A DNA stretch of 64,000 nt from Hyphomicrobiales bacterium (GTDB lineage: Bacteria > Pseudomonadota > Alphaproteobacteria > Rhizobiales > Rhizobiaceae), in assembly GCA_900473685.1 (NCBI GenBank), contig UCNE01000025.1:1-64000 (forward strand). Direction: 5' to 3'. Shown piece after piece: positions 1 through 64,000 of this stretch. Within the stretch, counting starts at the first letter, position 1. Every line of letters starts with the position of its first letter. The notes beneath the pieces were generated by a model that was not told where the DNA came from, searched no databases, and saw only the letters and a list, made by a program, of their open reading frames with translations. The translations under genes and the position numbers were made by a program.

Positions 1-78
1 GGGGGGGGGGGACAGGCCAATAACATCGCCGAAGGCATGGGTGATCGTATCGAGATCCTGCGCGGCACGTTTCCGTAA
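1..78 (+). CDS. 3' end of an unidentified CDS (partial)
   Basis: Frame 1 is open from the left edge to a TAA at 76-78 and would encode about 21 credible C-terminal residues ending in RIEILRGTFP. The first 11 bases are all G and look like a sequencing or assembly end artefact, so the glycines they encode should not be trusted. Nothing identifies the family. It could be the tail of a gene cut by the contig end, or chance. Confidence 0.3.
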   Translation, partial: GGGGQANNIAEGMGDRIEILRGTFP

Positions 79-326
79 AGAGGCCTTGGGTTTTGAGAAA
101 GCCGTTTCGATCGAGTTCAAGCCCGGCGAACAAGATCGCAGAAGCGGCGAGGGATTAAAATTTAGACTTGAAACATTGAACCACCACAACCCATTCGGGA
201 AGAAAGCCTACTCCAAAGGGACAGGTCACCTCCACCCCTTGTGGTGGTGGCCGCCGTGGTCAGGAGAGAATACTCTCGGCCCCTTGAAGGACGAATTGAT
301 CCGGGCGAACCGAAGAGGAGATGACA

Positions 327-1160
327 ATGTCACCTAAGAAAGAACGGCAAGTGCAGGTCAATGGAGCGCGACGGCATTTTCTTGGCTTGGCTGCGGCAAC
401 AGGCGCGAGGGTTGCGGCCCTGAGTGCAATGGCAGCGACAACGATATTCCCGGCTTCGATCGCCCAGGCCATGGGGAAGCCGTGGTGGAAAAAGGATGGT
501 CGCGGGAGCGACGATCCGATGTGCTTTCTCCGTGGGACCGCGATACTGACCCCGGCAGGAGAGGTTCGCATCGAACGTCTCCAAATCGGTGATTTCGTGG
601 AGACGGTGCGCGGTAAAACAATGGCGATCAAGTGGATCGGCCGCCACCTTTACAAGCGAAGCGGTGCCTCCTGGCATGCCGGAGTGGTTCCGATCCGCAT
701 CGGACGGCATGCGATTGATCATCAGTCACCGCACAAAGACCTTTACGTTTCTCCGGGACACGCTCTGCTCATTGACGGCGTGCTCATCAGAGCGAAGGAG
801 CTCGTCAATGGCACCTCGATCGTACCTTGCCTGCCAAGCGATCAGGATGCCATCGAGTATTTCCATATTGTCCTTGACACGCATGAGGCCATTCTGGCCG
901 AGGGCGTTGCGGCAGAGACCTTTCTGCTCAGGGCGAACAATCACGAGGCCTTCACCAACTTCGCTGAATTTTCGAGGCTTTATCCCATTGCTTGGCATTC
1001 GGACATGACCCCATTCGCACCGATTGCGGGGCTTGATTCCGGTCGCGAGCATCTGAGAGCTTTGTTGCCAATTGGGATTCGCCGTACCCTCCAGATCCGT
1101 GAACCCGCCAGCAAGGCTTACCAGAGAATTGCGGCGCGTGCCGAGCACCACATCAGCTGA
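327..1160 (+). CDS. Stand-alone Hint (Hint_2-type) domain protein with Tat-like leader
   Basis: 277 residues from ATG 327. The GAGGAG at 315-320 abuts an ATG at 321 but sits six bases before 327, so 327 is preferred. Residues 14-20 (ARRHFLG) resemble a twin-arginine motif. They precede a hydrophobic alanine-rich stretch and a possible AxA cleavage near 48, so export in folded form is inferred. The Hint block begins at Cys66 (CFLRGTAILTPAGEV), continues through IQIGD-like and KWIGR motifs, and has the conserved SPGHALL near 142-148, as in alphaproteobacterial Hint_2 proteins. Such domains often end large secreted proteins; here the domain is nearly the whole protein. Self-processing is not shown. 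The neighbouring RTX gene is convergent. Confidence 0.8.
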   Translation: MSPKKERQVQVNGARRHFLGLAAATGARVAALSAMAATTIFPASIAQAMGKPWWKKDGRGSDDPMCFLRGTAILTPAGEVRIERLQIGDFVETVRGKTMAIKWIGRHLYKRSGASWHAGVVPIRIGRHAIDHQSPHKDLYVSPGHALLIDGVLIRAKELVNGTSIVPCLPSDQDAIEYFHIVLDTHEAILAEGVAAETFLLRANNHEAFTNFAEFSRLYPIAWHSDMTPFAPIAGLDSGREHLRALLPIGIRRTLQIREPASKAYQRIAARAEHHIS

Positions 1161-1234
1161 ACCCTGATGACGGTGCACGGCCGAAGCCAACGCAACCAGC
1201 CATCAAGGTACCGCCGAAAATTTGCAAATGGGAT

Positions 1235-1258
1235 TTGAGGCCGCTTGCGCGGCCTCAA
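1235..1258. terminator. Hairpin between convergent Hint and RTX genes
   Basis: A perfect 10-bp stem, TTGAGGCCGC / GCGGCCTCAA, with a TTGC loop lies between the two convergent stop codons. No T-tract follows directly on either strand, so a shared bidirectional terminator is inferred from position and stem strength. Confidence 0.6.
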
Positions 1259-1263
1259 GGTCG

Positions 1264-3630
1264 TTACAGTACGAAGTACCCCTTCGCGAGCGAAACCGCA
1301 TCATCCAGGTGAATGGCGAAATCGGCTTTCGCGTCACCGTTGACGTCACCGTAGACATAGGTGTCGGAGGCGTCCTTGACGTAACGCAGTTCCCCGGCCT
1401 TGCCGGTGAAGGCTGCGGTACCAACATAGGTGAAGGCTTGATTGCCCGATGCCGCGGTATTCGCATCGATCGCCGATAGGTCAATCCGGTCACCACTGGT
1501 GCCCGAGAAGTCCAGGATCGTATCGCGGCCGCTGGTCGCTACGGTCGTATCGCTCAGCACCTTGAAGGTAAAGGTATCGGCACCAGCACCGCCGACTAGA
1601 TCATCAGCGCCAGCACCACCATACAGCACGTCATTACCGCTGCCGCCGTCCAGGGCATCATTCCCGGAACCGCCGGCAAGCAGGTTGACGCCCGAATTGC
1701 CGTAGAGTTTGTCGGCGTAGCTTGAACCCGTCAACTGCTCGATCGAAACATAGGTGTCACCCTTGGCCTCGCCAGTATTGATGGCAGCATTGGCAAGACT
1801 GGCGGTAACGCCAGTCGTTGCGCTACCATAGGAGGCCATGTCCGTTCCTGCGCCGCCATCAAGCTTGTCGCCGCCCGCACCACCATGCAGCACATCATTG
1901 CCGCCGTCGCCGCTCAGGACATCGTTGCCCGCGTTGCCGATGAGCATATTGTCGCTACTATTGCCATAGAGTTTGTCGGCGTAGCTTGAACCAGACAGCC
2001 GCTCGATCGAAACATAGGTGTCGCCTTTGGCCTCGCCAGTATTGATGGCAGCATTGGCAAGACTGGCGGTGACGCCGACCGTTGCGCTTCCATAGGAGGC
2101 CGTGTCCGTTCCTACGCCGCCATCGAGCTTGTCGCCGCCCGCACCACCCGCCAAAACGTTGTTGCCGGCATTGCCCGTCAAGGTGTCGGCATAGCTGGAG
2201 CCGATCAGGTTCTCGATGCTGATCAGCTTGTCACCTGTAGCGTGGCCACCGGTTACGGTATCCAGGAGGCTGACCTTAACAGCCGTGGATCCGGCATAAC
2301 TTGCCGTGTCTGTTCCTGCACCGCCATCCAGAGTGTCGGCACCCGCGCCACCCTTCAGCAAGTCGTTGCCACCAAGGCCCTTGTAGGTTTCGGCACCGGC
2401 GTCGGCCTTTCCGGCGAGAGGCAGACTGTCATTGCCTTCGGTACCGGTATACACGATTGCTGCCGTTGGCAAAGTGTCCAGATCGGTATTGCCAGACATG
2501 ATCGGCTTGCTGTCAAAGATCGCGAAGTCGCCATATGCCCCGTCCCCAACTTGGTTGTTGATGAGCTTGATCGTGGAGCCATCGACAGCGCCGCCATCGA
2601 AGCGGGCATCGAGATAGACGGTATAACCACCGCCAACCAGGCGATTGTTCTCGACCGTGATATTGGACAGGCCACCGAAATAGTTGTCAAGCATGACCGC
2701 CGACGTCTGGTTCTGATCGTTGACGACGGTGTTATGGACGATATTGATATTGCTGCCGCCGTTGACTTCGATACCGTCATAGTGCGCTTCTGCGCTTCCA
2801 CGGAAAGTATGGATATAGTTGTCCTGGACGAGCGACGGGCCGCTGAGACTAATACCGTTTTCCATATTGTGGATGTTGTTGCGCAGGAATGTCCCAAATC
2901 CATAGACGCCGTTCCCACCAGAACCAGCATCGATCTCACTGTCTTGCAACGTAAAGCCGGTCGCATTGTCCATGACCTTGATGGCGGTCCATGCACCGTT
3001 GGAGTTCACCTTGACGTTGCTGAGCGTGACGTTCTTGGCGTCGATGATGATATCTCCGTTGACTTCCATGTTGCTGATAACGGCGTTGTCCTGCGTGATG
3101 TGCAGCGTACCGTTATACTTGGTCATAGCGACACCGGCCTTGAGGCCTGTATTTGTTGCATCGGGGAAACCCGTCGTCGTCGCCGTTGCGACGTTCACTG
3201 CGCCGGCACCGGAAGAATCGGCAGTCGTGCTGGTGCTCATCGCACTGATGCTGGCAGCAGCTTTCAGGGGTGTTTGAACAGCTGTAGTTCCCTCGGCATT
3301 GATGGCGGCGTCGCTCTTGGACAGACCGCTCAAAACACTTGCCGTGCTTTCGGCATCGTTCACCTGGGTCGATTTGTTGCTCAGGAAGCGGAACGAATTG
3401 TGGTCAGAGGTCGCTGCTTCGTGGCGAGCGTCACGCGCACCAAAACCTTCCATTACATGATAATCGTGATCGGCGAGGCCGACTGACCCATTCAGCGTGG
3501 CTTTGGATGGAGCCGGTACTTGGTGAAATTCGCTTGCCGTGTTCAGATCTATGACGTCAAAGGAATTCCCCTGGAGATCATTCTCCGTCAAAAAACTACC
3601 ATTAGTTGCATTCAATAGTGTTCTTGCCAC
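1264..3630 (-). CDS. RTX-type calcium-binding protein with parallel beta-helix domain
   Basis: 788 residues with no classical signal peptide, starting at GTG 3630 after an AAAGGCG. Residues about 170-390 look like a right-handed parallel beta-helix (short repeats such as NITVENNRLVGGG), a fold common in polysaccharide lyases and adhesins. Residues about 395-680 carry clustered GGxGxDxLx nonapeptides (GGAGADTLDGGAGTD, GGSGNDVLYGGAGAD) that bind calcium. The last 100 residues (DTILDFSGTSGDRIDLSAID onward) resemble the C-terminal secretion region of serralysin-type type I substrates. Export by the HlyD/HlyB pair encoded at 10.3-13.9 kb is inferred. No catalytic residues can be assigned; surface adhesin and polysaccharide-acting enzyme are both possible. 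Confidence 0.88.
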   Translation of the reverse strand: MARTLLNATNGSFLTENDLQGNSFDVIDLNTASEFHQVPAPSKATLNGSVGLADHDYHVMEGFGARDARHEAATSDHNSFRFLSNKSTQVNDAESTASVLSGLSKSDAAINAEGTTAVQTPLKAAASISAMSTSTTADSSGAGAVNVATATTTGFPDATNTGLKAGVAMTKYNGTLHITQDNAVISNMEVNGDIIIDAKNVTLSNVKVNSNGAWTAIKVMDNATGFTLQDSEIDAGSGGNGVYGFGTFLRNNIHNMENGISLSGPSLVQDNYIHTFRGSAEAHYDGIEVNGGSNINIVHNTVVNDQNQTSAVMLDNYFGGLSNITVENNRLVGGGYTVYLDARFDGGAVDGSTIKLINNQVGDGAYGDFAIFDSKPIMSGNTDLDTLPTAAIVYTGTEGNDSLPLAGKADAGAETYKGLGGNDLLKGGAGADTLDGGAGTDTASYAGSTAVKVSLLDTVTGGHATGDKLISIENLIGSSYADTLTGNAGNNVLAGGAGGDKLDGGVGTDTASYGSATVGVTASLANAAINTGEAKGDTYVSIERLSGSSYADKLYGNSSDNMLIGNAGNDVLSGDGGNDVLHGGAGGDKLDGGAGTDMASYGSATTGVTASLANAAINTGEAKGDTYVSIEQLTGSSYADKLYGNSGVNLLAGGSGNDALDGGSGNDVLYGGAGADDLVGGAGADTFTFKVLSDTTVATSGRDTILDFSGTSGDRIDLSAIDANTAASGNQAFTYVGTAAFTGKAGELRYVKDASDTYVYGDVNGDAKADFAIHLDDAVSLAKGYFVL
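1703..2146 (-). repeat. Tandem duplicated 264-bp unit inside the RTX gene
   Basis: Bases 1703-1882 and 1967-2146 are near-identical direct copies at an offset of 264 bases (88 codons). Both encode the block YGSATxGVTASLANAAINTG followed by GEAKGDTYVSIE and GSSYADKLYGNS. The low divergence at DNA level points to a recent in-frame duplication of one calcium-binding module. Confidence 0.85.
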
Positions 3631-3694
3631 TGTGCTATCGCCTTTCTCTTCAGCCCTTGAACCCCGTTTTCAGATGGTTCTACGGATAAGCTGG

Positions 3695-3712
3695 CTACCT
3701 CTTTTTAGGTAG
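3695..3712. promoter_or_regulatory. Inverted repeat in divergent RTX / small-ORF promoter region
   Basis: CTACCT-CTTTTT-AGGTAG, with weaker outer pairing (AAGC / GCTT), lies 65 bases upstream of the RTX start and 26 bases upstream of the small ORF at 3738. It could be an operator or a leader hairpin; no known consensus is recognised. Confidence 0.35.
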
Positions 3713-3737
3713 GTCAGGCTTATAACAGGGAGGAGTA

Positions 3738-3953
3738 ATGCAACTAATAAGGAGGCGCAATACGGGTAAAAGGCAGTCAGTATATTTAGGCATCACGCCC
3801 AATTTCGGTCTTAATATTGCCGCAAAATGCTTAAAATGGCGTTTCTTGTTGAAATATTTGTTGATTTTTTGGGTATTTGGCGGGAGTTCAATTTTCGCAG
3901 ATTCTTTAAATCCTTACGCGAAAATACAACCTGGAGTACGTACAGCACCCTGA
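3738..3953 (+). CDS. Possible small secreted or membrane peptide in an AT-rich island
   Basis: 71 residues starting at an ATG with an unusually strong ribosome site (AGGGAGGAG at 3727-3735). The product has a basic N-terminus, then a hydrophobic run (FLLKYLLIFWVF, about residues 38-49) followed by GGSSIFA-DS, which resembles a late signal peptide with cleavage after Ala, leaving about 16 residues. The DNA is clearly more AT-rich than the flanking genes, which may mean horizontally acquired or merely intergenic DNA. No family is recognised. It is divergent from the RTX gene. The case rests on the ribosome site and hydropathy. Confidence 0.4.
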   Translation: MQLIRRRNTGKRQSVYLGITPNFGLNIAAKCLKWRFLLKYLLIFWVFGGSSIFADSLNPYAKIQPGVRTAP

Positions 3954-4223
3954 AAAGATTTGTAAAAAATTATTGACGGGTTGCGGGAGCCTCATTGGAG
4001 CCGCAAAGATGGAAGGGCATATATCTTTTTTTCAAAAATTAATTCTACACAACCATAAGCATTTGAATGTACGTGCATCAACCGGTTATCCGTTCGCCGA
4101 ACACACGGCAATCAGCCTTAAATATCGAGAACGACGTGAAATGGTGCGCTTACCCACCTAGGCGATTCGCGCAACGCCGCGCGAGCTACGAAGCCGCGCA
4201 CAGGATGGGAAGGTGGCTGGTGT

Positions 4224-5159
4224 TTACCGACCGAGCGCGGCGTTCAGCGCGGAGCGACGGCCTGATCCGATGACCAAACGCAGCGCTTCTCCCGCAATTA
4301 TGCCTGATTGGAACAATGCCGAGGCCAACGCCCCATGGTGCCGGCGGTAATATTTGATGCGATTGGTCGTCATGAGCGCGGTCAGAAAGTCGCTGCTGTG
4401 ATAATCCCCGCCAATGTGAACCGCCTGAGACGACGGAACATAAAGCACGTCCAGACCCGCTGCTCGAACGCGCTGCAGGTAATCGACCTCTTCACTATAG
4501 AGGAAGAAACTCTCGTCCCAGTCGCCAATAAGCTCACGGGCATCCGCGGTGACCAGTAGGATTGCACCGGTAGCCCACTCGATTTGTCCGCCCTCCCGAT
4601 ACAACGCAGAACTATCGACGATTTCGCCCAGCCCAATGCGCGCGGCAAGCCTTCCTCCCAGCAGCGCTTCCGACCACGCCGTTACTATCGACGGCTCACG
4701 GCGAATGGACTTGGCAACGATGCCGTCCTCTCCTCGGACTTGCGGTACTGCTACTGCGACCGACGAGTTGCTCATGCCGGCATACAAACGGCTTATAGAA
4801 CCGGGCTGCAAGCGAATGTCCGGATTGAGAACGAGCAGATCCGCAGAAGCGTCTATCGTTGCGGTCGCGGCGTTGATCCCGGCGGAGTAGCCGCCATTGC
4901 GGCCCGTTCGAATAACTGTCGCTCCAATCGGATGAGCTGCCGCCAGATCGACGGAATGATCGTGGCTATCGTTATCGACGACAATCACCTCGTACTCATC
5001 AACGCCATCGAGACCTGCACTCAGTGAATCAAGCAATCCAGGCAACACCGTCGCACTATTGTAGCTGACAGTAACAATCGAGAGTTTTCGCGCGCCCATC
5101 TGTCCGTGCGCTATCCTGTTGCCGTTCAGAAAGCCTCTTTGTTTCATCGGAGCATCCAT
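4224..5159 (-). CDS. Glycosyltransferase family 2 (rhamnosyltransferase-like)
   Basis: 311 residues. The GT-A fold begins at LSIVTVSYNS (26-35). VVDNDS (60-65) is the nucleotide-binding region, LNPDIRL (111-117) holds the NPD that replaces the usual DxD metal motif, and EEVDYLQRV (223-231) matches the ED-containing acceptor/catalytic motif of rhamnosyltransferase-like GT2 enzymes. The family transfers a sugar from a nucleotide or dTDP donor to a growing glycan at the cytoplasmic face of the membrane. The ATG at 5159 follows GAGGGCG; later in-frame ATGs at 5147 and 5099 are possible. It is divergent from the toroid/WecG/WecC genes, so a role in the same surface glycan is likely; donor and acceptor are unknown. 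Confidence 0.88.
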   Translation of the reverse strand: MDAPMKQRGFLNGNRIAHGQMGARKLSIVTVSYNSATVLPGLLDSLSAGLDGVDEYEVIVVDNDSHDHSVDLAAAHPIGATVIRTGRNGGYSAGINAATATIDASADLLVLNPDIRLQPGSISRLYAGMSNSSVAVAVPQVRGEDGIVAKSIRREPSIVTAWSEALLGGRLAARIGLGEIVDSSALYREGGQIEWATGAILLVTADARELIGDWDESFFLYSEEVDYLQRVRAAGLDVLYVPSSQAVHIGGDYHSSDFLTALMTTNRIKYYRRHHGALASALFQSGIIAGEALRLVIGSGRRSALNAALGR

Positions 5160-5513
5160 TTAGCGCCCTCATGTCCGGCGAGCCCCGCGAGCGGGAGCTC
5201 TGTAATTCGTATTGTAAAAGCGTCGACGCCGAAACACTGCAGAGAGAGGTAGCCGGCATGTTCGGCCCGCTCTACCGCTAATCCGGAAAGCGGAGCGGCA
5301 CCCCGGTCAGGTAATCCTATTGGCGCATGGCGATACCTTTGCCCGCATGCTGTCGGCGCCCCTGTAAGCCTTTGAGTGCGCTGGAATATCTGTGAGGATT
5401 TTCTAGCATGCAGGCAGGAATTGACGACTTTCATTCCGATTTTTCCACGACGCGTTTGCGCCGGTTTGGTCTGTCGCCGTTTTCGTTGAAGCGGCAAGGC
5501 ATCAGGAGTTTTC
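5160..5513. other. Divergent promoter region of the glycan genes
   Basis: 354 bases between GT2 (minus) and the 5514 gene (plus). It should contain both promoters, but no clear -35/-10 pair is recognised. A short GC hairpin (CCCGC-GA-GCGGG, 5184-5195) lies in the GT2 leader. No credible gene is seen. Confidence 0.5.
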
Positions 5514-6803
5514 ATGCCGATTGATTTTCAGCATTCATTGCCCTCGAGAGCTCGGAGTTTATCGTTGGACAACGGCGGACGCCGGCCGCATGCTGTTGAG
5601 CAAGCCGAGCCGGATACACTCGACAGAGTGGAGGCCATTGGGTTGGCCTCATACAAGACGAAAATCCAAGCTGACCGTTTTCTGAATATTGCAAAACGCG
5701 GCTTGCCGCGCATGCACCGCAACGGCGCGTTCGGTCATACCTTGCGGGCGGTCAAGATCAATTCTGAATGGACCGAGCGTCTCGAAGGAGACAGCCTTCG
5801 CTACACAGCCATCGCCGCTCTCGGGCTGACGCATCTCGACAGGGCTACACAGCAGCAGATACTTGGGGGCGACACAGCGTTCGATCTTGCCCATGCATGC
5901 GCCGCTCGTGCCACCCTGTCCGGAGACATGGGCGCAATCGCGCTGGCCGCCTGGGCTGCGGCCGAGGCAGGACGCTTTCATTCCGTTGCACTCTTTCGCC
6001 AACTGGAACAGTTGCTCTCAGCGGATGCGCCGATCGCAACGGTTGACTGCTCTTGGGCACTCAGTGCCGGCCTCGCGGCGCGGCAGTTCGGCGACACGGA
6101 TGAGGTGGTGTCCCTGGCGACCAATCGGCTGATGTCGGGGCTGTCCTCGTCAGGCCTCTTTCCTCATATGTTGCCCGCATCGGCCAGCGGTCGGTTTCGG
6201 GCGCATATCGGATGTTTTGCCGATCAGGTTTACCCGATCCAGGCTTTGTCCCGCCTTCATGAGGCACAGCCGAATGCCGAGGCTCTTTCGGCGGCAGAAG
6301 CCTGCGCCGAACGAATTTGTGCGCTGCAGGGTCCGGCCGGGCAGTGGTGGTGGCATTACGACACGCGCAACGGCGGCGTGGTCGAGGGGTATCCGGTCTA
6401 TAGCGTTCACCAGCATGCGATGGCACCCATGGCGTTACTCGACCTTCGGGAAGCGGGAGGCAACGATCATTCGCAAGCGATCATCAAGGGCATGCGTTGG
6501 CTTGATGAACACCCCGAAGTTTCGATGCCGCTGGTTGCATCGGAGAAGGGTGTGATCTGGCGCAAGGTGGGGCGCCGCGAACCACGCAAGATGGTCAGAG
6601 TCCTATCCGCGGTGACGACAGCACTGCGGCCGGGACTGCATATCCCCGGGCTGAATACGCTCTTCCCGCCAGGCCGTATCGACTATGAATGCCGGCCTTA
6701 TGAACTCGGGTGGCTCCTGTATGCGTGGCTTTCAGGAGGGGTGGTCGCAAGACTGGCCGCGGCCCCCGCAGGGGACATGCCTGCAACTCTCAAGGAGATT
6801 TGA
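5514..6803 (+). CDS. Unknown alpha/alpha-toroid-like protein of glycan cluster
   Basis: 429 residues, ATG preceded by AGGAG at 5501-5505. No signal peptide or membrane segment is apparent. The sequence is a series of amphipathic helix pairs with a conserved-looking aromatic block (GQWWWHYDTRNGG, near 279) followed by VYSVHQHAMAPMALL, reminiscent of six-hairpin/terpenoid-cyclase-like toroids and (alpha/alpha)6 glycan-active proteins. It ends in TGA at 6801-6803, directly before the WecG-type gene, so the three downstream genes form one operon. It may modify, sense or scaffold the glycan made by WecG/WecC. I do not recognise a named family and assign no reaction. Confidence 0.7.
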   Translation: MPIDFQHSLPSRARSLSLDNGGRRPHAVEQAEPDTLDRVEAIGLASYKTKIQADRFLNIAKRGLPRMHRNGAFGHTLRAVKINSEWTERLEGDSLRYTAIAALGLTHLDRATQQQILGGDTAFDLAHACAARATLSGDMGAIALAAWAAAEAGRFHSVALFRQLEQLLSADAPIATVDCSWALSAGLAARQFGDTDEVVSLATNRLMSGLSSSGLFPHMLPASASGRFRAHIGCFADQVYPIQALSRLHEAQPNAEALSAAEACAERICALQGPAGQWWWHYDTRNGGVVEGYPVYSVHQHAMAPMALLDLREAGGNDHSQAIIKGMRWLDEHPEVSMPLVASEKGVIWRKVGRREPRKMVRVLSAVTTALRPGLHIPGLNTLFPPGRIDYECRPYELGWLLYAWLSGGVVARLAAAPAGDMPATLKEI

Positions 6804-6804
6804 T

Positions 6805-7635
6805 ATGCAAAGGCAACGTCAGCTTCTGTACGGCGTGTATATGGATGCCCTTCGCATGGATGATGTCATCGAGCGCTGCCGTATGGCGCTGACGACGCGC
6901 CGGCCCCTCCTCCTTGGCGTGCTCAATGCCGCAAAGGTCGTCGAACTTCACAGGAATTCGATGCTGCGTGACTCCCTGATGGAGTGCGATCTCCTGCTGG
7001 CAGATGGCCAATCCATCGTTTGGGCCAGCAAGCTGCTTGGCCGGCCGTTGCCGGAGCGCGTGGCTGGCATCGATATCTTTACGCGGCTTCTTTTTCTCGC
7101 GCATCGTGATGATCTGTCCATTGCGCTGCTGGGCGCCAAGCCCGAAATCCTCACGGAAATGCGGCGCGTTATCGCAGAGCGTTTTCCCGGTCTGCGGATC
7201 GCCTACAGCCATCACGGATATTATGAGGCCGCGGAGGCAGGCGAGATCGCTGCCGGCATTCGGGAATCCGGCGCCGACATGCTCTTTCTGGGAATGACCT
7301 CGCCCAAGAAGGAGATATTTCTGGGCTCCTATGGCGCATCCCTGAACGTACCGGTGCTGCATGGCGTCGGCGGCTCGTTCGACATTATCGCCGGCCTGAC
7401 AAAGCGGGCGCCGGTCGCTTGGCAAAAGGCCGGAATGGAATGGGCGTACAGGCTGCTGCAGGAGCCGCGGCGGCTGTGGTGGCGCTATCTGAAGACCAAT
7501 ACCAGCTTCATCCAGCTCACCGCCCGCGAAATGCTCCGCCCCGCGCGCGCATTCAGATTCGGTGCGAACCGGAACGTAGCCCCCGCCAAGCCCCGGATTC
7601 CTGACGCGCAACTTCGGAGTATTGTTGATGAGTGA
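6805..7635 (+). CDS. wecG: WecG/TagA/CpsF family glycosyltransferase
   Basis: 276 residues from ATG 6805, with AAGGAG at 6792-6797; a longer frame upstream overlaps the preceding gene and is not used. The family transfers N-acetylmannosamine or its uronic acid from UDP to a lipid-linked GlcNAc at the inner membrane. Visible signatures are LLADGQSIVWAS (64-75, with the conserved Asp67), RVAGIDIF (85-92), GMTSPKKEIFL (163-173), GVGGSFD (187-193) and RLLQEPRRLWWRY near the C-terminus. The WecC-type dehydrogenase overlapping its 3' end suggests the donor is UDP-ManNAcA, as for enterobacterial WecG; that is inference from context. Confidence 0.88.
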   Translation: MQRQRQLLYGVYMDALRMDDVIERCRMALTTRRPLLLGVLNAAKVVELHRNSMLRDSLMECDLLLADGQSIVWASKLLGRPLPERVAGIDIFTRLLFLAHRDDLSIALLGAKPEILTEMRRVIAERFPGLRIAYSHHGYYEAAEAGEIAAGIRESGADMLFLGMTSPKKEIFLGSYGASLNVPVLHGVGGSFDIIAGLTKRAPVAWQKAGMEWAYRLLQEPRRLWWRYLKTNTSFIQLTAREMLRPARAFRFGANRNVAPAKPRIPDAQLRSIVDE

Positions 7636-8884
7636 CGTGTTCAAAAGTAGAGTTGCCATCCTCGGCATGGGGTATATCGGGTTGCCTACCGCGGTGGTGA
7701 TCGCGACGCGCGGCATCGATGTCATCGGTGTCGACATCAACCCGGCGACCGTCGCAGCCTTGTCACGCGGGGAGGTTCCCTTCGTCGAGCCCGATCTGGC
7801 CGTGGCTGTCAGCGGTGCCGTGGCAATGGGGCGGCTGACCGCAACAACCGAGACACCGGAGGCGGAAGCCTTCATCATCGCCGTGCCGACCCCCTTCAAC
7901 GAAGACCGGACCGCCGATCTGTCCTACGTCAAGGCGGCTGCCGAGCAGATTGCCCCACGGTTGAAGTCCGGAAATATCGTTGTTCTGGAGTCCACGTCTC
8001 CGCCCGGAACCACCCAGAAGGTGGGCGACTGGATCGGAGCGCTCCGCCCGGACCTGAGGATGCCGCGTGACGGCGAAACCGGCGCCGACGTCTTCATTGC
8101 CCATTGCCCGGAGCGCGTCCTACCCGGCCGCATCATGATCGAAATGATCACCAACGACCGTGTCGTTGGTGGCTTGACGCCGAGGTGTGCGGAAAAAGCC
8201 GCGTCCATTTATCGTTTGTTCGCGCAGGGCGAGATCCTGCTCACCGATGCGGCAAGCGCCGAAATGGCCAAGCTGGTGGAAAATGCCTATCGCGATGTCA
8301 ACATCGCCTTTGCCAACGAAATCTCCCTGATCAGCGAAAGCCTGCATATCGACGTCTGGGAGGTCATCCGCCTCGCCAACCGGCATCCGCGTGTCAATAT
8401 TCTCAGCCCGGGGCCGGGCGTCGGCGGGCATTGCATTCCGGTCGATCCCTGGTTCATCGTTTCCGCCGCACCCCAGTTGTCACGCTTGATCCGTACGGCA
8501 CGTGAGGTCAACGATCATCGGCCGCACCACGTCGCCGGGCAGGTGGTGGAAAACGCCAAACGGTTCCGGTCACCGACGATCGCCTGCCTCGGCCTGACCT
8601 TCAAAGCAAATGTCGACGATGTGCGCGAAAGCCCTGCGATAGACGTTGTCGGGCTGATCGCCAAAGCGCTGCCGGATGTCGAAATCCTCGTATCGGACCC
8701 CTATGTCAGCGTCATGCCGGGATTGCTGTCGAAATACGATAATCTTCACCTCGAGGGCGCGCATCAGGCGGTGGAGCGCGCCGACATTGTGGTTCTTCTC
8801 GTCGAGCACGAGCCGTTCAAGGCGATGCGCCACACGCGTCTTGCAGGCAAGGTTATCTACGACACGCGCGGCGCCTGGCATTAA
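7628..8884 (+). CDS. wecC: UDP-N-acetyl-D-mannosamine dehydrogenase-like nucleotide-sugar dehydrogenase
   Basis: 418 residues from ATG 7628 (GGAG at 7616-7619), overlapping the end of the previous gene by 8 bases. This NAD-dependent enzyme oxidises the C6 alcohol of a UDP-sugar to the uronic acid in two steps. The Rossmann motif GMGYIGLPTA is at 13-22. The middle domain has ENAYRDVNIAFANE, and GPGVGGHCIPVDPWF places the catalytic Cys near residue 269, a form typical of WecC/WbpA-type enzymes. The C-terminal domain has LGLTFKANVDDVRESPA. The adjacent WecG-type transferase favours UDP-ManNAc as substrate; UDP-GlcNAc or another amino sugar cannot be excluded. No WecB epimerase is in the window. 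Confidence 0.9.
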   Translation: MSDVFKSRVAILGMGYIGLPTAVVIATRGIDVIGVDINPATVAALSRGEVPFVEPDLAVAVSGAVAMGRLTATTETPEAEAFIIAVPTPFNEDRTADLSYVKAAAEQIAPRLKSGNIVVLESTSPPGTTQKVGDWIGALRPDLRMPRDGETGADVFIAHCPERVLPGRIMIEMITNDRVVGGLTPRCAEKAASIYRLFAQGEILLTDAASAEMAKLVENAYRDVNIAFANEISLISESLHIDVWEVIRLANRHPRVNILSPGPGVGGHCIPVDPWFIVSAAPQLSRLIRTAREVNDHRPHHVAGQVVENAKRFRSPTIACLGLTFKANVDDVRESPAIDVVGLIAKALPDVEILVSDPYVSVMPGLLSKYDNLHLEGAHQAVERADIVVLLVEHEPFKAMRHTRLAGKVIYDTRGAWH

Positions 8885-8941
8885 AGTCGGCCAGAGTGTA
8901 GCAAGAAAAGACCTTCTGCGGATACGACGGGAACGGTCAGA

Positions 8942-10165
8942 ATGAACTTCGAGCGCGTGGCGGATTTCGATATCGTGGTGGTTGGCGGTGGTATTGTCGG
9001 TCTGTCGACAGCCATGCAGCTATCACAGCGTTTTCCTGGCCTGACCATTGCCGTCCTGGAAAAGGAGCCGATGCTTGCCAGTCATCAGACCGGGCGCAAC
9101 AGCGGCGTCATCCATGCCGGCGTTTATTACGAGCCTGGCAGCCTGAAGGCCAAATTCTGCCGGGAAGGCAGCGCTGCGACGATGCAGTTCTGCAAGGAAC
9201 ATGGCATCCGCTTCGAACAGCGCGGCAAAATGCTCGTGGCCACCCAGCCTGACGAGTTGCCGCGCATGGAAAAGCTCCACGAGCGTGCCTCCACCAACGG
9301 ACTAGAGGTTCATCGAGTGAGCAAGGCCGAGCTGACGGAACGCGAACCGCACATTGCCGGTCTTGCGGCTCTCTTCATCCCCGCGTCAGGGATCGTCGAT
9401 TATGGCGAAGTTACACGCTGCATGGGGGAGCTTCTTATCGAAGCCGACGGCACGATCATGACCGATGTCGAGGTTTCCCGGATCGATGAGCGTGCCGATG
9501 GCGTCGAGATCACCCTCGACACCGGCATGCTGCTGAGTGCCCGCCACGTCATCGTCTGCGCCGGTGTCAATGCCGACCGCCTCGCGCGCATGTGCGGCCT
9601 GGCAAAGGATATCGCGATCGTGCCTTTCCGCGGCGAATATTTCCGGCTCGGTGCCGACAAGAGCCGGATCGTCGAACACCTGATCTATCCCATCCCGGAA
9701 CCATCATTGCCATTCCTCGGCGTACACCTGACGCCGATGATCGGTGGCTACGTGACGGTCGGTCCTAATGCCGTTCTCGCCTTTGCCCGCAATGGATACA
9801 GTTTTGGCAATGTCGATCCCAAGGATCTCTGGGAAATGGTCCGCTTTCCTGGTTTTCGCCACGTCATGGCAAGCAACATGCGCTATGGACTGGGCGAGAT
9901 GGCCAACTCATTGAGCCGCCGCCGCTACCTTGCGCTCTGCCAACGTTATTGCCCGGACCTGGAACTGGCGGATCTCAATCCGCACCCCGCCGGTATCCGC
10001 GCCCAGGCGGTCAGCCGCGACGGCCGGCTGCTGCATGATTTCCTGATCGAACGTACGGCACGGACGGTTCACGTCCTCAACGCCCCATCCCCGGCGGCCA
10101 CCTCGGCTCTGCCGATCGGCAAATACATCGCCACCATTGCCGAGGCACATTTCGGCTGCTCGTAG
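8942..10165 (+). CDS. lhgO: L-2-hydroxyglutarate oxidase/dehydrogenase
   Basis: 407 residues. DAO-type FAD enzyme that oxidises L-2-hydroxyglutarate to 2-oxoglutarate at the membrane. The N-terminal dinucleotide motif DIVVVGGGIVGLSTA (10-24) is followed by HQTGRNSGVIHAGVYY (48-63), the hallmark of LhgO, and by GNPHPAGIRAQAV-like and SPAATSALPIG blocks near the end. Start ATG 8942 has only a weak GGGAACGG upstream. It lies 57 bases after the dehydrogenase and may be co-transcribed, although its usual role is in central metabolism. A related FAD oxidoreductase acting on a cluster intermediate is the alternative. Confidence 0.88.
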   Translation: MNFERVADFDIVVVGGGIVGLSTAMQLSQRFPGLTIAVLEKEPMLASHQTGRNSGVIHAGVYYEPGSLKAKFCREGSAATMQFCKEHGIRFEQRGKMLVATQPDELPRMEKLHERASTNGLEVHRVSKAELTEREPHIAGLAALFIPASGIVDYGEVTRCMGELLIEADGTIMTDVEVSRIDERADGVEITLDTGMLLSARHVIVCAGVNADRLARMCGLAKDIAIVPFRGEYFRLGADKSRIVEHLIYPIPEPSLPFLGVHLTPMIGGYVTVGPNAVLAFARNGYSFGNVDPKDLWEMVRFPGFRHVMASNMRYGLGEMANSLSRRRYLALCQRYCPDLELADLNPHPAGIRAQAVSRDGRLLHDFLIERTARTVHVLNAPSPAATSALPIGKYIATIAEAHFGCS

Positions 10166-10249
10166 ATTCCTGATCTACATGCCGGAACCAGCCAGCGAAT
10201 CTAACGGATATTGGCTAGATAGCCCTGCCAGAAGAGGCGAGGCAGCGCC

Positions 10250-10277
10250 GTAAGCATTCCCTTGATCAAATGCTTAC
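10250..10277. terminator. Hairpin between convergent lhgO and HlyD genes
   Basis: GTAAGCATT (10250-10258) and AATGCTTAC (10269-10277) form a perfect 9-bp stem with a 10-base loop in the convergent gap. No T-tract follows, so termination is inferred from position. Confidence 0.5.
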
Positions 10278-10293
10278 GACCATGATGCTCCCG

Positions 10294-10310
10294 CCTGATC
10301 GCCCATCAGG
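10294..10310. promoter_or_regulatory. 17-bp palindrome CCTGATCGCCCATCAGG
   Basis: Form CCTGAT-N5-ATCAGG. The same arms and spacing recur at 20091-20107. It lies in the convergent gap just after the HlyD stop. Role unknown: protein-binding site, REP-like element or mRNA hairpin. Confidence 0.4.
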
Positions 10311-10333
10311 AAGTCAACGGCCGCTGAACCGGA

Positions 10334-11743
10334 TCACGGTTCGCGGATGGCAGTATCGAGACCGCGCAGCAATGGGTAGAGGAAATAGGAGATGACGGTT
10401 CGGCGCCCCACCTTGATCTCGGCGGAAACGGTCATCCCCGGGATAAGCCTTACAGGCTCTCCCTGGGCGTGAAGAAGAGTGTCCGCGAGCAGAACGCGCG
10501 CCTTGAAAAACGGCACAGCGGGTAATCCGGCGGCCTTATCCTGGTCGCTGGGTGGGAAGGCATCGCGGCTGATGATTCTGATCTTGCCGGAAGCCGTGCC
10601 AAATTTCTGGAACGGGTAGGCATCGAACTTGATCCGTGCCTCCTTATCGACAGCAACGCGGCCGATATCCTGTGAACCGATCGACACCTCGGCTTCCAAC
10701 GGTACATTAAGAGGAACAAGCGTCACGATCGGCTCGGCCTCCCGCACAACGGAACCGACCGAGCGTTGCGCAAGATCCAGCACGACCGCATCGGCGGGCG
10801 CCGTCAAGGTGATCATGTTGCGGCGCAACTCCATTTTCTTCAACTCGTCGCCCGCCATGTCGCGCTGATTGCGCAATTCGACCAGTTGCTCCATCGAGGC
10901 CCGCCGGAAGTCTTCGATAAAGGCTTGCCGATCGGCTGTCAGCTTGGCCAGGGAATGTTCCGCCTCGGCCGCCTTGCCGTGCAGCGCCGAAATATCCGCG
11001 TCGACATCGAGGCGGGCGTCTCGCGCAGCGAGAAAGGCGACCAGTGAACCGGTGTCATTCTTGAAAAGCGTCTCGCGCGCATTTTCGATCAGGATCAGGT
11101 TTTCACGGCGGCTGCCAAGCACTGTTTCCTGATCCTTGCCAGCTGTGATGGCTGCGGACTGGCCAGCGATCTGTTGCCCGAAATTCTGAAGCTGGGCGGT
11201 GTAGAAAGCATGGCGCTGACCAAAGAGCTGCACCTGCAGCAACTCGTCCGAAGAATTCCCTGCCAGCTTGGCATAGTCGTCGCCTGCAAGTTCGGCGTCG
11301 ATCCGCTTTACCTGCGCATCAAGTGCGGCAAATTTCGTGCGTTGCTGATCGACATCCGACTGGCTGAACGTTGCATCCAGCGTCGCAAGCGTTTGTCCGG
11401 CCCTGACCACCTCGCCAGTGGTCACGTCGATTGTGCGGATGATCGAGGTTTCGAGCGGTTGAACGATGATGGTCGGCCGGGTTGTGATGAGCTTGCCCGG
11501 CGCGATGACGACCTCGTCGATCTTGGACACCGAGGCCCAAAACACGGCGGTGCAAATCAGCGCCGTCACGCTGTAGAGCGTCAGCCGTGCGACTTTCGGC
11601 GGCACGCGTTCTTCCAGTTCCACCGCATCGGACTGGAATTCGGCGATGACGGGCGGCATGACCCTCTGGACAACCAGCTCGGGCCGGGCCTTTGAAACAG
11701 GAACGGGTAGATTTTCGTGCGATTTTTCCGGGCGCGCGTTCAT
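10334..11743 (-). CDS. HlyD/PrtE family type I secretion adaptor
   Basis: 469 residues from ATG 11743, which shares ATGA with the stop of the exporter gene; a frame extending to 11791 overlaps that gene and is less likely. One transmembrane helix lies at about 57-76 (LYSVTALICTAVFWASVSKI) after a cytoplasmic tail. A biotinyl-lipoyl-like hairpin split around a long periplasmic coiled coil follows (GQTLATLDATF before it, LTAPADAVVLDLAQRSVGSV after it), then a beta-barrel region and the C-terminal RTVISYFLYPLLRGLD typical of the family. It links the ABC exporter to a TolC-type outer-membrane channel, which is not in the window. Substrates are probably the RTX protein and perhaps the 1460-residue protein. 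Confidence 0.93.
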   Translation of the reverse strand: MNARPEKSHENLPVPVSKARPELVVQRVMPPVIAEFQSDAVELEERVPPKVARLTLYSVTALICTAVFWASVSKIDEVVIAPGKLITTRPTIIVQPLETSIIRTIDVTTGEVVRAGQTLATLDATFSQSDVDQQRTKFAALDAQVKRIDAELAGDDYAKLAGNSSDELLQVQLFGQRHAFYTAQLQNFGQQIAGQSAAITAGKDQETVLGSRRENLILIENARETLFKNDTGSLVAFLAARDARLDVDADISALHGKAAEAEHSLAKLTADRQAFIEDFRRASMEQLVELRNQRDMAGDELKKMELRRNMITLTAPADAVVLDLAQRSVGSVVREAEPIVTLVPLNVPLEAEVSIGSQDIGRVAVDKEARIKFDAYPFQKFGTASGKIRIISRDAFPPSDQDKAAGLPAVPFFKARVLLADTLLHAQGEPVRLIPGMTVSAEIKVGRRTVISYFLYPLLRGLDTAIREP

Positions 11744-13884
11744 GCGGACTGCCTCGTTTGCTGCGACCACAGATGACGGTAGGTTATGCACCGCGAGAGG
11801 AGCTGATCATGGCGACCGATATCGGCGATCTTGCCGCGCTCCACAACAAGGATGGCATCGGCTTCGACCAGCGTGGAGAGACGATGGGAGACGATGATAA
11901 CGGTGCGTCCGGCAGCAATCTTGCTCAGGTTCTGCCTGAGGATCGCCTCGCTGTCGGGATCGAGCGCGCTGGTCGCTTCGTCGAGAATGAGCAGTTTTGG
12001 ATTGGTAATCAGCGCCCGGGCAATAGCAAGACGCTGCTTCTGGCCACCCGACAGGTTGGAAGCGTTCTCCTCAAGCATGGATTCAAAGCCGCGCGGCAGC
12101 CGTTCGACGAACTCCTCTGCACCGGCAATACGCGCGGCCTCGATAACCTCTTCGATGCTCGCGTCGGGTTTTGCAGCCGCGATATTGTCCCGGACCGAGC
12201 CCCGGAACAGGAAATTGTCCTGGAGTACGACGCCGATGCTCGTTCGCAGATGGGCGAGGTCGATTTCCCGGCTGTCATAACCATCAATCCGCACCAGCCC
12301 CTGCTGGTTCTGATAGAGCCCCTGGATCAACCGGGTAACGGTGGTCTTGCCGGATCCGCTCTTGCCGACGATGCCGAAGACAGAGCCGGCGGGAACGGTG
12401 AAAGAGACGTCGTCGAGCGCCGGCGCCCCATCCGGGCCATAGCGGAAGGTGACCTTGTCAAACTCGATGCGCCCCTTGAGCTCAGGCCTGATGCCGCGCC
12501 CGCGGCCAAATTGCTCGGCACGTTGGTTCATGATCTCGCCGAGCATGCGAACGGAAAGTGCCACCTCCTGATATTCGTGGACCATGGTGACGATCTGGAC
12601 AAGCGGCCCTGAAACCCGTCCAGCCAGCATGTTGAACGCGACAAGAGCGCCGATCGTCAATGTTCCGTTGAACACGTCGAGCGCGCCTAGCCCGATAATG
12701 GCAACGCTCAGCAGCTTTTCCAAAAGCCCGGTCATCGCCTGAGCCACCGTTGAGATCTTCTCGACACGAAACCGCACGGAAATGGATTGCGCCGAGCGAT
12801 CGTCCCATACGCGGCGCTGACGCGGCTCGAGGGCAAGCGATTTGACGGTGCGCATTCCATGGACGGTTTCGACGAGCAGCGCCTGACGCTCGCCTTCTGC
12901 CTGATAGAGCGCTTGTAGCCGCCTCTGGAACGGTCCGACCAGCATCATGACGACGAGACCGACGAGCACGGCAAAACCGAGCACGACCAAGGTAAGTTTG
13001 ACACTGTAAAGAACCAGGATCGGTACGAAGACCAGCAGCGAAAACGCGTCAAGAAGCGTCAGAAACAATCGGCCCGTCAGGAACTCACGAATGCGGCCCG
13101 TCTGCTGCATGTGTTTGACGAGAACGCCGGCGGACGCCTGCTCGAACAGTGCGATGGGGAGATTGAGAAGGTGTCCGAATGTCCGCGTCGCTATCCTGAT
13201 ATCGATCTTGTTGGTGGCATAGAGAAGCAGGTAACGGCGCAGGAACGTAAAGGCGGCGTCGAAAATAAGCGCGACAGCAATGCCCACCGTCAGGACCGTC
13301 AGCGTCGCATAGCTCTGATGGACAAGAACCTTATCAATAACCAGCTGGAAAAAGATGGGCGTGGCAAGGCCAAGCCCATAGAGAACAAAGGCGGCCAGCG
13401 CGACGTCGCGCAGAAGACTGCGCTGGCGCACGATTTCCGGCACAAACCAGCGAAAGCCGAATGGCTGATCGGTATCGGAAAGGCGATAGCTTCGCTTCAC
13501 CAGGATAGCGGAGCCGCGCCAGGATTTGGAAAACTGGCTTTCGTTGAGCAGGATGAATTCCGGACGTTGCGCCAGCGGGTCGAGAACCCGCACCATTTCG
13601 TCTTCGCCGGTGCCTGCGGCGCCCGCAACAACAACCCAGTTGCCATTATCGAGCTCAGCGAGCATCGGAAAAGCGTCACCCATTTGAAACAGCGAGCGCC
13701 AGGTCAAATGCAGATGACGGGCGCGCAGGCCTGCATCTTTCGCCATGCGAAGAAGTTGCCGCATGGGGACCGCCTGTTCGCCAACAGCGTAGTCATGCAG
13801 CAGCCGCTCGGGTGATAGATCGACGCCATGGTGGCGGCCGACCAGGGCCAGGCACTGCAGATTGGTATGCGGAAATGTGCTCAT
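11740..13884 (-). CDS. Type I secretion ABC transporter, HlyB-like with degenerate C39 domain
   Basis: 714 residues from ATG 13884; the open frame reaches 14034 but would overlap the small upstream gene. The N-terminal 130 residues resemble a C39 peptidase but lack the catalytic Cys (HTNLQC where DCG is expected) and the catalytic His (NWVVV for HWVVV). It is therefore a C39-like docking domain, as in HlyB, and should not cut a GG leader. Six membrane helices follow, then the ATPase: GIVGKSGSGKTT (Walker A, near 503), LSGGQKQRLAIARAL (near 610) and LLILDEATSALD (Walker B). This fits export of RTX substrates with an uncleaved C-terminal signal. ATGA overlap with the adaptor. Confidence 0.93.
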   Translation of the reverse strand: MSTFPHTNLQCLALVGRHHGVDLSPERLLHDYAVGEQAVPMRQLLRMAKDAGLRARHLHLTWRSLFQMGDAFPMLAELDNGNWVVVAGAAGTGEDEMVRVLDPLAQRPEFILLNESQFSKSWRGSAILVKRSYRLSDTDQPFGFRWFVPEIVRQRSLLRDVALAAFVLYGLGLATPIFFQLVIDKVLVHQSYATLTVLTVGIAVALIFDAAFTFLRRYLLLYATNKIDIRIATRTFGHLLNLPIALFEQASAGVLVKHMQQTGRIREFLTGRLFLTLLDAFSLLVFVPILVLYSVKLTLVVLGFAVLVGLVVMMLVGPFQRRLQALYQAEGERQALLVETVHGMRTVKSLALEPRQRRVWDDRSAQSISVRFRVEKISTVAQAMTGLLEKLLSVAIIGLGALDVFNGTLTIGALVAFNMLAGRVSGPLVQIVTMVHEYQEVALSVRMLGEIMNQRAEQFGRGRGIRPELKGRIEFDKVTFRYGPDGAPALDDVSFTVPAGSVFGIVGKSGSGKTTVTRLIQGLYQNQQGLVRIDGYDSREIDLAHLRTSIGVVLQDNFLFRGSVRDNIAAAKPDASIEEVIEAARIAGAEEFVERLPRGFESMLEENASNLSGGQKQRLAIARALITNPKLLILDEATSALDPDSEAILRQNLSKIAAGRTVIIVSHRLSTLVEADAILVVERGKIADIGRHDQLLSRCITYRHLWSQQTRQSA

Positions 13885-13915
13885 AAGCCCACCCGAGAGA
13901 TGCCGGCGTTTCCGA

Positions 13916-14224
13916 TCAGTTGAAATTGGGCGAGGCGTTTGCCGAAAGCGGAGGCTGCGGTACGGCGTCGCCTGCCGGAAGCTGCGTGATATCGCCGATC
14001 CTGCGGACAGCACCGGCTTCCACCAGCCCGCCAAGCGCTTTCTGCATCAGGTCCACTGCGTTGGCGAAAGCATCTACCGGCATGATGATCCGCTGGCGAA
14101 ACACTGGCCGCGGATTGTTGCTGTCGTCACGCTCCGTCGCCGACAGAGACATCAGATCGATCCGGACGATCGTGCCGGTAACGGTAATTTCGCCGATGCC
14201 ATCAGCATAGAGTTCGTTGTTCAT
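13916..14224 (-). CDS. Small conserved-looking protein before type I exporter
   Basis: 102 residues. Two ATGs lie in tandem (14227 and 14224); GGGAG upstream is better spaced for 14224. No signal peptide or membrane helix. The core (ITVTGTIVRIDLMSLS then VFRQRIIMPVDAFANAVDLM) alternates strands and a helix and faintly resembles DUF3467-type proteins, but I cannot confirm this. It lies 31 bases before the ABC exporter and 33 after the CobW gene, so it is probably part of the secretion operon and could be a substrate chaperone or regulatory partner. Function unknown. Confidence 0.75.
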   Translation of the reverse strand: MNNELYADGIGEITVTGTIVRIDLMSLSATERDDSNNPRPVFRQRIIMPVDAFANAVDLMQKALGGLVEAGAVRRIGDITQLPAGDAVPQPPLSANASPNFN

Positions 14225-14257
14225 CATTTATCTCCCTGCGTTGAAGTGTTGGGCCGG

Positions 14258-15472
14258 TCACGCAGCATGCGCGTGCTGCCACGGTGGGAACGGATCGCGC
14301 AAATCGCGCGCATGCTGTGGATCGAAACCGCTTTCGCGCCCGATCAAACAGGCGTCGAGTGCCGTGCGGATGGCGTCTTCGGCAAGGCCGGCGCCGATGA
14401 AGACGAGTTCCTGCCTGCGGTCACCCCAGACAGGGCTCCAGTGCCGATCAATCTGCGCAAGGAATTGGGGATGACGCGGCCAGTGCGCGCGCGGCACCGT
14501 TACCCACCACAAGCCTTTCGCCTCCGTACGCCGCTGTGTGCCGGCGATCGACAGCAGGCCGATCCAGTCTGGCCGGGTAGCCAGCCAGAAATGTCCCTTG
14601 GCGCGGATGAGTCCCGGCCATTCCGTGCTGAGAAATTCCTGGAGTTTCGAGGGATCGAAAGGACGGCGCGCGCGATAGACGAAACTCGCGATGCCATATT
14701 CGTCCGTTTCCGGGACATGGTCTCCCCAACCGTAGAGTTCCTTGTGCCAGAGCGGGTGTCTGGCCGACTTCGCCTCACTGAAGAGGCGGGTATCAAGGAT
14801 AGTGTCGAGCGGCAATTGCCCAAAATCCGTTTCGACGAGCCGGGCATCGGGATTAAGCGCGGCAACGACCTGGCGAATGGCTGTGCGCACGTCGGCGGTC
14901 ACTTCGGAGGTCTTGTTGAGGACCACGACATCAGCGAACTCGATCTGCTCGACAAGCAGATCGACGAGTGTGCGCTTGTCATCATCGTCACGTGTCTTGC
15001 CACGGTCGCTCAAAAGGTCAGCGCTCGAGTAGTCCGAAAGCAGGTTTGCGGCATCGACAACCGAGACCATGGTGTCGAGCCGGGCGATATCGCTGAGCGC
15101 GACACCTTTTTCATCCCGGAAGGAGAAGGTGGCCGCAATTGGCAGGGGTTCGGCAATGCCGGTCGCTTCGATCAAAAGGTAGTCGAAACGTTGCTCCGCC
15201 GCGAGCCTTCGGACTTCGCCAAGAAGATCGTCGCGCAACGTGCAGCATATGCATCCGTTGGTGAGTTCGACCAGCGTTTCGTCTGTACGCGACAGGCCAG
15301 CATCGCCATCGCGAACGAGATCGGCGTCAATGTTGATCTCGCTCATGTCGTTGACGAGGACCGCGACGCGAAGCCCCTCGCGGTTGCGCAGGACATGGTT
15401 CAGTATCGTCGTCTTGCCGGCTCCGAGAAAGCCTGCCAGCACAGTCACCGGGAGCCGGTTATCACTCTTCAT
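14258..15472 (-). CDS. CobW/COG0523 G3E GTPase (putative metallochaperone)
   Basis: 404 residues, ATG preceded by GGAGAGG. P-loop GFLGAGKTT (14-22), the metal-binding CICC (74-77, in [10 protein letters not shown]), the G3-like ETTG-region variant EATGIAEP, and NKTSEV as nucleotide-specificity region. The C-terminal CobW_C domain includes [13 protein letters not shown], and the tail is His-rich (WQHAHAA). COG0523 proteins deliver zinc or another metal using GTP. Length and CICC fit the ZigA/YciC-like zinc branch better than cobalamin CobW, and no cobalamin genes are near. Its place between the exporter operon and the large surface protein may reflect metal supply to a secreted metalloprotein, or nothing. 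Confidence 0.88.
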
Positions 15473-15487
15473 CAGTGCCTCTCCACT

Positions 15488-18400
15488 CTACGCCGCCAAC
15501 TGAGGTCTGAACATCACGTCCACATAGTAATTCGTGCTGTTATAGGTGTTCGCCGGGAACAGCCCGCTTGATCCGTAGGCGTAGACGCCATTGCCGCCGC
15601 TAAGCGCGGACGACAGCGCATGCAGGTTGCCGTTGTCGATCTGGGAATTGAAGAAGCTGCTGGTTGCGGAGTAATTGCCGTTGGTGCTGTAGGAGACGAT
15701 GTAGGTCGTGTTCGCCTGGATCGCGACATCCTGGGCCAGGTTGACCGACTGCCAGCCACTGGCGCTTTCGTTGGTGAAGGTCCGGCTTGCAAGCAGCGTC
15801 CCGGTCGCGCTCCACAGATATCCGGTATGCGACCCCGTATTGGTGGCGCCCTTGTAAAAACGGAACCCGGAAATCCAGCCGGACGCGTCCGACTGGAATT
15901 TCATGCCGAGGTTGACCGGGTTGTTGTCATTCACCGAAAGGATCGTTGGCGTGCTGCCGGCCGTAAAGACGCTCTGCGTATTTCCTTGCGGCGCGACGAC
16001 AATAGAGACCTGACCGGTGTCCGTTCCGCCTTTTCCATCAGAAATGGCGTAACTGAAACTTGCCTGCCCAGAAAACCCGCTCGTTGCGGTGAAGGTAACC
16101 GTGTTCGACTGGCTGTCGAATGCGACGGTTCCGTTGACTGCGTTGCTGGCGCTGGTGATAGACAGTGGATCGCCGTCGGCATCGCTGTCATTGGCAAGCA
16201 GGGCCGACGCCTGGATGACGAGCGGCGTATTGAAACTCGCCGACAGGCCAGGATCATCGCCAGCAACCGGGGCCGAGTTCTGTCCCGATCGTTCAAAGAG
16301 CACGTCGACCCAGTAGTTCGTCGCGTTGTAGCTGGCCGACGGGAAAAGGCTCGTGGAGCCATAGGCATAGACGCCGTTGCCGCTTGTCCCGTTGGCTGGC
16401 GCGGTCAACGGTCCGTTGGTATGGCTGGTTGCGAAGTAATTCGAGGTTACTGCATACCTGCCGTTGGAGTGATAGCTCGCGACGTATGTCGTCCCTGCCG
16501 TGATGGTGATCGCCTGTGAGAACATCACCGTCTGCCAGCCACTGCTGGATTCGGTGGTGAAGGTTGCATTGGCAAGCCGCGTGCCGGTGCTGGTCCAGAG
16601 CGAACCCGTATGGACACCAGTATCCTGGGCGCTCTTGTAGTAGCGCAATCCGGTAATCGTACCGGCGGCGGAGGAGACGAATTTCATACCGAGTTCCACT
16701 GAACTCGGATCACTCACGCCGATACTGGCCGGCGTATCCGACAGGCTGAACAGGCTGACAGCCGTCGATGGCGGCTTTACCGTCAGATTGACGGTGGCCG
16801 ACGCCGTTCCTCCGCGGCCATCGGATATGCTGTAGGAAAACTGCGCGGCACCGGTGTAGCCGGCCGTGGGCGTGAAGGTGAAGTTGCCGGTCTGGGCGTT
16901 GAAATTCACCGTGCCATTGACGGCTCCGCTGGCACCGGTCACCGTCAGCGCGTCGCCGTCCGGATCCGTGTCGTTGCCGAGCACGGCGGAGCCGGCGATC
17001 GTCAGAGGCGTATCGCGATAGGCGATCACGCCGTTGTCATTGTTGGCAACCGGCACGCTGTTGGCGGTCGAAGGTGCAAACACCACGTCCACCCAGTAGT
17101 TGGTACCGTTGAAGCTGTTGCCCGGGAATGTCCCGGGCGTGCTGCCATAGGCGTAGACGCCGCCGTTCTGACTGACGCTCAAAGGCCCCTTGGTGTAGGT
17201 TGAACCAAAATATCCAGTGCTGCTCGAATAGTAGCCAGAGGTATAGTAGGAGGCCACAAAGGTTGTTCCCGCCGTAATCTGGACCGGGCTGGAGAAGTTT
17301 ACCGTCTGCCATCCACTGATCGATTCACCTGTCGATATACCCGTGGCGAGCAACGCTCCACTGGCGGTCCAGAGGCTGACCTTGTGTTCGCCGATATTGT
17401 AGAAGCCCTTGTAGAAGCGGATACCTTGCACTGCGCCGCTGGTGTTTGCCTGGAAGCGGACCCCCAGTTCCACGCCATCCCGGTCAAGCTCGGTTTCGAC
17501 GGCCGGCTTCGAAGCCATCGTCCATAGGCTGGAGGTCGTTGGCAGTGAAATCGTCACCTGCTTGCCCGTCGACGGGGCCTCGAGGTTGACGCTGTCGTCG
17601 ACGGCTCGCGATCTGATGGTGTAGCTTCCGCTTGCCTGGACGACCCAGTTATAGCTCCAGTTTTCCCGGCCCGTTGCCTTGAACCAGGACTGGCCGCCGT
17701 CCGTGGAGACTTCGACGCCCGCGATGATGCCGCCGCCAAAATCCTGTGCAGTCCCGGTGACCGTGACATGCTGTCCTTCGACAAAACTCGCGCCAACGAT
17801 CGGCGACGTGATCGCCGATACCGGTTTCGTATGATCGGGCGATTGGGTCGAGAGGATCAGACTGGCATCGATCGTCGTTGGCTGGATGCCCATGTCCGCA
17901 AACATGTTGATCATCGCCTGCTGGACGTTCTTGTCGACCGGTGTTGCCGGGCCTTCATGATTGGCATTCAGGCCCCAGGACCAGAAGACGGTGCCTGCGC
18001 CGAAGACGAGCGCGCCGCTCTCTGCCCGGTACATGGTCAGGCTATGCGTTGCAACGGCCGAGCCGATAGTGGTGCCGTAGTCGCGCAGATAGGTGTCCAC
18101 CGAAACGGTCGACAGTGAAAGATTGACGAGGCCTGCTGGCCTGAAGCCGTTTTCGACGTCGGAATCCCATTCGTAGCCAAGAAGGTTCTTGACGAGATCG
18201 TAGCTCTGGCCCGGCAGGATGTTGGCGACGTCCGTGTTGCGCCAGAAGCGCAGCTTGGAATAGTCGTAGGGCACCGAGATCGTGTCCTGACGGTAGCTGT
18301 CGACGCTAAACATGGTGCCTGTCAGGGCATTTTCCGGTTTTTGCCCTGGATCGGCGTAGCGCGGGTCGCGCCATGTGCCGGTCCCGGTATTGCTCGGATC

Positions 18401-19870
18401 CGTGCTGGTACCCCAAGTCTCCTTGTAGCAGACCATGGTGCGATATGGCGTACCGTTGCCGTCGATGCTGTTTTCCCAGCGCACCTTCCAGTAAACTTCG
18501 TTGCCGCTCCAGAAAGCGAGGTTGACGCCCGCGTCGCGCGCCGCCTCGACATTGGTGCGCTGCTCGGCTGACCAGTATTCGTCATGCCCGACGGAAAGGA
18601 AGGCCTGGTGGTTGAGCAGTTGGCTGCCAGATCGTGCCGTATCGACGCCGGAGATATAGGAGACGTCGTAGCCGTTCTGTTCTATCCACTGGATCGCTGA
18701 ATGCTCGACGCCAAAGATGTAATCGTGCGTTCCGCCCTTCTGGCTGGTATTGGTGACGATCGGACGATTGTAGCTGACCGCCGAAGCACGGCCGATCGCG
18801 GTCACGCCACAACTGCAGTTGGGGGGCAGATAGCCGATCAATTTGGCGGGATCCACCGGCACCTCGCCAAAATACAGGCTGGCACCGCCCCATTCATTAT
18901 AAGCCTGCCAAGTGGTGTCGGATGTCTGGAATACGATTTTACTGGTGGAGCCGTCCTCGCGGACGATGAACGGGATCACGCTCTGGCCGTCGGTACCGTC
19001 CTCGCGAACCAGCTTCGCGAAATAGACGCCTGAAACCGCGTCTTGCGGGATTGCCCAACTCGCCGAGACCGACCAGTTGCCAGCATCGATCAATCCCAAT
19101 GACATATCGACGATGGGATGCGGCTGTATCTGTGCCGTGGTGAGCGTTTTGTCGATCGACGTGATCTTGCGGGCACCCATGCCGCCATAATAGCCCAGCC
19201 GGTAGATGTCGATGCGGTAGTTCTTCGAATCGGTCGCGATCTTGAAGTCCACCGTCTGGCCGATATTGGTGCTGATATTCGTCGCGAAGCCCTGGATGTT
19301 GCCGTCGCCGTCACCCGTAATACCCCACTCACTGCGCGGATTGCCCTGCTTCAGGTTTTCAAGGGCAATCTTGTTGAGGGGCGCCGCCGCCGACGCCGCA
19401 GCCTCGGTGGAGACGGTCGCGTCTCCCGCAAGGGTCTTTGCGACAACCGGCGGGGCTGCTGCAAGAGCCGGTGACAAGGCTGCAGACTGGACGCTCGTCG
19501 TGTCACCAGTGCGCGCATGTGACAACACTGCGTCGATAGTGAAGGACGTGTCTCCGGGAAGCAGAACCGAGGGAAGGGCACCATCGAGCGCACCGGCGTC
19601 AGCCGGCGAGACCAGATCGAGGGTCGCAGATAACGGACCGGGCGAAGACCGAGCCTTTGCAATACCGGGCATTACATCCTGCGAAACCGACGAGCCACCG
19701 CCCGGCGACAAATCCGCCGAAGGCCGGTAGACGCCCGTGACCGTCTGCTGAAACGGTGCCGCGATTACATTCGATGAAACAGCACTCCATGCCGCCAGCG
19801 GGCTATAGACGCTGCACGTCCCGCCCGAAACGCTCAGATGCCTGTCGCTCTTGATATGTACCCTAAACAT
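15488..19870 (-). CDS. Giant multidomain protein: dimethylformamidase-like + Ig-like + 3x DUF4082 + 2x cadherin-like
   Basis: 1460 residues from ATG 19870; the frame stays open to 20008. After a low-complexity N-terminus, residues about 177-670 match the N,N-dimethylformamidase large-subunit-like domain (RIDIYRLGYYGGMGAR, FLSVGHDEYWS, NLAFWSGNEVYWKVRWE). An Ig-like domain follows at about 680-778. DUF4082 domains at about 778-937, 1035-1198 and 1302-1460 share GxRFYKG, SGWQxVxF and NYWVDVxF blocks and alternate with two cadherin/VCBS-like domains (NDTDPDGDALTVTGAS, NDSDADGDPLSITSAS). No RTX nonapeptides and no clear Sec signal are seen. The architecture suggests an exported surface protein, possibly a type I substrate. 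Catalytic activity is unproven. Confidence 0.85.
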   Translation of the reverse strand: MFRVHIKSDRHLSVSGGTCSVYSPLAAWSAVSSNVIAAPFQQTVTGVYRPSADLSPGGGSSVSQDVMPGIAKARSSPGPLSATLDLVSPADAGALDGALPSVLLPGDTSFTIDAVLSHARTGDTTSVQSAALSPALAAAPPVVAKTLAGDATVSTEAAASAAAPLNKIALENLKQGNPRSEWGITGDGDGNIQGFATNISTNIGQTVDFKIATDSKNYRIDIYRLGYYGGMGARKITSIDKTLTTAQIQPHPIVDMSLGLIDAGNWSVSASWAIPQDAVSGVYFAKLVREDGTDGQSVIPFIVREDGSTSKIVFQTSDTTWQAYNEWGGASLYFGEVPVDPAKLIGYLPPNCSCGVTAIGRASAVSYNRPIVTNTSQKGGTHDYIFGVEHSAIQWIEQNGYDVSYISGVDTARSGSQLLNHQAFLSVGHDEYWSAEQRTNVEAARDAGVNLAFWSGNEVYWKVRWENSIDGNGTPYRTMVCYKETWGTSTDPSNTGTGTWRDPRYADPGQKPENALTGTMFSVDSYRQDTISVPYDYSKLRFWRNTDVANILPGQSYDLVKNLLGYEWDSDVENGFRPAGLVNLSLSTVSVDTYLRDYGTTIGSAVATHSLTMYRAESGALVFGAGTVFWSWGLNANHEGPATPVDKNVQQAMINMFADMGIQPTTIDASLILSTQSPDHTKPVSAITSPIVGASFVEGQHVTVTGTAQDFGGGIIAGVEVSTDGGQSWFKATGRENWSYNWVVQASGSYTIRSRAVDDSVNLEAPSTGKQVTISLPTTSSLWTMASKPAVETELDRDGVELGVRFQANTSGAVQGIRFYKGFYNIGEHKVSLWTASGALLATGISTGESISGWQTVNFSSPVQITAGTTFVASYYTSGYYSSSTGYFGSTYTKGPLSVSQNGGVYAYGSTPGTFPGNSFNGTNYWVDVVFAPSTANSVPVANNDNGVIAYRDTPLTIAGSAVLGNDTDPDGDALTVTGASGAVNGTVNFNAQTGNFTFTPTAGYTGAAQFSYSISDGRGGTASATVNLTVKPPSTAVSLFSLSDTPASIGVSDPSSVELGMKFVSSAAGTITGLRYYKSAQDTGVHTGSLWTSTGTRLANATFTTESSSGWQTVMFSQAITITAGTTYVASYHSNGRYAVTSNYFATSHTNGPLTAPANGTSGNGVYAYGSTSLFPSASYNATNYWVDVLFERSGQNSAPVAGDDPGLSASFNTPLVIQASALLANDSDADGDPLSITSASNAVNGTVAFDSQSNTVTFTATSGFSGQASFSYAISDGKGGTDTGQVSIVVAPQGNTQSVFTAGSTPTILSVNDNNPVNLGMKFQSDASGWISGFRFYKGATNTGSHTGYLWSATGTLLASRTFTNESASGWQSVNLAQDVAIQANTTYIVSYSTNGNYSATSSFFNSQIDNGNLHALSSALSGGNGVYAYGSSGLFPANTYNSTNYYVDVMFRPQLAA

Positions 19871-20268
19871 ACGGCACCGCCCCGTTTTGGAATAATTGAC
19901 GAAGTCCCAGAGAACCCATTTTGCCAACTTTCTCGTCCGCGCGAACCACACCAATCGTTGGTAGGCATCGCCGGGGTTGTATCCTCCGATGTGATTAGGG
20001 GGAGGCAACTAACAACGAAGATCGAAATCCAGCCTCTGCGACGGACGGCGTTATCCGCTTAGGCTTGCCCGTCTCAACCACGGCTGCTTGCCTGATCACC
20101 GATCAGGTCAGGCCACGCGATGATGTCCGGTTAATGATATCTGTTCGAATTTTTGCACCGTCATGGACTTCGGTAAGTTCGCACCAAACTGCCGGAATAA
20201 ATCGCGCGATACGCCGTTACCCTTGCGAACTCGGCCCCAAAGGGTCGAACCGCAGAAGGAAAATAACG
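19871..20268. other. Divergent intergenic region
   Basis: 398 bases between the giant surface-protein gene (minus) and the SLC13-like transporter (plus). It holds the palindrome at 20091-20107 and presumably both promoters. The reading frames crossing it lack ribosome sites and look like upstream extensions of the two flanking genes. Confidence 0.5.
20091..20107. promoter_or_regulatory. 17-bp palindrome CCTGATCACCGATCAGG
   Basis: Perfect arms CCTGAT-N5-ATCAGG (7-bp CCTGATC / GATCAGG with a 3-base centre). It matches the element at 10294-10310 at 15 of 17 positions. It lies in the divergent promoter region, so operator function is plausible; no known consensus is assigned. Confidence 0.45.
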
Positions 20269-21747
20269 ATGGCTGTTTACTCGATTGCGTCCGACACCGC
20301 CCGCGAGCGCGCCCTCGGCGTCAATGCCGGACAAGCAGTGAAGATGATTCCCGCCGACCGCGTTCAGTGGCTGGTCGCGGCCATCGTCCTGGGCTTCAGT
20401 GCCCTTCTCATCTTTCTCGCGATCGATGGCCTCACCGTGCCGATGCGCCTGACGATTGCGGTCTTCGTTGCCACCATCGTCGCTTGGACGATCCTCGGCC
20501 TGCCGGAAACCCCTGTGGCACTTGGTGGCGCGGTCGCGCTCGCAGCGGTCGGCGCGATCCCCGAAGAGGGCCTCTACCGCTCGTTGGGCAATGACATTGT
20601 CTGGCTGATGCTCTCGGCTTTCCTGATCGCCGCGGTCCTGCGTCATGCCGGCGTTGTCGAACACATCATCGTACGGCTCACGAATAGACTGAGTTCCGTC
20701 AATGGCCTGTTTTGGAGCCTGACCGCCGCAATCTCTTCGACAGCGTTCATCATACCGTCAACCTCGGCACGGGCCGCAATCCTGATGCCGGTCTATGCCG
20801 GGTTGACTGCCGCCATCGGCAATGCCCGCGTCTCCAGGGCGCTGGCCCTACTATTCCCCTCAGTGATCCTGCTGTCAGCGGGGGCGTCTCTGGTGGGCGC
20901 GGGCGCCCACCTCGTCGCGGTCGATTTCATTGGCAAAAGCGGCGCGGCGTCCCCGGACTTCCTCGGATGGGCAGCGCTTGCCGCGCCTTTTTCGCTGATC
21001 TGCGGCCTTCTGGCCTGTGGCGTGCTGCTGCGTTTCTTCCTGACCCCGGAGGAACGGCGCCTGGCCCTGCACCACACAGACGCTCAAGACCGTGTCCAAA
21101 CGCCGTTGAGCAATCGTCAGCGCCTCGTCCTTGCCGTGGTGGGCATCGCCGTTCTCCTTTTTGCCACGCAGTCCCTGCATGGCATCGGAATGCCGATCGT
21201 TGGCCTGGTTGCCGCGCTCGTTCTGACACAACAGCGGATTTCCGGCCTATCGCTCAAAACAGCCTTAAAGTCTGTCGAGTGGAACCTGTTGCTGTTTTTG
21301 GCCGGCACACTGGTCATCGGTGAAGCGCTGATCGAAACCGGAACGGCACAACTCCTCGCCGAACGCATGGTCGGACTGTTCTGCGATCATCTGTCCAAGT
21401 GGACCGCTGCGGTGATCGCCTTTGCGGCCATTGTCGCCACCTTCTCCCATCTGGTCATCACCTCGCGAACTGCCCGCGCGACGGTTCTCATTCCCGCCTT
21501 TTCGCTTCCTCTTGCCGCGCTGGGTGTCAATCCGGTCAGCTTGATCATGGTGGTAACCCTGGCAAGCGGCTTTTGTCAGACACTTCTTGTTTCGGCCAAA
21601 CCCGTCGCACTCTTCGGCGCGATGGAGCCGCCGGCCTTCAACCAAGCCGATCTCTTGCGGCTGGCGGGTTTCCTGATCCTGCCGTTCATCCTGCTCCTCG
21701 TTGCCTTCGCGACGTTCGTCTGGCCGCTTCAGGGCGTGAGCCCGTAA
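20269..21747 (+). CDS. SLC13/DASS-like sodium or proton-coupled anion transporter
   Basis: 492 residues from ATG 20269 (GAAGGA at 20255-20260); the frame is open from 20065 but the extra 68 residues are not hydrophobic or conserved-looking. The protein has about 11-12 membrane helices in two inverted halves. Each half has a re-entrant-type segment rich in small polar residues (SSTAFIIPSTSARAAILMP in the first, SHLVITSRTARATVLIPA in the second), matching the DASS family, although the canonical SNT triplets are replaced. The family imports di- and tricarboxylates, sulfate or related anions. The next gene is a glycerate kinase, but a terminator separates them. Substrate unknown. Confidence 0.8.
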   Translation: MAVYSIASDTARERALGVNAGQAVKMIPADRVQWLVAAIVLGFSALLIFLAIDGLTVPMRLTIAVFVATIVAWTILGLPETPVALGGAVALAAVGAIPEEGLYRSLGNDIVWLMLSAFLIAAVLRHAGVVEHIIVRLTNRLSSVNGLFWSLTAAISSTAFIIPSTSARAAILMPVYAGLTAAIGNARVSRALALLFPSVILLSAGASLVGAGAHLVAVDFIGKSGAASPDFLGWAALAAPFSLICGLLACGVLLRFFLTPEERRLALHHTDAQDRVQTPLSNRQRLVLAVVGIAVLLFATQSLHGIGMPIVGLVAALVLTQQRISGLSLKTALKSVEWNLLLFLAGTLVIGEALIETGTAQLLAERMVGLFCDHLSKWTAAVIAFAAIVATFSHLVITSRTARATVLIPAFSLPLAALGVNPVSLIMVVTLASGFCQTLLVSAKPVALFGAMEPPAFNQADLLRLAGFLILPFILLLVAFATFVWPLQGVSP

Positions 21748-21770
21748 AGAGCGCAAAACTCCGGAAAAAG

Positions 21771-21793
21771 AACCGCCCGCTGGGCGGTTTTTT
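21771..21793 (+). terminator. Rho-independent terminator of the SLC13-like gene
   Basis: AACCGCCC (21771-21778), loop GCT, GGGCGGTT (21782-21789) and a run of six T ending at 21793, starting 24 bases after the transporter stop. Confidence 0.92.
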
Positions 21794-21891
21794 ATTATCC
21801 GGCTAATTTTTTTAAGCACTTGGGAATAAGTGCATGAATGGTCCGTTCCTCCCCTGTCACAGCTTTGTCACACACGAAAAGGAACAGGTTC

Positions 21892-23067
21892 ATGTCTCTC
21901 ACGGTTCTCGTTGCACCCTCCGGATTCAAGGAAAGCCTCTCGGCGGAACAGGCTGCCGATTGCATCGAACAGGGCGTTCTGCGCGCCTTCCCGCAGGCAA
22001 AGGTGCTGAAAGCACCCATGGCAGACGGTGGCGAAGGGTTCACCCGCGCCCTGATTGGCGCAACAGGCGGCACAATACACACCATGACCGTCACCGGCCC
22101 CGTTGGCGAACCGGTCGCAGCACATTTCGGCTTTCTTGGTGGGACAACGATCAAGACCGCAGTCATCGAGATGGCCGCAGCGGCGGGCTTGAGTCTTGTT
22201 CCGCGCGACAGGCGCAATCCCTGCCTGACAACGAGTTACGGCGTTGGGGAACTGGTTCGAGCCGCGCTCGACAAAGGCGCGCGCCGTATCGTGCTCGGTT
22301 GCGGCGATAGCGGCATCAACGACGGCGGCGCCGGCATGGCCGAAGCCCTCGGCATCCGCCTGCTGGATAGCGACGGTCTAGCTTTGCCGAAAGGTGGCGC
22401 AGCGCTCTCCCGGCTCGCTTCCATCGACATGCGCGGCTGCGACCCGCGCCTGTCGGAAGTCCAAATCGATGCGGCCGTAAACTGGCACAACATGCTGCTG
22501 GGAGAAAAGGGCGTCGCGCGCGTCTTTGGCCCGCAGAAAGGCGCCACCCCCGAGCAGGTGGAGGAGCTCGCAGTTGCCATGGAAACCTACGCTCAGGCTA
22601 TCGCCCGTGCGACCGGTATCGACGTCGGCAATGCCCCCGGTGCCGGTGCGTCCGGAGGCTTGGGGGCGGCAGTTCTTGGTCTGCTGTCGGGCAAGCTCCA
22701 CCCGCGCTACGATATCGTCATGCAGTATCTGGAACTCGACCGCTTCATTGCCAGCGCGGATCTGGTCATCACGGCGGAGGGCAGCCTCGACGGACAAACC
22801 CCGTTCGGCAAGGTACCGGCAGAAGTTGCCCACCGGGCCAAAAATGCCGGCATACCGGTCATCGCGCTCGCCGGCACGATCGGCAAGGGTGTCCGGCTGA
22901 ACTTTGAACACGGGATCGACGCATTCGCTTCCATCCTTTCACGCCCGTGCACGCTCGAAGATGCGATCCATTCCGCACCCAAACTTCTTGCCCGCTCGGC
23001 CGAAGATGCGGTGCGCATGGTGATGGTCGGCATGTCGATGACGGCACGATTGAACCAGGCAGCGTGA
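21892..23067 (+). CDS. Glycerate kinase (GlxK/GarK family)
   Basis: 391 residues from ATG 21892 with AAAGGAACAGG upstream. It phosphorylates D-glycerate, normally to 2-phosphoglycerate for this family, feeding glyoxylate or hydroxypyruvate into lower glycolysis. Visible family blocks are PSGFKESLSA (9-18), PMADGGEGF, VPRDRRNPCLTTSYGVGEL, the glycine-rich GCGDSGINDGGAGMAEALG and GAGASGGLGAAVLGLL. Length matches the family. It is a single gene between a terminator and the convergent protease, so its own promoter must lie in 21794-21891, though none is evident by eye. Confidence 0.93.
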   Translation: MSLTVLVAPSGFKESLSAEQAADCIEQGVLRAFPQAKVLKAPMADGGEGFTRALIGATGGTIHTMTVTGPVGEPVAAHFGFLGGTTIKTAVIEMAAAAGLSLVPRDRRNPCLTTSYGVGELVRAALDKGARRIVLGCGDSGINDGGAGMAEALGIRLLDSDGLALPKGGAALSRLASIDMRGCDPRLSEVQIDAAVNWHNMLLGEKGVARVFGPQKGATPEQVEELAVAMETYAQAIARATGIDVGNAPGAGASGGLGAAVLGLLSGKLHPRYDIVMQYLELDRFIASADLVITAEGSLDGQTPFGKVPAEVAHRAKNAGIPVIALAGTIGKGVRLNFEHGIDAFASILSRPCTLEDAIHSAPKLLARSAEDAVRMVMVGMSMTARLNQAA

Positions 23068-23185
23068 AACGAGCAGGGATGACAAATGCCGGCGGCCGGG
23101 ATCACCCTCTCCGCCGGTATTGTCGTCAACAGCGTGGCCGCATGGGTTAACCGGCCTGACTAACGGCCGACGCTCAGGTACAAAG

Positions 23186-24601
23186 TCACTGTTCTGCCGA
23201 ACGAAGGCACAGTTGGCGCGCATCAAGCAATCCCCAACCGAAAATCTCATCGCGGCCGGGGCGTCCGAGGTCGGCGGCATTGCCGGTGATGAGAGCCCGG
23301 ATTTCGTCTGGCTTCAGGTCGGGGCGGCTAGCCTTCAGCAGGGCCGCCGCGGCAGTGACGAAGGGAGCTGCATAGGATGTTCCGTTTTTTGAACGCGCAC
23401 CGCTGACGGAGGCCGCGGTCCAGACACCGACACCGGGTGCGGCAATATCGATATGATCGCCCCGCACCGCGCGGCGATAGGGATTGCGCGCCCGATCAAC
23501 GGCGGTAACGGCAACGACACTCTCATATCCGGCAGGATAAACGGGTTTTGAGTTCGGCCCCTCATTTCCCGCGGCGGCAACCAGAATGATCCCGTTGTGG
23601 TCTGCGGCTTGTACCGCTTTTTCCAGCAGCGCATTCGCCGGTCCGGAAAGGCTGAGATTGACGACTTTCACGCCTCTTGCCGACAACGCATCAAGCGCGC
23701 GAATGAGATCAAACGCCTCCGCCCTGTCACCGGATTTTCCACTCCGGAAGGCATCAACTGCGAGCAGGCTGCCCTGGGGGAGAAGCCCCGGCGTGCGGCT
23801 GTCGGCCCGCCCGACCAGAAGTGCGGCCACTGCGGTACCATGCTGACGTCCCGATTCCTGCTCGGATACATCATCCCGATGCAGGCGGACAATCTCAATG
23901 TCGGCCCTTGCCAACGCGTCATGGCTTGCGTTGATCGACGTATCCACCAAGCCGATGCGGACTGGAGGCTGGCACGAACCCGTCGATGCTTCCGGCCAGC
24001 CGACGACGTCGCGCACCATCGCACATTCGTCGCCGTCGCAGTCCCGGCGGGCTGTGCTTTCCGGTGCATAATAGTGGTTGAAATCGGCCACCGCCTGAGG
24101 TGCCTCATTCCGCACGGCGTCGCGGGCAGCCTGCAACGTCATCCGCCGCGGGATGGCAAGACGCACCAGCTCGCCCGGCATCAGTTGTATGTCGACGCGC
24201 TCAGCGACGGTAAAGCCTGCCTGTATCAGGCGGTCTATGTTGTCTGCGTTGAGACCAACCGCAATGATCTGGGAAGGAGAGTGCGTCGCTACGCGTAAGG
24301 CGCGGGCAGGGCGTTGCGCGCGCGGCTGCGTGCCGAACAGTTTCTGGATGAGATTGCCACCGCTGAACGCCGGACCGGAACGATTGTTGTTGCCTCCGCG
24401 GTTGCTGCCGTCATTGTCCGACCTGCCACCGCCGCTACCGCCATTGTCATCCCCGCCGTCATCATCGTCAGCATGAGCTGCTGCCACGAAAAGCGGGAGG
24501 TAACCGTTGCTGTCCGCCGGAACAGGCAGGGACAAGACCGGAATAACGGTGCAAACGAGAAGAGCGCGTTTGAGCGTGTAAGCGGAAACCATGTCAGCCA
24601 T
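23186..24601 (-). CDS. Secreted S8 family subtilisin-like serine protease
   Basis: 471 residues, ATG after AAGGAC. An N-terminal signal peptide (about 1-44, ending AAAHA-DD) is followed by an acidic, Gly/Asn/Asp-rich linker (about 45-80), then a possible propeptide/inhibitor-like region. The subtilase triad is complete: Asp near 220 (IGLVDTSIN), His near 253 (RQHGTAVAALL) and Ser near 407 (NGTSYAAPFV), plus the oxyanion Asn in AAAGNEG. It should act in the periplasm or outside. It is divergent from the ECF sigma/anti-sigma operon over a 95-base gap, suggesting it is a target of that sigma factor or a protease in its signalling path. Confidence 0.93.
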   Translation of the reverse strand: MADMVSAYTLKRALLVCTVIPVLSLPVPADSNGYLPLFVAAAHADDDDGGDDNGGSGGGRSDNDGSNRGGNNNRSGPAFSGGNLIQKLFGTQPRAQRPARALRVATHSPSQIIAVGLNADNIDRLIQAGFTVAERVDIQLMPGELVRLAIPRRMTLQAARDAVRNEAPQAVADFNHYYAPESTARRDCDGDECAMVRDVVGWPEASTGSCQPPVRIGLVDTSINASHDALARADIEIVRLHRDDVSEQESGRQHGTAVAALLVGRADSRTPGLLPQGSLLAVDAFRSGKSGDRAEAFDLIRALDALSARGVKVVNLSLSGPANALLEKAVQAADHNGIILVAAAGNEGPNSKPVYPAGYESVVAVTAVDRARNPYRRAVRGDHIDIAAPGVGVWTAASVSGARSKNGTSYAAPFVTAAAALLKASRPDLKPDEIRALITGNAADLGRPGRDEIFGWGLLDARQLCLRSAEQ

Positions 24602-24696
24602 TGCGGAAGTCCTTCATTTTGGTGCGGAGATAGAAACACTCAATACGGCAAACGCAAGGCTCGACAACTTATTCCCTGACATGCAACACAGCATCC

Positions 24697-25239
24697 ATGA
24701 TGGATGACAATCTCGCCTTTGGAGACAGACTGGTCGCGTTCCTGCCCAATATGCGCCGGTTTGCGCTTTCGCTTTGCCGGTCGGCGCATATCGCAGACGA
24801 TCTTGTGCAGGGCGCGTGCGAGCGGGCCTTGCAAGCGTCATCGAGTTTCGAGCCAGGCACCCGCTTTGATGCCTGGATCTTCCGCATTATCAGAAACCTC
24901 TGGATCGACCGGGTCCGCCGGGAAAAGACCGCAGGCCCGACCGAGGACATTGCCACCCGGGAAGATATTTCCATTCCGTCCGGTGAAGCGCAATCAGAAG
25001 CGCGGTTTGCCCTCAATTCGGTGGCAGAGGCGATCGGTAGACTACCGGATGAACAGCGCGAGGTGCTGATATTGGTCTGCGTGGAAGACCTCGCCTACAG
25101 GGAGGCGGCGGACGTGCTTTCGATCCCGATCGGAACCGTGATGAGCAGGCTCGCTCGCGCCCGTAAAGCTCTCGCGGAAATGACGGGAATAAATCCCTCA
25201 GCAGAGCGTTTGTCAGACATGAAAGGCGCGCGCTCATGA
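24697..25239 (+). CDS. ECF RNA polymerase sigma factor
   Basis: 180 residues; ATGATG at 24697-24702 leaves the start uncertain by one codon, and the ribosome site is weak. Region 2 (DDLVQGACERALQASSSFEP then FDAWIFRIIRNLWIDRVRR) binds core and the -10 element. Region 4 (RLPDEQREVLILVCVEDLAYREAA then IPIGTVMSRLARARKAL) binds the -35. Regions 1 and 3 are absent, as in ECF sigmas. Its stop shares ATGA with the anti-sigma gene, the usual arrangement for translational coupling. The stimulus is not evident; the envelope location of the partner and the adjacent exported protease suggest envelope stress. Confidence 0.92.
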   Translation: MMDDNLAFGDRLVAFLPNMRRFALSLCRSAHIADDLVQGACERALQASSSFEPGTRFDAWIFRIIRNLWIDRVRREKTAGPTEDIATREDISIPSGEAQSEARFALNSVAEAIGRLPDEQREVLILVCVEDLAYREAADVLSIPIGTVMSRLARARKALAEMTGINPSAERLSDMKGARS

Positions 25240-26051
25240 ACAAGCCCTACTTTGACGATGAAACGGTGATGGCGTTCGCAGACGGCGAAACGGATGCCGA
25301 AACCACTGCACAAATAGAGCAGGCGCTGGAGGTCGATGACGACCTCGTCGCGCGCGTCGCCCAATTCATGGAGACCAGCGTCGCATCGAAAGAGGCAATG
25401 CGTCCTTTGTTGGATGAACCCGTCCCGGCTTCGCTGGAACAGTCGGTTCGCCGCATGGTGAAAGCGCATGCGGAGGCCATGGAGCAGAACGCCAAGTCCG
25501 CGCTTCCGCCGGAGCCCATTGAGACCGGCAATATTGTTCCCCTCCGCCGCAAGGTGGCGGCGCCACCCTTATCGCGCCGGCTCATGCCGCTTGCCGCTTC
25601 GATCACTCTTGCAATCTTCGCAGCCGGAAGCGGCTACCTGGCCGGTGTTCATAATGGACCGGCTAGCGAAAACGCATTGCTGCTGCCGCAGGCTGTTTCC
25701 GTCGTACTCGATACCGCGGCTTCAGCCGCCGAGCCGGTCAGCGTCGCCGGTGGCTCGCTTTTGATCAAGGCGACCTTTCGCAACCATCTGGGTGAACTCT
25801 GCCGTGAATTTGAGGCAATCCGGGCGAACGAAGCTACGCTGGTTTCGGTGGCCTGCCACGGAGCAGAGGGTTGGGAGACCCGGCTTGCCGTTTCCGAGCC
25901 GATCGATGGCGCAGGCTATCAACCCGCCGGAGCGTCCGAGACGCTCGATGCCTATCTCCAATCCATCGGCGCAACGCAGCCGTTGGCAACGGACAAGGAG
26001 CAGAGTGAGTTACTAGGGTTGCAAAAGCTGAGCGGCCCAAACCAAAAATGA
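25236..26051 (+). CDS. Transmembrane anti-sigma factor
   Basis: 271 residues. The cytoplasmic N-terminus (FDDETVMAFADGETD, 6-20) matches the start of alphaproteobacterial anti-sigma proteins. One membrane helix lies at about 117-138 (LMPLAASITLAIFAAGSGYL), and a periplasmic C-terminal domain of about 130 residues follows with two Cys (GELCREFEA, VSVACHGAEGWE). No zinc-binding HxxxCxxC is seen, so it is not a ZAS type. It overlaps the ECF sigma gene by four bases and is inferred to hold that sigma at the membrane. Release might involve the neighbouring S8 protease. Confidence 0.85.
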   Translation: MNKPYFDDETVMAFADGETDAETTAQIEQALEVDDDLVARVAQFMETSVASKEAMRPLLDEPVPASLEQSVRRMVKAHAEAMEQNAKSALPPEPIETGNIVPLRRKVAAPPLSRRLMPLAASITLAIFAAGSGYLAGVHNGPASENALLLPQAVSVVLDTAASAAEPVSVAGGSLLIKATFRNHLGELCREFEAIRANEATLVSVACHGAEGWETRLAVSEPIDGAGYQPAGASETLDAYLQSIGATQPLATDKEQSELLGLQKLSGPNQK

Positions 26052-26296
26052 CAAAGAACTCGACGCCACGGACGGCTGCGACGGGCAGGGCCGTCGCTAC
26101 TCGGGTGTAGTCTAACCGGCATATATCGGCGGCGGCGGACACCGCAGCGCGAACTCACTCACGTCCGGTGCTCGAAAAGGCACTGATCGACGAGGTCATC
26201 GTGGACGCAACTTTGCTGGAGAGACGTGAGCTTTGCCGTGCTCGCGGCCGAGGCCGGGGTAGCACTTTCGCACCACCCCGAGCCTTCGGCGCCGCG

Positions 26297-27400
26297 CTAA
26301 ATTCGCACGATGTGAACTGTCCGTGGCAGTTCGGAGAGGATTTCCGGGCCATCTTCGCGCAGGATGACGATATCCTCCAGACGGATGCCGAAACGGCCGG
26401 GCAGGTAGATGCCGGGTTCGATCGAGAACACCATGCCTTCTTCGAGCACGGTGTCCGATGTTGCCGTGATATAGGGCGGCTCGTGGCCGTCAATACCCAT
26501 GCCATGGCCGGTACGGTGGACGAAAAACTCACCATAGCCAGCATCCGTGATGACCTTGCGGGCGGCCGCATCGACTTCCCGCGCAAGGACGCCCGGGCGG
26601 GCGGCTTTCAAGGCTGCCTGTACAGCCTTCTCGACGATCGTGTGGATTTCACCGTAGCCTTCCGGCGGCAGGCCAAGCACAGCCATGCGGGTAATGTCGG
26701 ATGGGAAGCCCTGCTTGCGGCCGCCGATATCGATCACCACCGCGTCACCCTCCGCAATCACCCGGTCGCTTGCCGAATGGTGGGGAAAGGCTCCATTGCC
26801 GCCGGCGCCGACGATCCAGAATTGCGGCGCTGCGCCTTCGGAGGAGAAATGTGCGCGGATTTCGGCTCCGAGTTCCGCCTCGGTCATCCCCGGCCGGACG
26901 GCCGCAAACGCAGCCTGCATCGCCCGATCGGCAATTCCAGCATTCATCTTCAGCCGGGCATATTCGGCACTGTCCTTGCGCATGCGCAGGCCGCCAAGCG
27001 TGGCGGGGGTGAAGTCGCGGCGCGTATCGGCGGGCAGCGCATCTATCAGCAGCAAGGCGAAATCGGCGCGCATCGTTTCATCCAGCGCGACGGTGCCTGG
27101 CGCCTGCGCGCCGATGGCCGAAAGCGCTTCCTGCAGTGCCTCTGCCGGACCGTCCTCATCCGCCCAATTGTGGAAGGTGATATCGGTGAATTCGCGGCTC
27201 CCGGCGGCGTTGAGCGCCGGCATGAGGAAGGCTTCCCTCTCCGGGCCGATCAATAGCAGGCAAGGCCGCTCGTCGGGATGTGGATGGAACCCCAGGACCC
27301 AATCCATGTGGGAGCCTGGGGCAATGGCCACCAGCCCGGTGCCGGTTTCTGCCATGCGCTGGCGCAACGCCTTCAGGCGGAGGGCGGTCTGTTCGTTCAT
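26297..27400 (-). CDS. M24 family metallopeptidase (Xaa-Pro peptidase / creatinase-like)
   Basis: 367 residues, ATG after AAGGATC. The N-terminal creatinase-type domain (1-135) is followed by a pita-bread catalytic domain with all five metal ligands visible: two Asp (VVIDIGG and PSDITR, near 222 and 233), His near 298 (HRTGHGMG) and two Glu (SIEPGIY near 328, RLEDIV near 342). The fold cleaves Xaa-Pro bonds or, in creatinase, hydrolyses creatine without metal; the full ligand set here favours a metallopeptidase. It is the last gene of the long hydantoinase operon, 15 bases after the racemase-like gene. Confidence 0.9.
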   Translation of the reverse strand: MNEQTALRLKALRQRMAETGTGLVAIAPGSHMDWVLGFHPHPDERPCLLLIGPEREAFLMPALNAAGSREFTDITFHNWADEDGPAEALQEALSAIGAQAPGTVALDETMRADFALLLIDALPADTRRDFTPATLGGLRMRKDSAEYARLKMNAGIADRAMQAAFAAVRPGMTEAELGAEIRAHFSSEGAAPQFWIVGAGGNGAFPHHSASDRVIAEGDAVVIDIGGRKQGFPSDITRMAVLGLPPEGYGEIHTIVEKAVQAALKAARPGVLAREVDAAARKVITDAGYGEFFVHRTGHGMGIDGHEPPYITATSDTVLEEGMVFSIEPGIYLPGRFGIRLEDIVILREDGPEILSELPRTVHIVRI

Positions 27401-27415
27401 GGTGTTGATCCTTGT

Positions 27416-28228
27416 TTAGATGGCTGGAACGACGATGCGGCTGCCGAAAACAGGCCCGTCGTCGGGGAAAGCGTTGAAAGCGGCAAGTTCCGCCTCGGAT
27501 GGGGGCTCGCAGGAGCCAATGCGGCTCGGAATCCAGCCGCATTGGCGTTTGAGAAGTGCTGCATATTCGGCACGCTTCAGCGCTGCGATCGAGGGATCGA
27601 TAACCGGAACGCCAAGGGCTGCCTCGATCTCCTTGTAGAAACCGATTTCCATTGTACAGCCGAGGATCAGAGCCTCCGCGCCTCCGTCATCGACGGCCTT
27701 GCGCCCGGCCGCGAGCAGCCGCCGGTTGGTGTCCGAATGATCCTTCTGGAAATCATCGACGCCGAGACCGACATCATAAAAGCCGGCAAGCCGGCCGGCA
27801 TGACCGTATTCATGCACGGTTGCTTGCATCTGGTGCACCCACTTCCGCCTGCCAACAATAATGCCGAAGCGGTTGGAGAGACTGGCGGCAATTTCGCAGG
27901 CGACGGCACAGGGTGCAGTAACGATCATAGCGCCGGAAATTTCGCGGGCATCATGCAGCGCGGTGTCGTAAAAGCAGCCGATGGCGAGCGCGTCGAAGCC
28001 TTCCGCGGCGGCTGTACGCACGGCGCGGAGGATTCCGCGCGTCACCAGCGCTTCATAGGTGCGAAATTCGATGTGGGAAAAGCCATACAGCGCCTTCGGC
28101 AGCGCCGCGACATGCACCTCCGTGCCCGGCATTTTGTGATCACGCGCCATTGCGGCAAAGATTACATCGGTACCTTCGTCTTCGCCGACGGGGTTGAGAT
28201 ACATGACTTTCAGGGGTTTGGTCTGCAT
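27416..28228 (-). CDS. Asp/Glu/hydantoin racemase family protein
   Basis: 270 residues from ATG 28228 (GGAGGA upstream); the frame is open to 28294 without a site. Two-domain pseudo-symmetric racemase fold with the paired Cys acid/base residues visible in AIGCFYD (near 84) and ILGCTMEIGF (near 190). Family members racemise aspartate, glutamate or 5-substituted hydantoins, or act as maleate isomerases or decarboxylases. Between HyuB and the M24 peptidase, a hydantoin- or amino-acid-racemising step is the natural inference, but the substrate is not determined. Confidence 0.85.
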   Translation of the reverse strand: MQTKPLKVMYLNPVGEDEGTDVIFAAMARDHKMPGTEVHVAALPKALYGFSHIEFRTYEALVTRGILRAVRTAAAEGFDALAIGCFYDTALHDAREISGAMIVTAPCAVACEIAASLSNRFGIIVGRRKWVHQMQATVHEYGHAGRLAGFYDVGLGVDDFQKDHSDTNRRLLAAGRKAVDDGGAEALILGCTMEIGFYKEIEAALGVPVIDPSIAALKRAEYAALLKRQCGWIPSRIGSCEPPSEAELAAFNAFPDDGPVFGSRIVVPAI

Positions 28229-28290
28229 GCACTGCTTCCTCCGTGGATCCTTTGCAGTCCCCGGCCAGGCGGGCCGGAGACTGCCTTGTT

Positions 28291-29955
28291 TCACAGACTG
28301 ACGCCATAAACCGCGCGGGCACGCTCGGCGGTCAGATAGCCATTGCGGATGTCTTCGCGCACCAAGGCCGGATCGCGCTCCTTCGGATCACCCACGCCGC
28401 CGCCCGCGCCGGTAATGACGCGGATCACATCGCCGGTATCGACACGGATGCCGGAGGCGAAGGCGTAGCGTTCCGACGTGCCGTCCTTGCGCAGGACGAG
28501 CGCATAGTTGGCCGAGCCTTCATTCCCACCGTCGAGCGACCATGGCAGGATGCGCGAGCGGGTATAGCCGAGCGTCAGGAAGGAATCGTCACGGCGGATG
28601 CGGTAGTCGAGCCGGATGCCATAGCCACCGGTCCACTTGCCTTCACCGCCCGGGTCGGTGTTCAGCTCCATCCGGTCGACGAACAGGCCGTTGCGAGCCT
28701 CCGAAATTTCCGCCGGGCAATTGTAGGTTTCACCGTGCACGCCGGAAAAAATCGCCGAATTGCCGTCGCGGCCGTTTGAGGCGCCCCAGCCGCCGATCTG
28801 CGGCTCGATGATCGTGTATTGCCGCCCGGTATCGGGATGAATACCGCCGATGAAGGTGCCGGCGATCGAGGAGAAATGTCCCGCCGGCAATTTTTCCGGC
28901 ATGTGTGGCGCGAGGCAACGCCAGACGAGATCATATCCGCGAATGCCGATCTCATAATAGAAGCCGACGGCTGCCGGTTCTTTTGCGTGAAAGCATGATC
29001 CCTCGCGCGTCAAAACCTTGAGCGGCCGGAAGGAGCCTTCGTTGGCTGGCGAGGTTGGGTCGGTCAGCGCCTTGAAGATCACCTGCATGCTGACGAACGT
29101 GTCGTCATAGCCCGCGTTCGAAGGGCCGGCGTCCTGGTCCGGATTGTCGCGCAGATCGATGACGAATTCCGTATCCGAGATCGTCACCTTGACATTGAAC
29201 ATGCGCCCGTCGTCCTGCTCCTCCGTCAGTTCGAAGGTGCCGTGCGGCAGCTTGGCGAGCTCGGCCAGTGCAATTTTCTCACCGTGGTCCATGAAGCTTG
29301 CCATCGCCGCTTCGAAGGTCGCGACGGTGTATTTCCCCGCCAGTTCCGCGAGGCGCTTCGCCCCGATGCGGACGGAGGCAATGGCGGCCCAGAGGTCGCC
29401 TTCAAGGAAGTCCGGCATGCGCGAGTTGACGGTGATGATATCGAAGATGCCGGGGATTGCCTCGCCCTTCGAGATCATCTTGATGGCGGGAAGACGCAGT
29501 CCCTCCTGGAAGATTTCCGTCGCATCCGCCGAGAGCGACCCTGGAGACTTGCCACCCACGTCGGAGTTATGGGCGATGTTGGCTGTCCATGCGATTAGCC
29601 GTTCGCCAACGAAGACGGGCATGCAGACAACGAGGTCGTTCAGGTGTGTTACGCCGCCGTAGTATGGGTCATTGGTGATGAAGACGTCGCCGGGGTGGAT
29701 GTCGCCACGCTTCGCGAACTTTTGCAGAAGCACCTTCACCGACTTGTCGAGCACACCGATGAAGCCGGGAATGCCGGCGCCGGAAGAGGCGAGGCGGCCG
29801 TTGGCGTCGGTGATGCCCGTGCCCATGTCGAGCACTTCGTAGATGATCGAGCTCATCGCCGTCTTGCGCATCGCCGCGAACATTTCGTCGGCGGTCGCCT
29901 GCAGCGAATTCTGGATAATTTCCAGCGTGATCGGGTCGTGGGAAACTGTTGTCAT
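28291..29955 (-). CDS. hyuB: Hydantoinase/oxoprolinase subunit B (HyuB)
   Basis: 554 residues from ATG 29955 (GAGGAG nine bases upstream; a GTG at 29964 is also open). HyuB family: DPITLEIIQNSL at the start, MRKTAMSSIIYE, DVFITNDPYYGGVTHLND near 95-112, AHNSDVGGKSPGS, and the glycine-rich C-terminus (ITGAGGGVGDP). With HyuA it forms ATP-dependent enzymes that open cyclic amides (5-oxoproline, N-methylhydantoin) or carboxylate ketones. The 12-base gap to hyuA supports one complex. Residues alone do not distinguish the three activities. Confidence 0.93.
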   Translation of the reverse strand: MTTVSHDPITLEIIQNSLQATADEMFAAMRKTAMSSIIYEVLDMGTGITDANGRLASSGAGIPGFIGVLDKSVKVLLQKFAKRGDIHPGDVFITNDPYYGGVTHLNDLVVCMPVFVGERLIAWTANIAHNSDVGGKSPGSLSADATEIFQEGLRLPAIKMISKGEAIPGIFDIITVNSRMPDFLEGDLWAAIASVRIGAKRLAELAGKYTVATFEAAMASFMDHGEKIALAELAKLPHGTFELTEEQDDGRMFNVKVTISDTEFVIDLRDNPDQDAGPSNAGYDDTFVSMQVIFKALTDPTSPANEGSFRPLKVLTREGSCFHAKEPAAVGFYYEIGIRGYDLVWRCLAPHMPEKLPAGHFSSIAGTFIGGIHPDTGRQYTIIEPQIGGWGASNGRDGNSAIFSGVHGETYNCPAEISEARNGLFVDRMELNTDPGGEGKWTGGYGIRLDYRIRRDDSFLTLGYTRSRILPWSLDGGNEGSANYALVLRKDGTSERYAFASGIRVDTGDVIRVITGAGGGVGDPKERDPALVREDIRNGYLTAERARAVYGVSL

Positions 29956-29967
29956 ATCCCGCACTCC

Positions 29968-32040
29968 TCAGGCTTTGAGATGGATGTGAATATTGCCGAA
30001 GCCATCGACCTCGACACGATTGTCCGGATGGATGACGATCGTCGTGCCGGGATCCTCGATGATCGCCGGCCCGCTGAAGGCCATGCCGGGCTCCAGCTTC
30101 TCGCCGTCGTAGATCGTGGCAGGGTGGACACCCTCCAGCGCATAGTCGACCTTTCGTTCGCCCTTCCTTGCAGCAGAGGCTGGTGTCACCGACAGCGGCT
30201 TTTCCTGCATCTTCAACTTACCGACCTCGGCCGAGGCGACGAGATGGATACCGACCAGTTCAACGGGCGCATCAAGGCGATAGGTGTATTCCCGCTCATA
30301 GGTCTCATGGAAGGCGGTCTCGATTGCTGCGAGGCTGTCACCGCTGATCGCGCCCTCGACCAGAACCTCTGTCGTGTGCTCCTGGTTCTGGTAGCGGAAC
30401 TTGCCGTAGCGCAGGAATGTGACCTTCGCCCCGTCCACGCCTTCCACGCCGAATTGCTGCAGAGCCAGCGCTTCGGTTTCGGCAAACAGATCCTCGATTG
30501 CCGATGCGGCACCGGGCTTGAGTTCGGCGAGCTTGGTGACAAAATAGTCGCGCCGGAGATCAGACATCATCATGCCCCAGGCCGAAAACACTGCGGCACC
30601 GGCGGGGATGACCACCTTCTTGACGCCAAGTTCGGCACCGAGGGCCGCCGCGTGCATCGCGCCACCGCCACCGAAGGCGACAAGCGTGAAGTCGCGCGGG
30701 TCGAAGCCGCGGTTGAGTGAGACAAGCTTCAGCGCATTGACCATGTTGTTATTGGCGATGCGGATGATGCCGCGTGCCACGTCATCGGCGGAACCACCGA
30801 GCTTGCCGCCGACATCCGAAAGCGCCTTCTCCGTCGCCGCCATGTCGGCGACAACAGCACCGCCGCAAAAATAGTCGCGATTGATGCGGCCGAGCCAGAG
30901 ATTGGCATCGGTCGTGGTCGCGTTGGTGCCGCCACGGCCATAAGCTGCCGGGCCGGGCATGGCACCGGCTGACTTTGGACCGACATGCAGCTTGCCGAAA
31001 TCATCAACCCAGGCGATGGAACCGCCGCCATTGCCGATCTCGACGAGATCGACCACCGGCACCATGATCGGGTAACCGGCAGACGTGCGGTCGCGCTCGA
31101 TCCAGTAGTCCGTCATGATGCGGACCTGGCCGTTCTCGATCAGCGAGCATTTTGCCGTGGTGCCGCCGATATCGAGCGCGAGGACGTTCGGTTCGCCGAT
31201 CAGCTTGCCGAGTTCGGCCGCACCCCAGAAACCGGAGGCAGGCCCGGATTCGACCATAGTGATCGGGATCTTTTTCACCGATTCCAGCGAGTCCACACCA
31301 CAGTTCGACTGCATGACGAAGAGGTTGCCGTCAAAACCCTTGTTGGAAAGCCCTTCATTCAGCCGGGTGAGATAGCGCTCAGCCGTCGGCTGGACGTAAG
31401 CCGACATCACGGTCGTATTGGTGCGCTCGTATTCACGCCATTCGCGTGTGATCTGATGCGACGCCACAGTGGCGATTTCCGGCCACAGGCGCTTGATCTC
31501 GGCGATCGTTGCCTGCTCGTGGCTGGTATTGGCGTAGGAATGCAGAAAGCAGACGGCAATCGCTTCCACGCCATCTGCGCGGAAGTCCCTGAGGATTTCC
31601 GGCAGCCCGGAAAGATCGATCGGCTTCATTTCCTGGCCGTGATAATCGAAACGGCCGGGCAGCTCGCGGCGCAGATAACGAGGCACGAACGGCTTTGGTT
31701 TTTCATAGTGCAGATTGAAGAAATCAGGCCGGTTACCACGGGCGATTTCCAGTGAATCGCGAAAGCCTTCCGTGATGATCAAGCCGACCTTGACGCCCTT
31801 GCGCTCGGTCAGCGCGTTGATGACGACGGTGGTGCCATGAGCGAGGAAGTCGACCGTCTTTGGGTCGACATGGCCCTTTTCCAGGACATTCAGCACGCCC
31901 TGTTCGAAATTCGGCGGAGTCGTGTCCGACTTTGCAGTGGTGATCTTCGATTCACCGGTCGCATGATCGGTCTCGAAGCATACGAGATCGGTGAACGTGC
32001 CGCCGACATCGGTGGCGACGCGAATGGTCTTCTGGTTCAT
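29968..32040 (-). CDS. hyuA: Hydantoinase/oxoprolinase subunit A (HyuA)
   Basis: 690 residues, ATG after GGGAGGAAAA and sharing ATGA with the GAF gene. ASKHA-type ATPase subunit: the N-terminal phosphate loop DVGGTFTDLV (11-20), FLAHGTTVVINAL, a second phosphate motif ALDIGGTTAKCSL near 290, VEIGNGGGSIAW, and the C-terminal AFGGGGAMHAAALG block. It activates the substrate with ATP; HyuB completes the reaction. Sequence features are those of the 5-oxoprolinase/N-methylhydantoinase/acetophenone carboxylase superfamily, and neighbours favour an amide substrate. Confidence 0.94.
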   Translation of the reverse strand: MNQKTIRVATDVGGTFTDLVCFETDHATGESKITTAKSDTTPPNFEQGVLNVLEKGHVDPKTVDFLAHGTTVVINALTERKGVKVGLIITEGFRDSLEIARGNRPDFFNLHYEKPKPFVPRYLRRELPGRFDYHGQEMKPIDLSGLPEILRDFRADGVEAIAVCFLHSYANTSHEQATIAEIKRLWPEIATVASHQITREWREYERTNTTVMSAYVQPTAERYLTRLNEGLSNKGFDGNLFVMQSNCGVDSLESVKKIPITMVESGPASGFWGAAELGKLIGEPNVLALDIGGTTAKCSLIENGQVRIMTDYWIERDRTSAGYPIMVPVVDLVEIGNGGGSIAWVDDFGKLHVGPKSAGAMPGPAAYGRGGTNATTTDANLWLGRINRDYFCGGAVVADMAATEKALSDVGGKLGGSADDVARGIIRIANNNMVNALKLVSLNRGFDPRDFTLVAFGGGGAMHAAALGAELGVKKVVIPAGAAVFSAWGMMMSDLRRDYFVTKLAELKPGAASAIEDLFAETEALALQQFGVEGVDGAKVTFLRYGKFRYQNQEHTTEVLVEGAISGDSLAAIETAFHETYEREYTYRLDAPVELVGIHLVASAEVGKLKMQEKPLSVTPASAARKGERKVDYALEGVHPATIYDGEKLEPGMAFSGPAIIEDPGTTIVIHPDNRVEVDGFGNIHIHLKA

Positions 32041-32543
32041 CGGTTTTCCTCCCTCTTCTGCTGGGCGTGCAGCAGCATGCAGACTGCGCCTGGCAGCTTG
32101 AGCGCCTCGGCAGCACGGATGCGATCTTCGGTGTAGTAGTCCCTGTCATGCAGGCAGTTCAGCGTGCCGATGACCTCACCATCGACGATGATCGGTACGT
32201 TGATGACAGACTGGCAGCCGAGCGAGAGGATCAGCTCGTGGTCGTCAAAGACCTTGGCAATGTCCTCGATCGTATTGGCAACGAATGTTGCCTTGCGGTT
32301 CAGTGTGATTTCCGACCACTCGGTCTCATTATAGGGTTTGGTGCCCGAGACCGGGTAGACATCCGGCATGCTGGAATAGATGCGCTCGGACAGCTTGTCG
32401 GTCGTATCGGAGGTCATAATGGTGAAGAGCTTGACGCCGACGACGTCTTTCACCAGCTGTTCCAGCGCCGCATAGGCCTTGCCCGGCTGGCCGCCAGCGG
32501 CAGCAACAGCTTCGACGAAGGCGGTATAATCAGGCATTTCCAT
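32037..32543 (-). CDS. Stand-alone GAF domain protein
   Basis: 168 residues from ATG 32543 (GGAG seven bases upstream; ATG 32537 also possible). A single GAF domain fills the protein, with LFTIMTSD, SVINVPIIVDGEVIGTLNCLHDRDYYTED and a C-terminal helix. No HTH, kinase or GGDEF output is attached, so it is either a small-molecule sensor that acts on a partner or an enzyme accessory. It is embedded between the ABC ATPase and hyuA, overlapping the former by 14 bases and the latter by 4, so it is made with the pathway. Similarity to free-methionine sulfoxide reductase cannot be judged by eye. Confidence 0.85.
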   Translation of the reverse strand: MEMPDYTAFVEAVAAAGGQPGKAYAALEQLVKDVVGVKLFTIMTSDTTDKLSERIYSSMPDVYPVSGTKPYNETEWSEITLNRKATFVANTIEDIAKVFDDHELILSLGCQSVINVPIIVDGEVIGTLNCLHDRDYYTEDRIRAAEALKLPGAVCMLLHAQQKREENR

Positions 32544-33342
32544 TCTCTTGCTCCATGATGTTGTCCTTGAGCGCCGCTTCCTGTGCGCTGACGACGGGAA
32601 CGGCGCCGATGAGCCGGCGCGTGTAGGGATTTTCGGGCCGCGTGAAGATCGCTTTGGTTGTGGCCAGTTCGATGAGCCGGCCCTTTTCGAAAACGGCGAC
32701 GCGATCGGCGATATTGCGAACAACCGAGAGATCGTGGGTGATGAAAACGTAGGTCAGCCCGCGGGCCTCCTTCAAAGACTTCAAAAGTCTCAGGACACGG
32801 GCCTGAACCAGTACGTCCAGCGCCGAGGTTGGCTCGTCGAGCACGACAAGTTCCGACTGGCAGGCCAGTGCCCGCGCGATGGCCACGCGCTGCCGCTGGC
32901 CGCCGGACAACGATGCCGGCAAGCGCGTGCGGAATTCGGCGGGCAGGCCGACCTCTTCCAGGAGTTCCCCGGTACGCTGATCCCGCTCCGTCCGGTCACC
33001 GATTGCATGCACGTCGAGCGCAAGCCGCAACGAGGCACCAATCGACCGGCGCGGATTGAGCGAGGAGAGTGGATTTTGTTGCACCAGCTGGATGGCGCGG
33101 CGAAGCTCCTGCGTCCGCTTGGCCGGCAGTGCCTCGTCCTTGAAGACCAGGTCGCCGTCCGTCGGCCCGTAGATGCCGAGAATGATGTTGGCAATGGTCG
33201 ATTTTCCGGAGCCGGATTCGCCGACGATGGCCAGGCATTCCCCGCGTTCAACCTCGAAGGAAACGTCTTCGAGAGCCTGCACGGTGCGGCCATTGACCTC
33301 GAAACGCTTGGAGACATTTTTGACGGAAAGAAGCGTGCTCAT
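32530..33342 (-). CDS. Dipeptide/oligopeptide ABC transporter ATPase (DppF-like)
   Basis: 270 residues, overlapping the preceding ATPase stop by ATGA. Walker A GESGSGKST (41-49), Q-loop LVQQNPLSSLNPR typical of the peptide family, signature [15 protein letters not shown] near 145 and Walker B VVLDEPTSALD. The C-terminal oligopeptide-type extension (FTRPENPYTRRLIGAVPVV) is present. It pairs with the DppD-like ATPase to energise the two permeases next to it. The substrate is probably the compound processed by HyuAB. Confidence 0.93.
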   Translation of the reverse strand: MSTLLSVKNVSKRFEVNGRTVQALEDVSFEVERGECLAIVGESGSGKSTIANIILGIYGPTDGDLVFKDEALPAKRTQELRRAIQLVQQNPLSSLNPRRSIGASLRLALDVHAIGDRTERDQRTGELLEEVGLPAEFRTRLPASLSGGQRQRVAIARALACQSELVVLDEPTSALDVLVQARVLRLLKSLKEARGLTYVFITHDLSVVRNIADRVAVFEKGRLIELATTKAIFTRPENPYTRRLIGAVPVVSAQEAALKDNIMEQENGNA

Positions 33343-34235
33343 TTGAGGAGTTCCTTCTCGCTATAGCCTTGATGCGCAAAGAGCGGCGCCAGAAACTGCG
33401 CCGGATCGTCCTCGATGTCGGGAATGCCGCCACCGGTAATGCGCGGCACGGCAGACAGCAGCGCGCGGGTATAAGGGTGCTGCGGATTGTCGAAGAGACC
33501 GGCAGTCGGCCCCTGCTCGACGATATTGCCCTTGTAGATGACGTAAACGCGGTCGGCGAACTCACGCACCACGCCGAGATTGTGCGAGATGAAAAGCACC
33601 GACGTTTGGTGTTTCTCGACAAGCTCGGACATCAGCCGGAGCGTCTGCGCCTGGACGGTCACGTCGAGCGCCGTGCCAGGCTCGTCGGCAAGCAGCAGTG
33701 CCGGATTGTTGGCAAGCGCCATGGCGATCATCACACGCTGGTTCATGCCGCCGGAAAGCTGGAAGGCATAGGATTCCAGCACGCGCTCCGGCTCGTTGAT
33801 GGCAACGTCGGCGAGGGCGGCAATCGCCTTCCGGCGAGCCGTTTCGGTATCGATGCCAGGCTCAGCCCGTTGCAACACCTCGCGAAAGAGCGTGAAGATC
33901 GGGTAGACCGGGTTCAGCGACGACGTCGGATCCTGAAAGATCATCGACATCGACATCGCCGTACCGCGCAACGCGTGGCGTGATGCGGGTTTCAGCGTTT
34001 CGAGATTGATACCCTCGAATTCCACCGTGCCGGAGATGCGGGCACTTTTCAGTTGTTGCAGCATGCCAAGCACGATGCGCGCCGTTACCGATTTGCCCGA
34101 ACCAGACTCGCCGACCAGCGCGACGCGCTCGCCCTTGCGGATGTGCAGCGAGATGCCGTGCAGCACGTCGATCGTACCTGACCAGGTCTTGAAGCCGAGA
34201 CGGAGATCGTCAATCCTGAGCGTTGGGTTCGTCAT
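33339..34235 (-). CDS. Dipeptide/oligopeptide ABC transporter ATPase (DppD-like)
   Basis: 298 residues from ATG 34235, sharing ATGA with the DppC-like gene; the frame reaches 34331 only by overlapping that gene. Walker A GESGSGKS, Q-loop MIFQDPTSSLNPV, signature LSGGMNQRVMIAMAL and Walker B LLLADEPGTALD are visible. The tail (DNPQHPYTRALLSAVPRI) is the oligopeptide-family C-terminal motif. The signature has GGM instead of GGQ, a common variant in this subfamily. Confidence 0.92.
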   Translation of the reverse strand: MTNPTLRIDDLRLGFKTWSGTIDVLHGISLHIRKGERVALVGESGSGKSVTARIVLGMLQQLKSARISGTVEFEGINLETLKPASRHALRGTAMSMSMIFQDPTSSLNPVYPIFTLFREVLQRAEPGIDTETARRKAIAALADVAINEPERVLESYAFQLSGGMNQRVMIAMALANNPALLLADEPGTALDVTVQAQTLRLMSELVEKHQTSVLFISHNLGVVREFADRVYVIYKGNIVEQGPTAGLFDNPQHPYTRALLSAVPRITGGGIPDIEDDPAQFLAPLFAHQGYSEKELLK

Positions 34236-35065
34236 TGATCCACTCCGAGGATTTCGCGCAGCGCATCGCCGATCAGGTTGAAGCCAAAGACGGCGATCAG
34301 GATGGCAAGGCCCGGGAACACGGTGAGCCACCAGCTGTCCGGCAGGTATTTCGCACCTTCTGCTACCATCGAACCAAGGTCCGGTGTCGGCGGTTGCACG
34401 CCAAGACCGAGAAAGGACAGCGAGGAGGCGATGAGGATGACGAAGCCGAAATCAAGCGTCATCTTGGTGATGATCGAGGGCACGCAGTTCGGCAGGATTT
34501 CGCGGAACATGATGTGCAGCTTCGAAGCGCCGATCACTTCGGCGGCCAGCACATAACCCTCTTCCTTTTCCGAACGGGCAATGTTGTAGACGAGCCGGGT
34601 ATACCAGGGCCACCACATGGCGGTGACCGCGATCATGCCGTTGGTCAATGTCGGCTGCAGCAGCCCCATGATCGACATGGCGAGCACCAGCGGCGGGATC
34701 GACAGGAAGACGTCGGTCAGCCGCATCAACAGATACTCCGTCCAACCGCCAAGATAACCCGCCGCAAGACCGATAGCGACGCCGATCGGGACCGCGATGG
34801 CAAGCACGACGATGCCGAGGATCAGCGAGATACGGTAGGCATAGACGACACGGGTGAAAAGGTCGCGGCCGACGAGATCGGTCCCGAAAATGTTCGGCCA
34901 GTGCGGCGGCTGGTTGAAATTGGCGAAATCCACAACGGCGCCGACATGCGCGGGGAAGGGCGTGATGACATCCGCGAACAGAGCCGAGAGCACCACGATA
35001 CCGACGAGGATCAGACCGATCAGCGACAGAGGATTACGGGTGAGAATGACGAGGGTTTTCTTCAT
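34232..35065 (-). CDS. Dipeptide-type ABC transporter permease (DppC-like)
   Basis: 277 residues with about six membrane helices. The N-terminal segment LTRNPLSLIGLILVGIVVLSA is followed by the FGTDLVGRDLFTRVVYAYR motif typical of DppC/OppC, and an EAA-type loop (AAEVIGASKLHIMFREILPN) contacts the ATPases. Start ATG overlaps the DppB-like stop by ATGA, so all four ABC genes are translationally coupled. Confidence 0.92.
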   Translation of the reverse strand: MKKTLVILTRNPLSLIGLILVGIVVLSALFADVITPFPAHVGAVVDFANFNQPPHWPNIFGTDLVGRDLFTRVVYAYRISLILGIVVLAIAVPIGVAIGLAAGYLGGWTEYLLMRLTDVFLSIPPLVLAMSIMGLLQPTLTNGMIAVTAMWWPWYTRLVYNIARSEKEEGYVLAAEVIGASKLHIMFREILPNCVPSIITKMTLDFGFVILIASSLSFLGLGVQPPTPDLGSMVAEGAKYLPDSWWLTVFPGLAILIAVFGFNLIGDALREILGVDQ

Positions 35066-36087
35066 GATGCCCTCTGCGAAAGCCGGATGCGGGGGTTGAT
35101 GATCGACACCAGGATGTCGACGATGATGTTGACGATCAGGAACATGGCCGAAATGATCAGGACGGTTCCGACGATGGCGTTGAGATCCTTGCGCAGAATC
35201 ACGGCGACGCCATAGCGCGACAGGCCCGGCCAGGCGTAGACAGCCTCCACCAGGAAGGCACTGCCAAGCATGGCGGCGAAATCGAGGCCGATGATGGTCA
35301 GCGAGGGGATCAGCGACGGCCGGAAGGCATAACGCCGCGCTATGCGCTTTTCCGGAAAGCCATAAGCCTCGGCCATCTCGATATAGGGGCGCTCATACGT
35401 CTCCACCATATTGGACCGCACGAGGCGTGCCGCCTGTCCGATGCCGGAAAGCGCCAGTGCGAAGGCGGGCAGGATGAGGTGCCAGACGGCATCGGCAAAG
35501 GCGCGCAGATTGCCGGCAAGAAGCGTATCGATCAGCATGAAGCCGGTCATGCTTGGCACCGTGATACTGTCGGAAAGCCGGCCGGCGATCGGGAAGATCT
35601 TCAGGAAGTAGGAGAAGGCGAGCATCAGCACCACCGCCCAGACGAAGGCAGGGGCCGAGACGCCGAGCATGGTCACCAGCCGGATCGTGTGATCGACCCA
35701 TGTGCCGCGACGGCGGGCCGAGAGAATGCCGAGCGGCAGGCCAATCGCCACCATCATCAGGCCGGACACCAGGACCAATTCCAGCGTCGCTGGAAGAAAC
35801 TGGGCGATGTCCGTCATCACCGGGCGGTTGGTGTAGAGCGATATGCCGAGATCACCGCGCGCGAGATCGGCAAGGAAATAGCCGTATTGCGTCAAGAAGG
35901 AAGCATCGAGATGCAGCTTCTCGCGCAGCGCCAGGACGGCCTCGGCGGTGGCATTCGGTCCGAGCGCGATGCGCGCCGGATCGCCGGGAATGACCCGGGC
36001 AATGGCGAAGATCAGCAGCGATACCCCGATCAGCACGATCAAGGAGGTACCCAGCCGCTTCGCAAGGAGGCGGAAGAAAGGTGACAT
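35062..36087 (-). CDS. Dipeptide-type ABC transporter permease (DppB-like)
   Basis: 341 residues, ATG after AGGAAC. DppB/OppB architecture: first helix LIVLIGVSLLIFAIARVIPGDPA with the conserved PGDP, then the large N-terminal periplasmic loop, five further helices and an EAA loop (MAEAYGFPEKRIARRYAFR). It lies 60 bases after the binding-protein gene with a strong hairpin between them, which may hold permease expression below that of the binding protein. Confidence 0.92.
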   Translation of the reverse strand: MSPFFRLLAKRLGTSLIVLIGVSLLIFAIARVIPGDPARIALGPNATAEAVLALREKLHLDASFLTQYGYFLADLARGDLGISLYTNRPVMTDIAQFLPATLELVLVSGLMMVAIGLPLGILSARRRGTWVDHTIRLVTMLGVSAPAFVWAVVLMLAFSYFLKIFPIAGRLSDSITVPSMTGFMLIDTLLAGNLRAFADAVWHLILPAFALALSGIGQAARLVRSNMVETYERPYIEMAEAYGFPEKRIARRYAFRPSLIPSLTIIGLDFAAMLGSAFLVEAVYAWPGLSRYGVAVILRKDLNAIVGTVLIISAMFLIVNIIVDILVSIINPRIRLSQRAS

Positions 36088-36109
36088 TTCAATGTTCCTA
36101 TCGACGGGA

Positions 36110-36133
36110 CCGGGCTGCGTATCCGCAGCCCGG
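36110..36133 (-). terminator. Intercistronic hairpin after binding-protein gene
   Basis: CCGGGCTGCG-TATC-CGCAGCCCGG, a perfect 10-bp stem with a 4-base loop, lies between the binding-protein stop and the permease start. Without a T-tract it is more likely an mRNA-stabilising or attenuating hairpin than a full terminator. Confidence 0.65.
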
Positions 36134-36147
36134 AAGTTCGGCCGCGG

Positions 36148-37734
36148 CTACTGTTTCATTTCCATCAGGCGGAAGTTGAAGCCGAACCCGGCAAGCGCGA
36201 AGGCCTTGGCGGGGTCGGAAAGTGCCGGCACGGAAACCTTGTTCGAGGCAGCAAAAACCGCAGTCTGGTCCTGTGCGAAGATCGATGGAGCAAGCGCGAT
36301 GAGACGCTTGTTGGCCGCCTCGTAAACCTTGGCGCGCTCCGCCTCGTCGAGCGTCGTGCGGCCCTTTTCCAAGAGTGCGTCCACTTCGGCATCCTTCAGG
36401 TATTCGGGTGACATCCAGGTTCCGGCTGCACTCGAATGATACATCGAGTAAAGCAATGTATCGGGATCGCCGGACATGGTGTTGACGAAGACCTGGCTGA
36501 TGTTCGGCGTGTTCTCCGGCTTGGAGACCTGCTCGGAAAACAGCGCCCAGGGCAGCTTCCGGACCTCCGCCTGAATGCCGATCTCGGCGAAGTTGGCCTG
36601 CATCAGCAGGGCGAAGCGCTCCTCCAGCGGCACTTCACCGATCCAGGTCAGTTCGACCTTCATGTCTTCCGGCTTGTACTTGCACTTGGCGAGATGCTCC
36701 TTGGCCTTCTCGACATCGCGCTTCAGCGGTTCGCCGCCAAGCGCACCGAGCATGCCGACCGGTAGCGCACCGGTCGCGGGGCTGCCCTGAGACACCTGGT
36801 CGCTGACCGCGACCATCTTCACTCCGGACTCGTAGTCGAAGGCATAGGTGACGGCGAGGCGGCACTCGAGATCGTCGAAGGGCGGCTTCGTCGTGTTCAG
36901 CTTGATGTAGAACTCGGTCGTGCCCTTTTCAGTCAGCAGTTGCGCACCATCGGCGGCGAGCGATTTCAGCACTTCCGGTGGCAGCCACTGGGAGGAAATC
37001 TCATGTTCGCCCTGCGCAATCAGCGTGCGAACAGTGGCCGCTTCCAGGCCGTACCGCAGGCGCACGGTATCGGGTGCGACCGCTGGGACCTTGAGGAAGT
37101 AATCGGCATTCTTCGCCATGACCGTCTCTTCCTGCGGATTGTGCGAGACAACGGTATAGGCTCCGGTGCCGGCCGTATGTGTGGAGAGATAAGCCTGACC
37201 CCAGTCCTTCATGTCGCCTTCGCCCTCGGCGAGGTTCTGCAGGACAAGCGCCTTGTCGACGATCGGCAACCGGGTCAGCGCCGAGATGAACGGCGCATAC
37301 ACCGTCTTCAGCGTGAATTTTACCGTCGAGGCATCGATCGCCGCGGCCTTCTCGACATTTTCGAAAAGGTAGGACAGCCCCTGGCCCAGCTTCATCATGC
37401 GATCAAAGGAGAAGACGACATCGTCCGCCGTCAGCGGATGGCCGCTTTGGAATTTGACGTCGGTGCGGAGCTTGAACGTATAGGTCTTGCCATCGGCGCT
37501 CTCGAAGGAGGCGGCGAGGAAGGGATCGTAGCCCGGCTGGCCCTGCTTGGGAATGACGAGCGTGTCGTAGAGGTTGAACATCAAGATGCTATCGGCATAG
37601 TCAGATGCCTTTGCCGGATCGAGTTCCCCGACGGGCGATTCATCAAGCCGTAGAACGGTTTCGGCATTCGCATGGGCGCAGAAAGCCGTTGCGGCGAGCA
37701 GGGCTGCCGCGATTGTCTTCAGAACGGATGTCAT
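36148..37734 (-). CDS. ABC transporter substrate-binding protein, family 5
   Basis: 528 residues, ATG after AGGGAAC. The signal peptide ends near residue 24 (AFCAHANA-ET). Family 5 (DppA/OppA) features: LRLDESPVGELDPAKASDYA at the mature start, YTFKLRTDVKFQSGHPLTADDVVFSFDR near 80-107, and the late PEYLKDAEVDALLEKGRTTLD block. It captures the substrate in the periplasm for the adjacent permeases. Family 5 proteins bind peptides, opines, nickel chelates and sugars, so the fold does not settle the ligand. Confidence 0.93.
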   Translation of the reverse strand: MTSVLKTIAAALLAATAFCAHANAETVLRLDESPVGELDPAKASDYADSILMFNLYDTLVIPKQGQPGYDPFLAASFESADGKTYTFKLRTDVKFQSGHPLTADDVVFSFDRMMKLGQGLSYLFENVEKAAAIDASTVKFTLKTVYAPFISALTRLPIVDKALVLQNLAEGEGDMKDWGQAYLSTHTAGTGAYTVVSHNPQEETVMAKNADYFLKVPAVAPDTVRLRYGLEAATVRTLIAQGEHEISSQWLPPEVLKSLAADGAQLLTEKGTTEFYIKLNTTKPPFDDLECRLAVTYAFDYESGVKMVAVSDQVSQGSPATGALPVGMLGALGGEPLKRDVEKAKEHLAKCKYKPEDMKVELTWIGEVPLEERFALLMQANFAEIGIQAEVRKLPWALFSEQVSKPENTPNISQVFVNTMSGDPDTLLYSMYHSSAAGTWMSPEYLKDAEVDALLEKGRTTLDEAERAKVYEAANKRLIALAPSIFAQDQTAVFAASNKVSVPALSDPAKAFALAGFGFNFRLMEMKQ

Positions 37735-37748
37735 TGCTGTTCCCTTTT

Positions 37749-38450
37749 TTATTCCGTGGTCTTGGGTTTGGCTGTCTTAAGCGTCTTTGGCGCACTACGG
37801 CGGGCTGCCGAGCGCTTGACGACCAGGCTCTGCTGAGCCGGGACGGATGGTTCGCCGTCACCGAAAACATCCATCGTGCAGGTATGGAAGATTGTTGCCG
37901 GTTCGGCCGTGTGGTTCCAGGTGACGTGCGTCAGCGTCGACGGGAAGTGGGCGGAATCGCCCTTCTCCAGAATTGTACGCTCGCCGGCAATTTCAAGGGT
38001 CAACGATCCCTCGACGATGAAGTAGATCTCTTCTCCTTCATGCGACATGGGCTCGCTGCGGAAGCCAGGCGGCTCGTGTATGAGCGTCGAGCGCAGGATG
38101 TTGCCGGGGAAGGAGGCGGAAAGGCGCTCGTAGGAAACTGCATTGCCTGGCGTTCCACCGACGGCAAAGACCGGGCGTCCTTCGTGCCGCGTAATTGGGG
38201 CATCGACACGCTGGGTCTGGAAGAATGAACCGATCTCGGTCTTCAAAGCGCGGCAAACGGCAACCAGCGAAGTGAGCGACGGCACGGTAATGCCACGCTC
38301 GATCTGCGAGATGAAACCGACCGAAAATCCGGCCGTGTCCGCAACCTCCTGCAGTGTCATTTTCAGCTCCCGGCGCCGCTCACGCAGACGCTCGCCCACG
38401 GCGGGGCTGGCCCCTGCCTCAGGCTCTTCCATGTTCGCCACTGTGTTCAC
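37749..38450 (-). CDS. XRE-family regulator with C-terminal cupin domain
   Basis: 233 residues if GTG 38450 is used; ATG 38432 (227 residues) is equally possible because neither has a strong ribosome site. The helix-turn-helix spans about 35-70 (MTLQEVADTAGFSVGFISQI then ERGITVPS), and a cupin_2 fold with two conserved blocks follows (EGEEIYFIVEGSLTLEIAGE; ADSAHFPS-like KGDSAHFPSTLTHVTWN). Such regulators sense a small ligand in the cupin. It lies 14 bases upstream of the binding-protein gene and probably autoregulates the whole operon through the TTTTTAGT motifs upstream. Confidence 0.92.
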   Translation of the reverse strand: MNTVANMEEPEAGASPAVGERLRERRRELKMTLQEVADTAGFSVGFISQIERGITVPSLTSLVAVCRALKTEIGSFFQTQRVDAPITRHEGRPVFAVGGTPGNAVSYERLSASFPGNILRSTLIHEPPGFRSEPMSHEGEEIYFIVEGSLTLEIAGERTILEKGDSAHFPSTLTHVTWNHTAEPATIFHTCTMDVFGDGEPSVPAQQSLVVKRSAARRSAPKTLKTAKPKTTE

Positions 38451-38455
38451 CCGTA

Positions 38456-38469
38456 TTTTTAGTATTACT
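38456..38469. promoter_or_regulatory. Putative XRE-cupin operator, copy 1 (half-palindrome)
   Basis: TTTTTAGTATTACT, six bases upstream of the GTG start. It matches the left arm and centre of the perfect palindrome at 38505-38523; its centre is 49 bases from that of copy 2. Confidence 0.5.
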
Positions 38470-38504
38470 TCAATAATGCGCGCGTTGACGGCATTGTCAA
38501 ATGT

Positions 38505-38523
38505 TTTTTAGTATGACTAAAAA
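38505..38523. promoter_or_regulatory. Putative XRE-cupin operator, copy 2 (perfect palindrome)
   Basis: TTTTTAGT-ATG-ACTAAAAA, 8-bp arms around a 3-base centre, 55 bases upstream of the regulator start. Repetition of the left half at 38456 supports binding by the downstream-encoded regulator, which is the only regulator gene adjacent. Confidence 0.6.
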
Positions 38524-38771
38524 TTTGGATTTACCCGCGCGTTTAGCCGGGCAACATCATCGGTCTGAGAACCATGCAGCAGGAAAGACTTTGTTGATGT
38601 TCGAGCGTCACTAGCCCTGCACTTGACGGCAGATTATGGGCATTCGGCAGATGCGTCATGGGCTCGAAGCAGAAGAAGCCGGGCGAACTTCCGCACAATT
38701 TCCGGCGCCGGCGCGCATGCAGCCATGTGCCACTATGCGGCGTGGCCGGAAACCGACACAACGATCGACAC

Positions 38772-38817
38772 GGCCACGCCCTTACAGAGTCCACCGGGAC
38801 TTTATAAGGGCGTGGCC
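38772..38817 (-). terminator. Long two-tier hairpin downstream of tctA
   Basis: A 13-bp perfect stem GGCCACGCCCTTA / TAAGGGCGTGGCC encloses an inner AGTCC / GGACT stem. It starts 22 bases after the tctA stop. No T-tract follows on the minus strand, so it may end or protect the tct mRNA; a terminator is the simplest reading. Confidence 0.55.
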
Positions 38818-38839
38818 AGCGGTTTTAGGCTGTTTCGCC

Positions 38840-40345
38840 TCACGCTTCCTTGAAGACGTCGTCCCGGCCTCTGCGCATCGCGGGCAAGACAGCGACAACA
38901 AGGGCCAACACGCCGATCGCCAGAAGCGCTGCGGAAAGAGGAGATTGAAGGAAGGTCAAGGGGCTGCCATCTGAGATGATCAATGCCTGCCGCAGTTTTT
39001 CTTCAAGCAGCCGGCCGAGCACGAAACCGAGGGCAAGGGGCGCGGGCTCGAATTCGAGCTTATAGAGCGCATAGCCGACAAGCCCGAAGAAAGCAGCCAT
39101 CATCACCTGGGCGGCATCATTGGCAATCGAATACAGGCCAATGCAACAGAAGCAGACAATTGCCGGAAACAGAAGACGGTAAGGCACGCGCAGCAGCTTC
39201 ACCCAAAGGCCGATCAAGGGCAGATTGATGATGACCAGCATCAGGTTTCCGATCCACATCGACGCGACCAGCCCCCAAAACAGTTCCGGATTGCGTTCGA
39301 TGACCTGTGGCCCCGGGACAATGCCCTGGATCATCATGGCCCCGACCATCAAGGCCATAACGGCGTTGGGTGGCAGACCAAGCGTCAGCAGCGGAATAAA
39401 GGAAGTCTGCGCACCGGCATTGTTGGCGCTCTCGGGACCGGCAACCCCAGCAGGCGCACCGTGGCCAAAATCCTGAGGCCGTTTGGAAAGCCGTTTTTCC
39501 ACCGCATAACTTGCAAATGGACCGAGGATCGCACCGTTACCCGGCAGAACGCCCAGGATCGATCCGAGAAAAGTACCTCGCAGGATAGGCGCGGTATTTT
39601 CCCGTAGTTCTTTCAACGTCGGCCAGAGACGGCCGATACGGCTGCGCACGACGTCGCGCGATTCCGGGTCCGCCAGGTTCTTGAAGATTTCACCGAAGCC
39701 GAAAATCCCCATGGCCAGTACGACGAATTCAATGCCGTCATGGAGCATTCCGAAATCGAAGGTCATGCGTTCGCGGCCGGTTTCCATGTCCGCGCCGACG
39801 CAGGATAGAAGGACGCCAAGAAGGATCATGGCGATGGCCTTGACGAGAGAGCCGTGCGCCAGCACGACCGCGAAGACGAGACCCATGATCATCAAGGAAA
39901 AATACTCGGCCGGGCCAAACAGCAGCCCCATGCGCGTCATCGGGACGCCGAGCGCGGCAATCACGATGGTGGCGACGGTACCGGCAACGAAGGAGCCAAT
40001 GGCAGCAAGGCCAAGTGCAAGCCCTGCCTGACCGTTCTGCGCCATCTTGTGCCCGTCTATCGCGGTGACGACGGCCGTTGCTTCGCCTGGAATGTTGACC
40101 AGAATCGCGGTGGTCGATCCGCCATATTGCGCACCGTAATAGATACCCGCGAGCATGATCAGCGAGCCGGTCGGGTCGAGCGACAGGGTCACAGGCAACA
40201 GAATGGCGATGGTGGCAACCGGCCCGACGCCGGGGAGAACCCCCACCAGCGTGCCGATGAGACAGCCGATGAAACACAGGGCAATATTCTTGAAGGTTAG
40301 CGCCACGGCCAGACCGAGGCCAAGATTGATAAAGACGTCCAGCAT
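38840..40345 (-). CDS. tctA: Tripartite tricarboxylate transporter large membrane subunit
   Basis: 501 residues, about 11-12 membrane helices, ATG after TAGGAT. TctA hallmarks: GTLVGVLPGVGPVATIAILLP near 35-55, YGAQYGGSTTAILVNIPGEAT near 70-90 and a second GSILGVLPGNGAILGPFASY near 250. It forms the transport pore with TctB and takes ligand from periplasmic TctC using an ion gradient. Gene order tctC-tctB-tctA with 1-base gaps indicates one operon. Substrate is a carboxylate by family; the PrpF/GalD-like gene upstream suggests an unsaturated tri- or dicarboxylate. Confidence 0.95.
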   Translation of the reverse strand: MLDVFINLGLGLAVALTFKNIALCFIGCLIGTLVGVLPGVGPVATIAILLPVTLSLDPTGSLIMLAGIYYGAQYGGSTTAILVNIPGEATAVVTAIDGHKMAQNGQAGLALGLAAIGSFVAGTVATIVIAALGVPMTRMGLLFGPAEYFSLMIMGLVFAVVLAHGSLVKAIAMILLGVLLSCVGADMETGRERMTFDFGMLHDGIEFVVLAMGIFGFGEIFKNLADPESRDVVRSRIGRLWPTLKELRENTAPILRGTFLGSILGVLPGNGAILGPFASYAVEKRLSKRPQDFGHGAPAGVAGPESANNAGAQTSFIPLLTLGLPPNAVMALMVGAMMIQGIVPGPQVIERNPELFWGLVASMWIGNLMLVIINLPLIGLWVKLLRVPYRLLFPAIVCFCCIGLYSIANDAAQVMMAAFFGLVGYALYKLEFEPAPLALGFVLGRLLEEKLRQALIISDGSPLTFLQSPLSAALLAIGVLALVVAVLPAMRRGRDDVFKEA

Positions 40346-40346
40346 C

Positions 40347-40868
40347 TCAGTATCCTAGAAACCAGGGAGCAACGGGGACGGAAAGCCCCAGGGCATAGCG
40401 AAACAGACCGATGCAGAAGGCTGTCAGCACCACGGCAAAGATCAGCAGTTCGCCAAGACGGGCGTCTCGCGCGGCAAGGCCGGAGGCAACGATGGCTAGG
40501 GGACAGGCGACCGACAGCCCAAGGCTCGGAATGGAGATCGGGCCGAGATGATGGCCGCGCACCGTGACGGCGAACAGGACGACGCCGAGGATAACCGGAA
40601 TGGTTTCGCGGATGGCCCACCGCCCCGTCGATGGCCCCGGATCCTTCCGGGATAGCAATAGTTGCAATATCCCAAGACCCAAAATGACGAAGGAGAGGAG
40701 ACGGGGCAGAAGCCCCGACCCGACACCATCGCTCGTCATGAAAGGCAAATCGTACCCCGCCCAAAGACCAAGGCCGCCGAAGCCGATCAGCACTATCCCG
40801 GCAATCCGCTCCCGGCCGAGCCCTCCATTGGAGGGCGCGGCTTGCGTGTTCGTTTGGCTTCCCGTCAT
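40347..40868 (-). CDS. tctB: Tripartite tricarboxylate transporter small membrane subunit
   Basis: 173 residues with four hydrophobic helices (IAGIVLIGFGGLGLWAGYDL; LLPRLLSFVILGLGILQLLL; TIPVILGVVLFAVTV; LLIFAVVLTAFCIGLFRYAL), the TctB pattern, including the conserved GPG-like GSGLLPR after the first helix. Start ATG lies 1 base from the tctC stop and its end 1 base from tctA, so expression is coupled. Confidence 0.92.
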   Translation of the reverse strand: MTGSQTNTQAAPSNGGLGRERIAGIVLIGFGGLGLWAGYDLPFMTSDGVGSGLLPRLLSFVILGLGILQLLLSRKDPGPSTGRWAIRETIPVILGVVLFAVTVRGHHLGPISIPSLGLSVACPLAIVASGLAARDARLGELLIFAVVLTAFCIGLFRYALGLSVPVAPWFLGY

Positions 40869-40869
40869 G

Positions 40870-41850
40870 TCACTCGACCTTGATATCGGCGGCTTTCACA
40901 ACGCCGCCCCAGCGGGCGCGTTCCTTGGCCATGAAATCGGAGAATGCCTGAGGGCCCATGGAGGAAGGCACTGCACCGTCCTTCTTCAGCTTTTCGACGA
41001 ATTCGGCGTCGCCCAGCGTCTCGGACGTCGCTGCTTCCAGCTTCGACTTGACCTCGGCCGGCATGCCCTTTGGTCCTACGAGGCCATACCACGCCGAAGC
41101 GGTATAACCTGAGACCCCGGCTTCGATTGCTGTCGGCACATCCGGCAAGCTGTCGAAACGTTTTTCACCGGTCACCGCCAGCGCCTTCAGCGTGCCACTT
41201 TCGATCAAGCCGATCGCAGACGGGATGGTCGTGACCATGAAATCGATATGTCCACCGACGAGATCGTTTACGGCCGGGCCTGCCCCCTTGTAAGGAACAT
41301 GCTTGACCTTGATGCCGGCGGTCTGGCCAAGCAGCAGCGCGCCGAGATGGCTGGCCGAGGCATTGCCGGCCGAACCATAGACCAGTTCCCTGGACTTGGC
41401 TGCTTCAACCAGTTCACCCAGCGTGTTGACCTCCAGCCGCGGTCCAACCACGACGACAAGGGATGCGTCGGCGATCATGGCGATCGGATCGAGCGCTGTT
41501 TCCGGATCGGCCTTGAGCTTGAAGATATGCGGATTGACGGCCATCGGTCCCTGATTGCCGATGAGCAACGTATAGCCATCGGGATCGGCAGCGGCGGCAA
41601 CTTCGGTACCGATGTTGGCAGCGGCACCCGGCCGGTTTTCAACGATGACACGGCCGCCCAATGCCTTTTCAAGCCGTGCAGCAAAAACGCGGGCGATGGC
41701 ATCCGTGCCGCCACCTGCGGCATAAGACACCACCAGTGTGACCGGCTTGGACGGATACGCATCCTGTGCAAGGACGGGCGTGGCGATCGACATGGCCAGG
41801 GCTGCGCCACACATTGCGAGAGCAAATCGGCGGGTCGTTTGTAAGGTCAT
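40870..41850 (-). CDS. tctC: Tripartite tricarboxylate transporter substrate-binding protein
   Basis: 326 residues, ATG after GGGAGGAAAA. The signal peptide ends near residue 29 (SIATPVLAQDAYP). TctC/Bug family fold: YPSKPVTLVVSYAAGGGTDA at the mature start, VENRPGAAANIGTEVAA, DGYTLLIGNQGP near 95-106, and SASHLGALLLGQTAGIKVKHVPYKG. Periplasmic receptor for the TctAB pore. Its ligand pocket often takes carboxylates held through water bridges; the exact ligand cannot be read. Confidence 0.95.
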   Translation of the reverse strand: MTLQTTRRFALAMCGAALAMSIATPVLAQDAYPSKPVTLVVSYAAGGGTDAIARVFAARLEKALGGRVIVENRPGAAANIGTEVAAAADPDGYTLLIGNQGPMAVNPHIFKLKADPETALDPIAMIADASLVVVVGPRLEVNTLGELVEAAKSRELVYGSAGNASASHLGALLLGQTAGIKVKHVPYKGAGPAVNDLVGGHIDFMVTTIPSAIGLIESGTLKALAVTGEKRFDSLPDVPTAIEAGVSGYTASAWYGLVGPKGMPAEVKSKLEAATSETLGDAEFVEKLKKDGAVPSSMGPQAFSDFMAKERARWGGVVKAADIKVE

Positions 41851-41904
41851 TTCATTTTCCTCCCAGTTGTTAATGCAGTTGTCGTATGGTCTGTCGCAAG
41901 ACCT

Positions 41905-42975
41905 CTAGGCCTGCTTGCGAACAAGTGCCGCGCCCTCGAACAGCCGGCGCGTCGTTCGCATCACCAGCACCGTCGGGCTATTGTCTCCTGCCATCTTCTC
42001 GACGCGTATGCGCAGTTGCCCCGTCGGATGTTCCCAGGCAAGTGCCGCCGGCAAGGAGAGATCAGGAAAGTATTGCCCGACCAGGCCAGTCGGGATCGTC
42101 GCAGCCAGGCCGAGGCTTACGGCGCCGGTCGTCGCCAGCGCCGTGTGGCAATTTGCAGGCGTGAAGTATCGTACCGACAGATCGCCGCCATTGGAGGGCT
42201 CGCCAATCAGCACCGGCTTCGGCAACACCGACTGCCTGACATCGCCCAGCCCCATCAGCGCTCCGGCCTCCCGGCGGATTTGTTCCAACCGTGCGATAAA
42301 GCGAGTATCAGCGTCAAAGACCGCGGCGGGCTCCGACCCGGTAAAGCCCATGTCGCGGGCGCGCAGGATAACCAGAGGTGTGGCACCATCGACAAGTGAC
42401 GTCTCCAAGCCCTGGATGACATCTACGGCCTTGCCGCTCGGCAGCAGACGGCCGGTCTTGGCGCCGATCGCATCGCGAAACGCCAGGTAGACCGGGGCTG
42501 CAGTGCCGGGAACACCATCGATTTCAGCCTCTCCCTGATAGGCGATATATCCGCCGGGTGTCAGAACGCGCGCATCGATGATCTTGCCCGTATTGACATT
42601 ATGAACCTTGATCATCGTTTCCTCGCCAGTCGGCAGCACCAAGCCAGATTCGATGGCAAATGGCCCGACCGCCGATAGCATGTTTCCGCAATTCGGTGCT
42701 GTATCCACAACACGCTCGGTGACCTTCACCTGAGCGAAGAAATAGTCGACGTCCGCCTCCGGATGACTGGAGGGACCAACGATCGCGACCTTGCTGGTCA
42801 ACGAATTGCCGCCACCGATCCCGTCGATCTGAAGCGGGTGGCCGGAGCCCATGATTTCGATCAAAAGCCGGTCACGCTCATCGGGGTTCTGCGGGAGATC
42901 CCGGGAAAGAAAAAACGGCCCTTTCGAGGTTCCGCCGCGCATCATGACGCAAGGTATTCTGATCAGGTCATCCAT
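41905..42975 (-). CDS. PrpF/4-oxalomesaconate tautomerase family isomerase
   Basis: 356 residues, ATG after GGAGGAACGTGCGGA. PrpF-fold proteins (diaminopimelate-epimerase-like) move a double bond in unsaturated carboxylates: 2-methylaconitate, aconitate or 4-oxalomesaconate. Seen here: IPCVMMRGGTSKGPFF (7-22), QIDGIGGGNSLTSKVAIV, the catalytic-Cys block TAPNCGNMLSAVGPFA near 92-107, and YFTPANCHTALATTGAV near 265. It lies 54 bases upstream of tctC and is first in the operon, divergent from a LysR gene, so it likely processes the acid the transporter imports. Confidence 0.88.
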   Translation of the reverse strand: MDDLIRIPCVMMRGGTSKGPFFLSRDLPQNPDERDRLLIEIMGSGHPLQIDGIGGGNSLTSKVAIVGPSSHPEADVDYFFAQVKVTERVVDTAPNCGNMLSAVGPFAIESGLVLPTGEETMIKVHNVNTGKIIDARVLTPGGYIAYQGEAEIDGVPGTAAPVYLAFRDAIGAKTGRLLPSGKAVDVIQGLETSLVDGATPLVILRARDMGFTGSEPAAVFDADTRFIARLEQIRREAGALMGLGDVRQSVLPKPVLIGEPSNGGDLSVRYFTPANCHTALATTGAVSLGLAATIPTGLVGQYFPDLSLPAALAWEHPTGQLRIRVEKMAGDNSPTVLVMRTTRRLFEGAALVRKQA

Positions 42976-43041
42976 TCCGCACGTTCCTCCACCCCCGGTG
43001 GCCGTCTGTTGTCAGGGGTGGAGTCTCACGTCTCAAAACTG

Positions 43042-43054
43042 TTGTAAAATGCAA
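43042..43054. promoter_or_regulatory. Putative LysR box TTGTAAAATGCAA
   Basis: An interrupted palindrome with the T-N11-A form of LysR-type sites, in the 101-base divergent gap, 23 bases before the LysR start and 67 bases from the isomerase start. Placement fits autoregulation plus control of the carboxylate operon. Confidence 0.55.
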
Positions 43055-43076
43055 AAAATCACGCCATTATTCCGAT

Positions 43077-43976
43077 ATGCGCAATAATTTCGAATTCCTG
43101 GACCTCAAGGCTTTTCTCGCTGTGCTCGATCTCGGCTCCTTCAACGAGGCCGCCCGGCAGCTCAATTTATCACAACCTGCACTTTCAAGACGGATCAAGG
43201 GCCTGGAGACGTCGATTGGTGCGCAGCTCATCGAACGGACCACGCGTCACGTGGCGCCGACCCAGGTCGGGCGCGAACTTTTGCCGCTAGTACGGCGCCT
43301 GGTCGATGAATTCGAGGAATCCATCCTGTCGATTAGCGATCTGGGCGGCCAGCATCGCGCGCAGGTTACCATTGCCTCCGTCCCAACTGCCGCGTTCTAT
43401 TTTCTTCCCAGGGTTGTGCAGTCGTTTAACCAGAAATTTCCTGGCATTCGTTTCCGCATTCTCGATCTATCGGCCAACGAAGGGCTGGATGCGGTGGCGA
43501 ACGGCGAAGTCGAATTCGGCATCAATATTACCGGCGCAACGCGCACCGATCTCAATTTCACACCGCTCATCGACGATCCTTTCGTGCTCGCTTGCCGACG
43601 AGATCATCCTCTGGCGAATTCGAAGCAACTCAGTTGGGCGGATCTTGCAGGTCACCCGCTCATTGGCGTGAGCAAGACCAGCGGCAATCGGGCCGTCCTC
43701 GATCAGGCGCTGGCAACCGCGAAAGTCCAACTCAACTGGTTTTACGAGGTCAACCATCTGTCCACGTCACTCGGCCTCGTTGAAGCCGGGCTTGGCATCT
43801 CCGTCATGCCGCGGCTCGCAACGCCGCAGGTCGAGCATCCACTGATTGCGACGATCCCGCTTGCTGCGCCCACGGTTAGCCGGACGATCGGACTGGTGGA
43901 GCGCCGTGGCGGGCGGCTTTCACCGGCAGCCATCCGGTTTCGCGAGATGCTGGTTCAGGAATGGACCGCGTACTGA
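43077..43976 (+). CDS. LysR-type transcriptional regulator
   Basis: 299 residues. The N-terminal winged helix (LDLKAFLAVLDLGSFNEAAR then QLNLSQPALSRRIKGLE, 8-44) is followed by a periplasmic-binding-like effector domain from about 90. The start at 43077 has no clear ribosome site, so translation may be leaderless or weak. Divergent arrangement with the PrpF-like gene and the LysR box between them indicate it controls the isomerase-tctCBA operon, with a carboxylate or its product as inferred co-inducer. Confidence 0.92.
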   Translation: MRNNFEFLDLKAFLAVLDLGSFNEAARQLNLSQPALSRRIKGLETSIGAQLIERTTRHVAPTQVGRELLPLVRRLVDEFEESILSISDLGGQHRAQVTIASVPTAAFYFLPRVVQSFNQKFPGIRFRILDLSANEGLDAVANGEVEFGINITGATRTDLNFTPLIDDPFVLACRRDHPLANSKQLSWADLAGHPLIGVSKTSGNRAVLDQALATAKVQLNWFYEVNHLSTSLGLVEAGLGISVMPRLATPQVEHPLIATIPLAAPTVSRTIGLVERRGGRLSPAAIRFREMLVQEWTAY

Positions 43977-44093
43977 CACGGCTGCGCTCAGCCACCGCCG
44001 ATTACGCCGCCCAATCCAAAGATTGCCGGGATCCGCACGCATTTGCGCGCAGCCGCAGATGATCTGCCTCAGTCAATAGATGCAGGATTGCGA

Positions 44094-44630
44094 TCAGAGC
44101 GCGTCGCGCTGGGTGCGCAGATTGGCGACGACGCGGCGGTTCTGCACCTTGCAGGAACGATCCGTGCAGTCGCGAACTTCGCGGTCATTGCCATAGCCCT
44201 TGGCCCACATGCGCCCCGGATCGACGCCCTTTGAAGCAAGGTAGGCCATCGTCGCATCGGCACGCTTCTGCGACAGCGTTTCCATTTTGGACGCCGATCC
44301 CGAATCGTCGGCAAACCCCTGCAGCTTGACCAGCCAGCGCGGATTGCTGTTGAGCCAGGTTGCCTGGTTATCCAGCGTTGCCTTGGCGACGGAATCGAGC
44401 GCCGCCGAATCTTGCGTGAAATACACCCGCCGGCCAACATTGAGGATAAAATCCTCTTCGCTGCCAACCGAGACAGTTTCGAAACCGGGTGCCGGATCGT
44501 TGGTCTGGCCGGACACCGGTACAGCGGCAGGTTCTTCGACGGAGGCGATATCGGTGGTGTTGCAGGCGGCGAGCAACAGAAGCATGGCCGCAGCGAGAAG
44601 GTGCCGCGTATATCCGATCTTAGCAGGCAT
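44094..44630 (-). CDS. OmpA-family peptidoglycan-binding lipoprotein
   Basis: 178 residues. The signal peptide has a lipobox LLLLAAC, so Cys23 would be lipidated. A linker of about 40 residues leads to an OmpA_C-like domain (about 65-175) with KLQGFADDSGSASKMETLSQ and the NRRVVANLRT ending that binds diaminopimelate of peptidoglycan. It would tether the outer membrane to the wall. It starts 12 bases after the L,D-transpeptidase stop and is probably co-transcribed with it, an apt pairing for envelope maintenance. Confidence 0.9.
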   Translation of the reverse strand: MPAKIGYTRHLLAAAMLLLLAACNTTDIASVEEPAAVPVSGQTNDPAPGFETVSVGSEEDFILNVGRRVYFTQDSAALDSVAKATLDNQATWLNSNPRWLVKLQGFADDSGSASKMETLSQKRADATMAYLASKGVDPGRMWAKGYGNDREVRDCTDRSCKVQNRRVVANLRTQRDAL

Positions 44631-44642
44631 CAGGGATATTCC

Positions 44643-45308
44643 TCATTCGACCGGGGTTGCGTCGCTGACCTGGGGTGCCTGGTCGGCAATATGCGGCAGC
44701 ACCTGCACGGCCGTGCCGATCGGGCAACGCTGATAAAGATCAATGGCATCTTCGTTGAACATACGGATGCAGCCGCTGGAGGCATCCTTGCCGATGCTGC
44801 CCGGCTCCAGCGTGCCGTGGAAGCGGTAGCCGGTATCGACGCCATCGCGGTGCAAGTACATCGCGCGGGGGCCAAGCGGGTTCTTCGGCGAGCCTCCATC
44901 GACGAATTCGGGCAGTTCGGGATGACGCTTGCGCATATCCGCCGGCGGTGTCCAGCGCGGCCACAGCGATTTCTGATCGATCGTGGCGCGGCCAAACCAT
45001 TTGAAGCCATCGCGGCCGACGCCGACGCCATAGCGGATGGCTGTCTTGTTCTCCATGATAACGTAGAGAAAATGGTTGCGTGTATCGACCACAACGGTGC
45101 CGATCGGCTCGCTGCTGAAATATTTGACGACCTGACGCCGCCACCGCTTATCGATCTTGCTAAAATTGGTTGTCCGGAACGTCACACCATTATCAACGGT
45201 GGTTCCGGCAAAATAGGAGGCCGCAGCCGCAAGTGCCGGCTTCTGTACCGCCCCGGCGCCAAGTAACGCAAAACCACCAAGCACAATATCCCTGCGTGTC
45301 GACACCAT
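44643..45308 (-). CDS. L,D-transpeptidase (YkuD family) with Tat-like leader
   Basis: 221 residues from ATG 45308, preceded by GGGGGA; the longer frame to 45362 lacks a site. The leader STRRDIVLGGFALLGAGA (3-20) looks like a twin-arginine signal. The YkuD domain contains FHGTLEPGSIG and the catalytic block DASSGCIRMFNED, with Cys near 178 attacking the third-position DAP of a tetrapeptide stem. Acts in the periplasm to make 3-3 crosslinks or attach proteins. Rhizobial genomes encode many such paralogues; this one's specific role is not evident. Confidence 0.92.
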   Translation of the reverse strand: MVSTRRDIVLGGFALLGAGAVQKPALAAAASYFAGTTVDNGVTFRTTNFSKIDKRWRRQVVKYFSSEPIGTVVVDTRNHFLYVIMENKTAIRYGVGVGRDGFKWFGRATIDQKSLWPRWTPPADMRKRHPELPEFVDGGSPKNPLGPRAMYLHRDGVDTGYRFHGTLEPGSIGKDASSGCIRMFNEDAIDLYQRCPIGTAVQVLPHIADQAPQVSDATPVE

Positions 45309-45727
45309 CGGCAGTATCCCCCAAAGCCAATCAGCGAGACGCCAGTAAATCAGATTTTTCATTTGTCACAACAGAAAATTCTTCGCCGTTGATTCTTTCG
45401 CCGAACCTTAGGATGCCACCCGGACGCTCGCTGGCGTGCGGATGTGAACGTTTTCGGAAACAAGTCGGCGAGCGATAAGTGTACCGGAGGATCACTATCG
45501 ATAAATTTTGACTGTAACGATCTCGGCGGACAGACAGGTGGCGACAGCGCCACCTTCCTATTGGGTTCCCTTGTAATTCCGGCTTTTCCACGCAGGCGCC
45601 GGCCGATCACGACATGGCTATGATCTGCGTAGGAAAGCAGATATGCCAAGGCCTTGAATAATTACCGGAATAAGCCGCTTGCCAATCCTAATGCTGCGGC
45701 GGAGGTTCAGAGGATGGAGAGTGTAAA
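45309..45727. other. Divergent intergenic region with one hairpin
   Basis: 419 bases between the L,D-transpeptidase (minus) and the small secreted protein (plus). It holds an 8-bp hairpin AGGTGGCG-ACAG-CGCCACCT at 45536-45555 of unknown role. The minus-strand frames crossing it (45331-45649) lack a start signal and are not called. Confidence 0.5.
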
Positions 45728-46273
45728 ATGATCGCACGTGTGCTCGTCAGTGGACTATTGCTGACAACAACGACCATTTTGGCTCACGCTGAAGAGTATG
45801 ATCCCAATGCCGTCAATATCGTTGATGCCATCGACTGCAAGCTTGAGGCGCCCCAATATATGGGGTTTTCGATAACGTTGGATGACGAGGATGGCGGCTT
45901 CAGAAAGAGGGGCTGGAAGAAACAGGAATCCGGCAACCTCTTCCTGTCACAGTATCTGCTTCCTTCGCCAATCACGATTGCCGGCCACGAAACCAGCACA
46001 ATTGTTTTCAGTGCCAATGCCGTGCTGGCTGTACTCGATGTTGCAGATCCAAGCCAATTGGCGCTTCAGGAAAACATCCAGAACAGTTTTCCGGGAACGG
46101 ACAAATTCCTTGGCGAACGTGAGCTGATCAATAAGGTCGAAAAGGATCAGGAAACGGGCTGGACCATAACCACGCGCATAACGCGGAATATATCCAATGT
46201 CAGCAGTCATCCGGGCAAAACCCTGGTCGGCTGCTCCTACGATACGAGCATAAAATTGCCTGGTGAAGAATAG
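45728..46273 (+). CDS. Unknown exported protein
   Basis: 181 residues, ATG after GGAGAG. A signal peptide with cleavage likely after AHA (residue 21) gives a mature protein of about 160 residues. It is polar and rich in beta-type segments, with two Cys (near 37 and 170) that could form a disulfide in the periplasm. No lipobox or membrane anchor. I recognise no family. Neighbours are envelope genes on one side and the pectin operon on the other; it appears monocistronic. Confidence 0.75.
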   Translation: MIARVLVSGLLLTTTTILAHAEEYDPNAVNIVDAIDCKLEAPQYMGFSITLDDEDGGFRKRGWKKQESGNLFLSQYLLPSPITIAGHETSTIVFSANAVLAVLDVADPSQLALQENIQNSFPGTDKFLGERELINKVEKDQETGWTITTRITRNISNVSSHPGKTLVGCSYDTSIKLPGEE

Positions 46274-46378
46274 TCTGCCCAAAACCCAGAGTCGGATCTT
46301 GTTCTATACAAGAGGCCCGGTCTGAACGGTTCATCACGCGCAGTGGGGATCCCACCCGTCGACGGAGATGGCGCTTCC

Positions 46379-47137
46379 TTAGCGGACCAGCCAGCCACCA
46401 TCGACCGGAACGGTGATGCCGTTGACGTAGCTGGAAGCTGGCGAGGCTAGGAACAGCACCGAGGTGGCGAGATCGTCCGGCGTGCCCCAGCGGCCCATCG
46501 GAATGCGTGCAGAGATCTGGGCGTTGCGGTTTTGATCGTTGCGCAACGCCTCGGTATTGTCCGTTTCCATGTAGCCGGGGGCGATGGCATTGACGGTGAT
46601 GCCATGCGGTGCAAGCTCGTTGGCCATGGCTTTCGTCAAACCAGCAATGCCGTGTTTGGAGGCGGTATAGGCGGGCACGCGGATGCCACCCTGGTAAGAC
46701 AGCATTGAGGCGATATTAATGATGCGTCCGGGTCGCTTGGTCTCGACCATGTGCCGGGCTGCCGCCTGTGATAACAGGAAGGCGGACTTCAGGTTGACGT
46801 CGATGACGGCGTCCCAATCCTCTTCCGAATGATCGAGGAGATCGGCGCGACGGATGATACCGGCATTGTTGACGAGGATATCGATGCCACCGAGTTCAGA
46901 GACAACCGAGGCGACAATACCTTTCGCGTCGAATTTCTGTGAGAGATCGACTTCAAGCGCATGAAACCGGCGGCCGGTCTGTCGGATGGCTTCGGCCGTT
47001 TCCGGCATCGGACTGGAGCCAAGGGCTGCGATATCGGCGCCCGCACTGGCGAGCGCCACCGCCATGCCCTGGCCAAGTCCAGTTCGCGCGCCGGTGACCA
47101 CCGCTACCTTGCCGGAAAGATCAAACAGCGTGTTCAA
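46379..47137 (-). CDS. kduD: 2-dehydro-3-deoxy-D-gluconate 5-dehydrogenase
   Basis: 252 residues starting at TTG 47137 with AAGGGG upstream; no ATG fits the family's MNLFDLTGKVA-type start. SDR enzyme reducing 2,5-diketo-3-deoxygluconate to KDG in uronate catabolism. Cofactor motif [12 protein letters not shown] (15-26), NNAGIIRR (about 89-96), catalytic Ser in [12 protein letters not shown] and YTASK (YxxxK near 155-159). The N-terminal coding region overlaps the 3' end of the ABC ATPase gene by 17 bases. Last gene of the pectin operon, downstream of kduI and GH105. Confidence 0.93.
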
Positions 47138-48206
47138 GGCGCAACCCCTTCTCGTTGAACAGATGCAGCGGAGCCGACGACAGCGACAGGCGGATGTCTG
47201 CTCCGGGCGTCAAATTATGCTGTCCCTGCGCGACGACCAGGATTTTCTGGCCGGCGACATCGGTGTGGACGATGGTCTCGGAACCGAGCGCTTCGACCAG
47301 CTTGATCTTGGCCGCGATGCCTTCGCCGCCGTTGCCAATCGAAACATGTTGTGGCCGGACGCCGAGCGTAATGGCGGAGCCATTGGCAAGGCTGCTGGCG
47401 GCCACCGGCAGTTCCAGCCTGTTGCCGCCTGCAAAGGTGGCGACGGCCTTGCCGGAAGACGACGATTCCACCGAGCCTTCGAGGAAATTCATATGCGGTG
47501 AGCCGATGAAACCGGCAACGAAGCGGTTTGCCGGGGAATTGTAAAGCTCCATCGGCGTGCCGACCTGCTCGATGCGTCCGGCGCGCAGAACGACGATGCG
47601 ATCGGCAAGCGTCATCGCCTCGACCTGATCGTGGGTGACGTAGATCATCGTAGCGGATAAGCGGGCATGCAAAGCCGCCAGTTCGGCGCGGGTCGACCCA
47701 CGCAGTTCGGCGTCAAGGTTGGAGAGCGGTTCGTCAAGCAGGAAGGCGACAGGACGGCGCACGATCGCCCGGCCGATGGCGACGCGCTGGCGCTGGCCGC
47801 CGGAAAGCTGTCCGGGGCGGCGGTCGAGATAGTGCTCGATTTCCAGCATGCGGGCCGCCTCGGCAATGCGCGTGGCGATCTCGGCTTTCGGCATTTTCGT
47901 GTTTTCGAGCCCGAAGGCGAGGTTCTGGCGCACGCTCATATGCGGATAGAGCGCATAGGATTGGAAGACCATGGCAAGGCCGCGATCGGCAGCGGGGATG
48001 GCGTTGACCACCTTGCCATCGATAGCGAGTTCGCCGCCGGTTGGTTTCTCAAGGCCGGCAATCATCCGCAGCAGCGTGGACTTGCCGCAGCCGGACGGGC
48101 CAACGAAGACGACGAGTTCGCCATCAGCGATCTCCAGATTGATGCCATGGAGCACGTCGATCGCGCCGAACGACTTGGTGATATTGGTGAGTTTGATGTG
48201 TCCCAT
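47121..48206 (-). CDS. Sugar ABC transporter ATPase (UgpC/MsmK type)
   Basis: 361 residues, ATG after AAGGGT. ATPase domain: Walker [20 protein letters not shown] (36-54), signature [19 protein letters not shown] (135-153), Walker [17 protein letters not shown], switch His in [14 protein letters not shown]. The C-terminal regulatory OB/TOBE domain (about 240-361) contains [10 protein letters not shown], as in MalK-like importers that energise carbohydrate transporters. Encoded after the two permeases, it completes a sugar importer for the pectin-derived oligosaccharide. Confidence 0.93.
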
Positions 48207-48215
48207 GATGCACCC

Positions 48216-49268
48216 TTATTTCAGGCCGGTTCCGGCGATGCCGGTGGTGATGAAGCGCTGCAGGAAGAGGAAGACCAAAACCACGGGGATCATGGTCACG
48301 ACGGTCATCGCCAGGATGAAGTGCCACTGCACGTTGAGTTCGCCGGAATAGATGCTCAGCCCCACTTGCAGCGTATAGAGTTCCTTGCGCGACAGCACGA
48401 TCAGCGGCCAGAGGAAGTCGTTCCAGCGCCAGACAACGGAAAAGATGGCCAGCACGGCGAGCGCCGGTGCCGTTAACGGCAGGATGATCCGCCAATAGAT
48501 CTGCCATTCCGACGCCTTGTCCATGCGGGCGGCGTCGAGCAGCTCGTCAGGAATGGTCAGCATGTATTGGCGCAGGATGAAGACGCCGGTCGGCGTCGCC
48601 ACCGTCGGCAGGATCACGCCCCAGAGATTGTTGAAGAGGCCGAGCGCCGAGACGATCGAATAGAGCGGAACCATGATGACCGACAGCGGCACCATCAGTG
48701 TCGCGAGGATCAGAAGCATCGCGAAGGTGCGGCCGCGGAACTCGTATTTGCTCAGCGCGAACGCGGCCATGGAGTTGACCACCAGGGTAATCAGCGTTGC
48801 CGTCACCGTGACAAAGACGGAGTTCCAGAGATAGCGAACGAAATCGAAATGGGTGAAGGGCTCGGTGTAGTTTTCCGTCGCGAACGACATCTGCCGGACG
48901 GGCATGCGCTTGGCGATATTGACCTTGACGATCTCCGCCGGCTTCTTGGGATCGACCATCTGGCTGACGGTGCCGATGCGGCGCACTTCAGCGAGTGTCG
49001 CGGTGCTGCCGTCTTCCAACGTCGCTGTGTAGAGATCGAGCGGTTTGTCATAGCCTTCGACCGTCACTTTCTGGGTGACATAAGGCAGGATTGTCGGCGG
49101 GAATTCTGCAAGGGCCGCCGGTGACTTGAAGGATGATGCGGTCAGCCACACGGCCGGGCCGAACATCACGAACAGACCCACGACCAGCCAGACCCAAGTG
49201 ACGATATCCGTCCAGTGCCAGCCTTTGCCGCCTTTGCGGCGAAACAGGAATTCGGTAACGCGGCTCAT
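48216..49268 (-). CDS. Sugar ABC transporter permease (MalG-like) with large periplasmic insertion
   Basis: 350 residues, overlapping the other permease by ATGA. Six helices with the MalG-type EAA motif (EELLDAARMDKASEWQIYW region; IPDELLDAARMD) near 225-250 and final LQRFITTGIAGTGLK. Between helix 1 (VWLVVGLFVMFGPAVWLTAS) and helix 2 there are about 95 residues, with charged repeats such as LEDGSTATLAEVRRIG, where most MalG proteins have about 30. The extra loop faces the periplasm and may contact the binding protein or the oligosaccharide. Confidence 0.9.
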   Translation of the reverse strand: MSRVTEFLFRRKGGKGWHWTDIVTWVWLVVGLFVMFGPAVWLTASSFKSPAALAEFPPTILPYVTQKVTVEGYDKPLDLYTATLEDGSTATLAEVRRIGTVSQMVDPKKPAEIVKVNIAKRMPVRQMSFATENYTEPFTHFDFVRYLWNSVFVTVTATLITLVVNSMAAFALSKYEFRGRTFAMLLILATLMVPLSVIMVPLYSIVSALGLFNNLWGVILPTVATPTGVFILRQYMLTIPDELLDAARMDKASEWQIYWRIILPLTAPALAVLAIFSVVWRWNDFLWPLIVLSRKELYTLQVGLSIYSGELNVQWHFILAMTVVTMIPVVLVFLFLQRFITTGIAGTGLK

Positions 49269-50299
49269 TTGCGGGCTCCCTTCTTGTCGCGGGATCGGCT
49301 GAGGCCGAGCTGCATAAGTGTGAGGACAACGAGCACCAGACCCATCAGGATCGAGGCGGCGGCGGCCAGACCTGGATTGCGCAATTGTGCGGCAAAGCCA
49401 GTCTCGTAGATGTACTGCGTGACAAACAGCGTGCTGGTGCCAGGCCCACCGCCGGTCAGCACATAGACTTCATCGAAGATCTGCACGGCGCGGATCAGCA
49501 CCAGCACGATGACGACGAGCAGGTTCGGCATCAAAAGCGGCAGGGTGATGCGGGTAAAGACGCGCATGGCCCGTGTGCCGTCCATTTCGGCGGCCTCGTA
49601 CAGATCCTTCGGGATGGCCTGCAGGCCCGCGAGAATGATTAGCGTGTAGAAGCCCATATGCGCCCAGATCGAAACGCCGACGGTGGCGGCGAAGGCCCAA
49701 TTGCGGTCGTTCAGCCAGACATGCGGGTCGAAACCGAAACCATAGAGACCGAAATTCAAAAGACCTTGCCGTTGCAAAATCCATTTCCAGATCAGGCCGA
49801 CGACGACGGGCGATAACAGCACAGGAAAGAAAAACACGGCGCGCCAAAAACTGCGGGCCATCAGGTTGCGGTTGAGGATCAGGGCGGTGATCAGCGACAC
49901 GGCGATCATCAGCGTGACCTGCAGGACGACGAACCATCCGGTATTGCCGACGGCTGTCCAGAACGTATCCTCGGCGCAGGTGTTCGGGTTCAGATAGTTC
50001 GAGCAGTCGAACAGCCTTGCATACTGATCGGCACCGACAAAAGTGCGATCCGACAAGAACAGCGCGGTGCCGCCTGTCATCGAATAGGCGAAATTGATGA
50101 AGAACGGCAGAAGCACGAAGATGCCGAAGATCAGCATGTTGGGCAGCAGAAAGAATGCCGCCATGCCGCCAAGGCCAAACTTCTTTTGGACCCAGCGCAG
50201 AGGGGCATCGATGACGCCCATGGCAAGGCGCACCGGCACCATGGCGGTCTCGCCAAGGCTCTGGCCCGTCTGGCTGGTCTGGCGGGATATCTCTGCCAT
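49265..50299 (-). CDS. Sugar ABC transporter permease (MalF-like)
   Basis: 344 residues from ATG 50299 (AGGAAAGAG upstream); the frame extends to 50359 without a site. Seven-helix pattern typical of MalF homologues, with first helix AAFFLLPNMLIFGIFVLLPF, a periplasmic loop of about 70 residues carrying two Cys (LFDCSNYLNPNTCAED) and the EAA loop DLYEAAEMDGTRAMRVFTRI near 225-244. Works with the MalG-like partner to form the channel. Confidence 0.92.
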   Translation of the reverse strand: MAEISRQTSQTGQSLGETAMVPVRLAMGVIDAPLRWVQKKFGLGGMAAFFLLPNMLIFGIFVLLPFFINFAYSMTGGTALFLSDRTFVGADQYARLFDCSNYLNPNTCAEDTFWTAVGNTGWFVVLQVTLMIAVSLITALILNRNLMARSFWRAVFFFPVLLSPVVVGLIWKWILQRQGLLNFGLYGFGFDPHVWLNDRNWAFAATVGVSIWAHMGFYTLIILAGLQAIPKDLYEAAEMDGTRAMRVFTRITLPLLMPNLLVVIVLVLIRAVQIFDEVYVLTGGGPGTSTLFVTQYIYETGFAAQLRNPGLAAAASILMGLVLVVLTLMQLGLSRSRDKKGARK

Positions 50300-50362
50300 T
50301 ATTGATCTCTTTCCTGATGCGCAGCGGATGGCGCTACGGCTATCTTCCGTTGAGGCCATGAA

Positions 50363-50398
50363 GCGGGCGACGGAGCGGAATTGCCCGCCGCCGCCCGC
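50363..50398 (-). terminator. Intercistronic hairpin after sugar-binding protein gene
   Basis: GCGGGCG-a-CGG pairs with CCG-c-CGCCCGC (10 pairs, one mismatch) between the binding-protein stop and the MalF-like start. No T-tract; probably an mRNA-processing or attenuation hairpin that favours binding-protein output. Confidence 0.5.
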
Positions 50399-50409
50399 AT
50401 GTTCTCACC

Positions 50410-51684
50410 TTAGAGAGCCGAATCCTTGACCTTGGCGGCAATATCCGCGTCGATGCGGGTGTAAGCCTCATCAAGCGTCATTTCACCGGCAGCCGCTTGG
50501 CTGACGCGGGTCACGAGGGCACCGTAGATCGTATCGGACCAGGCCCAACCCGGCAGTTTGCGTGCGAGTTCTGCCAGCGACGTTGACGCAGTGACGAAGA
50601 TGCCAAGCGCCGTCTTTGCCTGCGCATCATCGGTGTTGAAGTCCAGTCCCTTTTCGATCACGCCCTTGTGGGCCGGCAGGAACAGGGTACGCTCGGAAAA
50701 TTCCTTCACGACCGGCTCGCTTGCCAGATAGTCCATGACCTTGGCAACGTCCTTCGGGTTCTTGGTATACTTGATCGCCACCAGACCGGCGCCGCCCGGC
50801 ATGCCGGTGCAGTTTGCCGGGCCGCACGGGCTACCGGTCGCAACCCAATCGAAGTTCGAGCCGATCTTGGTCGAGAAGTTCGGCACCTGCCAGGAGCCGG
50901 AATAGTAGAAGGCGACCTGGCCGTTGATAAAATCGTCGGCGCCGGCGCGATATGTCGAGCCCGCAGCCGAAACCCAGACGTCCTTGCTCATCGTGCCGTC
51001 TTCGATCCAGCCGATGAATTTGGAGATGAAGGCCTTCGCGCCGTCATCGATCGGTGCTGGCTTGCCGTCCGCGCCGATATAATTGGCACCGAAAGCGAGC
51101 TCAGGCGCGGTCAAGCGATGCCCGGAGCGGTCGAGCGCCATCGGGAAGGGTATCTGCTGACTTTCGGCGACCTGCTTGGAGGCTTTTGCCCAGTCATCCC
51201 ATGTGGCATCCTTGCCGGGAAGGGCAACGCCGGCCTGTTCGAACAGCGTCTTGTTGGCAAAGCCGCCGGTCAGCGTGATCTGCGTCATGAAGCCGGAAAT
51301 CTGATCAGTGCCGTCGGGACGCATCCAGTCGGCCTGATCGCCAAAATTCGTATCCCAATAGGCGGCATCGGCAACCAGTGGCCGCAGATCCAGCCAGTGT
51401 TTGCTGAGCGCCTTCAGAGCGGTAACGCGGGCAATATCCGGGCCGTCGCCAGCCTCGAGCTGCACCGGCAGTTGTTCGCGTACAACGCTGTAGGACACGT
51501 TGTCGATGATGACCTTGATATCCGGATTGTCCTTCATGAAGCGGCCGATGAGGTCTTTCAGGACCTCGCCCTCGACGCCGTCGGAATACCACATGATGCG
51601 CACATCCCCGGCCAGTGCTGCCGTGGAGGTCAAAAGCCCGACGGCGAATGCCGCGAGCATCGGTTTTGTCCTTGTCCTTGTCAT
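50410..51684 (-). CDS. Sugar ABC transporter substrate-binding protein, family 1
   Basis: 424 residues, ATG after a purine-rich GAGGAGGAGGAGGAAG leader. The signal peptide is cleaved near residue 25 (TSTAALA-GD). The mature protein has the family 1 fold: VRIMWYSDGVEGEVLKDLI at the N-terminus, DGPDIARVTALKALSKHWLD near 80-99 and a helical C-terminus. Two Cys in GSPCGPANCTGMPGGAG may form a disulfide in the periplasm. It captures the pectin or rhamnogalacturonan oligosaccharide for the adjacent permeases; ligand inferred from GH105 and Kdu neighbours. Confidence 0.93.
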   Translation of the reverse strand: MTRTRTKPMLAAFAVGLLTSTAALAGDVRIMWYSDGVEGEVLKDLIGRFMKDNPDIKVIIDNVSYSVVREQLPVQLEAGDGPDIARVTALKALSKHWLDLRPLVADAAYWDTNFGDQADWMRPDGTDQISGFMTQITLTGGFANKTLFEQAGVALPGKDATWDDWAKASKQVAESQQIPFPMALDRSGHRLTAPELAFGANYIGADGKPAPIDDGAKAFISKFIGWIEDGTMSKDVWVSAAGSTYRAGADDFINGQVAFYYSGSWQVPNFSTKIGSNFDWVATGSPCGPANCTGMPGGAGLVAIKYTKNPKDVAKVMDYLASEPVVKEFSERTLFLPAHKGVIEKGLDFNTDDAQAKTALGIFVTASTSLAELARKLPGWAWSDTIYGALVTRVSQAAAGEMTLDEAYTRIDADIAAKVKDSAL

Positions 51685-51768
51685 TGTCTTCCTCCTCCTC
51701 CTCTGGGTGCGGGCTACTCCTCGCCCGCATTTGAACGGGCGCCGGCTCTCCTTGCCGGCGCTTCGCCT

Positions 51769-54252
51769 TTAGTGTGCGGCCAACATGGCAACCTCGCCTG
51801 CGACCGTGAAATCCTTCGGAACGATCGTCCGGCCTTCAGCCTCGACCGATCCGTCCTTGCGGAAGGTGACCGTGCCGTATTCGGGGTCCACCACCACCAG
51901 CGAACCATCTTGTGTTTCTGCCACGGACAGCAAGGCGAACCGGCTTTCGACACCAGCAAGATCCGAGGCTTCGCAGACGCGGACGATCCAGCGGGTGTTC
52001 TGTCCGTATTGGCGCAGTTCCGCATTGGCTGAAGGGCCTGTCGCCACCGGTTGTAAATCCGTGCTGCCAAGCAGGATGACCGCGCCGCCGCCGCTGCGGG
52101 CCAAAGCCACTCGGCCCTTCACCGTGCTTTCGTCGAACTCGGCGACCGGGAACCACGCATGGGTGAAATCCGGCTGTTCCTCGAAGGTCAAAAAGTCGAG
52201 TACGGCCAGCCCCCGGTACTGGTGGGCGCGAGGGAGGGTACCGCACCCGCCCCAGAAGGACGGCCGGCCGTACCCGAACTGGATGGTTTCGCCGGGATGG
52301 TTGATCCAGATGGCGGCTTCGGGCCGCTTGCCGAGGCGCAGATGCAGGACGGTTTCCTGATAACCCCATTCGTTCCACCGGTAATGGGCAGCAGAGCCCA
52401 TAGCGAAATCACGTCCCTTGTAATGATAGAGCGCGGCAAACCGGTCCTGCCCCTGGGCGAACCGCCATTCCTGGTGCTCGTCGGCCTGATGACTGGCAAC
52501 GGCGGCGAGTGTTTCGGGAATGATCAAACCGTGATCGCGCAGGCAGACCGCAAGCTGCGGCAGAGCATGAACGCGGCGGCCGTACCAGCCAGAACCCCAG
52601 AGCAGGCGTGCAACACCCGAAAGCTCCAGCGATCGCCCGGCGCAGAGCGTGTGTTCGTAGGAGCGCCCCTGCGCTGCAGTCACCATGCCGTGGTGCGCGG
52701 AGCGGGCGATGACTTCGCACAGACGGATGATCCCTTTCTTGGCGCGCTCGGCGATATCCGCATCCGGCGACAGCGCAGCGAGCGCCGTCAGGCCCTTGAG
52801 GTCAATCGGGAAATAGGGTGCTGAGTTGAACTCGGCCATTTCCCAGGCTTCGAAATGATCGAGCCAGGCGCGAACCCGGGCGGCGCCAACGGCGCTTTGC
52901 TCGGCCCCCGTGCGGCCCGAGCGGGTGAAGGTTTCACCGGAAAGCAGACGCCCGGCGAGATAGGCGGAGGTGTGGAAGAGCAAGGCGTGGTTTTCGGAGA
53001 AATACCACTGCACGTCGTTGCCGGGCTCATCCATCCAGTAGCGGAAATCAAGGATGGCGCGATCGATGCGAGCGCGGGTCTTGTCGCCGATGTCCTTGCC
53101 CCAGACGGTGCGCGACCAGAGGAGAGGCACGAGCGAAAAGTCGGCGCAGTCGTGGCAATCCTCGATCGACGGCAGGATTTCCTCGATCATCGCGTCGGTA
53201 TCTGCGCCCCCGCGGCCGCTGGCCAGCCGTGCGAAAGCGCGGACAGTATCTCGTTCGGAGAATTCCGAGACTTCGGTGAGCGTCTCAGTGATGCGCTCAG
53301 CAAGCATCGCCGGTGCGGTGCCTTGCCGGGCCGTGTGGCAGATCTCGATGCCGAGTGAGCGTGATGCGACGAAGCCACCGGCTTTCAGCGTGATACGGAA
53401 GTGGCGGAAATCGGCGGGTGCAGCTTCTGAAGGACCGATCACCAGACGCGCTTCGCCAGCCTTGAGGATGAAGTCATAGTCGAAATGTTCGGTCGACATG
53501 AAGTCGCCCTCAACCGTGACATTGACAGCGACATCCACCGGCAGGGGCTCGGCAAGCCGCAGCGTGATATCGCCCTCGAAATAGGCGGTGCGCTCGAAAT
53601 GCATGCTGTCGAGGGCGGCCTCGATCGTCTCTGCTACCTTGCCCTCGATCGGCACGGGAACGGCGACACTCGCCGCCGGGCCAACGAGATAATCAAGCTG
53701 GAAGAAGTAGCGGGCGTCGCGTTCAGCGAGATCATCGAAGAAGATCGTGACCTCGTTCAGGCCTTCCTGCAGCAGCAATTCGAACTCGGCCTTTGCCTCG
53801 AGATTGCGGCTATAGGGCGCCATCCAACCGGCTTCCTTGCTGTTCAGCCAAAGGACCGCGCCGCCGCAGGTGCCGAGCCGGAGCTTGGCGGTCCCGGCTT
53901 TTTCCGCCGCAATGAATGTGCGGGCAAAGGTGGCAAGCCGGGTCGGGCGGAACCAGAAGCCGGAAAGATCGAGCCGCGGCGAGCCGAATGGCAGCCACCA
54001 GCGGGCGGCCTCGAACGCACCACGCACATCCGGGCGTTTGCCGCGATAGGTTTCGGCAAAGATCGTGCGGCAAGGATATTCATGCGGAATGAAGTTCTTA
54101 TGCTTGGTGAGAAAGAAGAACGGGTCCATCTCGCCCTTCATCGGCGCATCCGGCACGTCGAAACGCTCTTCGGCAATCGTTCCGAGCTGCCAGTAGCGGA
54201 TGGCATCGCCAGCGTTCAGTTTGCGGTTCATCAGGGATCTCATCGGGGTCAT
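51769..54252 (-). CDS. Unrecognised 827-residue protein in pectin operon, putative glycan-active enzyme
   Basis: 827 residues, no signal peptide, hence cytoplasmic. ATG 54252 shares ATGA with the kduI stop; ATG 54231 is an alternative. The N-terminal half looks beta-rich. One segment near 110-145 (TFARTFIAAEKAGTAKLRLG then VLWLNSKEAGW) recalls the sugar-binding beta-sandwich found before alpha-L-rhamnosidase catalytic domains. From about 330 to 640 helices dominate, with conserved-looking WYFSENHALLFHT and GRSYEHTLCAGRS, as in (alpha/alpha)6 toroid glycosidases and lyases. A beta-rich C-terminal third follows (GRPSFWGGCGTLPRAHQY). I infer an enzyme removing rhamnose or another decoration before Kdu processing, but cannot name a family. 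Confidence 0.75.
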   Translation of the reverse strand: MTPMRSLMNRKLNAGDAIRYWQLGTIAEERFDVPDAPMKGEMDPFFFLTKHKNFIPHEYPCRTIFAETYRGKRPDVRGAFEAARWWLPFGSPRLDLSGFWFRPTRLATFARTFIAAEKAGTAKLRLGTCGGAVLWLNSKEAGWMAPYSRNLEAKAEFELLLQEGLNEVTIFFDDLAERDARYFFQLDYLVGPAASVAVPVPIEGKVAETIEAALDSMHFERTAYFEGDITLRLAEPLPVDVAVNVTVEGDFMSTEHFDYDFILKAGEARLVIGPSEAAPADFRHFRITLKAGGFVASRSLGIEICHTARQGTAPAMLAERITETLTEVSEFSERDTVRAFARLASGRGGADTDAMIEEILPSIEDCHDCADFSLVPLLWSRTVWGKDIGDKTRARIDRAILDFRYWMDEPGNDVQWYFSENHALLFHTSAYLAGRLLSGETFTRSGRTGAEQSAVGAARVRAWLDHFEAWEMAEFNSAPYFPIDLKGLTALAALSPDADIAERAKKGIIRLCEVIARSAHHGMVTAAQGRSYEHTLCAGRSLELSGVARLLWGSGWYGRRVHALPQLAVCLRDHGLIIPETLAAVASHQADEHQEWRFAQGQDRFAALYHYKGRDFAMGSAAHYRWNEWGYQETVLHLRLGKRPEAAIWINHPGETIQFGYGRPSFWGGCGTLPRAHQYRGLAVLDFLTFEEQPDFTHAWFPVAEFDESTVKGRVALARSGGGAVILLGSTDLQPVATGPSANAELRQYGQNTRWIVRVCEASDLAGVESRFALLSVAETQDGSLVVVDPEYGTVTFRKDGSVEAEGRTIVPKDFTVAGEVAMLAAH

Positions 54253-55085
54253 TTCAGCTCTGCCAAGGCCACCGGGGCCACGTCGTTATACTCCTGGTTT
54301 TCTCCGGTCATGCCCCAGACGAAGGCATAGGGGCCAGTGCCCGCGCCCATATGGATAGACCAGGCGGGTGACAAGACGGCGTCGCCATTGGCAACGATCA
54401 GGTGGCGGGTTTCTTCCGGGCGGCCCATCAGATGGATGATGCGATCTTCCGCCGCCATGTCGAAATAGCAGTAGGCTTCCATGCGGCGTTCATGCAGATG
54501 CGGCGGCATGGTGTTCCAGACGCTGCCTTCGGCCAGATCGGTGATACCCATCAGAAGAAGGCAGGAAGGCGTCACTTCCGGATGAATATACATCGCAAGC
54601 CGCCGCTTGTTCGACCGGCGGCCGTCGCCCAGATCGACGGCCTTTGATTCCGATTTCCTGATCAGCTTATGTGGAATGTCGGCGCCGGCCGGAACGGAGT
54701 TCATATAGAAGCGGGCAGGGGTTTTTCCCGAAGCGCTCGCCATCGTGATTTCGCGGGCACCGCGGCCGAGATAAAGCACGTCGCGGTTTTCCAGCGTGAA
54801 GGATTGACCATCGACAGTGATGGTGCCGGTGCCGCCGAGATTGGCGATGCCCATTTCACGCGCCGACAGGAGATAAGGTGTACCAATCTCGTCTCCGGAG
54901 CCGAACGTCACGCTTTTGGAAACCGGCATCGCGCCACCGAGAAGCAGGCGGTCGACGTGCGTATAGGTGAAACTTGCGGCATCCGGCACGAACAGGTCGG
55001 TCATCAGGAAGGCGCTGCGGAGCTTTTCCGTGTCATAGCCTTTGACGTCTTCAGGGGCCGCGCCATACAAAATCTTCATCGTCAT
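54249..55085 (-). CDS. kduI: 5-dehydro-4-deoxy-D-glucuronate isomerase
   Basis: 278 residues from ATG 55085 (AAGGAC upstream; ATG 55079 also possible), sharing ATGA with the GH105 gene. Zinc cupin-type isomerase converting 5-keto-4-deoxyuronate to 2,5-diketo-3-deoxygluconate. The metal motif HLHERRMEAYCYF (HxHxxxxE, near 190-202) and a later His in WSIHMGAGTG (near 240) are visible, with SCLLLMGITDLAEGSVWNT just before. Length equals the family norm. Upstream GH105 supplies the unsaturated uronate and kduD takes the product. Confidence 0.95.
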   Translation of the reverse strand: MTMKILYGAAPEDVKGYDTEKLRSAFLMTDLFVPDAASFTYTHVDRLLLGGAMPVSKSVTFGSGDEIGTPYLLSAREMGIANLGGTGTITVDGQSFTLENRDVLYLGRGAREITMASASGKTPARFYMNSVPAGADIPHKLIRKSESKAVDLGDGRRSNKRRLAMYIHPEVTPSCLLLMGITDLAEGSVWNTMPPHLHERRMEAYCYFDMAAEDRIIHLMGRPEETRHLIVANGDAVLSPAWSIHMGAGTGPYAFVWGMTGENQEYNDVAPVALAELK

Positions 55086-56182
55086 GCTGCTTGTCCTTCT
55101 TGGCCGACGTGCTGCAAGCCTTCGGAAAGGCACAGGATAGCCAGTGCCTGGCCGTAGCCGGTCGGTTGAATGGGGATATCCTTGTAGAACTGGAGATCAT
55201 GGCCCATGCGGGTGCCATAGGAGACGTTTCCGACAGTGCCGGTCTCGTCGATGTTATCCATGACCACCTGTAAGGCCTTGAGGCCAGCTTCACGCCAAGC
55301 GGGGGGGCCGAGGCCGAGACGGTAGCCCTTCAACAGGCCGTAGCCGATCCCGGCGGTGGCGGAAATTTCTTCATAGGACGTGGCATCGTCGAGCAGGGTC
55401 CGCCATGCGCCTGATGGAGCCTGCAGCGACAAGAGCGCATCGACCTGCGCCACCAGCACACCTTGCAGGAAATCCTTCACAGGCTTGGCAAGCTCGGCGA
55501 GATCAAAGAGATCGAGCAGGCCTGCCGTGATCCAGGCATTGCCGCGTGCCCAACGCGCTTCGGCGAAGTTGTGGCGGCCATCGAAGGTCCAGCCATGGAA
55601 CCAGAGACCGGTGTGCGTGTCGGCGAGATAGCGGGTGTGAACGAGGAACTGGCGTGAGGCTTCGTCGACCAGTTCGCGGCGGCCGCTCGCCTGGCCATAG
55701 GATGCGAGGAACAGGGCGACCATATAAAGAGTGTCATCCCAGAGTTCGTCGTGGTTGACCTTGTCGGAAACGTGATGCTCGAATCCCCCCTCCGGCGTGC
55801 GGCCAAGTTCGTCCATCACCCGGTTTGCCCACGCATCGAGAACCGGCTGCCAGCGCGGATCGCGGGTCTTCGCCCAAAGTACCGATAGGCCGAGCATCGG
55901 TGCCGTGGTGTTGACGTTGAGCTGCGGGAGACCGGCATCGATACGTTGCGCATACCATTGTTCGACAAGCTGGCGCAGATCGTCGCGGCCGGTGAAAAGC
56001 CAGAGTTTGATCAGTCCATAAAGGCCGACGCCCTGCGGCCATTCCCAGCTGTCGAAGCTGATGTAATCGCCTGCGGTCCCATCGAGATTGGGCTCGTGGA
56101 AACGGCCGTCGTGCTTGAGGCCGGTCGTTCCGGCGACAAGGCGATCGAGACCGTTGCTGATATCGCGGCCAGTTGGACCCAT
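55082..56182 (-). CDS. GH105 unsaturated rhamnogalacturonyl/glucuronyl hydrolase
   Basis: 366 residues from ATG 56182 (GGAGGAG upstream); the frame reaches 56239 without a site. YteR/YesR-like (alpha/alpha)6 barrel that hydrates the double bond of the terminal unsaturated uronic acid left by a lyase, releasing it from rhamnose or another sugar. Seen here: DSWEWPQGVGLYGLIKLW (44-61), HDELWDDTLYMVALFLASYG with the catalytic Asp at 149/150, RWARGNAWITAGL and SATAGIGYGLLKGYRLG. No signal peptide, so it acts in the cytoplasm on imported oligosaccharide. First gene of the operon and divergent from the LacI regulator. Confidence 0.92.
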   Translation of the reverse strand: MGPTGRDISNGLDRLVAGTTGLKHDGRFHEPNLDGTAGDYISFDSWEWPQGVGLYGLIKLWLFTGRDDLRQLVEQWYAQRIDAGLPQLNVNTTAPMLGLSVLWAKTRDPRWQPVLDAWANRVMDELGRTPEGGFEHHVSDKVNHDELWDDTLYMVALFLASYGQASGRRELVDEASRQFLVHTRYLADTHTGLWFHGWTFDGRHNFAEARWARGNAWITAGLLDLFDLAELAKPVKDFLQGVLVAQVDALLSLQAPSGAWRTLLDDATSYEEISATAGIGYGLLKGYRLGLGPPAWREAGLKALQVVMDNIDETGTVGNVSYGTRMGHDLQFYKDIPIQPTGYGQALAILCLSEGLQHVGQEGQAA

Positions 56183-56297
56183 GAATGCTCCTCCACATGC
56201 GCCGCTCTTCGGGACGGCTCGTTGGTGAAATAAATGCACGTCGAATTTTGTTGCGCAATCTGAAAATTTTTCTCATGTTAATGCAACGGAGATCGAC
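56183..56297. promoter_or_regulatory. Divergent GH105 / LacI promoter region
   Basis: 115 bases that must hold both promoters. A small symmetric element, TTGCGCAA (56251-56258), sits near the middle and could be part of the LacI-family operator; a second partial match (ATGCAAC) follows about 20 bases on. No canonical KdgR-type AAACCGGTTT site is present. Confidence 0.4.
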
Positions 56298-57350
56298 ATG
56301 ACTGTCAAACCCATCGCGGGCAAACGCGGAAAGAAGAGCAGACGGGTCCGCTTGGAGGACATTGCCGAGGCGTGCGGCGTCTCACTGAGCACAGCGTCGC
56401 GGGCGATTGCGGGCGAAAAAGGGGTACGGCCGGAAATCCGCCAGCAGGTGCTCGAAGCGGCAAAGATTGCCAATTACGTCATCCCGACAGCGGTCGCGGG
56501 CCAGAAGGTCATTCTGGCCGCGTCGAGTGCGGCGATGATCGATTACGTGCGCAACCAGTTCACGCTCTACGTGCTTGAAGGACTGAAGGAACGGGCACTG
56601 GCGCTGGGGCTCGAGATCGTCACACGGCCGATTGCCGACCGCAACGAGGAACTCGCTGTCCTCAAGGAAGCACAGGATGATCCGCAGGTTGCAGGCCTCT
56701 TGTTTCTAACGGTCGATGACGAGGGCATGCTGGCCGCGACCCGCGGCTTCGACAAGCCGGTGGTGCTGCTCAACAGCGACGATCCGTTCATGCGGCTTTC
56801 CAGCGTCACGCCCTGCAACCGCTCAAGCGCGCGGCTGGCGGCCGATCACCTGATCGGGCTTGGTCATCAACGCATCCTGTTTCTGATGCGGCCGGGACGG
56901 CGCACGATCGAGCGGCGGTACGAAGGTTGGAAAGATGCCTTGCTGCATCATGGCTTGGCCGCCGATGCGGATCTGGTCGTTCCGGTCGATGACTGGCTGC
57001 CGGAACTGGCAGCGCAGGCCATCGCGTCACGGATCGAAGCGCACGGGCTCGATTTTACAGCCGTGCTGGCCGCCGGTGACAGCCTTGCCGTCGGCGCCAT
57101 GATGGGCGTCCAGCAACGAGGCTTTTCGGTACCGGGCGATGTCTCCGTCATGGGCATGGACGACCTGCCGCAAGCGTCCTTCCTCAATCCACCCCTGACG
57201 ACGATGCATATCCCGATGCGTGAAATCGGCTCCGTTGCACTCGACCTTTTGCGCGACAGCCTCTCCGGCCTGCCGATGCCACCGCGCCGTGTCGAACTCG
57301 CCTGTCATCTGGTCGAGCGCGCATCGACGGGACAACGGCGGCCAATGTAG
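56298..57350 (+). CDS. LacI-family transcriptional regulator of pectin operon
   Basis: 350 residues, ATG after GGAGATCGAC. The HTH spans about 21-45 (VRLEDIAEACGVSLSTASRA), and the hinge helix is in VLEAAKIANYVIP. The periplasmic-binding-like core follows (about 70-350), with NRSSARLAADHLIGLGHQRI and SVMGMDDLPQASFLNPPLTT as conserved blocks. Divergent location next to GH105 implies it represses the operon until an oligosaccharide or keto-deoxy sugar binds. Its stop abuts the convergent small gene at 57351 with no spacer. Confidence 0.93.
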   Translation: MTVKPIAGKRGKKSRRVRLEDIAEACGVSLSTASRAIAGEKGVRPEIRQQVLEAAKIANYVIPTAVAGQKVILAASSAAMIDYVRNQFTLYVLEGLKERALALGLEIVTRPIADRNEELAVLKEAQDDPQVAGLLFLTVDDEGMLAATRGFDKPVVLLNSDDPFMRLSSVTPCNRSSARLAADHLIGLGHQRILFLMRPGRRTIERRYEGWKDALLHHGLAADADLVVPVDDWLPELAAQAIASRIEAHGLDFTAVLAAGDSLAVGAMMGVQQRGFSVPGDVSVMGMDDLPQASFLNPPLTTMHIPMREIGSVALDLLRDSLSGLPMPPRRVELACHLVERASTGQRRPM

Positions 57351-57608
57351 TCACGACCCGACCGAAAACCGGATCCTTGCCCGGCGATAGGCATCCGGAA
57401 TGGAGAGCGCCCAGATGAACAGCCCACCCGCATGCCTCCCGATAAAGGACTGTTCCGGCGTGATGGTCATGTAGGTCAGGAACGAAAACAACAGCACGAA
57501 CAGCGCAAATGCCAATCCACGGCGAGCCTCGCCGATCGCGACGTGACCGACGCCCGGCAGGATGACCGACAGAAAGAGAACGAAATAGGGGTTTACCGGT
57601 TTCGACAC
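57351..57608 (-). CDS. Small membrane protein (85 aa)
   Basis: 85 residues from GTG 57608 with GAAGG upstream. Two or three hydrophobic helices (YFVLFLSVILPGVGHVAIGE; GLAFALFVLLFSFLTYM; GGLFIWALSIPDAYRRARI) fill the protein, reminiscent of small TM2-like or DUF-type membrane proteins. It begins 9 bases after the 57618 gene and is probably the last gene of the permease operon. Function unknown. Confidence 0.7.
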   Translation of the reverse strand: MSKPVNPYFVLFLSVILPGVGHVAIGEARRGLAFALFVLLFSFLTYMTITPEQSFIGRHAGGLFIWALSIPDAYRRARIRFSVGS

Positions 57609-57617
57609 AGGCAGCCT

Positions 57618-58310
57618 TCAAGCAACTTGCAAGACAGGCAAACTGTCTGCTTCAGCGTAAATCGTACTCAGGCCTGCCGTCAGCGCAATGGCCTGAGCGA
57701 TCGTTGCAGCCGGCACCGTCTCGAGCGAAAACCGCGCCTGCCGCAAAAACATGTGCGCCGCGCGCTCCCCTTGCGATGCCTGATAGACAAGCCGGGTTGC
57801 CTTGGCGGTTATCACGGCTTCCTTGACCTTCTGATCGGCAAACAGCCGCTGAAAATGCCGCCCGCCGATCTCCGCCTGTTCAGCGCTCGCCCGCCCGTCG
57901 CCGCGCATCAGCAAGGACATGCTCATCTCGGGTGGGCGCATCCATTCCGCAAACCCGTGAACGAGCGAATAATACTCAGAACCGGTCGGACGGGCGAGCG
58001 CGCCCAGCGACGGACAGTCCCGTGCAGCACGTTCGAACAACGTCACCTTCAGCCAGAGTTGCGGCAGGCGGCGTGTCACCATTGTATCGGCAATCAGTTC
58101 GATCCTGACATTACGGCCATCTTCGATCCGGCCGGTGACGATGGGAAACTGATCCGGCGCAATACCAATGCCCGGTTCGGTGAGCAGCCCATGGGCTTCG
58201 TCGAGCAACCGGCCGCGCAGTTGCATGGCCTGCCGATGTCCACGGATGGCTGCGCGGATGAACCAGGCGACAGCCAAAAGGGCAAAGGCGAAGAGCAGAT
58301 AGTGGATCGT
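57618..58310 (-). CDS. N-terminally anchored membrane protein of unknown function
   Basis: About 230 residues using TTG 58310, which is better spaced from GGAGG (58322-58326) than the open TTG at 58328. A single N-terminal helix (IHYLLFAFALLAVAWFIRAAI) anchors a soluble domain of about 200 residues with no recognised motif. It follows the APC permease stop by about 60 bases and precedes the 85-residue gene by 9, so it may be a cytoplasmic or periplasmic accessory of the transporter. Not recognised. Confidence 0.7.
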   Translation of the reverse strand, partial: TIHYLLFAFALLAVAWFIRAAIRGHRQAMQLRGRLLDEAHGLLTEPGIGIAPDQFPIVTGRIEDGRNVRIELIADTMVTRRLPQLWLKVTLFERAARDCPSLGALARPTGSEYYSLVHGFAEWMRPPEMSMSLLMRGDGRASAEQAEIGGRHFQRLFADQKVKEAVITAKATRLVYQASQGERAAHMFLRQARFSLETVPAATIAQAIALTAGLSTIYAEADSLPVLQVA

Positions 58311-58373
58311 CAACCCTGATCCCTCCAAACGATGGGCCCGCAGCCGTTGATCAGGCTGCGGGTTGTGTTCAGA

Positions 58374-59771
58374 TCAATATCCCTCCGGCCGCGGCCAGGG
58401 CATGGTGAACTGGTCGCCACGGCGCACAAACCGGTAGCGCCGGAAGTGGAACCAAAGCGACGCGATGATATAGAAACTGACCATGGCAATGAGCTGTGTC
58501 CCGTACCCCAGGAAGACGGCGACATAGGCGGTGGCGCAAAGGATCAGGAGCACGATCGTCGGCAAGGGGTGCATCGGGTGAACGTAACCGCGCTTGATCG
58601 TGTCGAGCGGCCATTTCTTGCGAAACATCACCATGTTGAAGGTCATGAACGTGTAGCCCAGCAACCCGGACAGGATCGAGAACGTAACGACCTGGTCAAG
58701 CGGAGCGCCGAGCGCGAAGATCAAGGCAATCGGCACGAGGAAGATGATCGACCGGTACGGCGTGCGATAGACAGGATGCACTGCGCCGAACCAGATCGGC
58801 AGATAACGGTCGCGCCCCATCGAGAACCAAGCGCGTGACGCATCATTGATGCAGCCGTTTGCCGAAGCGAGCGTCGAGAACATCGTGCCGATGAACAACA
58901 GAACCATCAGCCCGCGATTGCCGGTCACACGCGCCGCATCGAAGAGCGGCGTTCCGGCCTGACCGAGATATTCCCACGGAATAAGCCCGGAGCAGACATA
59001 CCAGGTCATGGTCGCGGCGATCAGCAGCGTCATGATGCCGGCCATGGTGCCGTAGGGAAGAGAGCGGGCAGGTGAGCGCACTTCTTCGGCCGCCTGGCAG
59101 GTGCCTTCGATGCCGAGATAATACCAGAGGCCGAAATGCAGCGAGGCGAGAATTCCAATCCACCCATAGGGCATCGGATCGGTCGTCACCGCCGAAAAAT
59201 CGAGCGGTACACTCGACACGCCGAACTGTACCGACAGGAACAGGGCGATGATGGCCATGAAAGCGATGGCGGTGATGACGAGATTGAATGTCAGCGTTGC
59301 CAGTACGCCGCGGTAATTCAGCCATGCCAGAAACATCACGCAGAGAACGATGAACGGCTGCTGGTGCAGGCCGCTATGGCCCTGCATCCCGGCCACCGTA
59401 TCCAGTAGAAAACCGATGGTGATGGCGTTGGCTGCCTCGAGCATCGTATAGGCCATGACCAGGAACAGCCCGACATTGAAGGCCATCAGCGGCCCGACGA
59501 TGTGCTTGGCCTGCGCATATTGGCCACCGGCAGCGGCGACCGTCGATGTCACCTCGGAATCGATCATGGCCACGCAGGTGTAAAGCAGGCCAGCTACCCA
59601 GCAGGCAATCAGGCCGGCAATCATTCCGCCTTTGCCGACGGCGAAATTCCATCCCATATATTCGCCGACGAGAACGATACCGACGCCGAGCGCCCAGATA
59701 TGGGCGGGGCCAAGGACGCGCAGCAATTGCAGCCGTTCAGGCTGACCGGAGGCAGTTTTGGTGTCTACCAT
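58374..59771 (-). CDS. APC-family amino acid/ethanolamine-type permease
   Basis: 465 residues, about 12 membrane helices. The APC signature region is helix 1 (IWALGVGIVLVGEYMGWNFAVGKGG, with the glycine-rich GVGIVLVGEY). EVTSTVAAAGGQYAQAK in helix 3, GIEGTCQAAEEVRSPARSLP in the loop after helix 6, and GRDRYLPIWFGAVHPVYRTP are also typical. The sequence pattern is closest to ethanolamine permeases, but glutamate or polyamine transport would also suit the linked glutamine-synthetase-family gene. Three very small membrane proteins lie immediately upstream in the operon with 10-base gaps. Confidence 0.88.
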   Translation of the reverse strand: MVDTKTASGQPERLQLLRVLGPAHIWALGVGIVLVGEYMGWNFAVGKGGMIAGLIACWVAGLLYTCVAMIDSEVTSTVAAAGGQYAQAKHIVGPLMAFNVGLFLVMAYTMLEAANAITIGFLLDTVAGMQGHSGLHQQPFIVLCVMFLAWLNYRGVLATLTFNLVITAIAFMAIIALFLSVQFGVSSVPLDFSAVTTDPMPYGWIGILASLHFGLWYYLGIEGTCQAAEEVRSPARSLPYGTMAGIMTLLIAATMTWYVCSGLIPWEYLGQAGTPLFDAARVTGNRGLMVLLFIGTMFSTLASANGCINDASRAWFSMGRDRYLPIWFGAVHPVYRTPYRSIIFLVPIALIFALGAPLDQVVTFSILSGLLGYTFMTFNMVMFRKKWPLDTIKRGYVHPMHPLPTIVLLILCATAYVAVFLGYGTQLIAMVSFYIIASLWFHFRRYRFVRRGDQFTMPWPRPEGY

Positions 59772-59781
59772 CTCGGAGCCC

Positions 59782-59949
59782 TCACAGCGTGTGACGTTCG
59801 GCTGCAGCCTCGATCTCGCCTTCGCGGGATGATGTCAGCAGGTCGTTGTCATAAGTCGTGTCGATGCGCACCATGTCCGACAGCATCAAAAGGGCGAAGA
59901 GCGCCGAAAGGGCCCAGGCCGCGTATTCCAGAATAGTCCAGATATCCAT
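59782..59949 (-). CDS. Very small single-helix membrane protein (55 aa)
   Basis: 55 residues: ATG at 59949, TGA at 59782-59784. One helix occupies about residues 5-23 (TILEYAAWALSALFALLML), followed by an acidic soluble tail (DLLTSSREGEIEAAAERH). It fits exactly between the 127-residue gene and the permease gene with 10-base gaps on either side, and codon use resembles its neighbours, which supports a real gene. A subunit or regulator of the APC permease is inferred; no family recognised. Confidence 0.75.
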   Translation of the reverse strand: MDIWTILEYAAWALSALFALLMLSDMVRIDTTYDNDLLTSSREGEIEAAAERHTL

Positions 59950-59959
59950 TGGTGCCCCA

Positions 59960-60343
59960 CTATCTCTTTTTGACGCCGAAGCGTTCGGCGATGACGTCGC
60001 GATATTCCTTGTCCGACAACCGCACCACCAGCACGAAATATCCGATCACCAGGATTGCCATGACCACGAGGGCCATCCAGCTGAACGAATAATCGAAACG
60101 GGCGGTAATGATGTCGTTGGCGGCGGCCGGGTCCGTCACGCCAAGGGCCGCCCATTGCTGCTGCTCGGTGGCATTCTGGCCAAGGGCTTCCCATGTCGGG
60201 TTGGCGATAGGCGCGGGGGTCTTGGCCGCACCGGCAAGGCCAAGATAGAGCGGAAGATAGAGCGCACCGACGGTCAGGACCAGAAGGGTAATGACGTCGA
60301 AAATCTGCCCGGCAAAACTCTGTTTCGGCGGTTTGTAAGCCAT
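59960..60343 (-). CDS. Small two-helix membrane protein (127 aa)
   Basis: 127 residues, ATG after GGAGGGG. Two hydrophobic helices (IFDVITLLVLTVGALYLPLYL, about 14-34; WMALVVMAILVIGYFVLVVRL, about 88-108) flank a polar, Gln/Ala-rich loop of about 50 residues with WEALGQNATEQQQWAALGV. The C-terminus is basic. Lies between the 103- and 55-residue genes in a tight operon. Likely a transporter accessory; unrecognised. Confidence 0.78.
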   Translation of the reverse strand: MAYKPPKQSFAGQIFDVITLLVLTVGALYLPLYLGLAGAAKTPAPIANPTWEALGQNATEQQQWAALGVTDPAAANDIITARFDYSFSWMALVVMAILVIGYFVLVVRLSDKEYRDVIAERFGVKKR

Positions 60344-60352
60344 GATCCCCTC

Positions 60353-60664
60353 CTAACGCCGGCGACGGCGCATCTCGTCGAGATGCTTGAGGTCGAGCCC
60401 GTAGATGAAATGCTTGTCCTCGTGATAGTGCCGCAGCATCGCCACAATGGCGGCGGTGTTGAACACCAGAACCAGGCCACAGGCGGTCGTCAGGATGATG
60501 CGGATGGCAGGTACGGAGATGTACGGCCAGATCGTCACCAGCGCGAACACCATGGTGCACCACAGCACAGTTATGAAGACAATCAAGCCTGCCCTGTCGC
60601 GGGAATGCATCCGGTCGATGCGCGTCGCAAGGTGCGCGTCGGCACCCGCCTCGTGGATTATCAT
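60353..60664 (-). CDS. Small two-helix membrane protein (103 aa)
   Basis: 103 residues, ATG after GGGAGGAA. Two helices (GLIVFITVLWCTMVFALVTI, about 27-46; IRIILTTACGLVLVFNTAAIV, about 54-74) are flanked by a charged N-terminus and a strongly basic tail (MRRRRR). First of the three small membrane genes, 35 bases downstream of a perfect palindrome at 60699-60713. Unrecognised. Confidence 0.78.
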   Translation of the reverse strand: MIIHEAGADAHLATRIDRMHSRDRAGLIVFITVLWCTMVFALVTIWPYISVPAIRIILTTACGLVLVFNTAAIVAMLRHYHEDKHFIYGLDLKHLDEMRRRRR

Positions 60665-61000
60665 GCGTTCCTCCCAGAATACGCCTTCAAGTCCAATATT
60701 GCCTTAAAGGCAAATTATTTTCCTACAACGAATATTGCGCCTCGCTCGATTGGTCAAGGCAGCCATGCGCCAAAATGCCGCATTTAGCAAAAAAGAAGCC
60801 AATAATGAGCGGCCTCGCCCCCTGAACCAGGCGGGTGCAACACGCTCCCTTAAAATTAGGATTGACTGCTTCAACTATGATGAAATGCGCAGACAGACCG
60901 GCTCAACTTGCAGAAGCCAATCGGCAAATGCCTTCGCGCCACAATGCAGCGACAATCCTTTGACGCCGGCTGCGGCGTTGAACTGCCGGGATGCGCCGCG
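60665..61000. other. Intergenic region before small membrane-protein operon
   Basis: 336 bases after the glutamine-synthetase-family stop. The left part is AT-rich and carries the palindrome at 60699-60713; a promoter for the downstream genes is likely here. No credible gene or T-tract terminator is seen. Confidence 0.6.
60699..60713. promoter_or_regulatory. Perfect 15-bp palindrome TTGCCTTAAAGGCAA
   Basis: Seven-base arms around one central A, 35 bases upstream of the 103-residue gene start. Position and symmetry suggest an operator for the membrane-protein/permease genes. The binding protein is not in the adjacent sequence. Confidence 0.5.
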
Positions 61001-62353
61001 TTAAACGCTGTGCAGGTAGCTCGCATATTCCAGGTCGGAAATATCGCGGTTGAACACGGCAAGTTCCTGGCGTTTGCAGGTCGAGAACATCTCGATCAGT
61101 TTCGGCTGGAAAATCCGTTTGACGATCTCGCTTTGCTCGAAGAGATCGAGAGCAGTCGGCCATGTTGCGGGAAGGGACTGCGCATCGCTGGCGTAGGTGT
61201 TGCCTGCCGTTGGCGCAGGCGGTTCAGCGTGCCGGGTGATCCCGTCGATTGCCGCTCCCAGAATGGCTGCGATTACGAGATAAGGGTTGGCATCGATGCC
61301 AGCGACCCGGTGTTCAATACGGCGGGCAACAGAAGGTCCGCCAGGAATGCGAATTGCGGCCGTGCGGTTTTCGTAACCCCAGGCGGCCGTGGTGGGCGCC
61401 AGGCTATCCGGGCAGAGCCTGCGAAACGAATTCAGATGGGGCGCAAACAGAGCGGTGCAATCGGGCATGGCGTCGATCAGTCCGGCCACGGCCTGCCGCA
61501 TCAGAACCGTGCCTTCGGGGCCGCCATTATCGAAGACATTGCGGCCTTGCGCATCGACGATGCTGAAATGCACATGCAAGCCGCTGCCGGAATGGGCAGG
61601 GTAGGGCTTGGCCATGAAAGTCGCAGCAAACCCGTGCTTGCGCGCCATGTTGCGAACAATCTGCTTGAAGAATACGGTATCGTCGGCCACCTTCAGCGCA
61701 TCGGGACCATGCATCAGGTTGAACTCGAACTGGCTCGGCCCGCTCTCTGAGGTCGCCGCATCGACGGCAACGCCGCAGGCAGCGGCCATCGCGTAGACAT
61801 CGTCGAGGAAAGGCCCGACCTCGGCCAGTTCCTCCAGCGAATAGATCGTATCCTTGGCATCCGCATGGCCGACCGGCATCCGGGTCAACGGTTTTGCCCT
61901 CGGTGACTTGGGATCGATCAGGTAGAACTCGACCTCCGTCGCGACGACGGGGGTCAGGTGAACCGCCTGAAACCTGTCGAGGATATCGGCCAAGGTGCGG
62001 CGCGGATCACCGAAGAAGGGCTCGCCGGTTTCCATCCGCATCCACATCGGCACGAATTGTGCCTGCGTTGTGGACCACGCCAAGGGGATCGGCCCACGCT
62101 CCGTCGGTTCGCAAATGCCGTCGAGATCGCCCTGATCCAGCGTCAGGGAGTTTGCAAAGACATCCGTTCCCCAGATATCGACACCGATGGACGACATCGG
62201 CATGCGGATGCCGTTCTTCAAGATTTTGCCGAGCGATGCGGCCTCGACGCGCTTGCCGCGAAAGCAGCCATTGAGATCGCATGTTGCCGCCAGAATATAA
62301 GCGCCACGCTCCGCTTCCTGTTCAGCAGGAAGGCCATGTTTTTCGTTGTTCAT
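61001..62353 (-). CDS. Glutamine synthetase family protein (gamma-glutamyl ligase type)
   Basis: 450 residues from ATG 62353 (GGAG six bases upstream of the second of two tandem ATGs). Beta-grasp N-domain with CDLNGCFRGKRV and catalytic domain with EVEFYLID, HSGSGLHVHFSI (ATP/ammonia-site His-rich block), HLNSFRRLCPD and AAWGYENRTAAIRIP. Absence of a typical GlnA adenylylation motif and divergence from GlnA suggest a PuuA/GlnA3/GlnT-like enzyme that gamma-glutamylates an amine such as ethanolamine or a polyamine, or another side branch. Probably linked to the APC permease downstream on the same strand. Confidence 0.88.
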   Translation of the reverse strand: MNNEKHGLPAEQEAERGAYILAATCDLNGCFRGKRVEAASLGKILKNGIRMPMSSIGVDIWGTDVFANSLTLDQGDLDGICEPTERGPIPLAWSTTQAQFVPMWMRMETGEPFFGDPRRTLADILDRFQAVHLTPVVATEVEFYLIDPKSPRAKPLTRMPVGHADAKDTIYSLEELAEVGPFLDDVYAMAAACGVAVDAATSESGPSQFEFNLMHGPDALKVADDTVFFKQIVRNMARKHGFAATFMAKPYPAHSGSGLHVHFSIVDAQGRNVFDNGGPEGTVLMRQAVAGLIDAMPDCTALFAPHLNSFRRLCPDSLAPTTAAWGYENRTAAIRIPGGPSVARRIEHRVAGIDANPYLVIAAILGAAIDGITRHAEPPAPTAGNTYASDAQSLPATWPTALDLFEQSEIVKRIFQPKLIEMFSTCKRQELAVFNRDISDLEYASYLHSV

Positions 62354-62393
62354 CATCTGCTCCGTAACGACTTCGGCATCGCGTAGATGTCTG

Positions 62394-62425
62394 CGGTTTC
62401 CGATCGGCAACATCGGAGGAAACCG
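62394..62425. promoter_or_regulatory. Hairpin in glutamine-synthetase-family leader
   Basis: CGGTTTCC (62394-62401) pairs with GGAAACCG (62418-62425), with inner GAT / ATC. It lies 41 bases upstream of the minus-strand start, so it could be an operator or an mRNA leader structure. Confidence 0.4.
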
Positions 62426-62563
62426 GCTGGGATGTCAACGGCGCAGCGGGCCTGGAGCCCCGATAGCCTTGAGATCACATTGGAAATTGTGTGCATCTGA
62501 GCTGCACGGTCTTCGGTGAAATCCGTGAACTCGCGATCCGGCTTGACCGTAACGCGTCATAAT

Positions 62564-62579
62564 TCAACTAAACGGTTGA
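62564..62579. promoter_or_regulatory. Putative ArsR-type operator, copy 1 (TCAACTAAACGGTTGA)
   Basis: TCAAC-N6-GTTGA palindrome. Its form matches operators of ArsR/SdpR-like repressors that control SRPBCC (AHSA1) genes; paired with copy 2, 39 bases away centre to centre. Confidence 0.6.
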
Positions 62580-62600
62580 CTATCTTCGCTGGCCGTATAT

Positions 62601-62620
62601 ATTCATCCATACGGTTGAAT
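62601..62620. promoter_or_regulatory. Putative ArsR-type operator, copy 2 (ATTCATCCATACGGTTGAAT)
   Basis: A 20-bp near-perfect palindrome, ATTCAnCC-ATAC-GGnTGAAT, 127 bases before the SRPBCC start. Shares CGGTTGA with copy 1. Confidence 0.65.
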
Positions 62621-62747
62621 GTTAAGCTCTCGACCGCAGGCTCCACACCGGAACAACGTCTGGATTGTCTGAAAACCTGAATGTCTCGATCCCGCAGGAT
62701 ACGCTTGCCGGGCAGATCGAGCTTTAACCGAAGGACTGGAGACCGCC

Positions 62748-63221
62748 ATGGACAATTTCACTGTGCGCTTTACCGTGACCCAGCCGCCGGCGGCGGCCTT
62801 TGCGGCAATCAACAATGTTCGTGGATGGTGGTCGGAGGCGATCGCAGGACCAACCGACAAGGCCGGCGGCGAATTCGATTATCACTATCAGGACATCCAT
62901 CTTTGCAAGATCCGGGTCACCGAACTCGTCCCAAACAGCAAAGTCGTCTGGCTCGTGCTCGCCAATTATTTCAGCTTCACGCAGGACGAAACCGAATGGA
63001 CCGGCACGCAGATTGTCTTCGACATTTCCCGCACCGGCGACCGGACGGAGGTTCGCATGACCCATGAAGGTTTGGTTCCCGATTACGAATGCTACGATGC
63101 CTGCTCTGAAGGCTGGACCACGTACGTTACCAAAAGTCTGCGGGCACTCATCGAGACTGGCAAGGGGACACCCAATGTCGGCGATCCGATAACGTCGAAA
63201 GAGCGGGCATTGACAGCCTGA
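62748..63221 (+). CDS. SRPBCC / AHSA1-like domain protein
   Basis: 157 residues, ATG within GGAGACCGCC context. A single START-like helix-grip fold (FTVRFTVTQPPAAAFAAINN; GWWSEAIAGPT; KVVWLVLANYF; the terminal helix-grip WTTYVTKSLRALIETG) is seen, with the cavity able to bind a small hydrophobic ligand. AHSA1-like members usually lie next to an ArsR regulator. None is here, although two ArsR-type sites precede the gene. Cytoplasmic; ligand or partner unknown. Confidence 0.88.
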   Translation: MDNFTVRFTVTQPPAAAFAAINNVRGWWSEAIAGPTDKAGGEFDYHYQDIHLCKIRVTELVPNSKVVWLVLANYFSFTQDETEWTGTQIVFDISRTGDRTEVRMTHEGLVPDYECYDACSEGWTTYVTKSLRALIETGKGTPNVGDPITSKERALTA

Positions 63222-63384
63222 GGCGGCTTTGCTGACGGGTTGCCGGTGCCGGCGCCGGCAACATCATCCTTTGCGGCGGCGCGACATCCTCGTAGACTTC
63301 ACCCGCGAACGGCTCAATCTATCCACCTAACCGGCCGCCGGAACGGCTGGCAGAAGCATCGGGTCCTTGAAACGGAGACACGCC

Positions 63385-64000
63385 ATGCAAGCTTCTACCT
63401 ATCGCTGGGTCATCGTCGCTGCTGGCGGCCTGCTCGGCTGCCTCGCCATCGGCGCGGTGTTTTCCCTGCCAGTCTTTCTTTTCCCAATCGCAAGGGACAC
63501 AGGCTGGTCGGTCACCGGCATATCCAGTGCCATGACCATCGGTTTCCTTGCCATGGCGTTGGCCAGCATGGTCTGGGGCGCGCTGTCTGACCGGTGGGGG
63601 CCTCGCATTGTCGTACTGACCGGCTCCATCATCCTCACCGCCAGCCTGGCGGTCGCCAGTCGGGCCACATCGCTTGTCGAGTTCCAGCTGGTCTTCGGGC
63701 TCGTGGTCGGCGCAGCCACCGCTGCCATCTTCGCGCCGATGATGGCATGTGTCACCGGCTGGTTCGATACGCATCGCAGCCTTGCGGTCTCGCTCGTGTC
63801 CGCCGGTATGGGCATGGCGCCGATGACCATGTCGCCGCTCGCCGCCTGGCTCGTCTCCGTCTATGACTGGCGGACCTCGCTCCTCATCATCGCAGCGCTC
63901 GCCGCAGTCATCATGATCCCGGTTTCGTTTCTGGTCCGCAGTCCGCCAGCACAGGAGCATGAAAGCGCTGATGCCTCCGGTAGCGAGGGTCCACAATCCG
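63385..64000 (+). CDS. MFS transporter (partial, runs off right edge)
   Basis: ATG 63385 after GGAG; 205 codons to the window end. Six membrane helices are visible in the translated part (VIVAAGGLLGCLAIGAVFSL; GISSAMTIGFLAMALASMV; IVVLTGSIILTASLAVA; LVFGLVVGAATAAIFAPMM; LAVSLVSAGMGMAPMTMSPL; LLIIAALAAVIMIPVSFLV). The MFS loop 2-3 motif GALSDRWGPRIVV (G-x3-D-RxGxR type) and a six-residue signature in helix 4 are present. A cytoplasmic loop starts at the end (RSPPAQEHESAD). It resembles the oxalate/formate and monocarboxylate-type MFS branch, but the substrate is not determined. Confidence 0.9.
   Translation, partial: MQASTYRWVIVAAGGLLGCLAIGAVFSLPVFLFPIARDTGWSVTGISSAMTIGFLAMALASMVWGALSDRWGPRIVVLTGSIILTASLAVASRATSLVEFQLVFGLVVGAATAAIFAPMMACVTGWFDTHRSLAVSLVSAGMGMAPMTMSPLAAWLVSVYDWRTSLLIIAALAAVIMIPVSFLVRSPPAQEHESADASGSEGPQS

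Follow-up and report, generated by a model that had tools for sequence, protein, structure and literature searches.

The window, by which we mean the whole stretch of 64,000 nucleotides analysed here, carries an operon with the order GH88/105, kduI, a gene for a protein of 827 residues, an ABC importer and kduD, and a divergent LacI gene (Table 1). An earlier note, made from the sequence alone, had described a GH105-KduI-KduD operon with a sugar importer, and this description is borne out by Pfam, NCBIfam and the ORF translations; the 827-residue frame that it reported is indeed present, on the minus strand, with its start codon ATG at 54252-54250. Its coupling to kduI is the ATGA at 54252-54249, in which the two genes overlap, and a second ATGA (55085-55082) is the overlap of kduI with the GH105 gene. 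The latter likely starts at the ATG at 56182, preceded by GGAGGAGC, and is called 'beta-galactosidase BglB' by NCBIfam (542 bits, cut-off 420); kduI is an NCBIfam equivalog (374 bits, cut-off 250).

Table 1. Features of the operon and of the 827-residue protein, with the basis of each assignment
Feature	Position	Strand	Basis
827-aa protein, predicted cytoplasmic uronate lyase	51769..54252	-	ORF list, AF2 model, Foldseek, 120-sequence alignment
N-terminal beta-sandwich region, residues 1-305	53338..54252	-	AF2 model
Alpha-helical toroid, residues 307-590	52483..53334	-	AF2 model, Foldseek
C-terminal beta-sandwich, residues 593-827	51772..52476	-	AF2 model, Foldseek
N421-H422, proposed carboxylate-stabilising residue and base	52987..52992	-	120/120; role by analogy with described lyases
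Y480, proposed catalytic acid/base tyrosine	52813..52815	-	120/120 sequences
H652 (C-terminal domain), proposed third catalytic position	52297..52299	-	118/120; Gln in L126, L128
GH88/105 unsaturated uronyl hydrolase	55082..56182	-	Pfam Glyco_hydro_88; open frame extends to 56239
kduI, 5-dehydro-4-deoxy-D-glucuronate isomerase	54249..55085	-	Pfam KduI, NCBIfam
Sugar-binding protein of ABC importer	50410..51684	-	Pfam SBP_bac_1
ABC permease	49265..50359	-	Named from ORF translation only; conserved neighbour
ABC permease	48216..49268	-	Named from ORF translation only; conserved neighbour
ABC ATPase, UgpC type by annotated orthologs	47121..48206	-	Pfam ABC_tran
kduD-type short-chain dehydrogenase	46379..47137	-	Pfam; orthologs annotated KduD
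LacI-family regulator, divergent	56298..57350	+	Pfam LacI
Putative LacI operator TTTCAGATTGCGCAA	56251..56265	-	Conserved core in related intergenic regions

The first 60 residues of the 827-residue protein contain no hydrophobic stretch (best 15-residue mean hydropathy 0.10, versus 1.91 by the same measure for the neighbouring solute-binding protein), so that, as far as the sequence goes, the protein looks leaderless and cytoplasmic, in agreement with the earlier note. The note had also called the protein unrecognised, and Pfam, NCBIfam and the PDB sequences (phmmer and two hmmsearch profile runs) indeed gave no significant match to a described family. PHROGs gave no match either, a scan of viral contigs found no relatives, and the protein is labelled 'hypothetical protein' in all nine annotated plasmid records examined.

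The core TTGCGCAA of the putative operator is present in 79/79 intergenic regions of related loci, and the exact TTTCANRTTGCGCAA occurs once per genome in 8/8 genomes, at the cassette by contig position. Further matches with a single mismatch number 1-6 per genome in these eight, against 0-3 for a reversed-pattern control. As the pattern was derived from these loci, a match at the cassette was bound to occur, and what the search adds is that this match is unique; on the substrate the genome-wide search is silent.

Conservation of the family and of its cassette

The gene or a paralog is present in 17 of 61 genomes, and profile searches found relatives in 19 of 297 genomes of the order and in 9 of 398 of the phylum, the own genome being included each time. 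A single-protein search of a sample of the class gave one genome of 289, the own one. In the Gammaproteobacteria sample it was one of 321, the centre genome of that sample. There are at least 544 relatives, encoded by 544 of 595 pattern matches in genome contigs. For closer comparison we used 120 distinct sequences, mostly rhizobial and including one archaeal and one Clostridia relative, which remained of 124 after removal of four identical ones. L017 (internal stop), L054 (a 728-residue piece) and L110 (the window again) were left out, and the near copies L001-L008, L010, L011 and L013, the broken pieces L014, L015 and L018, and L029 never entered the set; twelve loci (L021-L029, L191, L192, L194) had been taken from 200 plasmid records. 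At each of 29 motif positions, which had been picked in a previous alignment, 118 to 120 of the 120 sequences agree. Together with the 17 genomes and the many relatives, this indicates that the open frame did not arise by chance.

The neighbourhood is conserved as well, in support of the reading that we propose below: among 80 named loci a solute-binding protein lies near the gene in all 80, LacI in 79, GH105 in 63 and KduI in 62. The cassette is also kept in Rhodobacterales, there partly with a TRAP importer, so that ABC and TRAP importers are exchanged while GH105, KduI and KduD stay constant. In sixteen of these loci, which all belong to Rhizobium (R. leguminosarum, etli-like and related species), GH105 and KduI are missing locally, and this counts against that reading; in the five of these 16 genomes that were searched, GH88/105 and KduI/IolB-family genes occur elsewhere in the genome, the PF04962 profile being unable to tell KduI from IolB. 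Pfam scans of the genes flanking the A-type loci revealed no clear sugar-specific enzyme.

Predicted fold

The AlphaFold2 model (pLDDT 90; 89-90 with a trimmed model) begins with beta-sandwiches, continues with an alpha toroid and ends in a further beta-sandwich, which is the layout that had been guessed from the sequence. Of the 305 positions of the N-terminal region, a 661-residue Haladaptatus relative fills just 37. When the whole model was compared with the PDB by Foldseek, the best 50 of 241 chains at E<=1e-3 were all GH2 enzymes save one GH78 (3w5n, at rank 49, probability 1.00, TM 0.17), with no lyase among them. This could be taken to favour an inverting glycosidase, such as an alpha-L-rhamnosidase that removes rhamnose from rhamnogalacturonan oligosaccharides after their import and so reopens them to GH105, and the several invariant Asp/Glu of the 120-sequence alignment could be read in the same way. 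However, the TM of these 50 chains to the whole model is just 0.10-0.17.

The whole-model search being uninformative, a second one was run with the toroid and the C-terminus. At E<=1e-3 it gave 14 PDB chains, each of them either a uronate lyase (Alg17c, GAGases, Atu3025, HepIII, a chondroitinase, Dp0100) or dermatan sulfate epimerase, with a best E of 1.3e-7, TMq 0.34-0.49 and rmsd 10-14 A. PL8 chains, including xanthan lyase, come next (E 3e-3 to 9e-3). The best glycosidase is GH146 (E 0.008-0.044, TM 0.23-0.26; 0.24 at E 0.008), so that neither GH78 nor GH146 gives a whole-domain match to the catalytic toroid, and GH106 and GH127 are absent among the matches listed (whole-model best 50, toroid and C-terminus). 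A BFVD fold search gave nothing usable. We consider a glycosidase disfavoured, with a small chance of being correct, and we rejected an alpha-rhamnosidase by analogy with GH78, for which the whole-model TM is about 0.1 while the separate toroid search gave lyases. The earlier note had proposed a new 'glycosidase or lyase family' and a structural comparison with GH78 and the PL toroids; it is the lyase half of this proposal that finds support.

An alpha toroid followed by an antiparallel beta-sandwich is characteristic of the heparinase/alginate-lyase-like toroid lyases, and the protein is predicted from its model to belong to this fold class, which is a superfamily and not one CAZy family. At the sequence level we found no significant similarity to the individual families PL8, PL12, PL15, PL17, PL21, PL33 or PL39 (PDB phmmer and hmmsearch, Pfam, NCBIfam), and Hepar_II_III_C (PF07940) is absent among the Pfam matches at E<=1. 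A remote link to heparinase II/III proteins was tried and rejected, hhalign of the family against 14 of 20 rhizobial PF07940 proteins giving a probability of 0.1%, the same as against one archaeal heparinase-like protein. The missing sequence link, the moderate TM values and large rmsd, and the fact that the top structural match is an epimerase all speak against a lyase.

A uronate C5-epimerase, converting a uronosyl residue ahead of some other enzyme, has in its favour that top match (6hzn, E 1.3e-7, TMq 0.49) and the fold and catalytic positions described as common to lyases and the epimerase (PMC11848413). Dermatan sulfate epimerase acts on polymers in the eukaryotic secretory pathway, a setting that counts against this idea. 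The ORF list and Pfam, moreover, reveal no other lyase in the window's operon, so that GH105 and KduI would have to draw their substrate from outside it, possibly by import of oligosaccharides that are already unsaturated. We think an epimerase very improbable.

Candidate catalytic residues

N421, H422 and Y480 are conserved throughout the 120 sequences, the archaeal and Clostridia relatives among them, and H652 in 118; this set of Asn-His, Tyr and His resembles the apparatus of lyases, which counts against a glycosidase. The spacing is H422-58-Y480-172-H652. For described lyases H311-Y365-H531 (54/166), H337-Y390-H555 (53/165), H226-Y280-H446 (54/166) and N238-Y291-H444 (53/153) are given, and the mutants named in the PDB chain descriptions of Alg17c place H202 and Y258 56 apart. 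Our 58 and 172 thus fall just outside the cited ranges (Tyr 52-56 after Asn/His, His 153-166 after Tyr), whereas the alternative H427-Y480, at 53, falls inside; as H427 is as invariant as H422, the identity of the catalytic His is uncertain. The toroid also has eight acidic positions (D368, D371, D408, E409, D413, E420, E474, D484) at which at most one of the 120 sequences deviates, and these would fit a hydrolase too.

Proposed reaction and comparison with known systems

We think it rather likely, from the model and its neighbours, that the protein works in the cytoplasm as a beta-eliminating lyase, probably an exo-acting one, whose fold is of the heparinase/alginate-lyase type with additional beta-sandwiches at the N-terminus. 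In the mechanism that we infer, the importer would take up a small uronic-acid-containing oligosaccharide, and Y480, with N421/H422 and H652, would remove the uronate C5 proton and expel the sugar on O4, leaving a 4,5-unsaturated uronosyl residue. GH105 would free this residue as DHU, KduI and KduD would convert DHU to 2-keto-3-deoxygluconate, and LacI would keep the operon repressed until an inducer enters. In favour of this reading, the established pathway, as described in PMC12838403, has the downstream enzymes working on a 4,5-unsaturated uronate or on what is made from it. The lyase would thus make the unsaturated end, whereas the earlier note had taken unsaturated rhamnogalacturonan fragments as the substrate.

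The predicted toroid and beta-sandwich, the similar Tyr/His spacing and the proposed action on oligosaccharides recall the PL17 oligoalginate lyase Alg17c and the PL15 exolyase Atu3025 of Agrobacterium, from which the protein differs in its extra N-terminal beta-sandwiches, in its GH105 and KduI/KduD partners and in the lack of detectable sequence similarity. With the PL33, PL12 and PL21 glycosaminoglycan lyases and human dermatan sulfate epimerase 1 it would share the predicted fold class and, as far as the approximate spacing goes, an Asn/His-Tyr-His arrangement; unlike them it looks leaderless and has its gene in an operon with an importer, in bacteria that live with plants, and at the level tested its sequence is unrelated to theirs. 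The proposed expulsion of a sugar from uronate O4 is also that of the PL27 L-rhamnose-alpha-1,4-D-glucuronate lyase BT0263, described with an N-terminal beta-sandwich and an (alpha/alpha)6 barrel (PMC8377490), whereas our protein has a C-terminal beta-sandwich as well. No chain described as PL27, or as the PL26 rhamnogalacturonan exolyase, is among the structure matches listed (whole-model best 50, toroid and C-terminus) or the PDB sequence matches. Finally, a LacI regulator, an ABC or TRAP-like importer and a GH105-type enzyme are also features of the rhi rhamnogalacturonide clusters, which PMC3870299 describes as predicted from genomes (RhiR LacI regulon in Rhizobiales; rhiTN and rhiABC in enterobacteria).

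Candidate substrates

Rhamnogalacturonan is only a possible substrate. We would tentatively name a rhamnogalacturonan-type 4-linked galacturonate and, with somewhat more hesitation, a 4-linked hexosyl-glucuronate such as Man-GlcA. The branch of about 30% identity occurs with GH38 or, once, with phospholipase C and inositol oxygenase, for which rhamnogalacturonan offers no explanation. The same lyase chemistry might instead be directed at Man-GlcA-inositol, as a head group, or at another mannosyl-glucuronate like it, where the lyase would free mannose and GH105 the unsaturated uronate from inositol. In Catenovulum (L191) the order is LacI, the relative, GH88, MFS and an AGE epimerase whose best NCBIfam match, D-mannose isomerase, stays below the cut-off; there follow a second LacI, PI-PLC-C1, a metallophosphatase and a TonB receptor and, after another 2.3 kb and on the opposite strand, a myo-inositol oxygenase. 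Of 15 branch-B neighbourhoods examined, six, from three genera, have GH38, of mannosidase type, no more than 8 kb from the gene; GH38 also lies near the Subdoligranulum relative. In G548 and G654 a phosphatase relative lies at a distance of 3.5 kb. Man-GlcA-Ino-P is described as a core glycan freed from plant glycosyl-inositol-phosphoceramide (GIPC) in fungal attack (PMC11496612).

The two Catenovulum gene groups have, however, separate LacI genes. PI-PLC was found in just one of 20 family-carrying genomes or records (four of them plasmid records only) and the phosphatase relative in six, near the gene in three; the branch members of R. johnstonii and Rhizobium sp. TAL182 are accompanied by GH28, not GH38, and the window's own operon holds nothing related to inositol or mannose. 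We regard such a head group as rather unlikely. That the family as a whole is a new polysaccharide-lyase-like one, dismantling the sugar head groups of plant and algal GIPCs via expulsion of mannose from GlcA O4, GH105 and KduI/KduD, is a bolder and still less likely proposal; if true, it would be a bacterial route for eating the head group of a major plant sphingolipid. Among the papers listed we recognised none that deals with the breakdown of GIPCs by bacteria or with the present family, though this does not prove that there are none.

Significance

A mechanism class can now be proposed for a widespread, unnamed protein, whose family is predicted, on the strength of the model, to represent a new type of enzyme, a lyase and not a glycosidase, that cuts sugar acids inside the cell just ahead of a known degradation pathway. 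It appears to act upstream in a conserved uronide pathway, and its neighbourhoods yield a short list of substrates. Many of the family's listed hosts are root-nodule or rhizosphere bacteria, and its substrate would reveal which plant glycan feeds them.

Gene, operon and sequence searches

The open reading frame of 827 codons reported in the earlier note stands in position and length, and lies on the minus strand. It overlaps kduI by ATGA, as that note had read, and kduI in turn shares an ATGA overlap with the GH88/105 gene; 3' of the 827-aa gene, the operon continues with genes for a solute-binding protein, for two permeases and the ATPase of an ABC importer, and for a kduD-type dehydrogenase, and a divergent LacI-family gene lies upstream of the operon. 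The protein was also rightly called leaderless: hydropathy finds no leader in it, in contrast to the operon's binding protein. This context (uronide catabolism) is ordinary. The family itself, as far as sequence comparison goes, is without name or detectable kin in the libraries searched: the sole Pfam match was sub-threshold (Pentapeptide_3, E 0.052), NCBIfam gave no match, and against PDB sequences the best E-values were 0.79 for the protein (phmmer) and 0.13 and 0.46 for family profiles.

Coordinates of the features discussed (L-numbers are loci carrying relatives of the gene)
Feature	Record	Positions	Strand	Remark
827-aa gene	window	51769-54252	minus	
GH88/105 gene	window	55082-56239		NCBIfam name 'beta-galactosidase BglB' (NF051900, equivalog)
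GH38 gene	L151	11186-14293		beside branch-B relative
GH38 gene	L159	4453-7500		beside branch-B relative
GH38 gene	L160	3399-6452		beside branch-B relative
alpha-L-fucosidase and its own ABC importer genes	L025, R. johnstonii pRL12	962-6596		upstream of branch-B cluster
661-aa archaeal relative	L027, Haladaptatus plasmid	11791-13776		without most of the N-terminal beta-sandwich region
Relative and its neighbours	L191, Catenovulum adriaticum pCadTS8_2	14975-31998		

Fold and candidate active site

The whole protein, modelled from a 47-sequence alignment (pLDDT 90.3, pTM 0.90), matched 241 PDB chains in Foldseek at E<=1e-3, of which the best 50 were 49 GH2 enzymes and one GH78 (TM 0.10-0.17), with no lyase among these 50. 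Because beta-sandwiches dominated this search, residues 312-827 were modelled alone (pLDDT 89.3). The 14 chains then found at E<=1e-3 were dermatan sulfate epimerase, Alg17c, GAGase II and VII, Atu3025, heparinase III, a chondroitinase and Dp0100; weaker matches were PL8 lyases including xanthan lyase (E 3e-3 to 9e-3), with GH146 falling amid them (E 8e-3). The models support the fold class, TMq values of 0.34-0.49 with these 14 chains being a sign of common architecture, not of close kinship.

According to published descriptions, catalysis involves N238/Y291/H444 in a PL33 lyase, H311/Y365 with H531 in Atu3025, and H337/Y390/H555 and H226/Y280/H446 in further such lyases. In our family N421-H422 and Y480 are kept in 120/120 sequences and H652 in 118 (Gln in L126 and L128). 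The spacings, 58 for H422-Y480 and 172 for Y480-H652, are slightly above the 52-56 and 153-166 of the published cases; H427, likewise invariant, lies 53 from Y480. By this analogy we infer a catalytic role for N421-H422, Y480 and H652, a candidate active site that is testable.

Distribution and neighbourhoods

A relative or paralog occurs in 17/61 near genomes (own genome counted), and profile searches found one in 19/297 genomes of the order and 9/398 of the phylum. At least 544 of 595 pattern matches in genome_contigs encode relatives, the best 80 being retained as named loci. Plasmid records with matches numbered 200, including three from Haladaptatus (Archaea), and searches from distant relatives added one record each of Subdoligranulum, Catenovulum and Photobacterium. 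There are two main branches, A (window-like, 50-100% identical) and B (about 28-34%). Gene copies in two near genomes (G013 and G018; loci L014, L015, L018) are broken across more than one frame, either by sequencing error or by decay. The 661-aa Haladaptatus relative keeps the Asn-His, Tyr and His, and its neighbours include genes that match IolE and IolG-type oxidoreductases below the cut-off.

Branch A was surveyed by tblastn (60% coverage, 10 kb flanks where the contig permits) in the 80 named loci. These were found via the 827-aa gene itself, so the counts describe its companions, not the frequency of GH105 without it: SBP 80/80, LacI 79/80, permeases 79/80 and 78/80, ATPase 77/80, GH105 63/80, KduI 62/80 and KduD 29/80. 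The importer is of TRAP instead of ABC type, with GH105, KduI and KduD retained, in Pseudosulfitobacter, in Salipiger and in three further genomes. GH105 is missing from 17 loci: L054, which lies at the end of its contig, and 16 from Rhizobium, where the ortholog comes first and the importer next; GH88/105 and KduI/IolB-family genes lie elsewhere in all five of these Rhizobium genomes searched. The core of the putative LacI operator, TTGCGCAA, is present in 79/79 intergenic regions resolved on the LacI side, of which 63 precede GH105 and 16 precede the 827-aa gene; the loci being related, these are not independent events. TTTCANRTTGCGCAA has exactly one copy per genome in 8/8 genomes tested, at the cassette as judged by contig position.

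In branch B (15 neighbourhoods: L025, L026, L029, L151-L162), GH105 adjoins the gene in L154, L155, L157, L158, L160, L161 and L162, joined by KduI and KduD in L155 and L157; in R. johnstonii and Rhizobium sp. TAL182 GH105 adjoins it and GH28 is also there. Six of the 15, from three genera, have a GH38 protein at most 8 kb from the gene (L151, L152, L153, L157, partial at the locus end, L159 and L160; confirmed by Pfam for L151, L153, L159 and L160), and a further one is near the Subdoligranulum relative. The L151 GH38, the sole one put to NCBIfam, is nearest to mannosylglycerate hydrolase (131 bits, cut-off 1138).

After the Catenovulum relative come GH88, an MFS transporter and an AGE epimerase whose best NCBIfam match, D-mannose isomerase, scores 190 bits against a cut-off of 600; next are a second LacI, PI-PLC-C1 (phosphoinositide PLC), a metallophosphatase and a TonB receptor, with myo-inositol oxygenase 2.3 kb beyond on the opposite strand. 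This is possibly a glycosyl-inositol lipid utilisation locus. Among 20 genomes or records carrying the family, PI-PLC occurs in one and the phosphatase relative in six, the latter near the gene solely in Catenovulum and genomes G548 and G654.

Chemistry and substrate

Despite its BglB name, the neighbours and Pfam match of the GH88/105 protein point to an unsaturated uronyl hydrolase. Its nearest PDB sequences are 3qwt (306 bits; from Salmonella), 3pmm and 4xuv, and it is far from YteR 1nc5 (60 bits) and 5noa (32 bits). 4,5-Unsaturation erases the difference between GlcA and GalA, so GH105 alone cannot tell rhamnogalacturonan from glucuronate glycans. The LacI-type RhiR is predicted, in PMC3870299 (2013), to control a rhamnogalacturonide cluster in Rhizobiales, which may be the window cassette.

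A hydrolase in the place of the 827-aa protein would not generate the substrate of GH105, KduI and KduD, and we infer lyase chemistry instead. Such a lyase would make a 4,5-unsaturated uronosyl end on which these three act directly after and, standing just ahead of them, would thus render the operon chemically complete.
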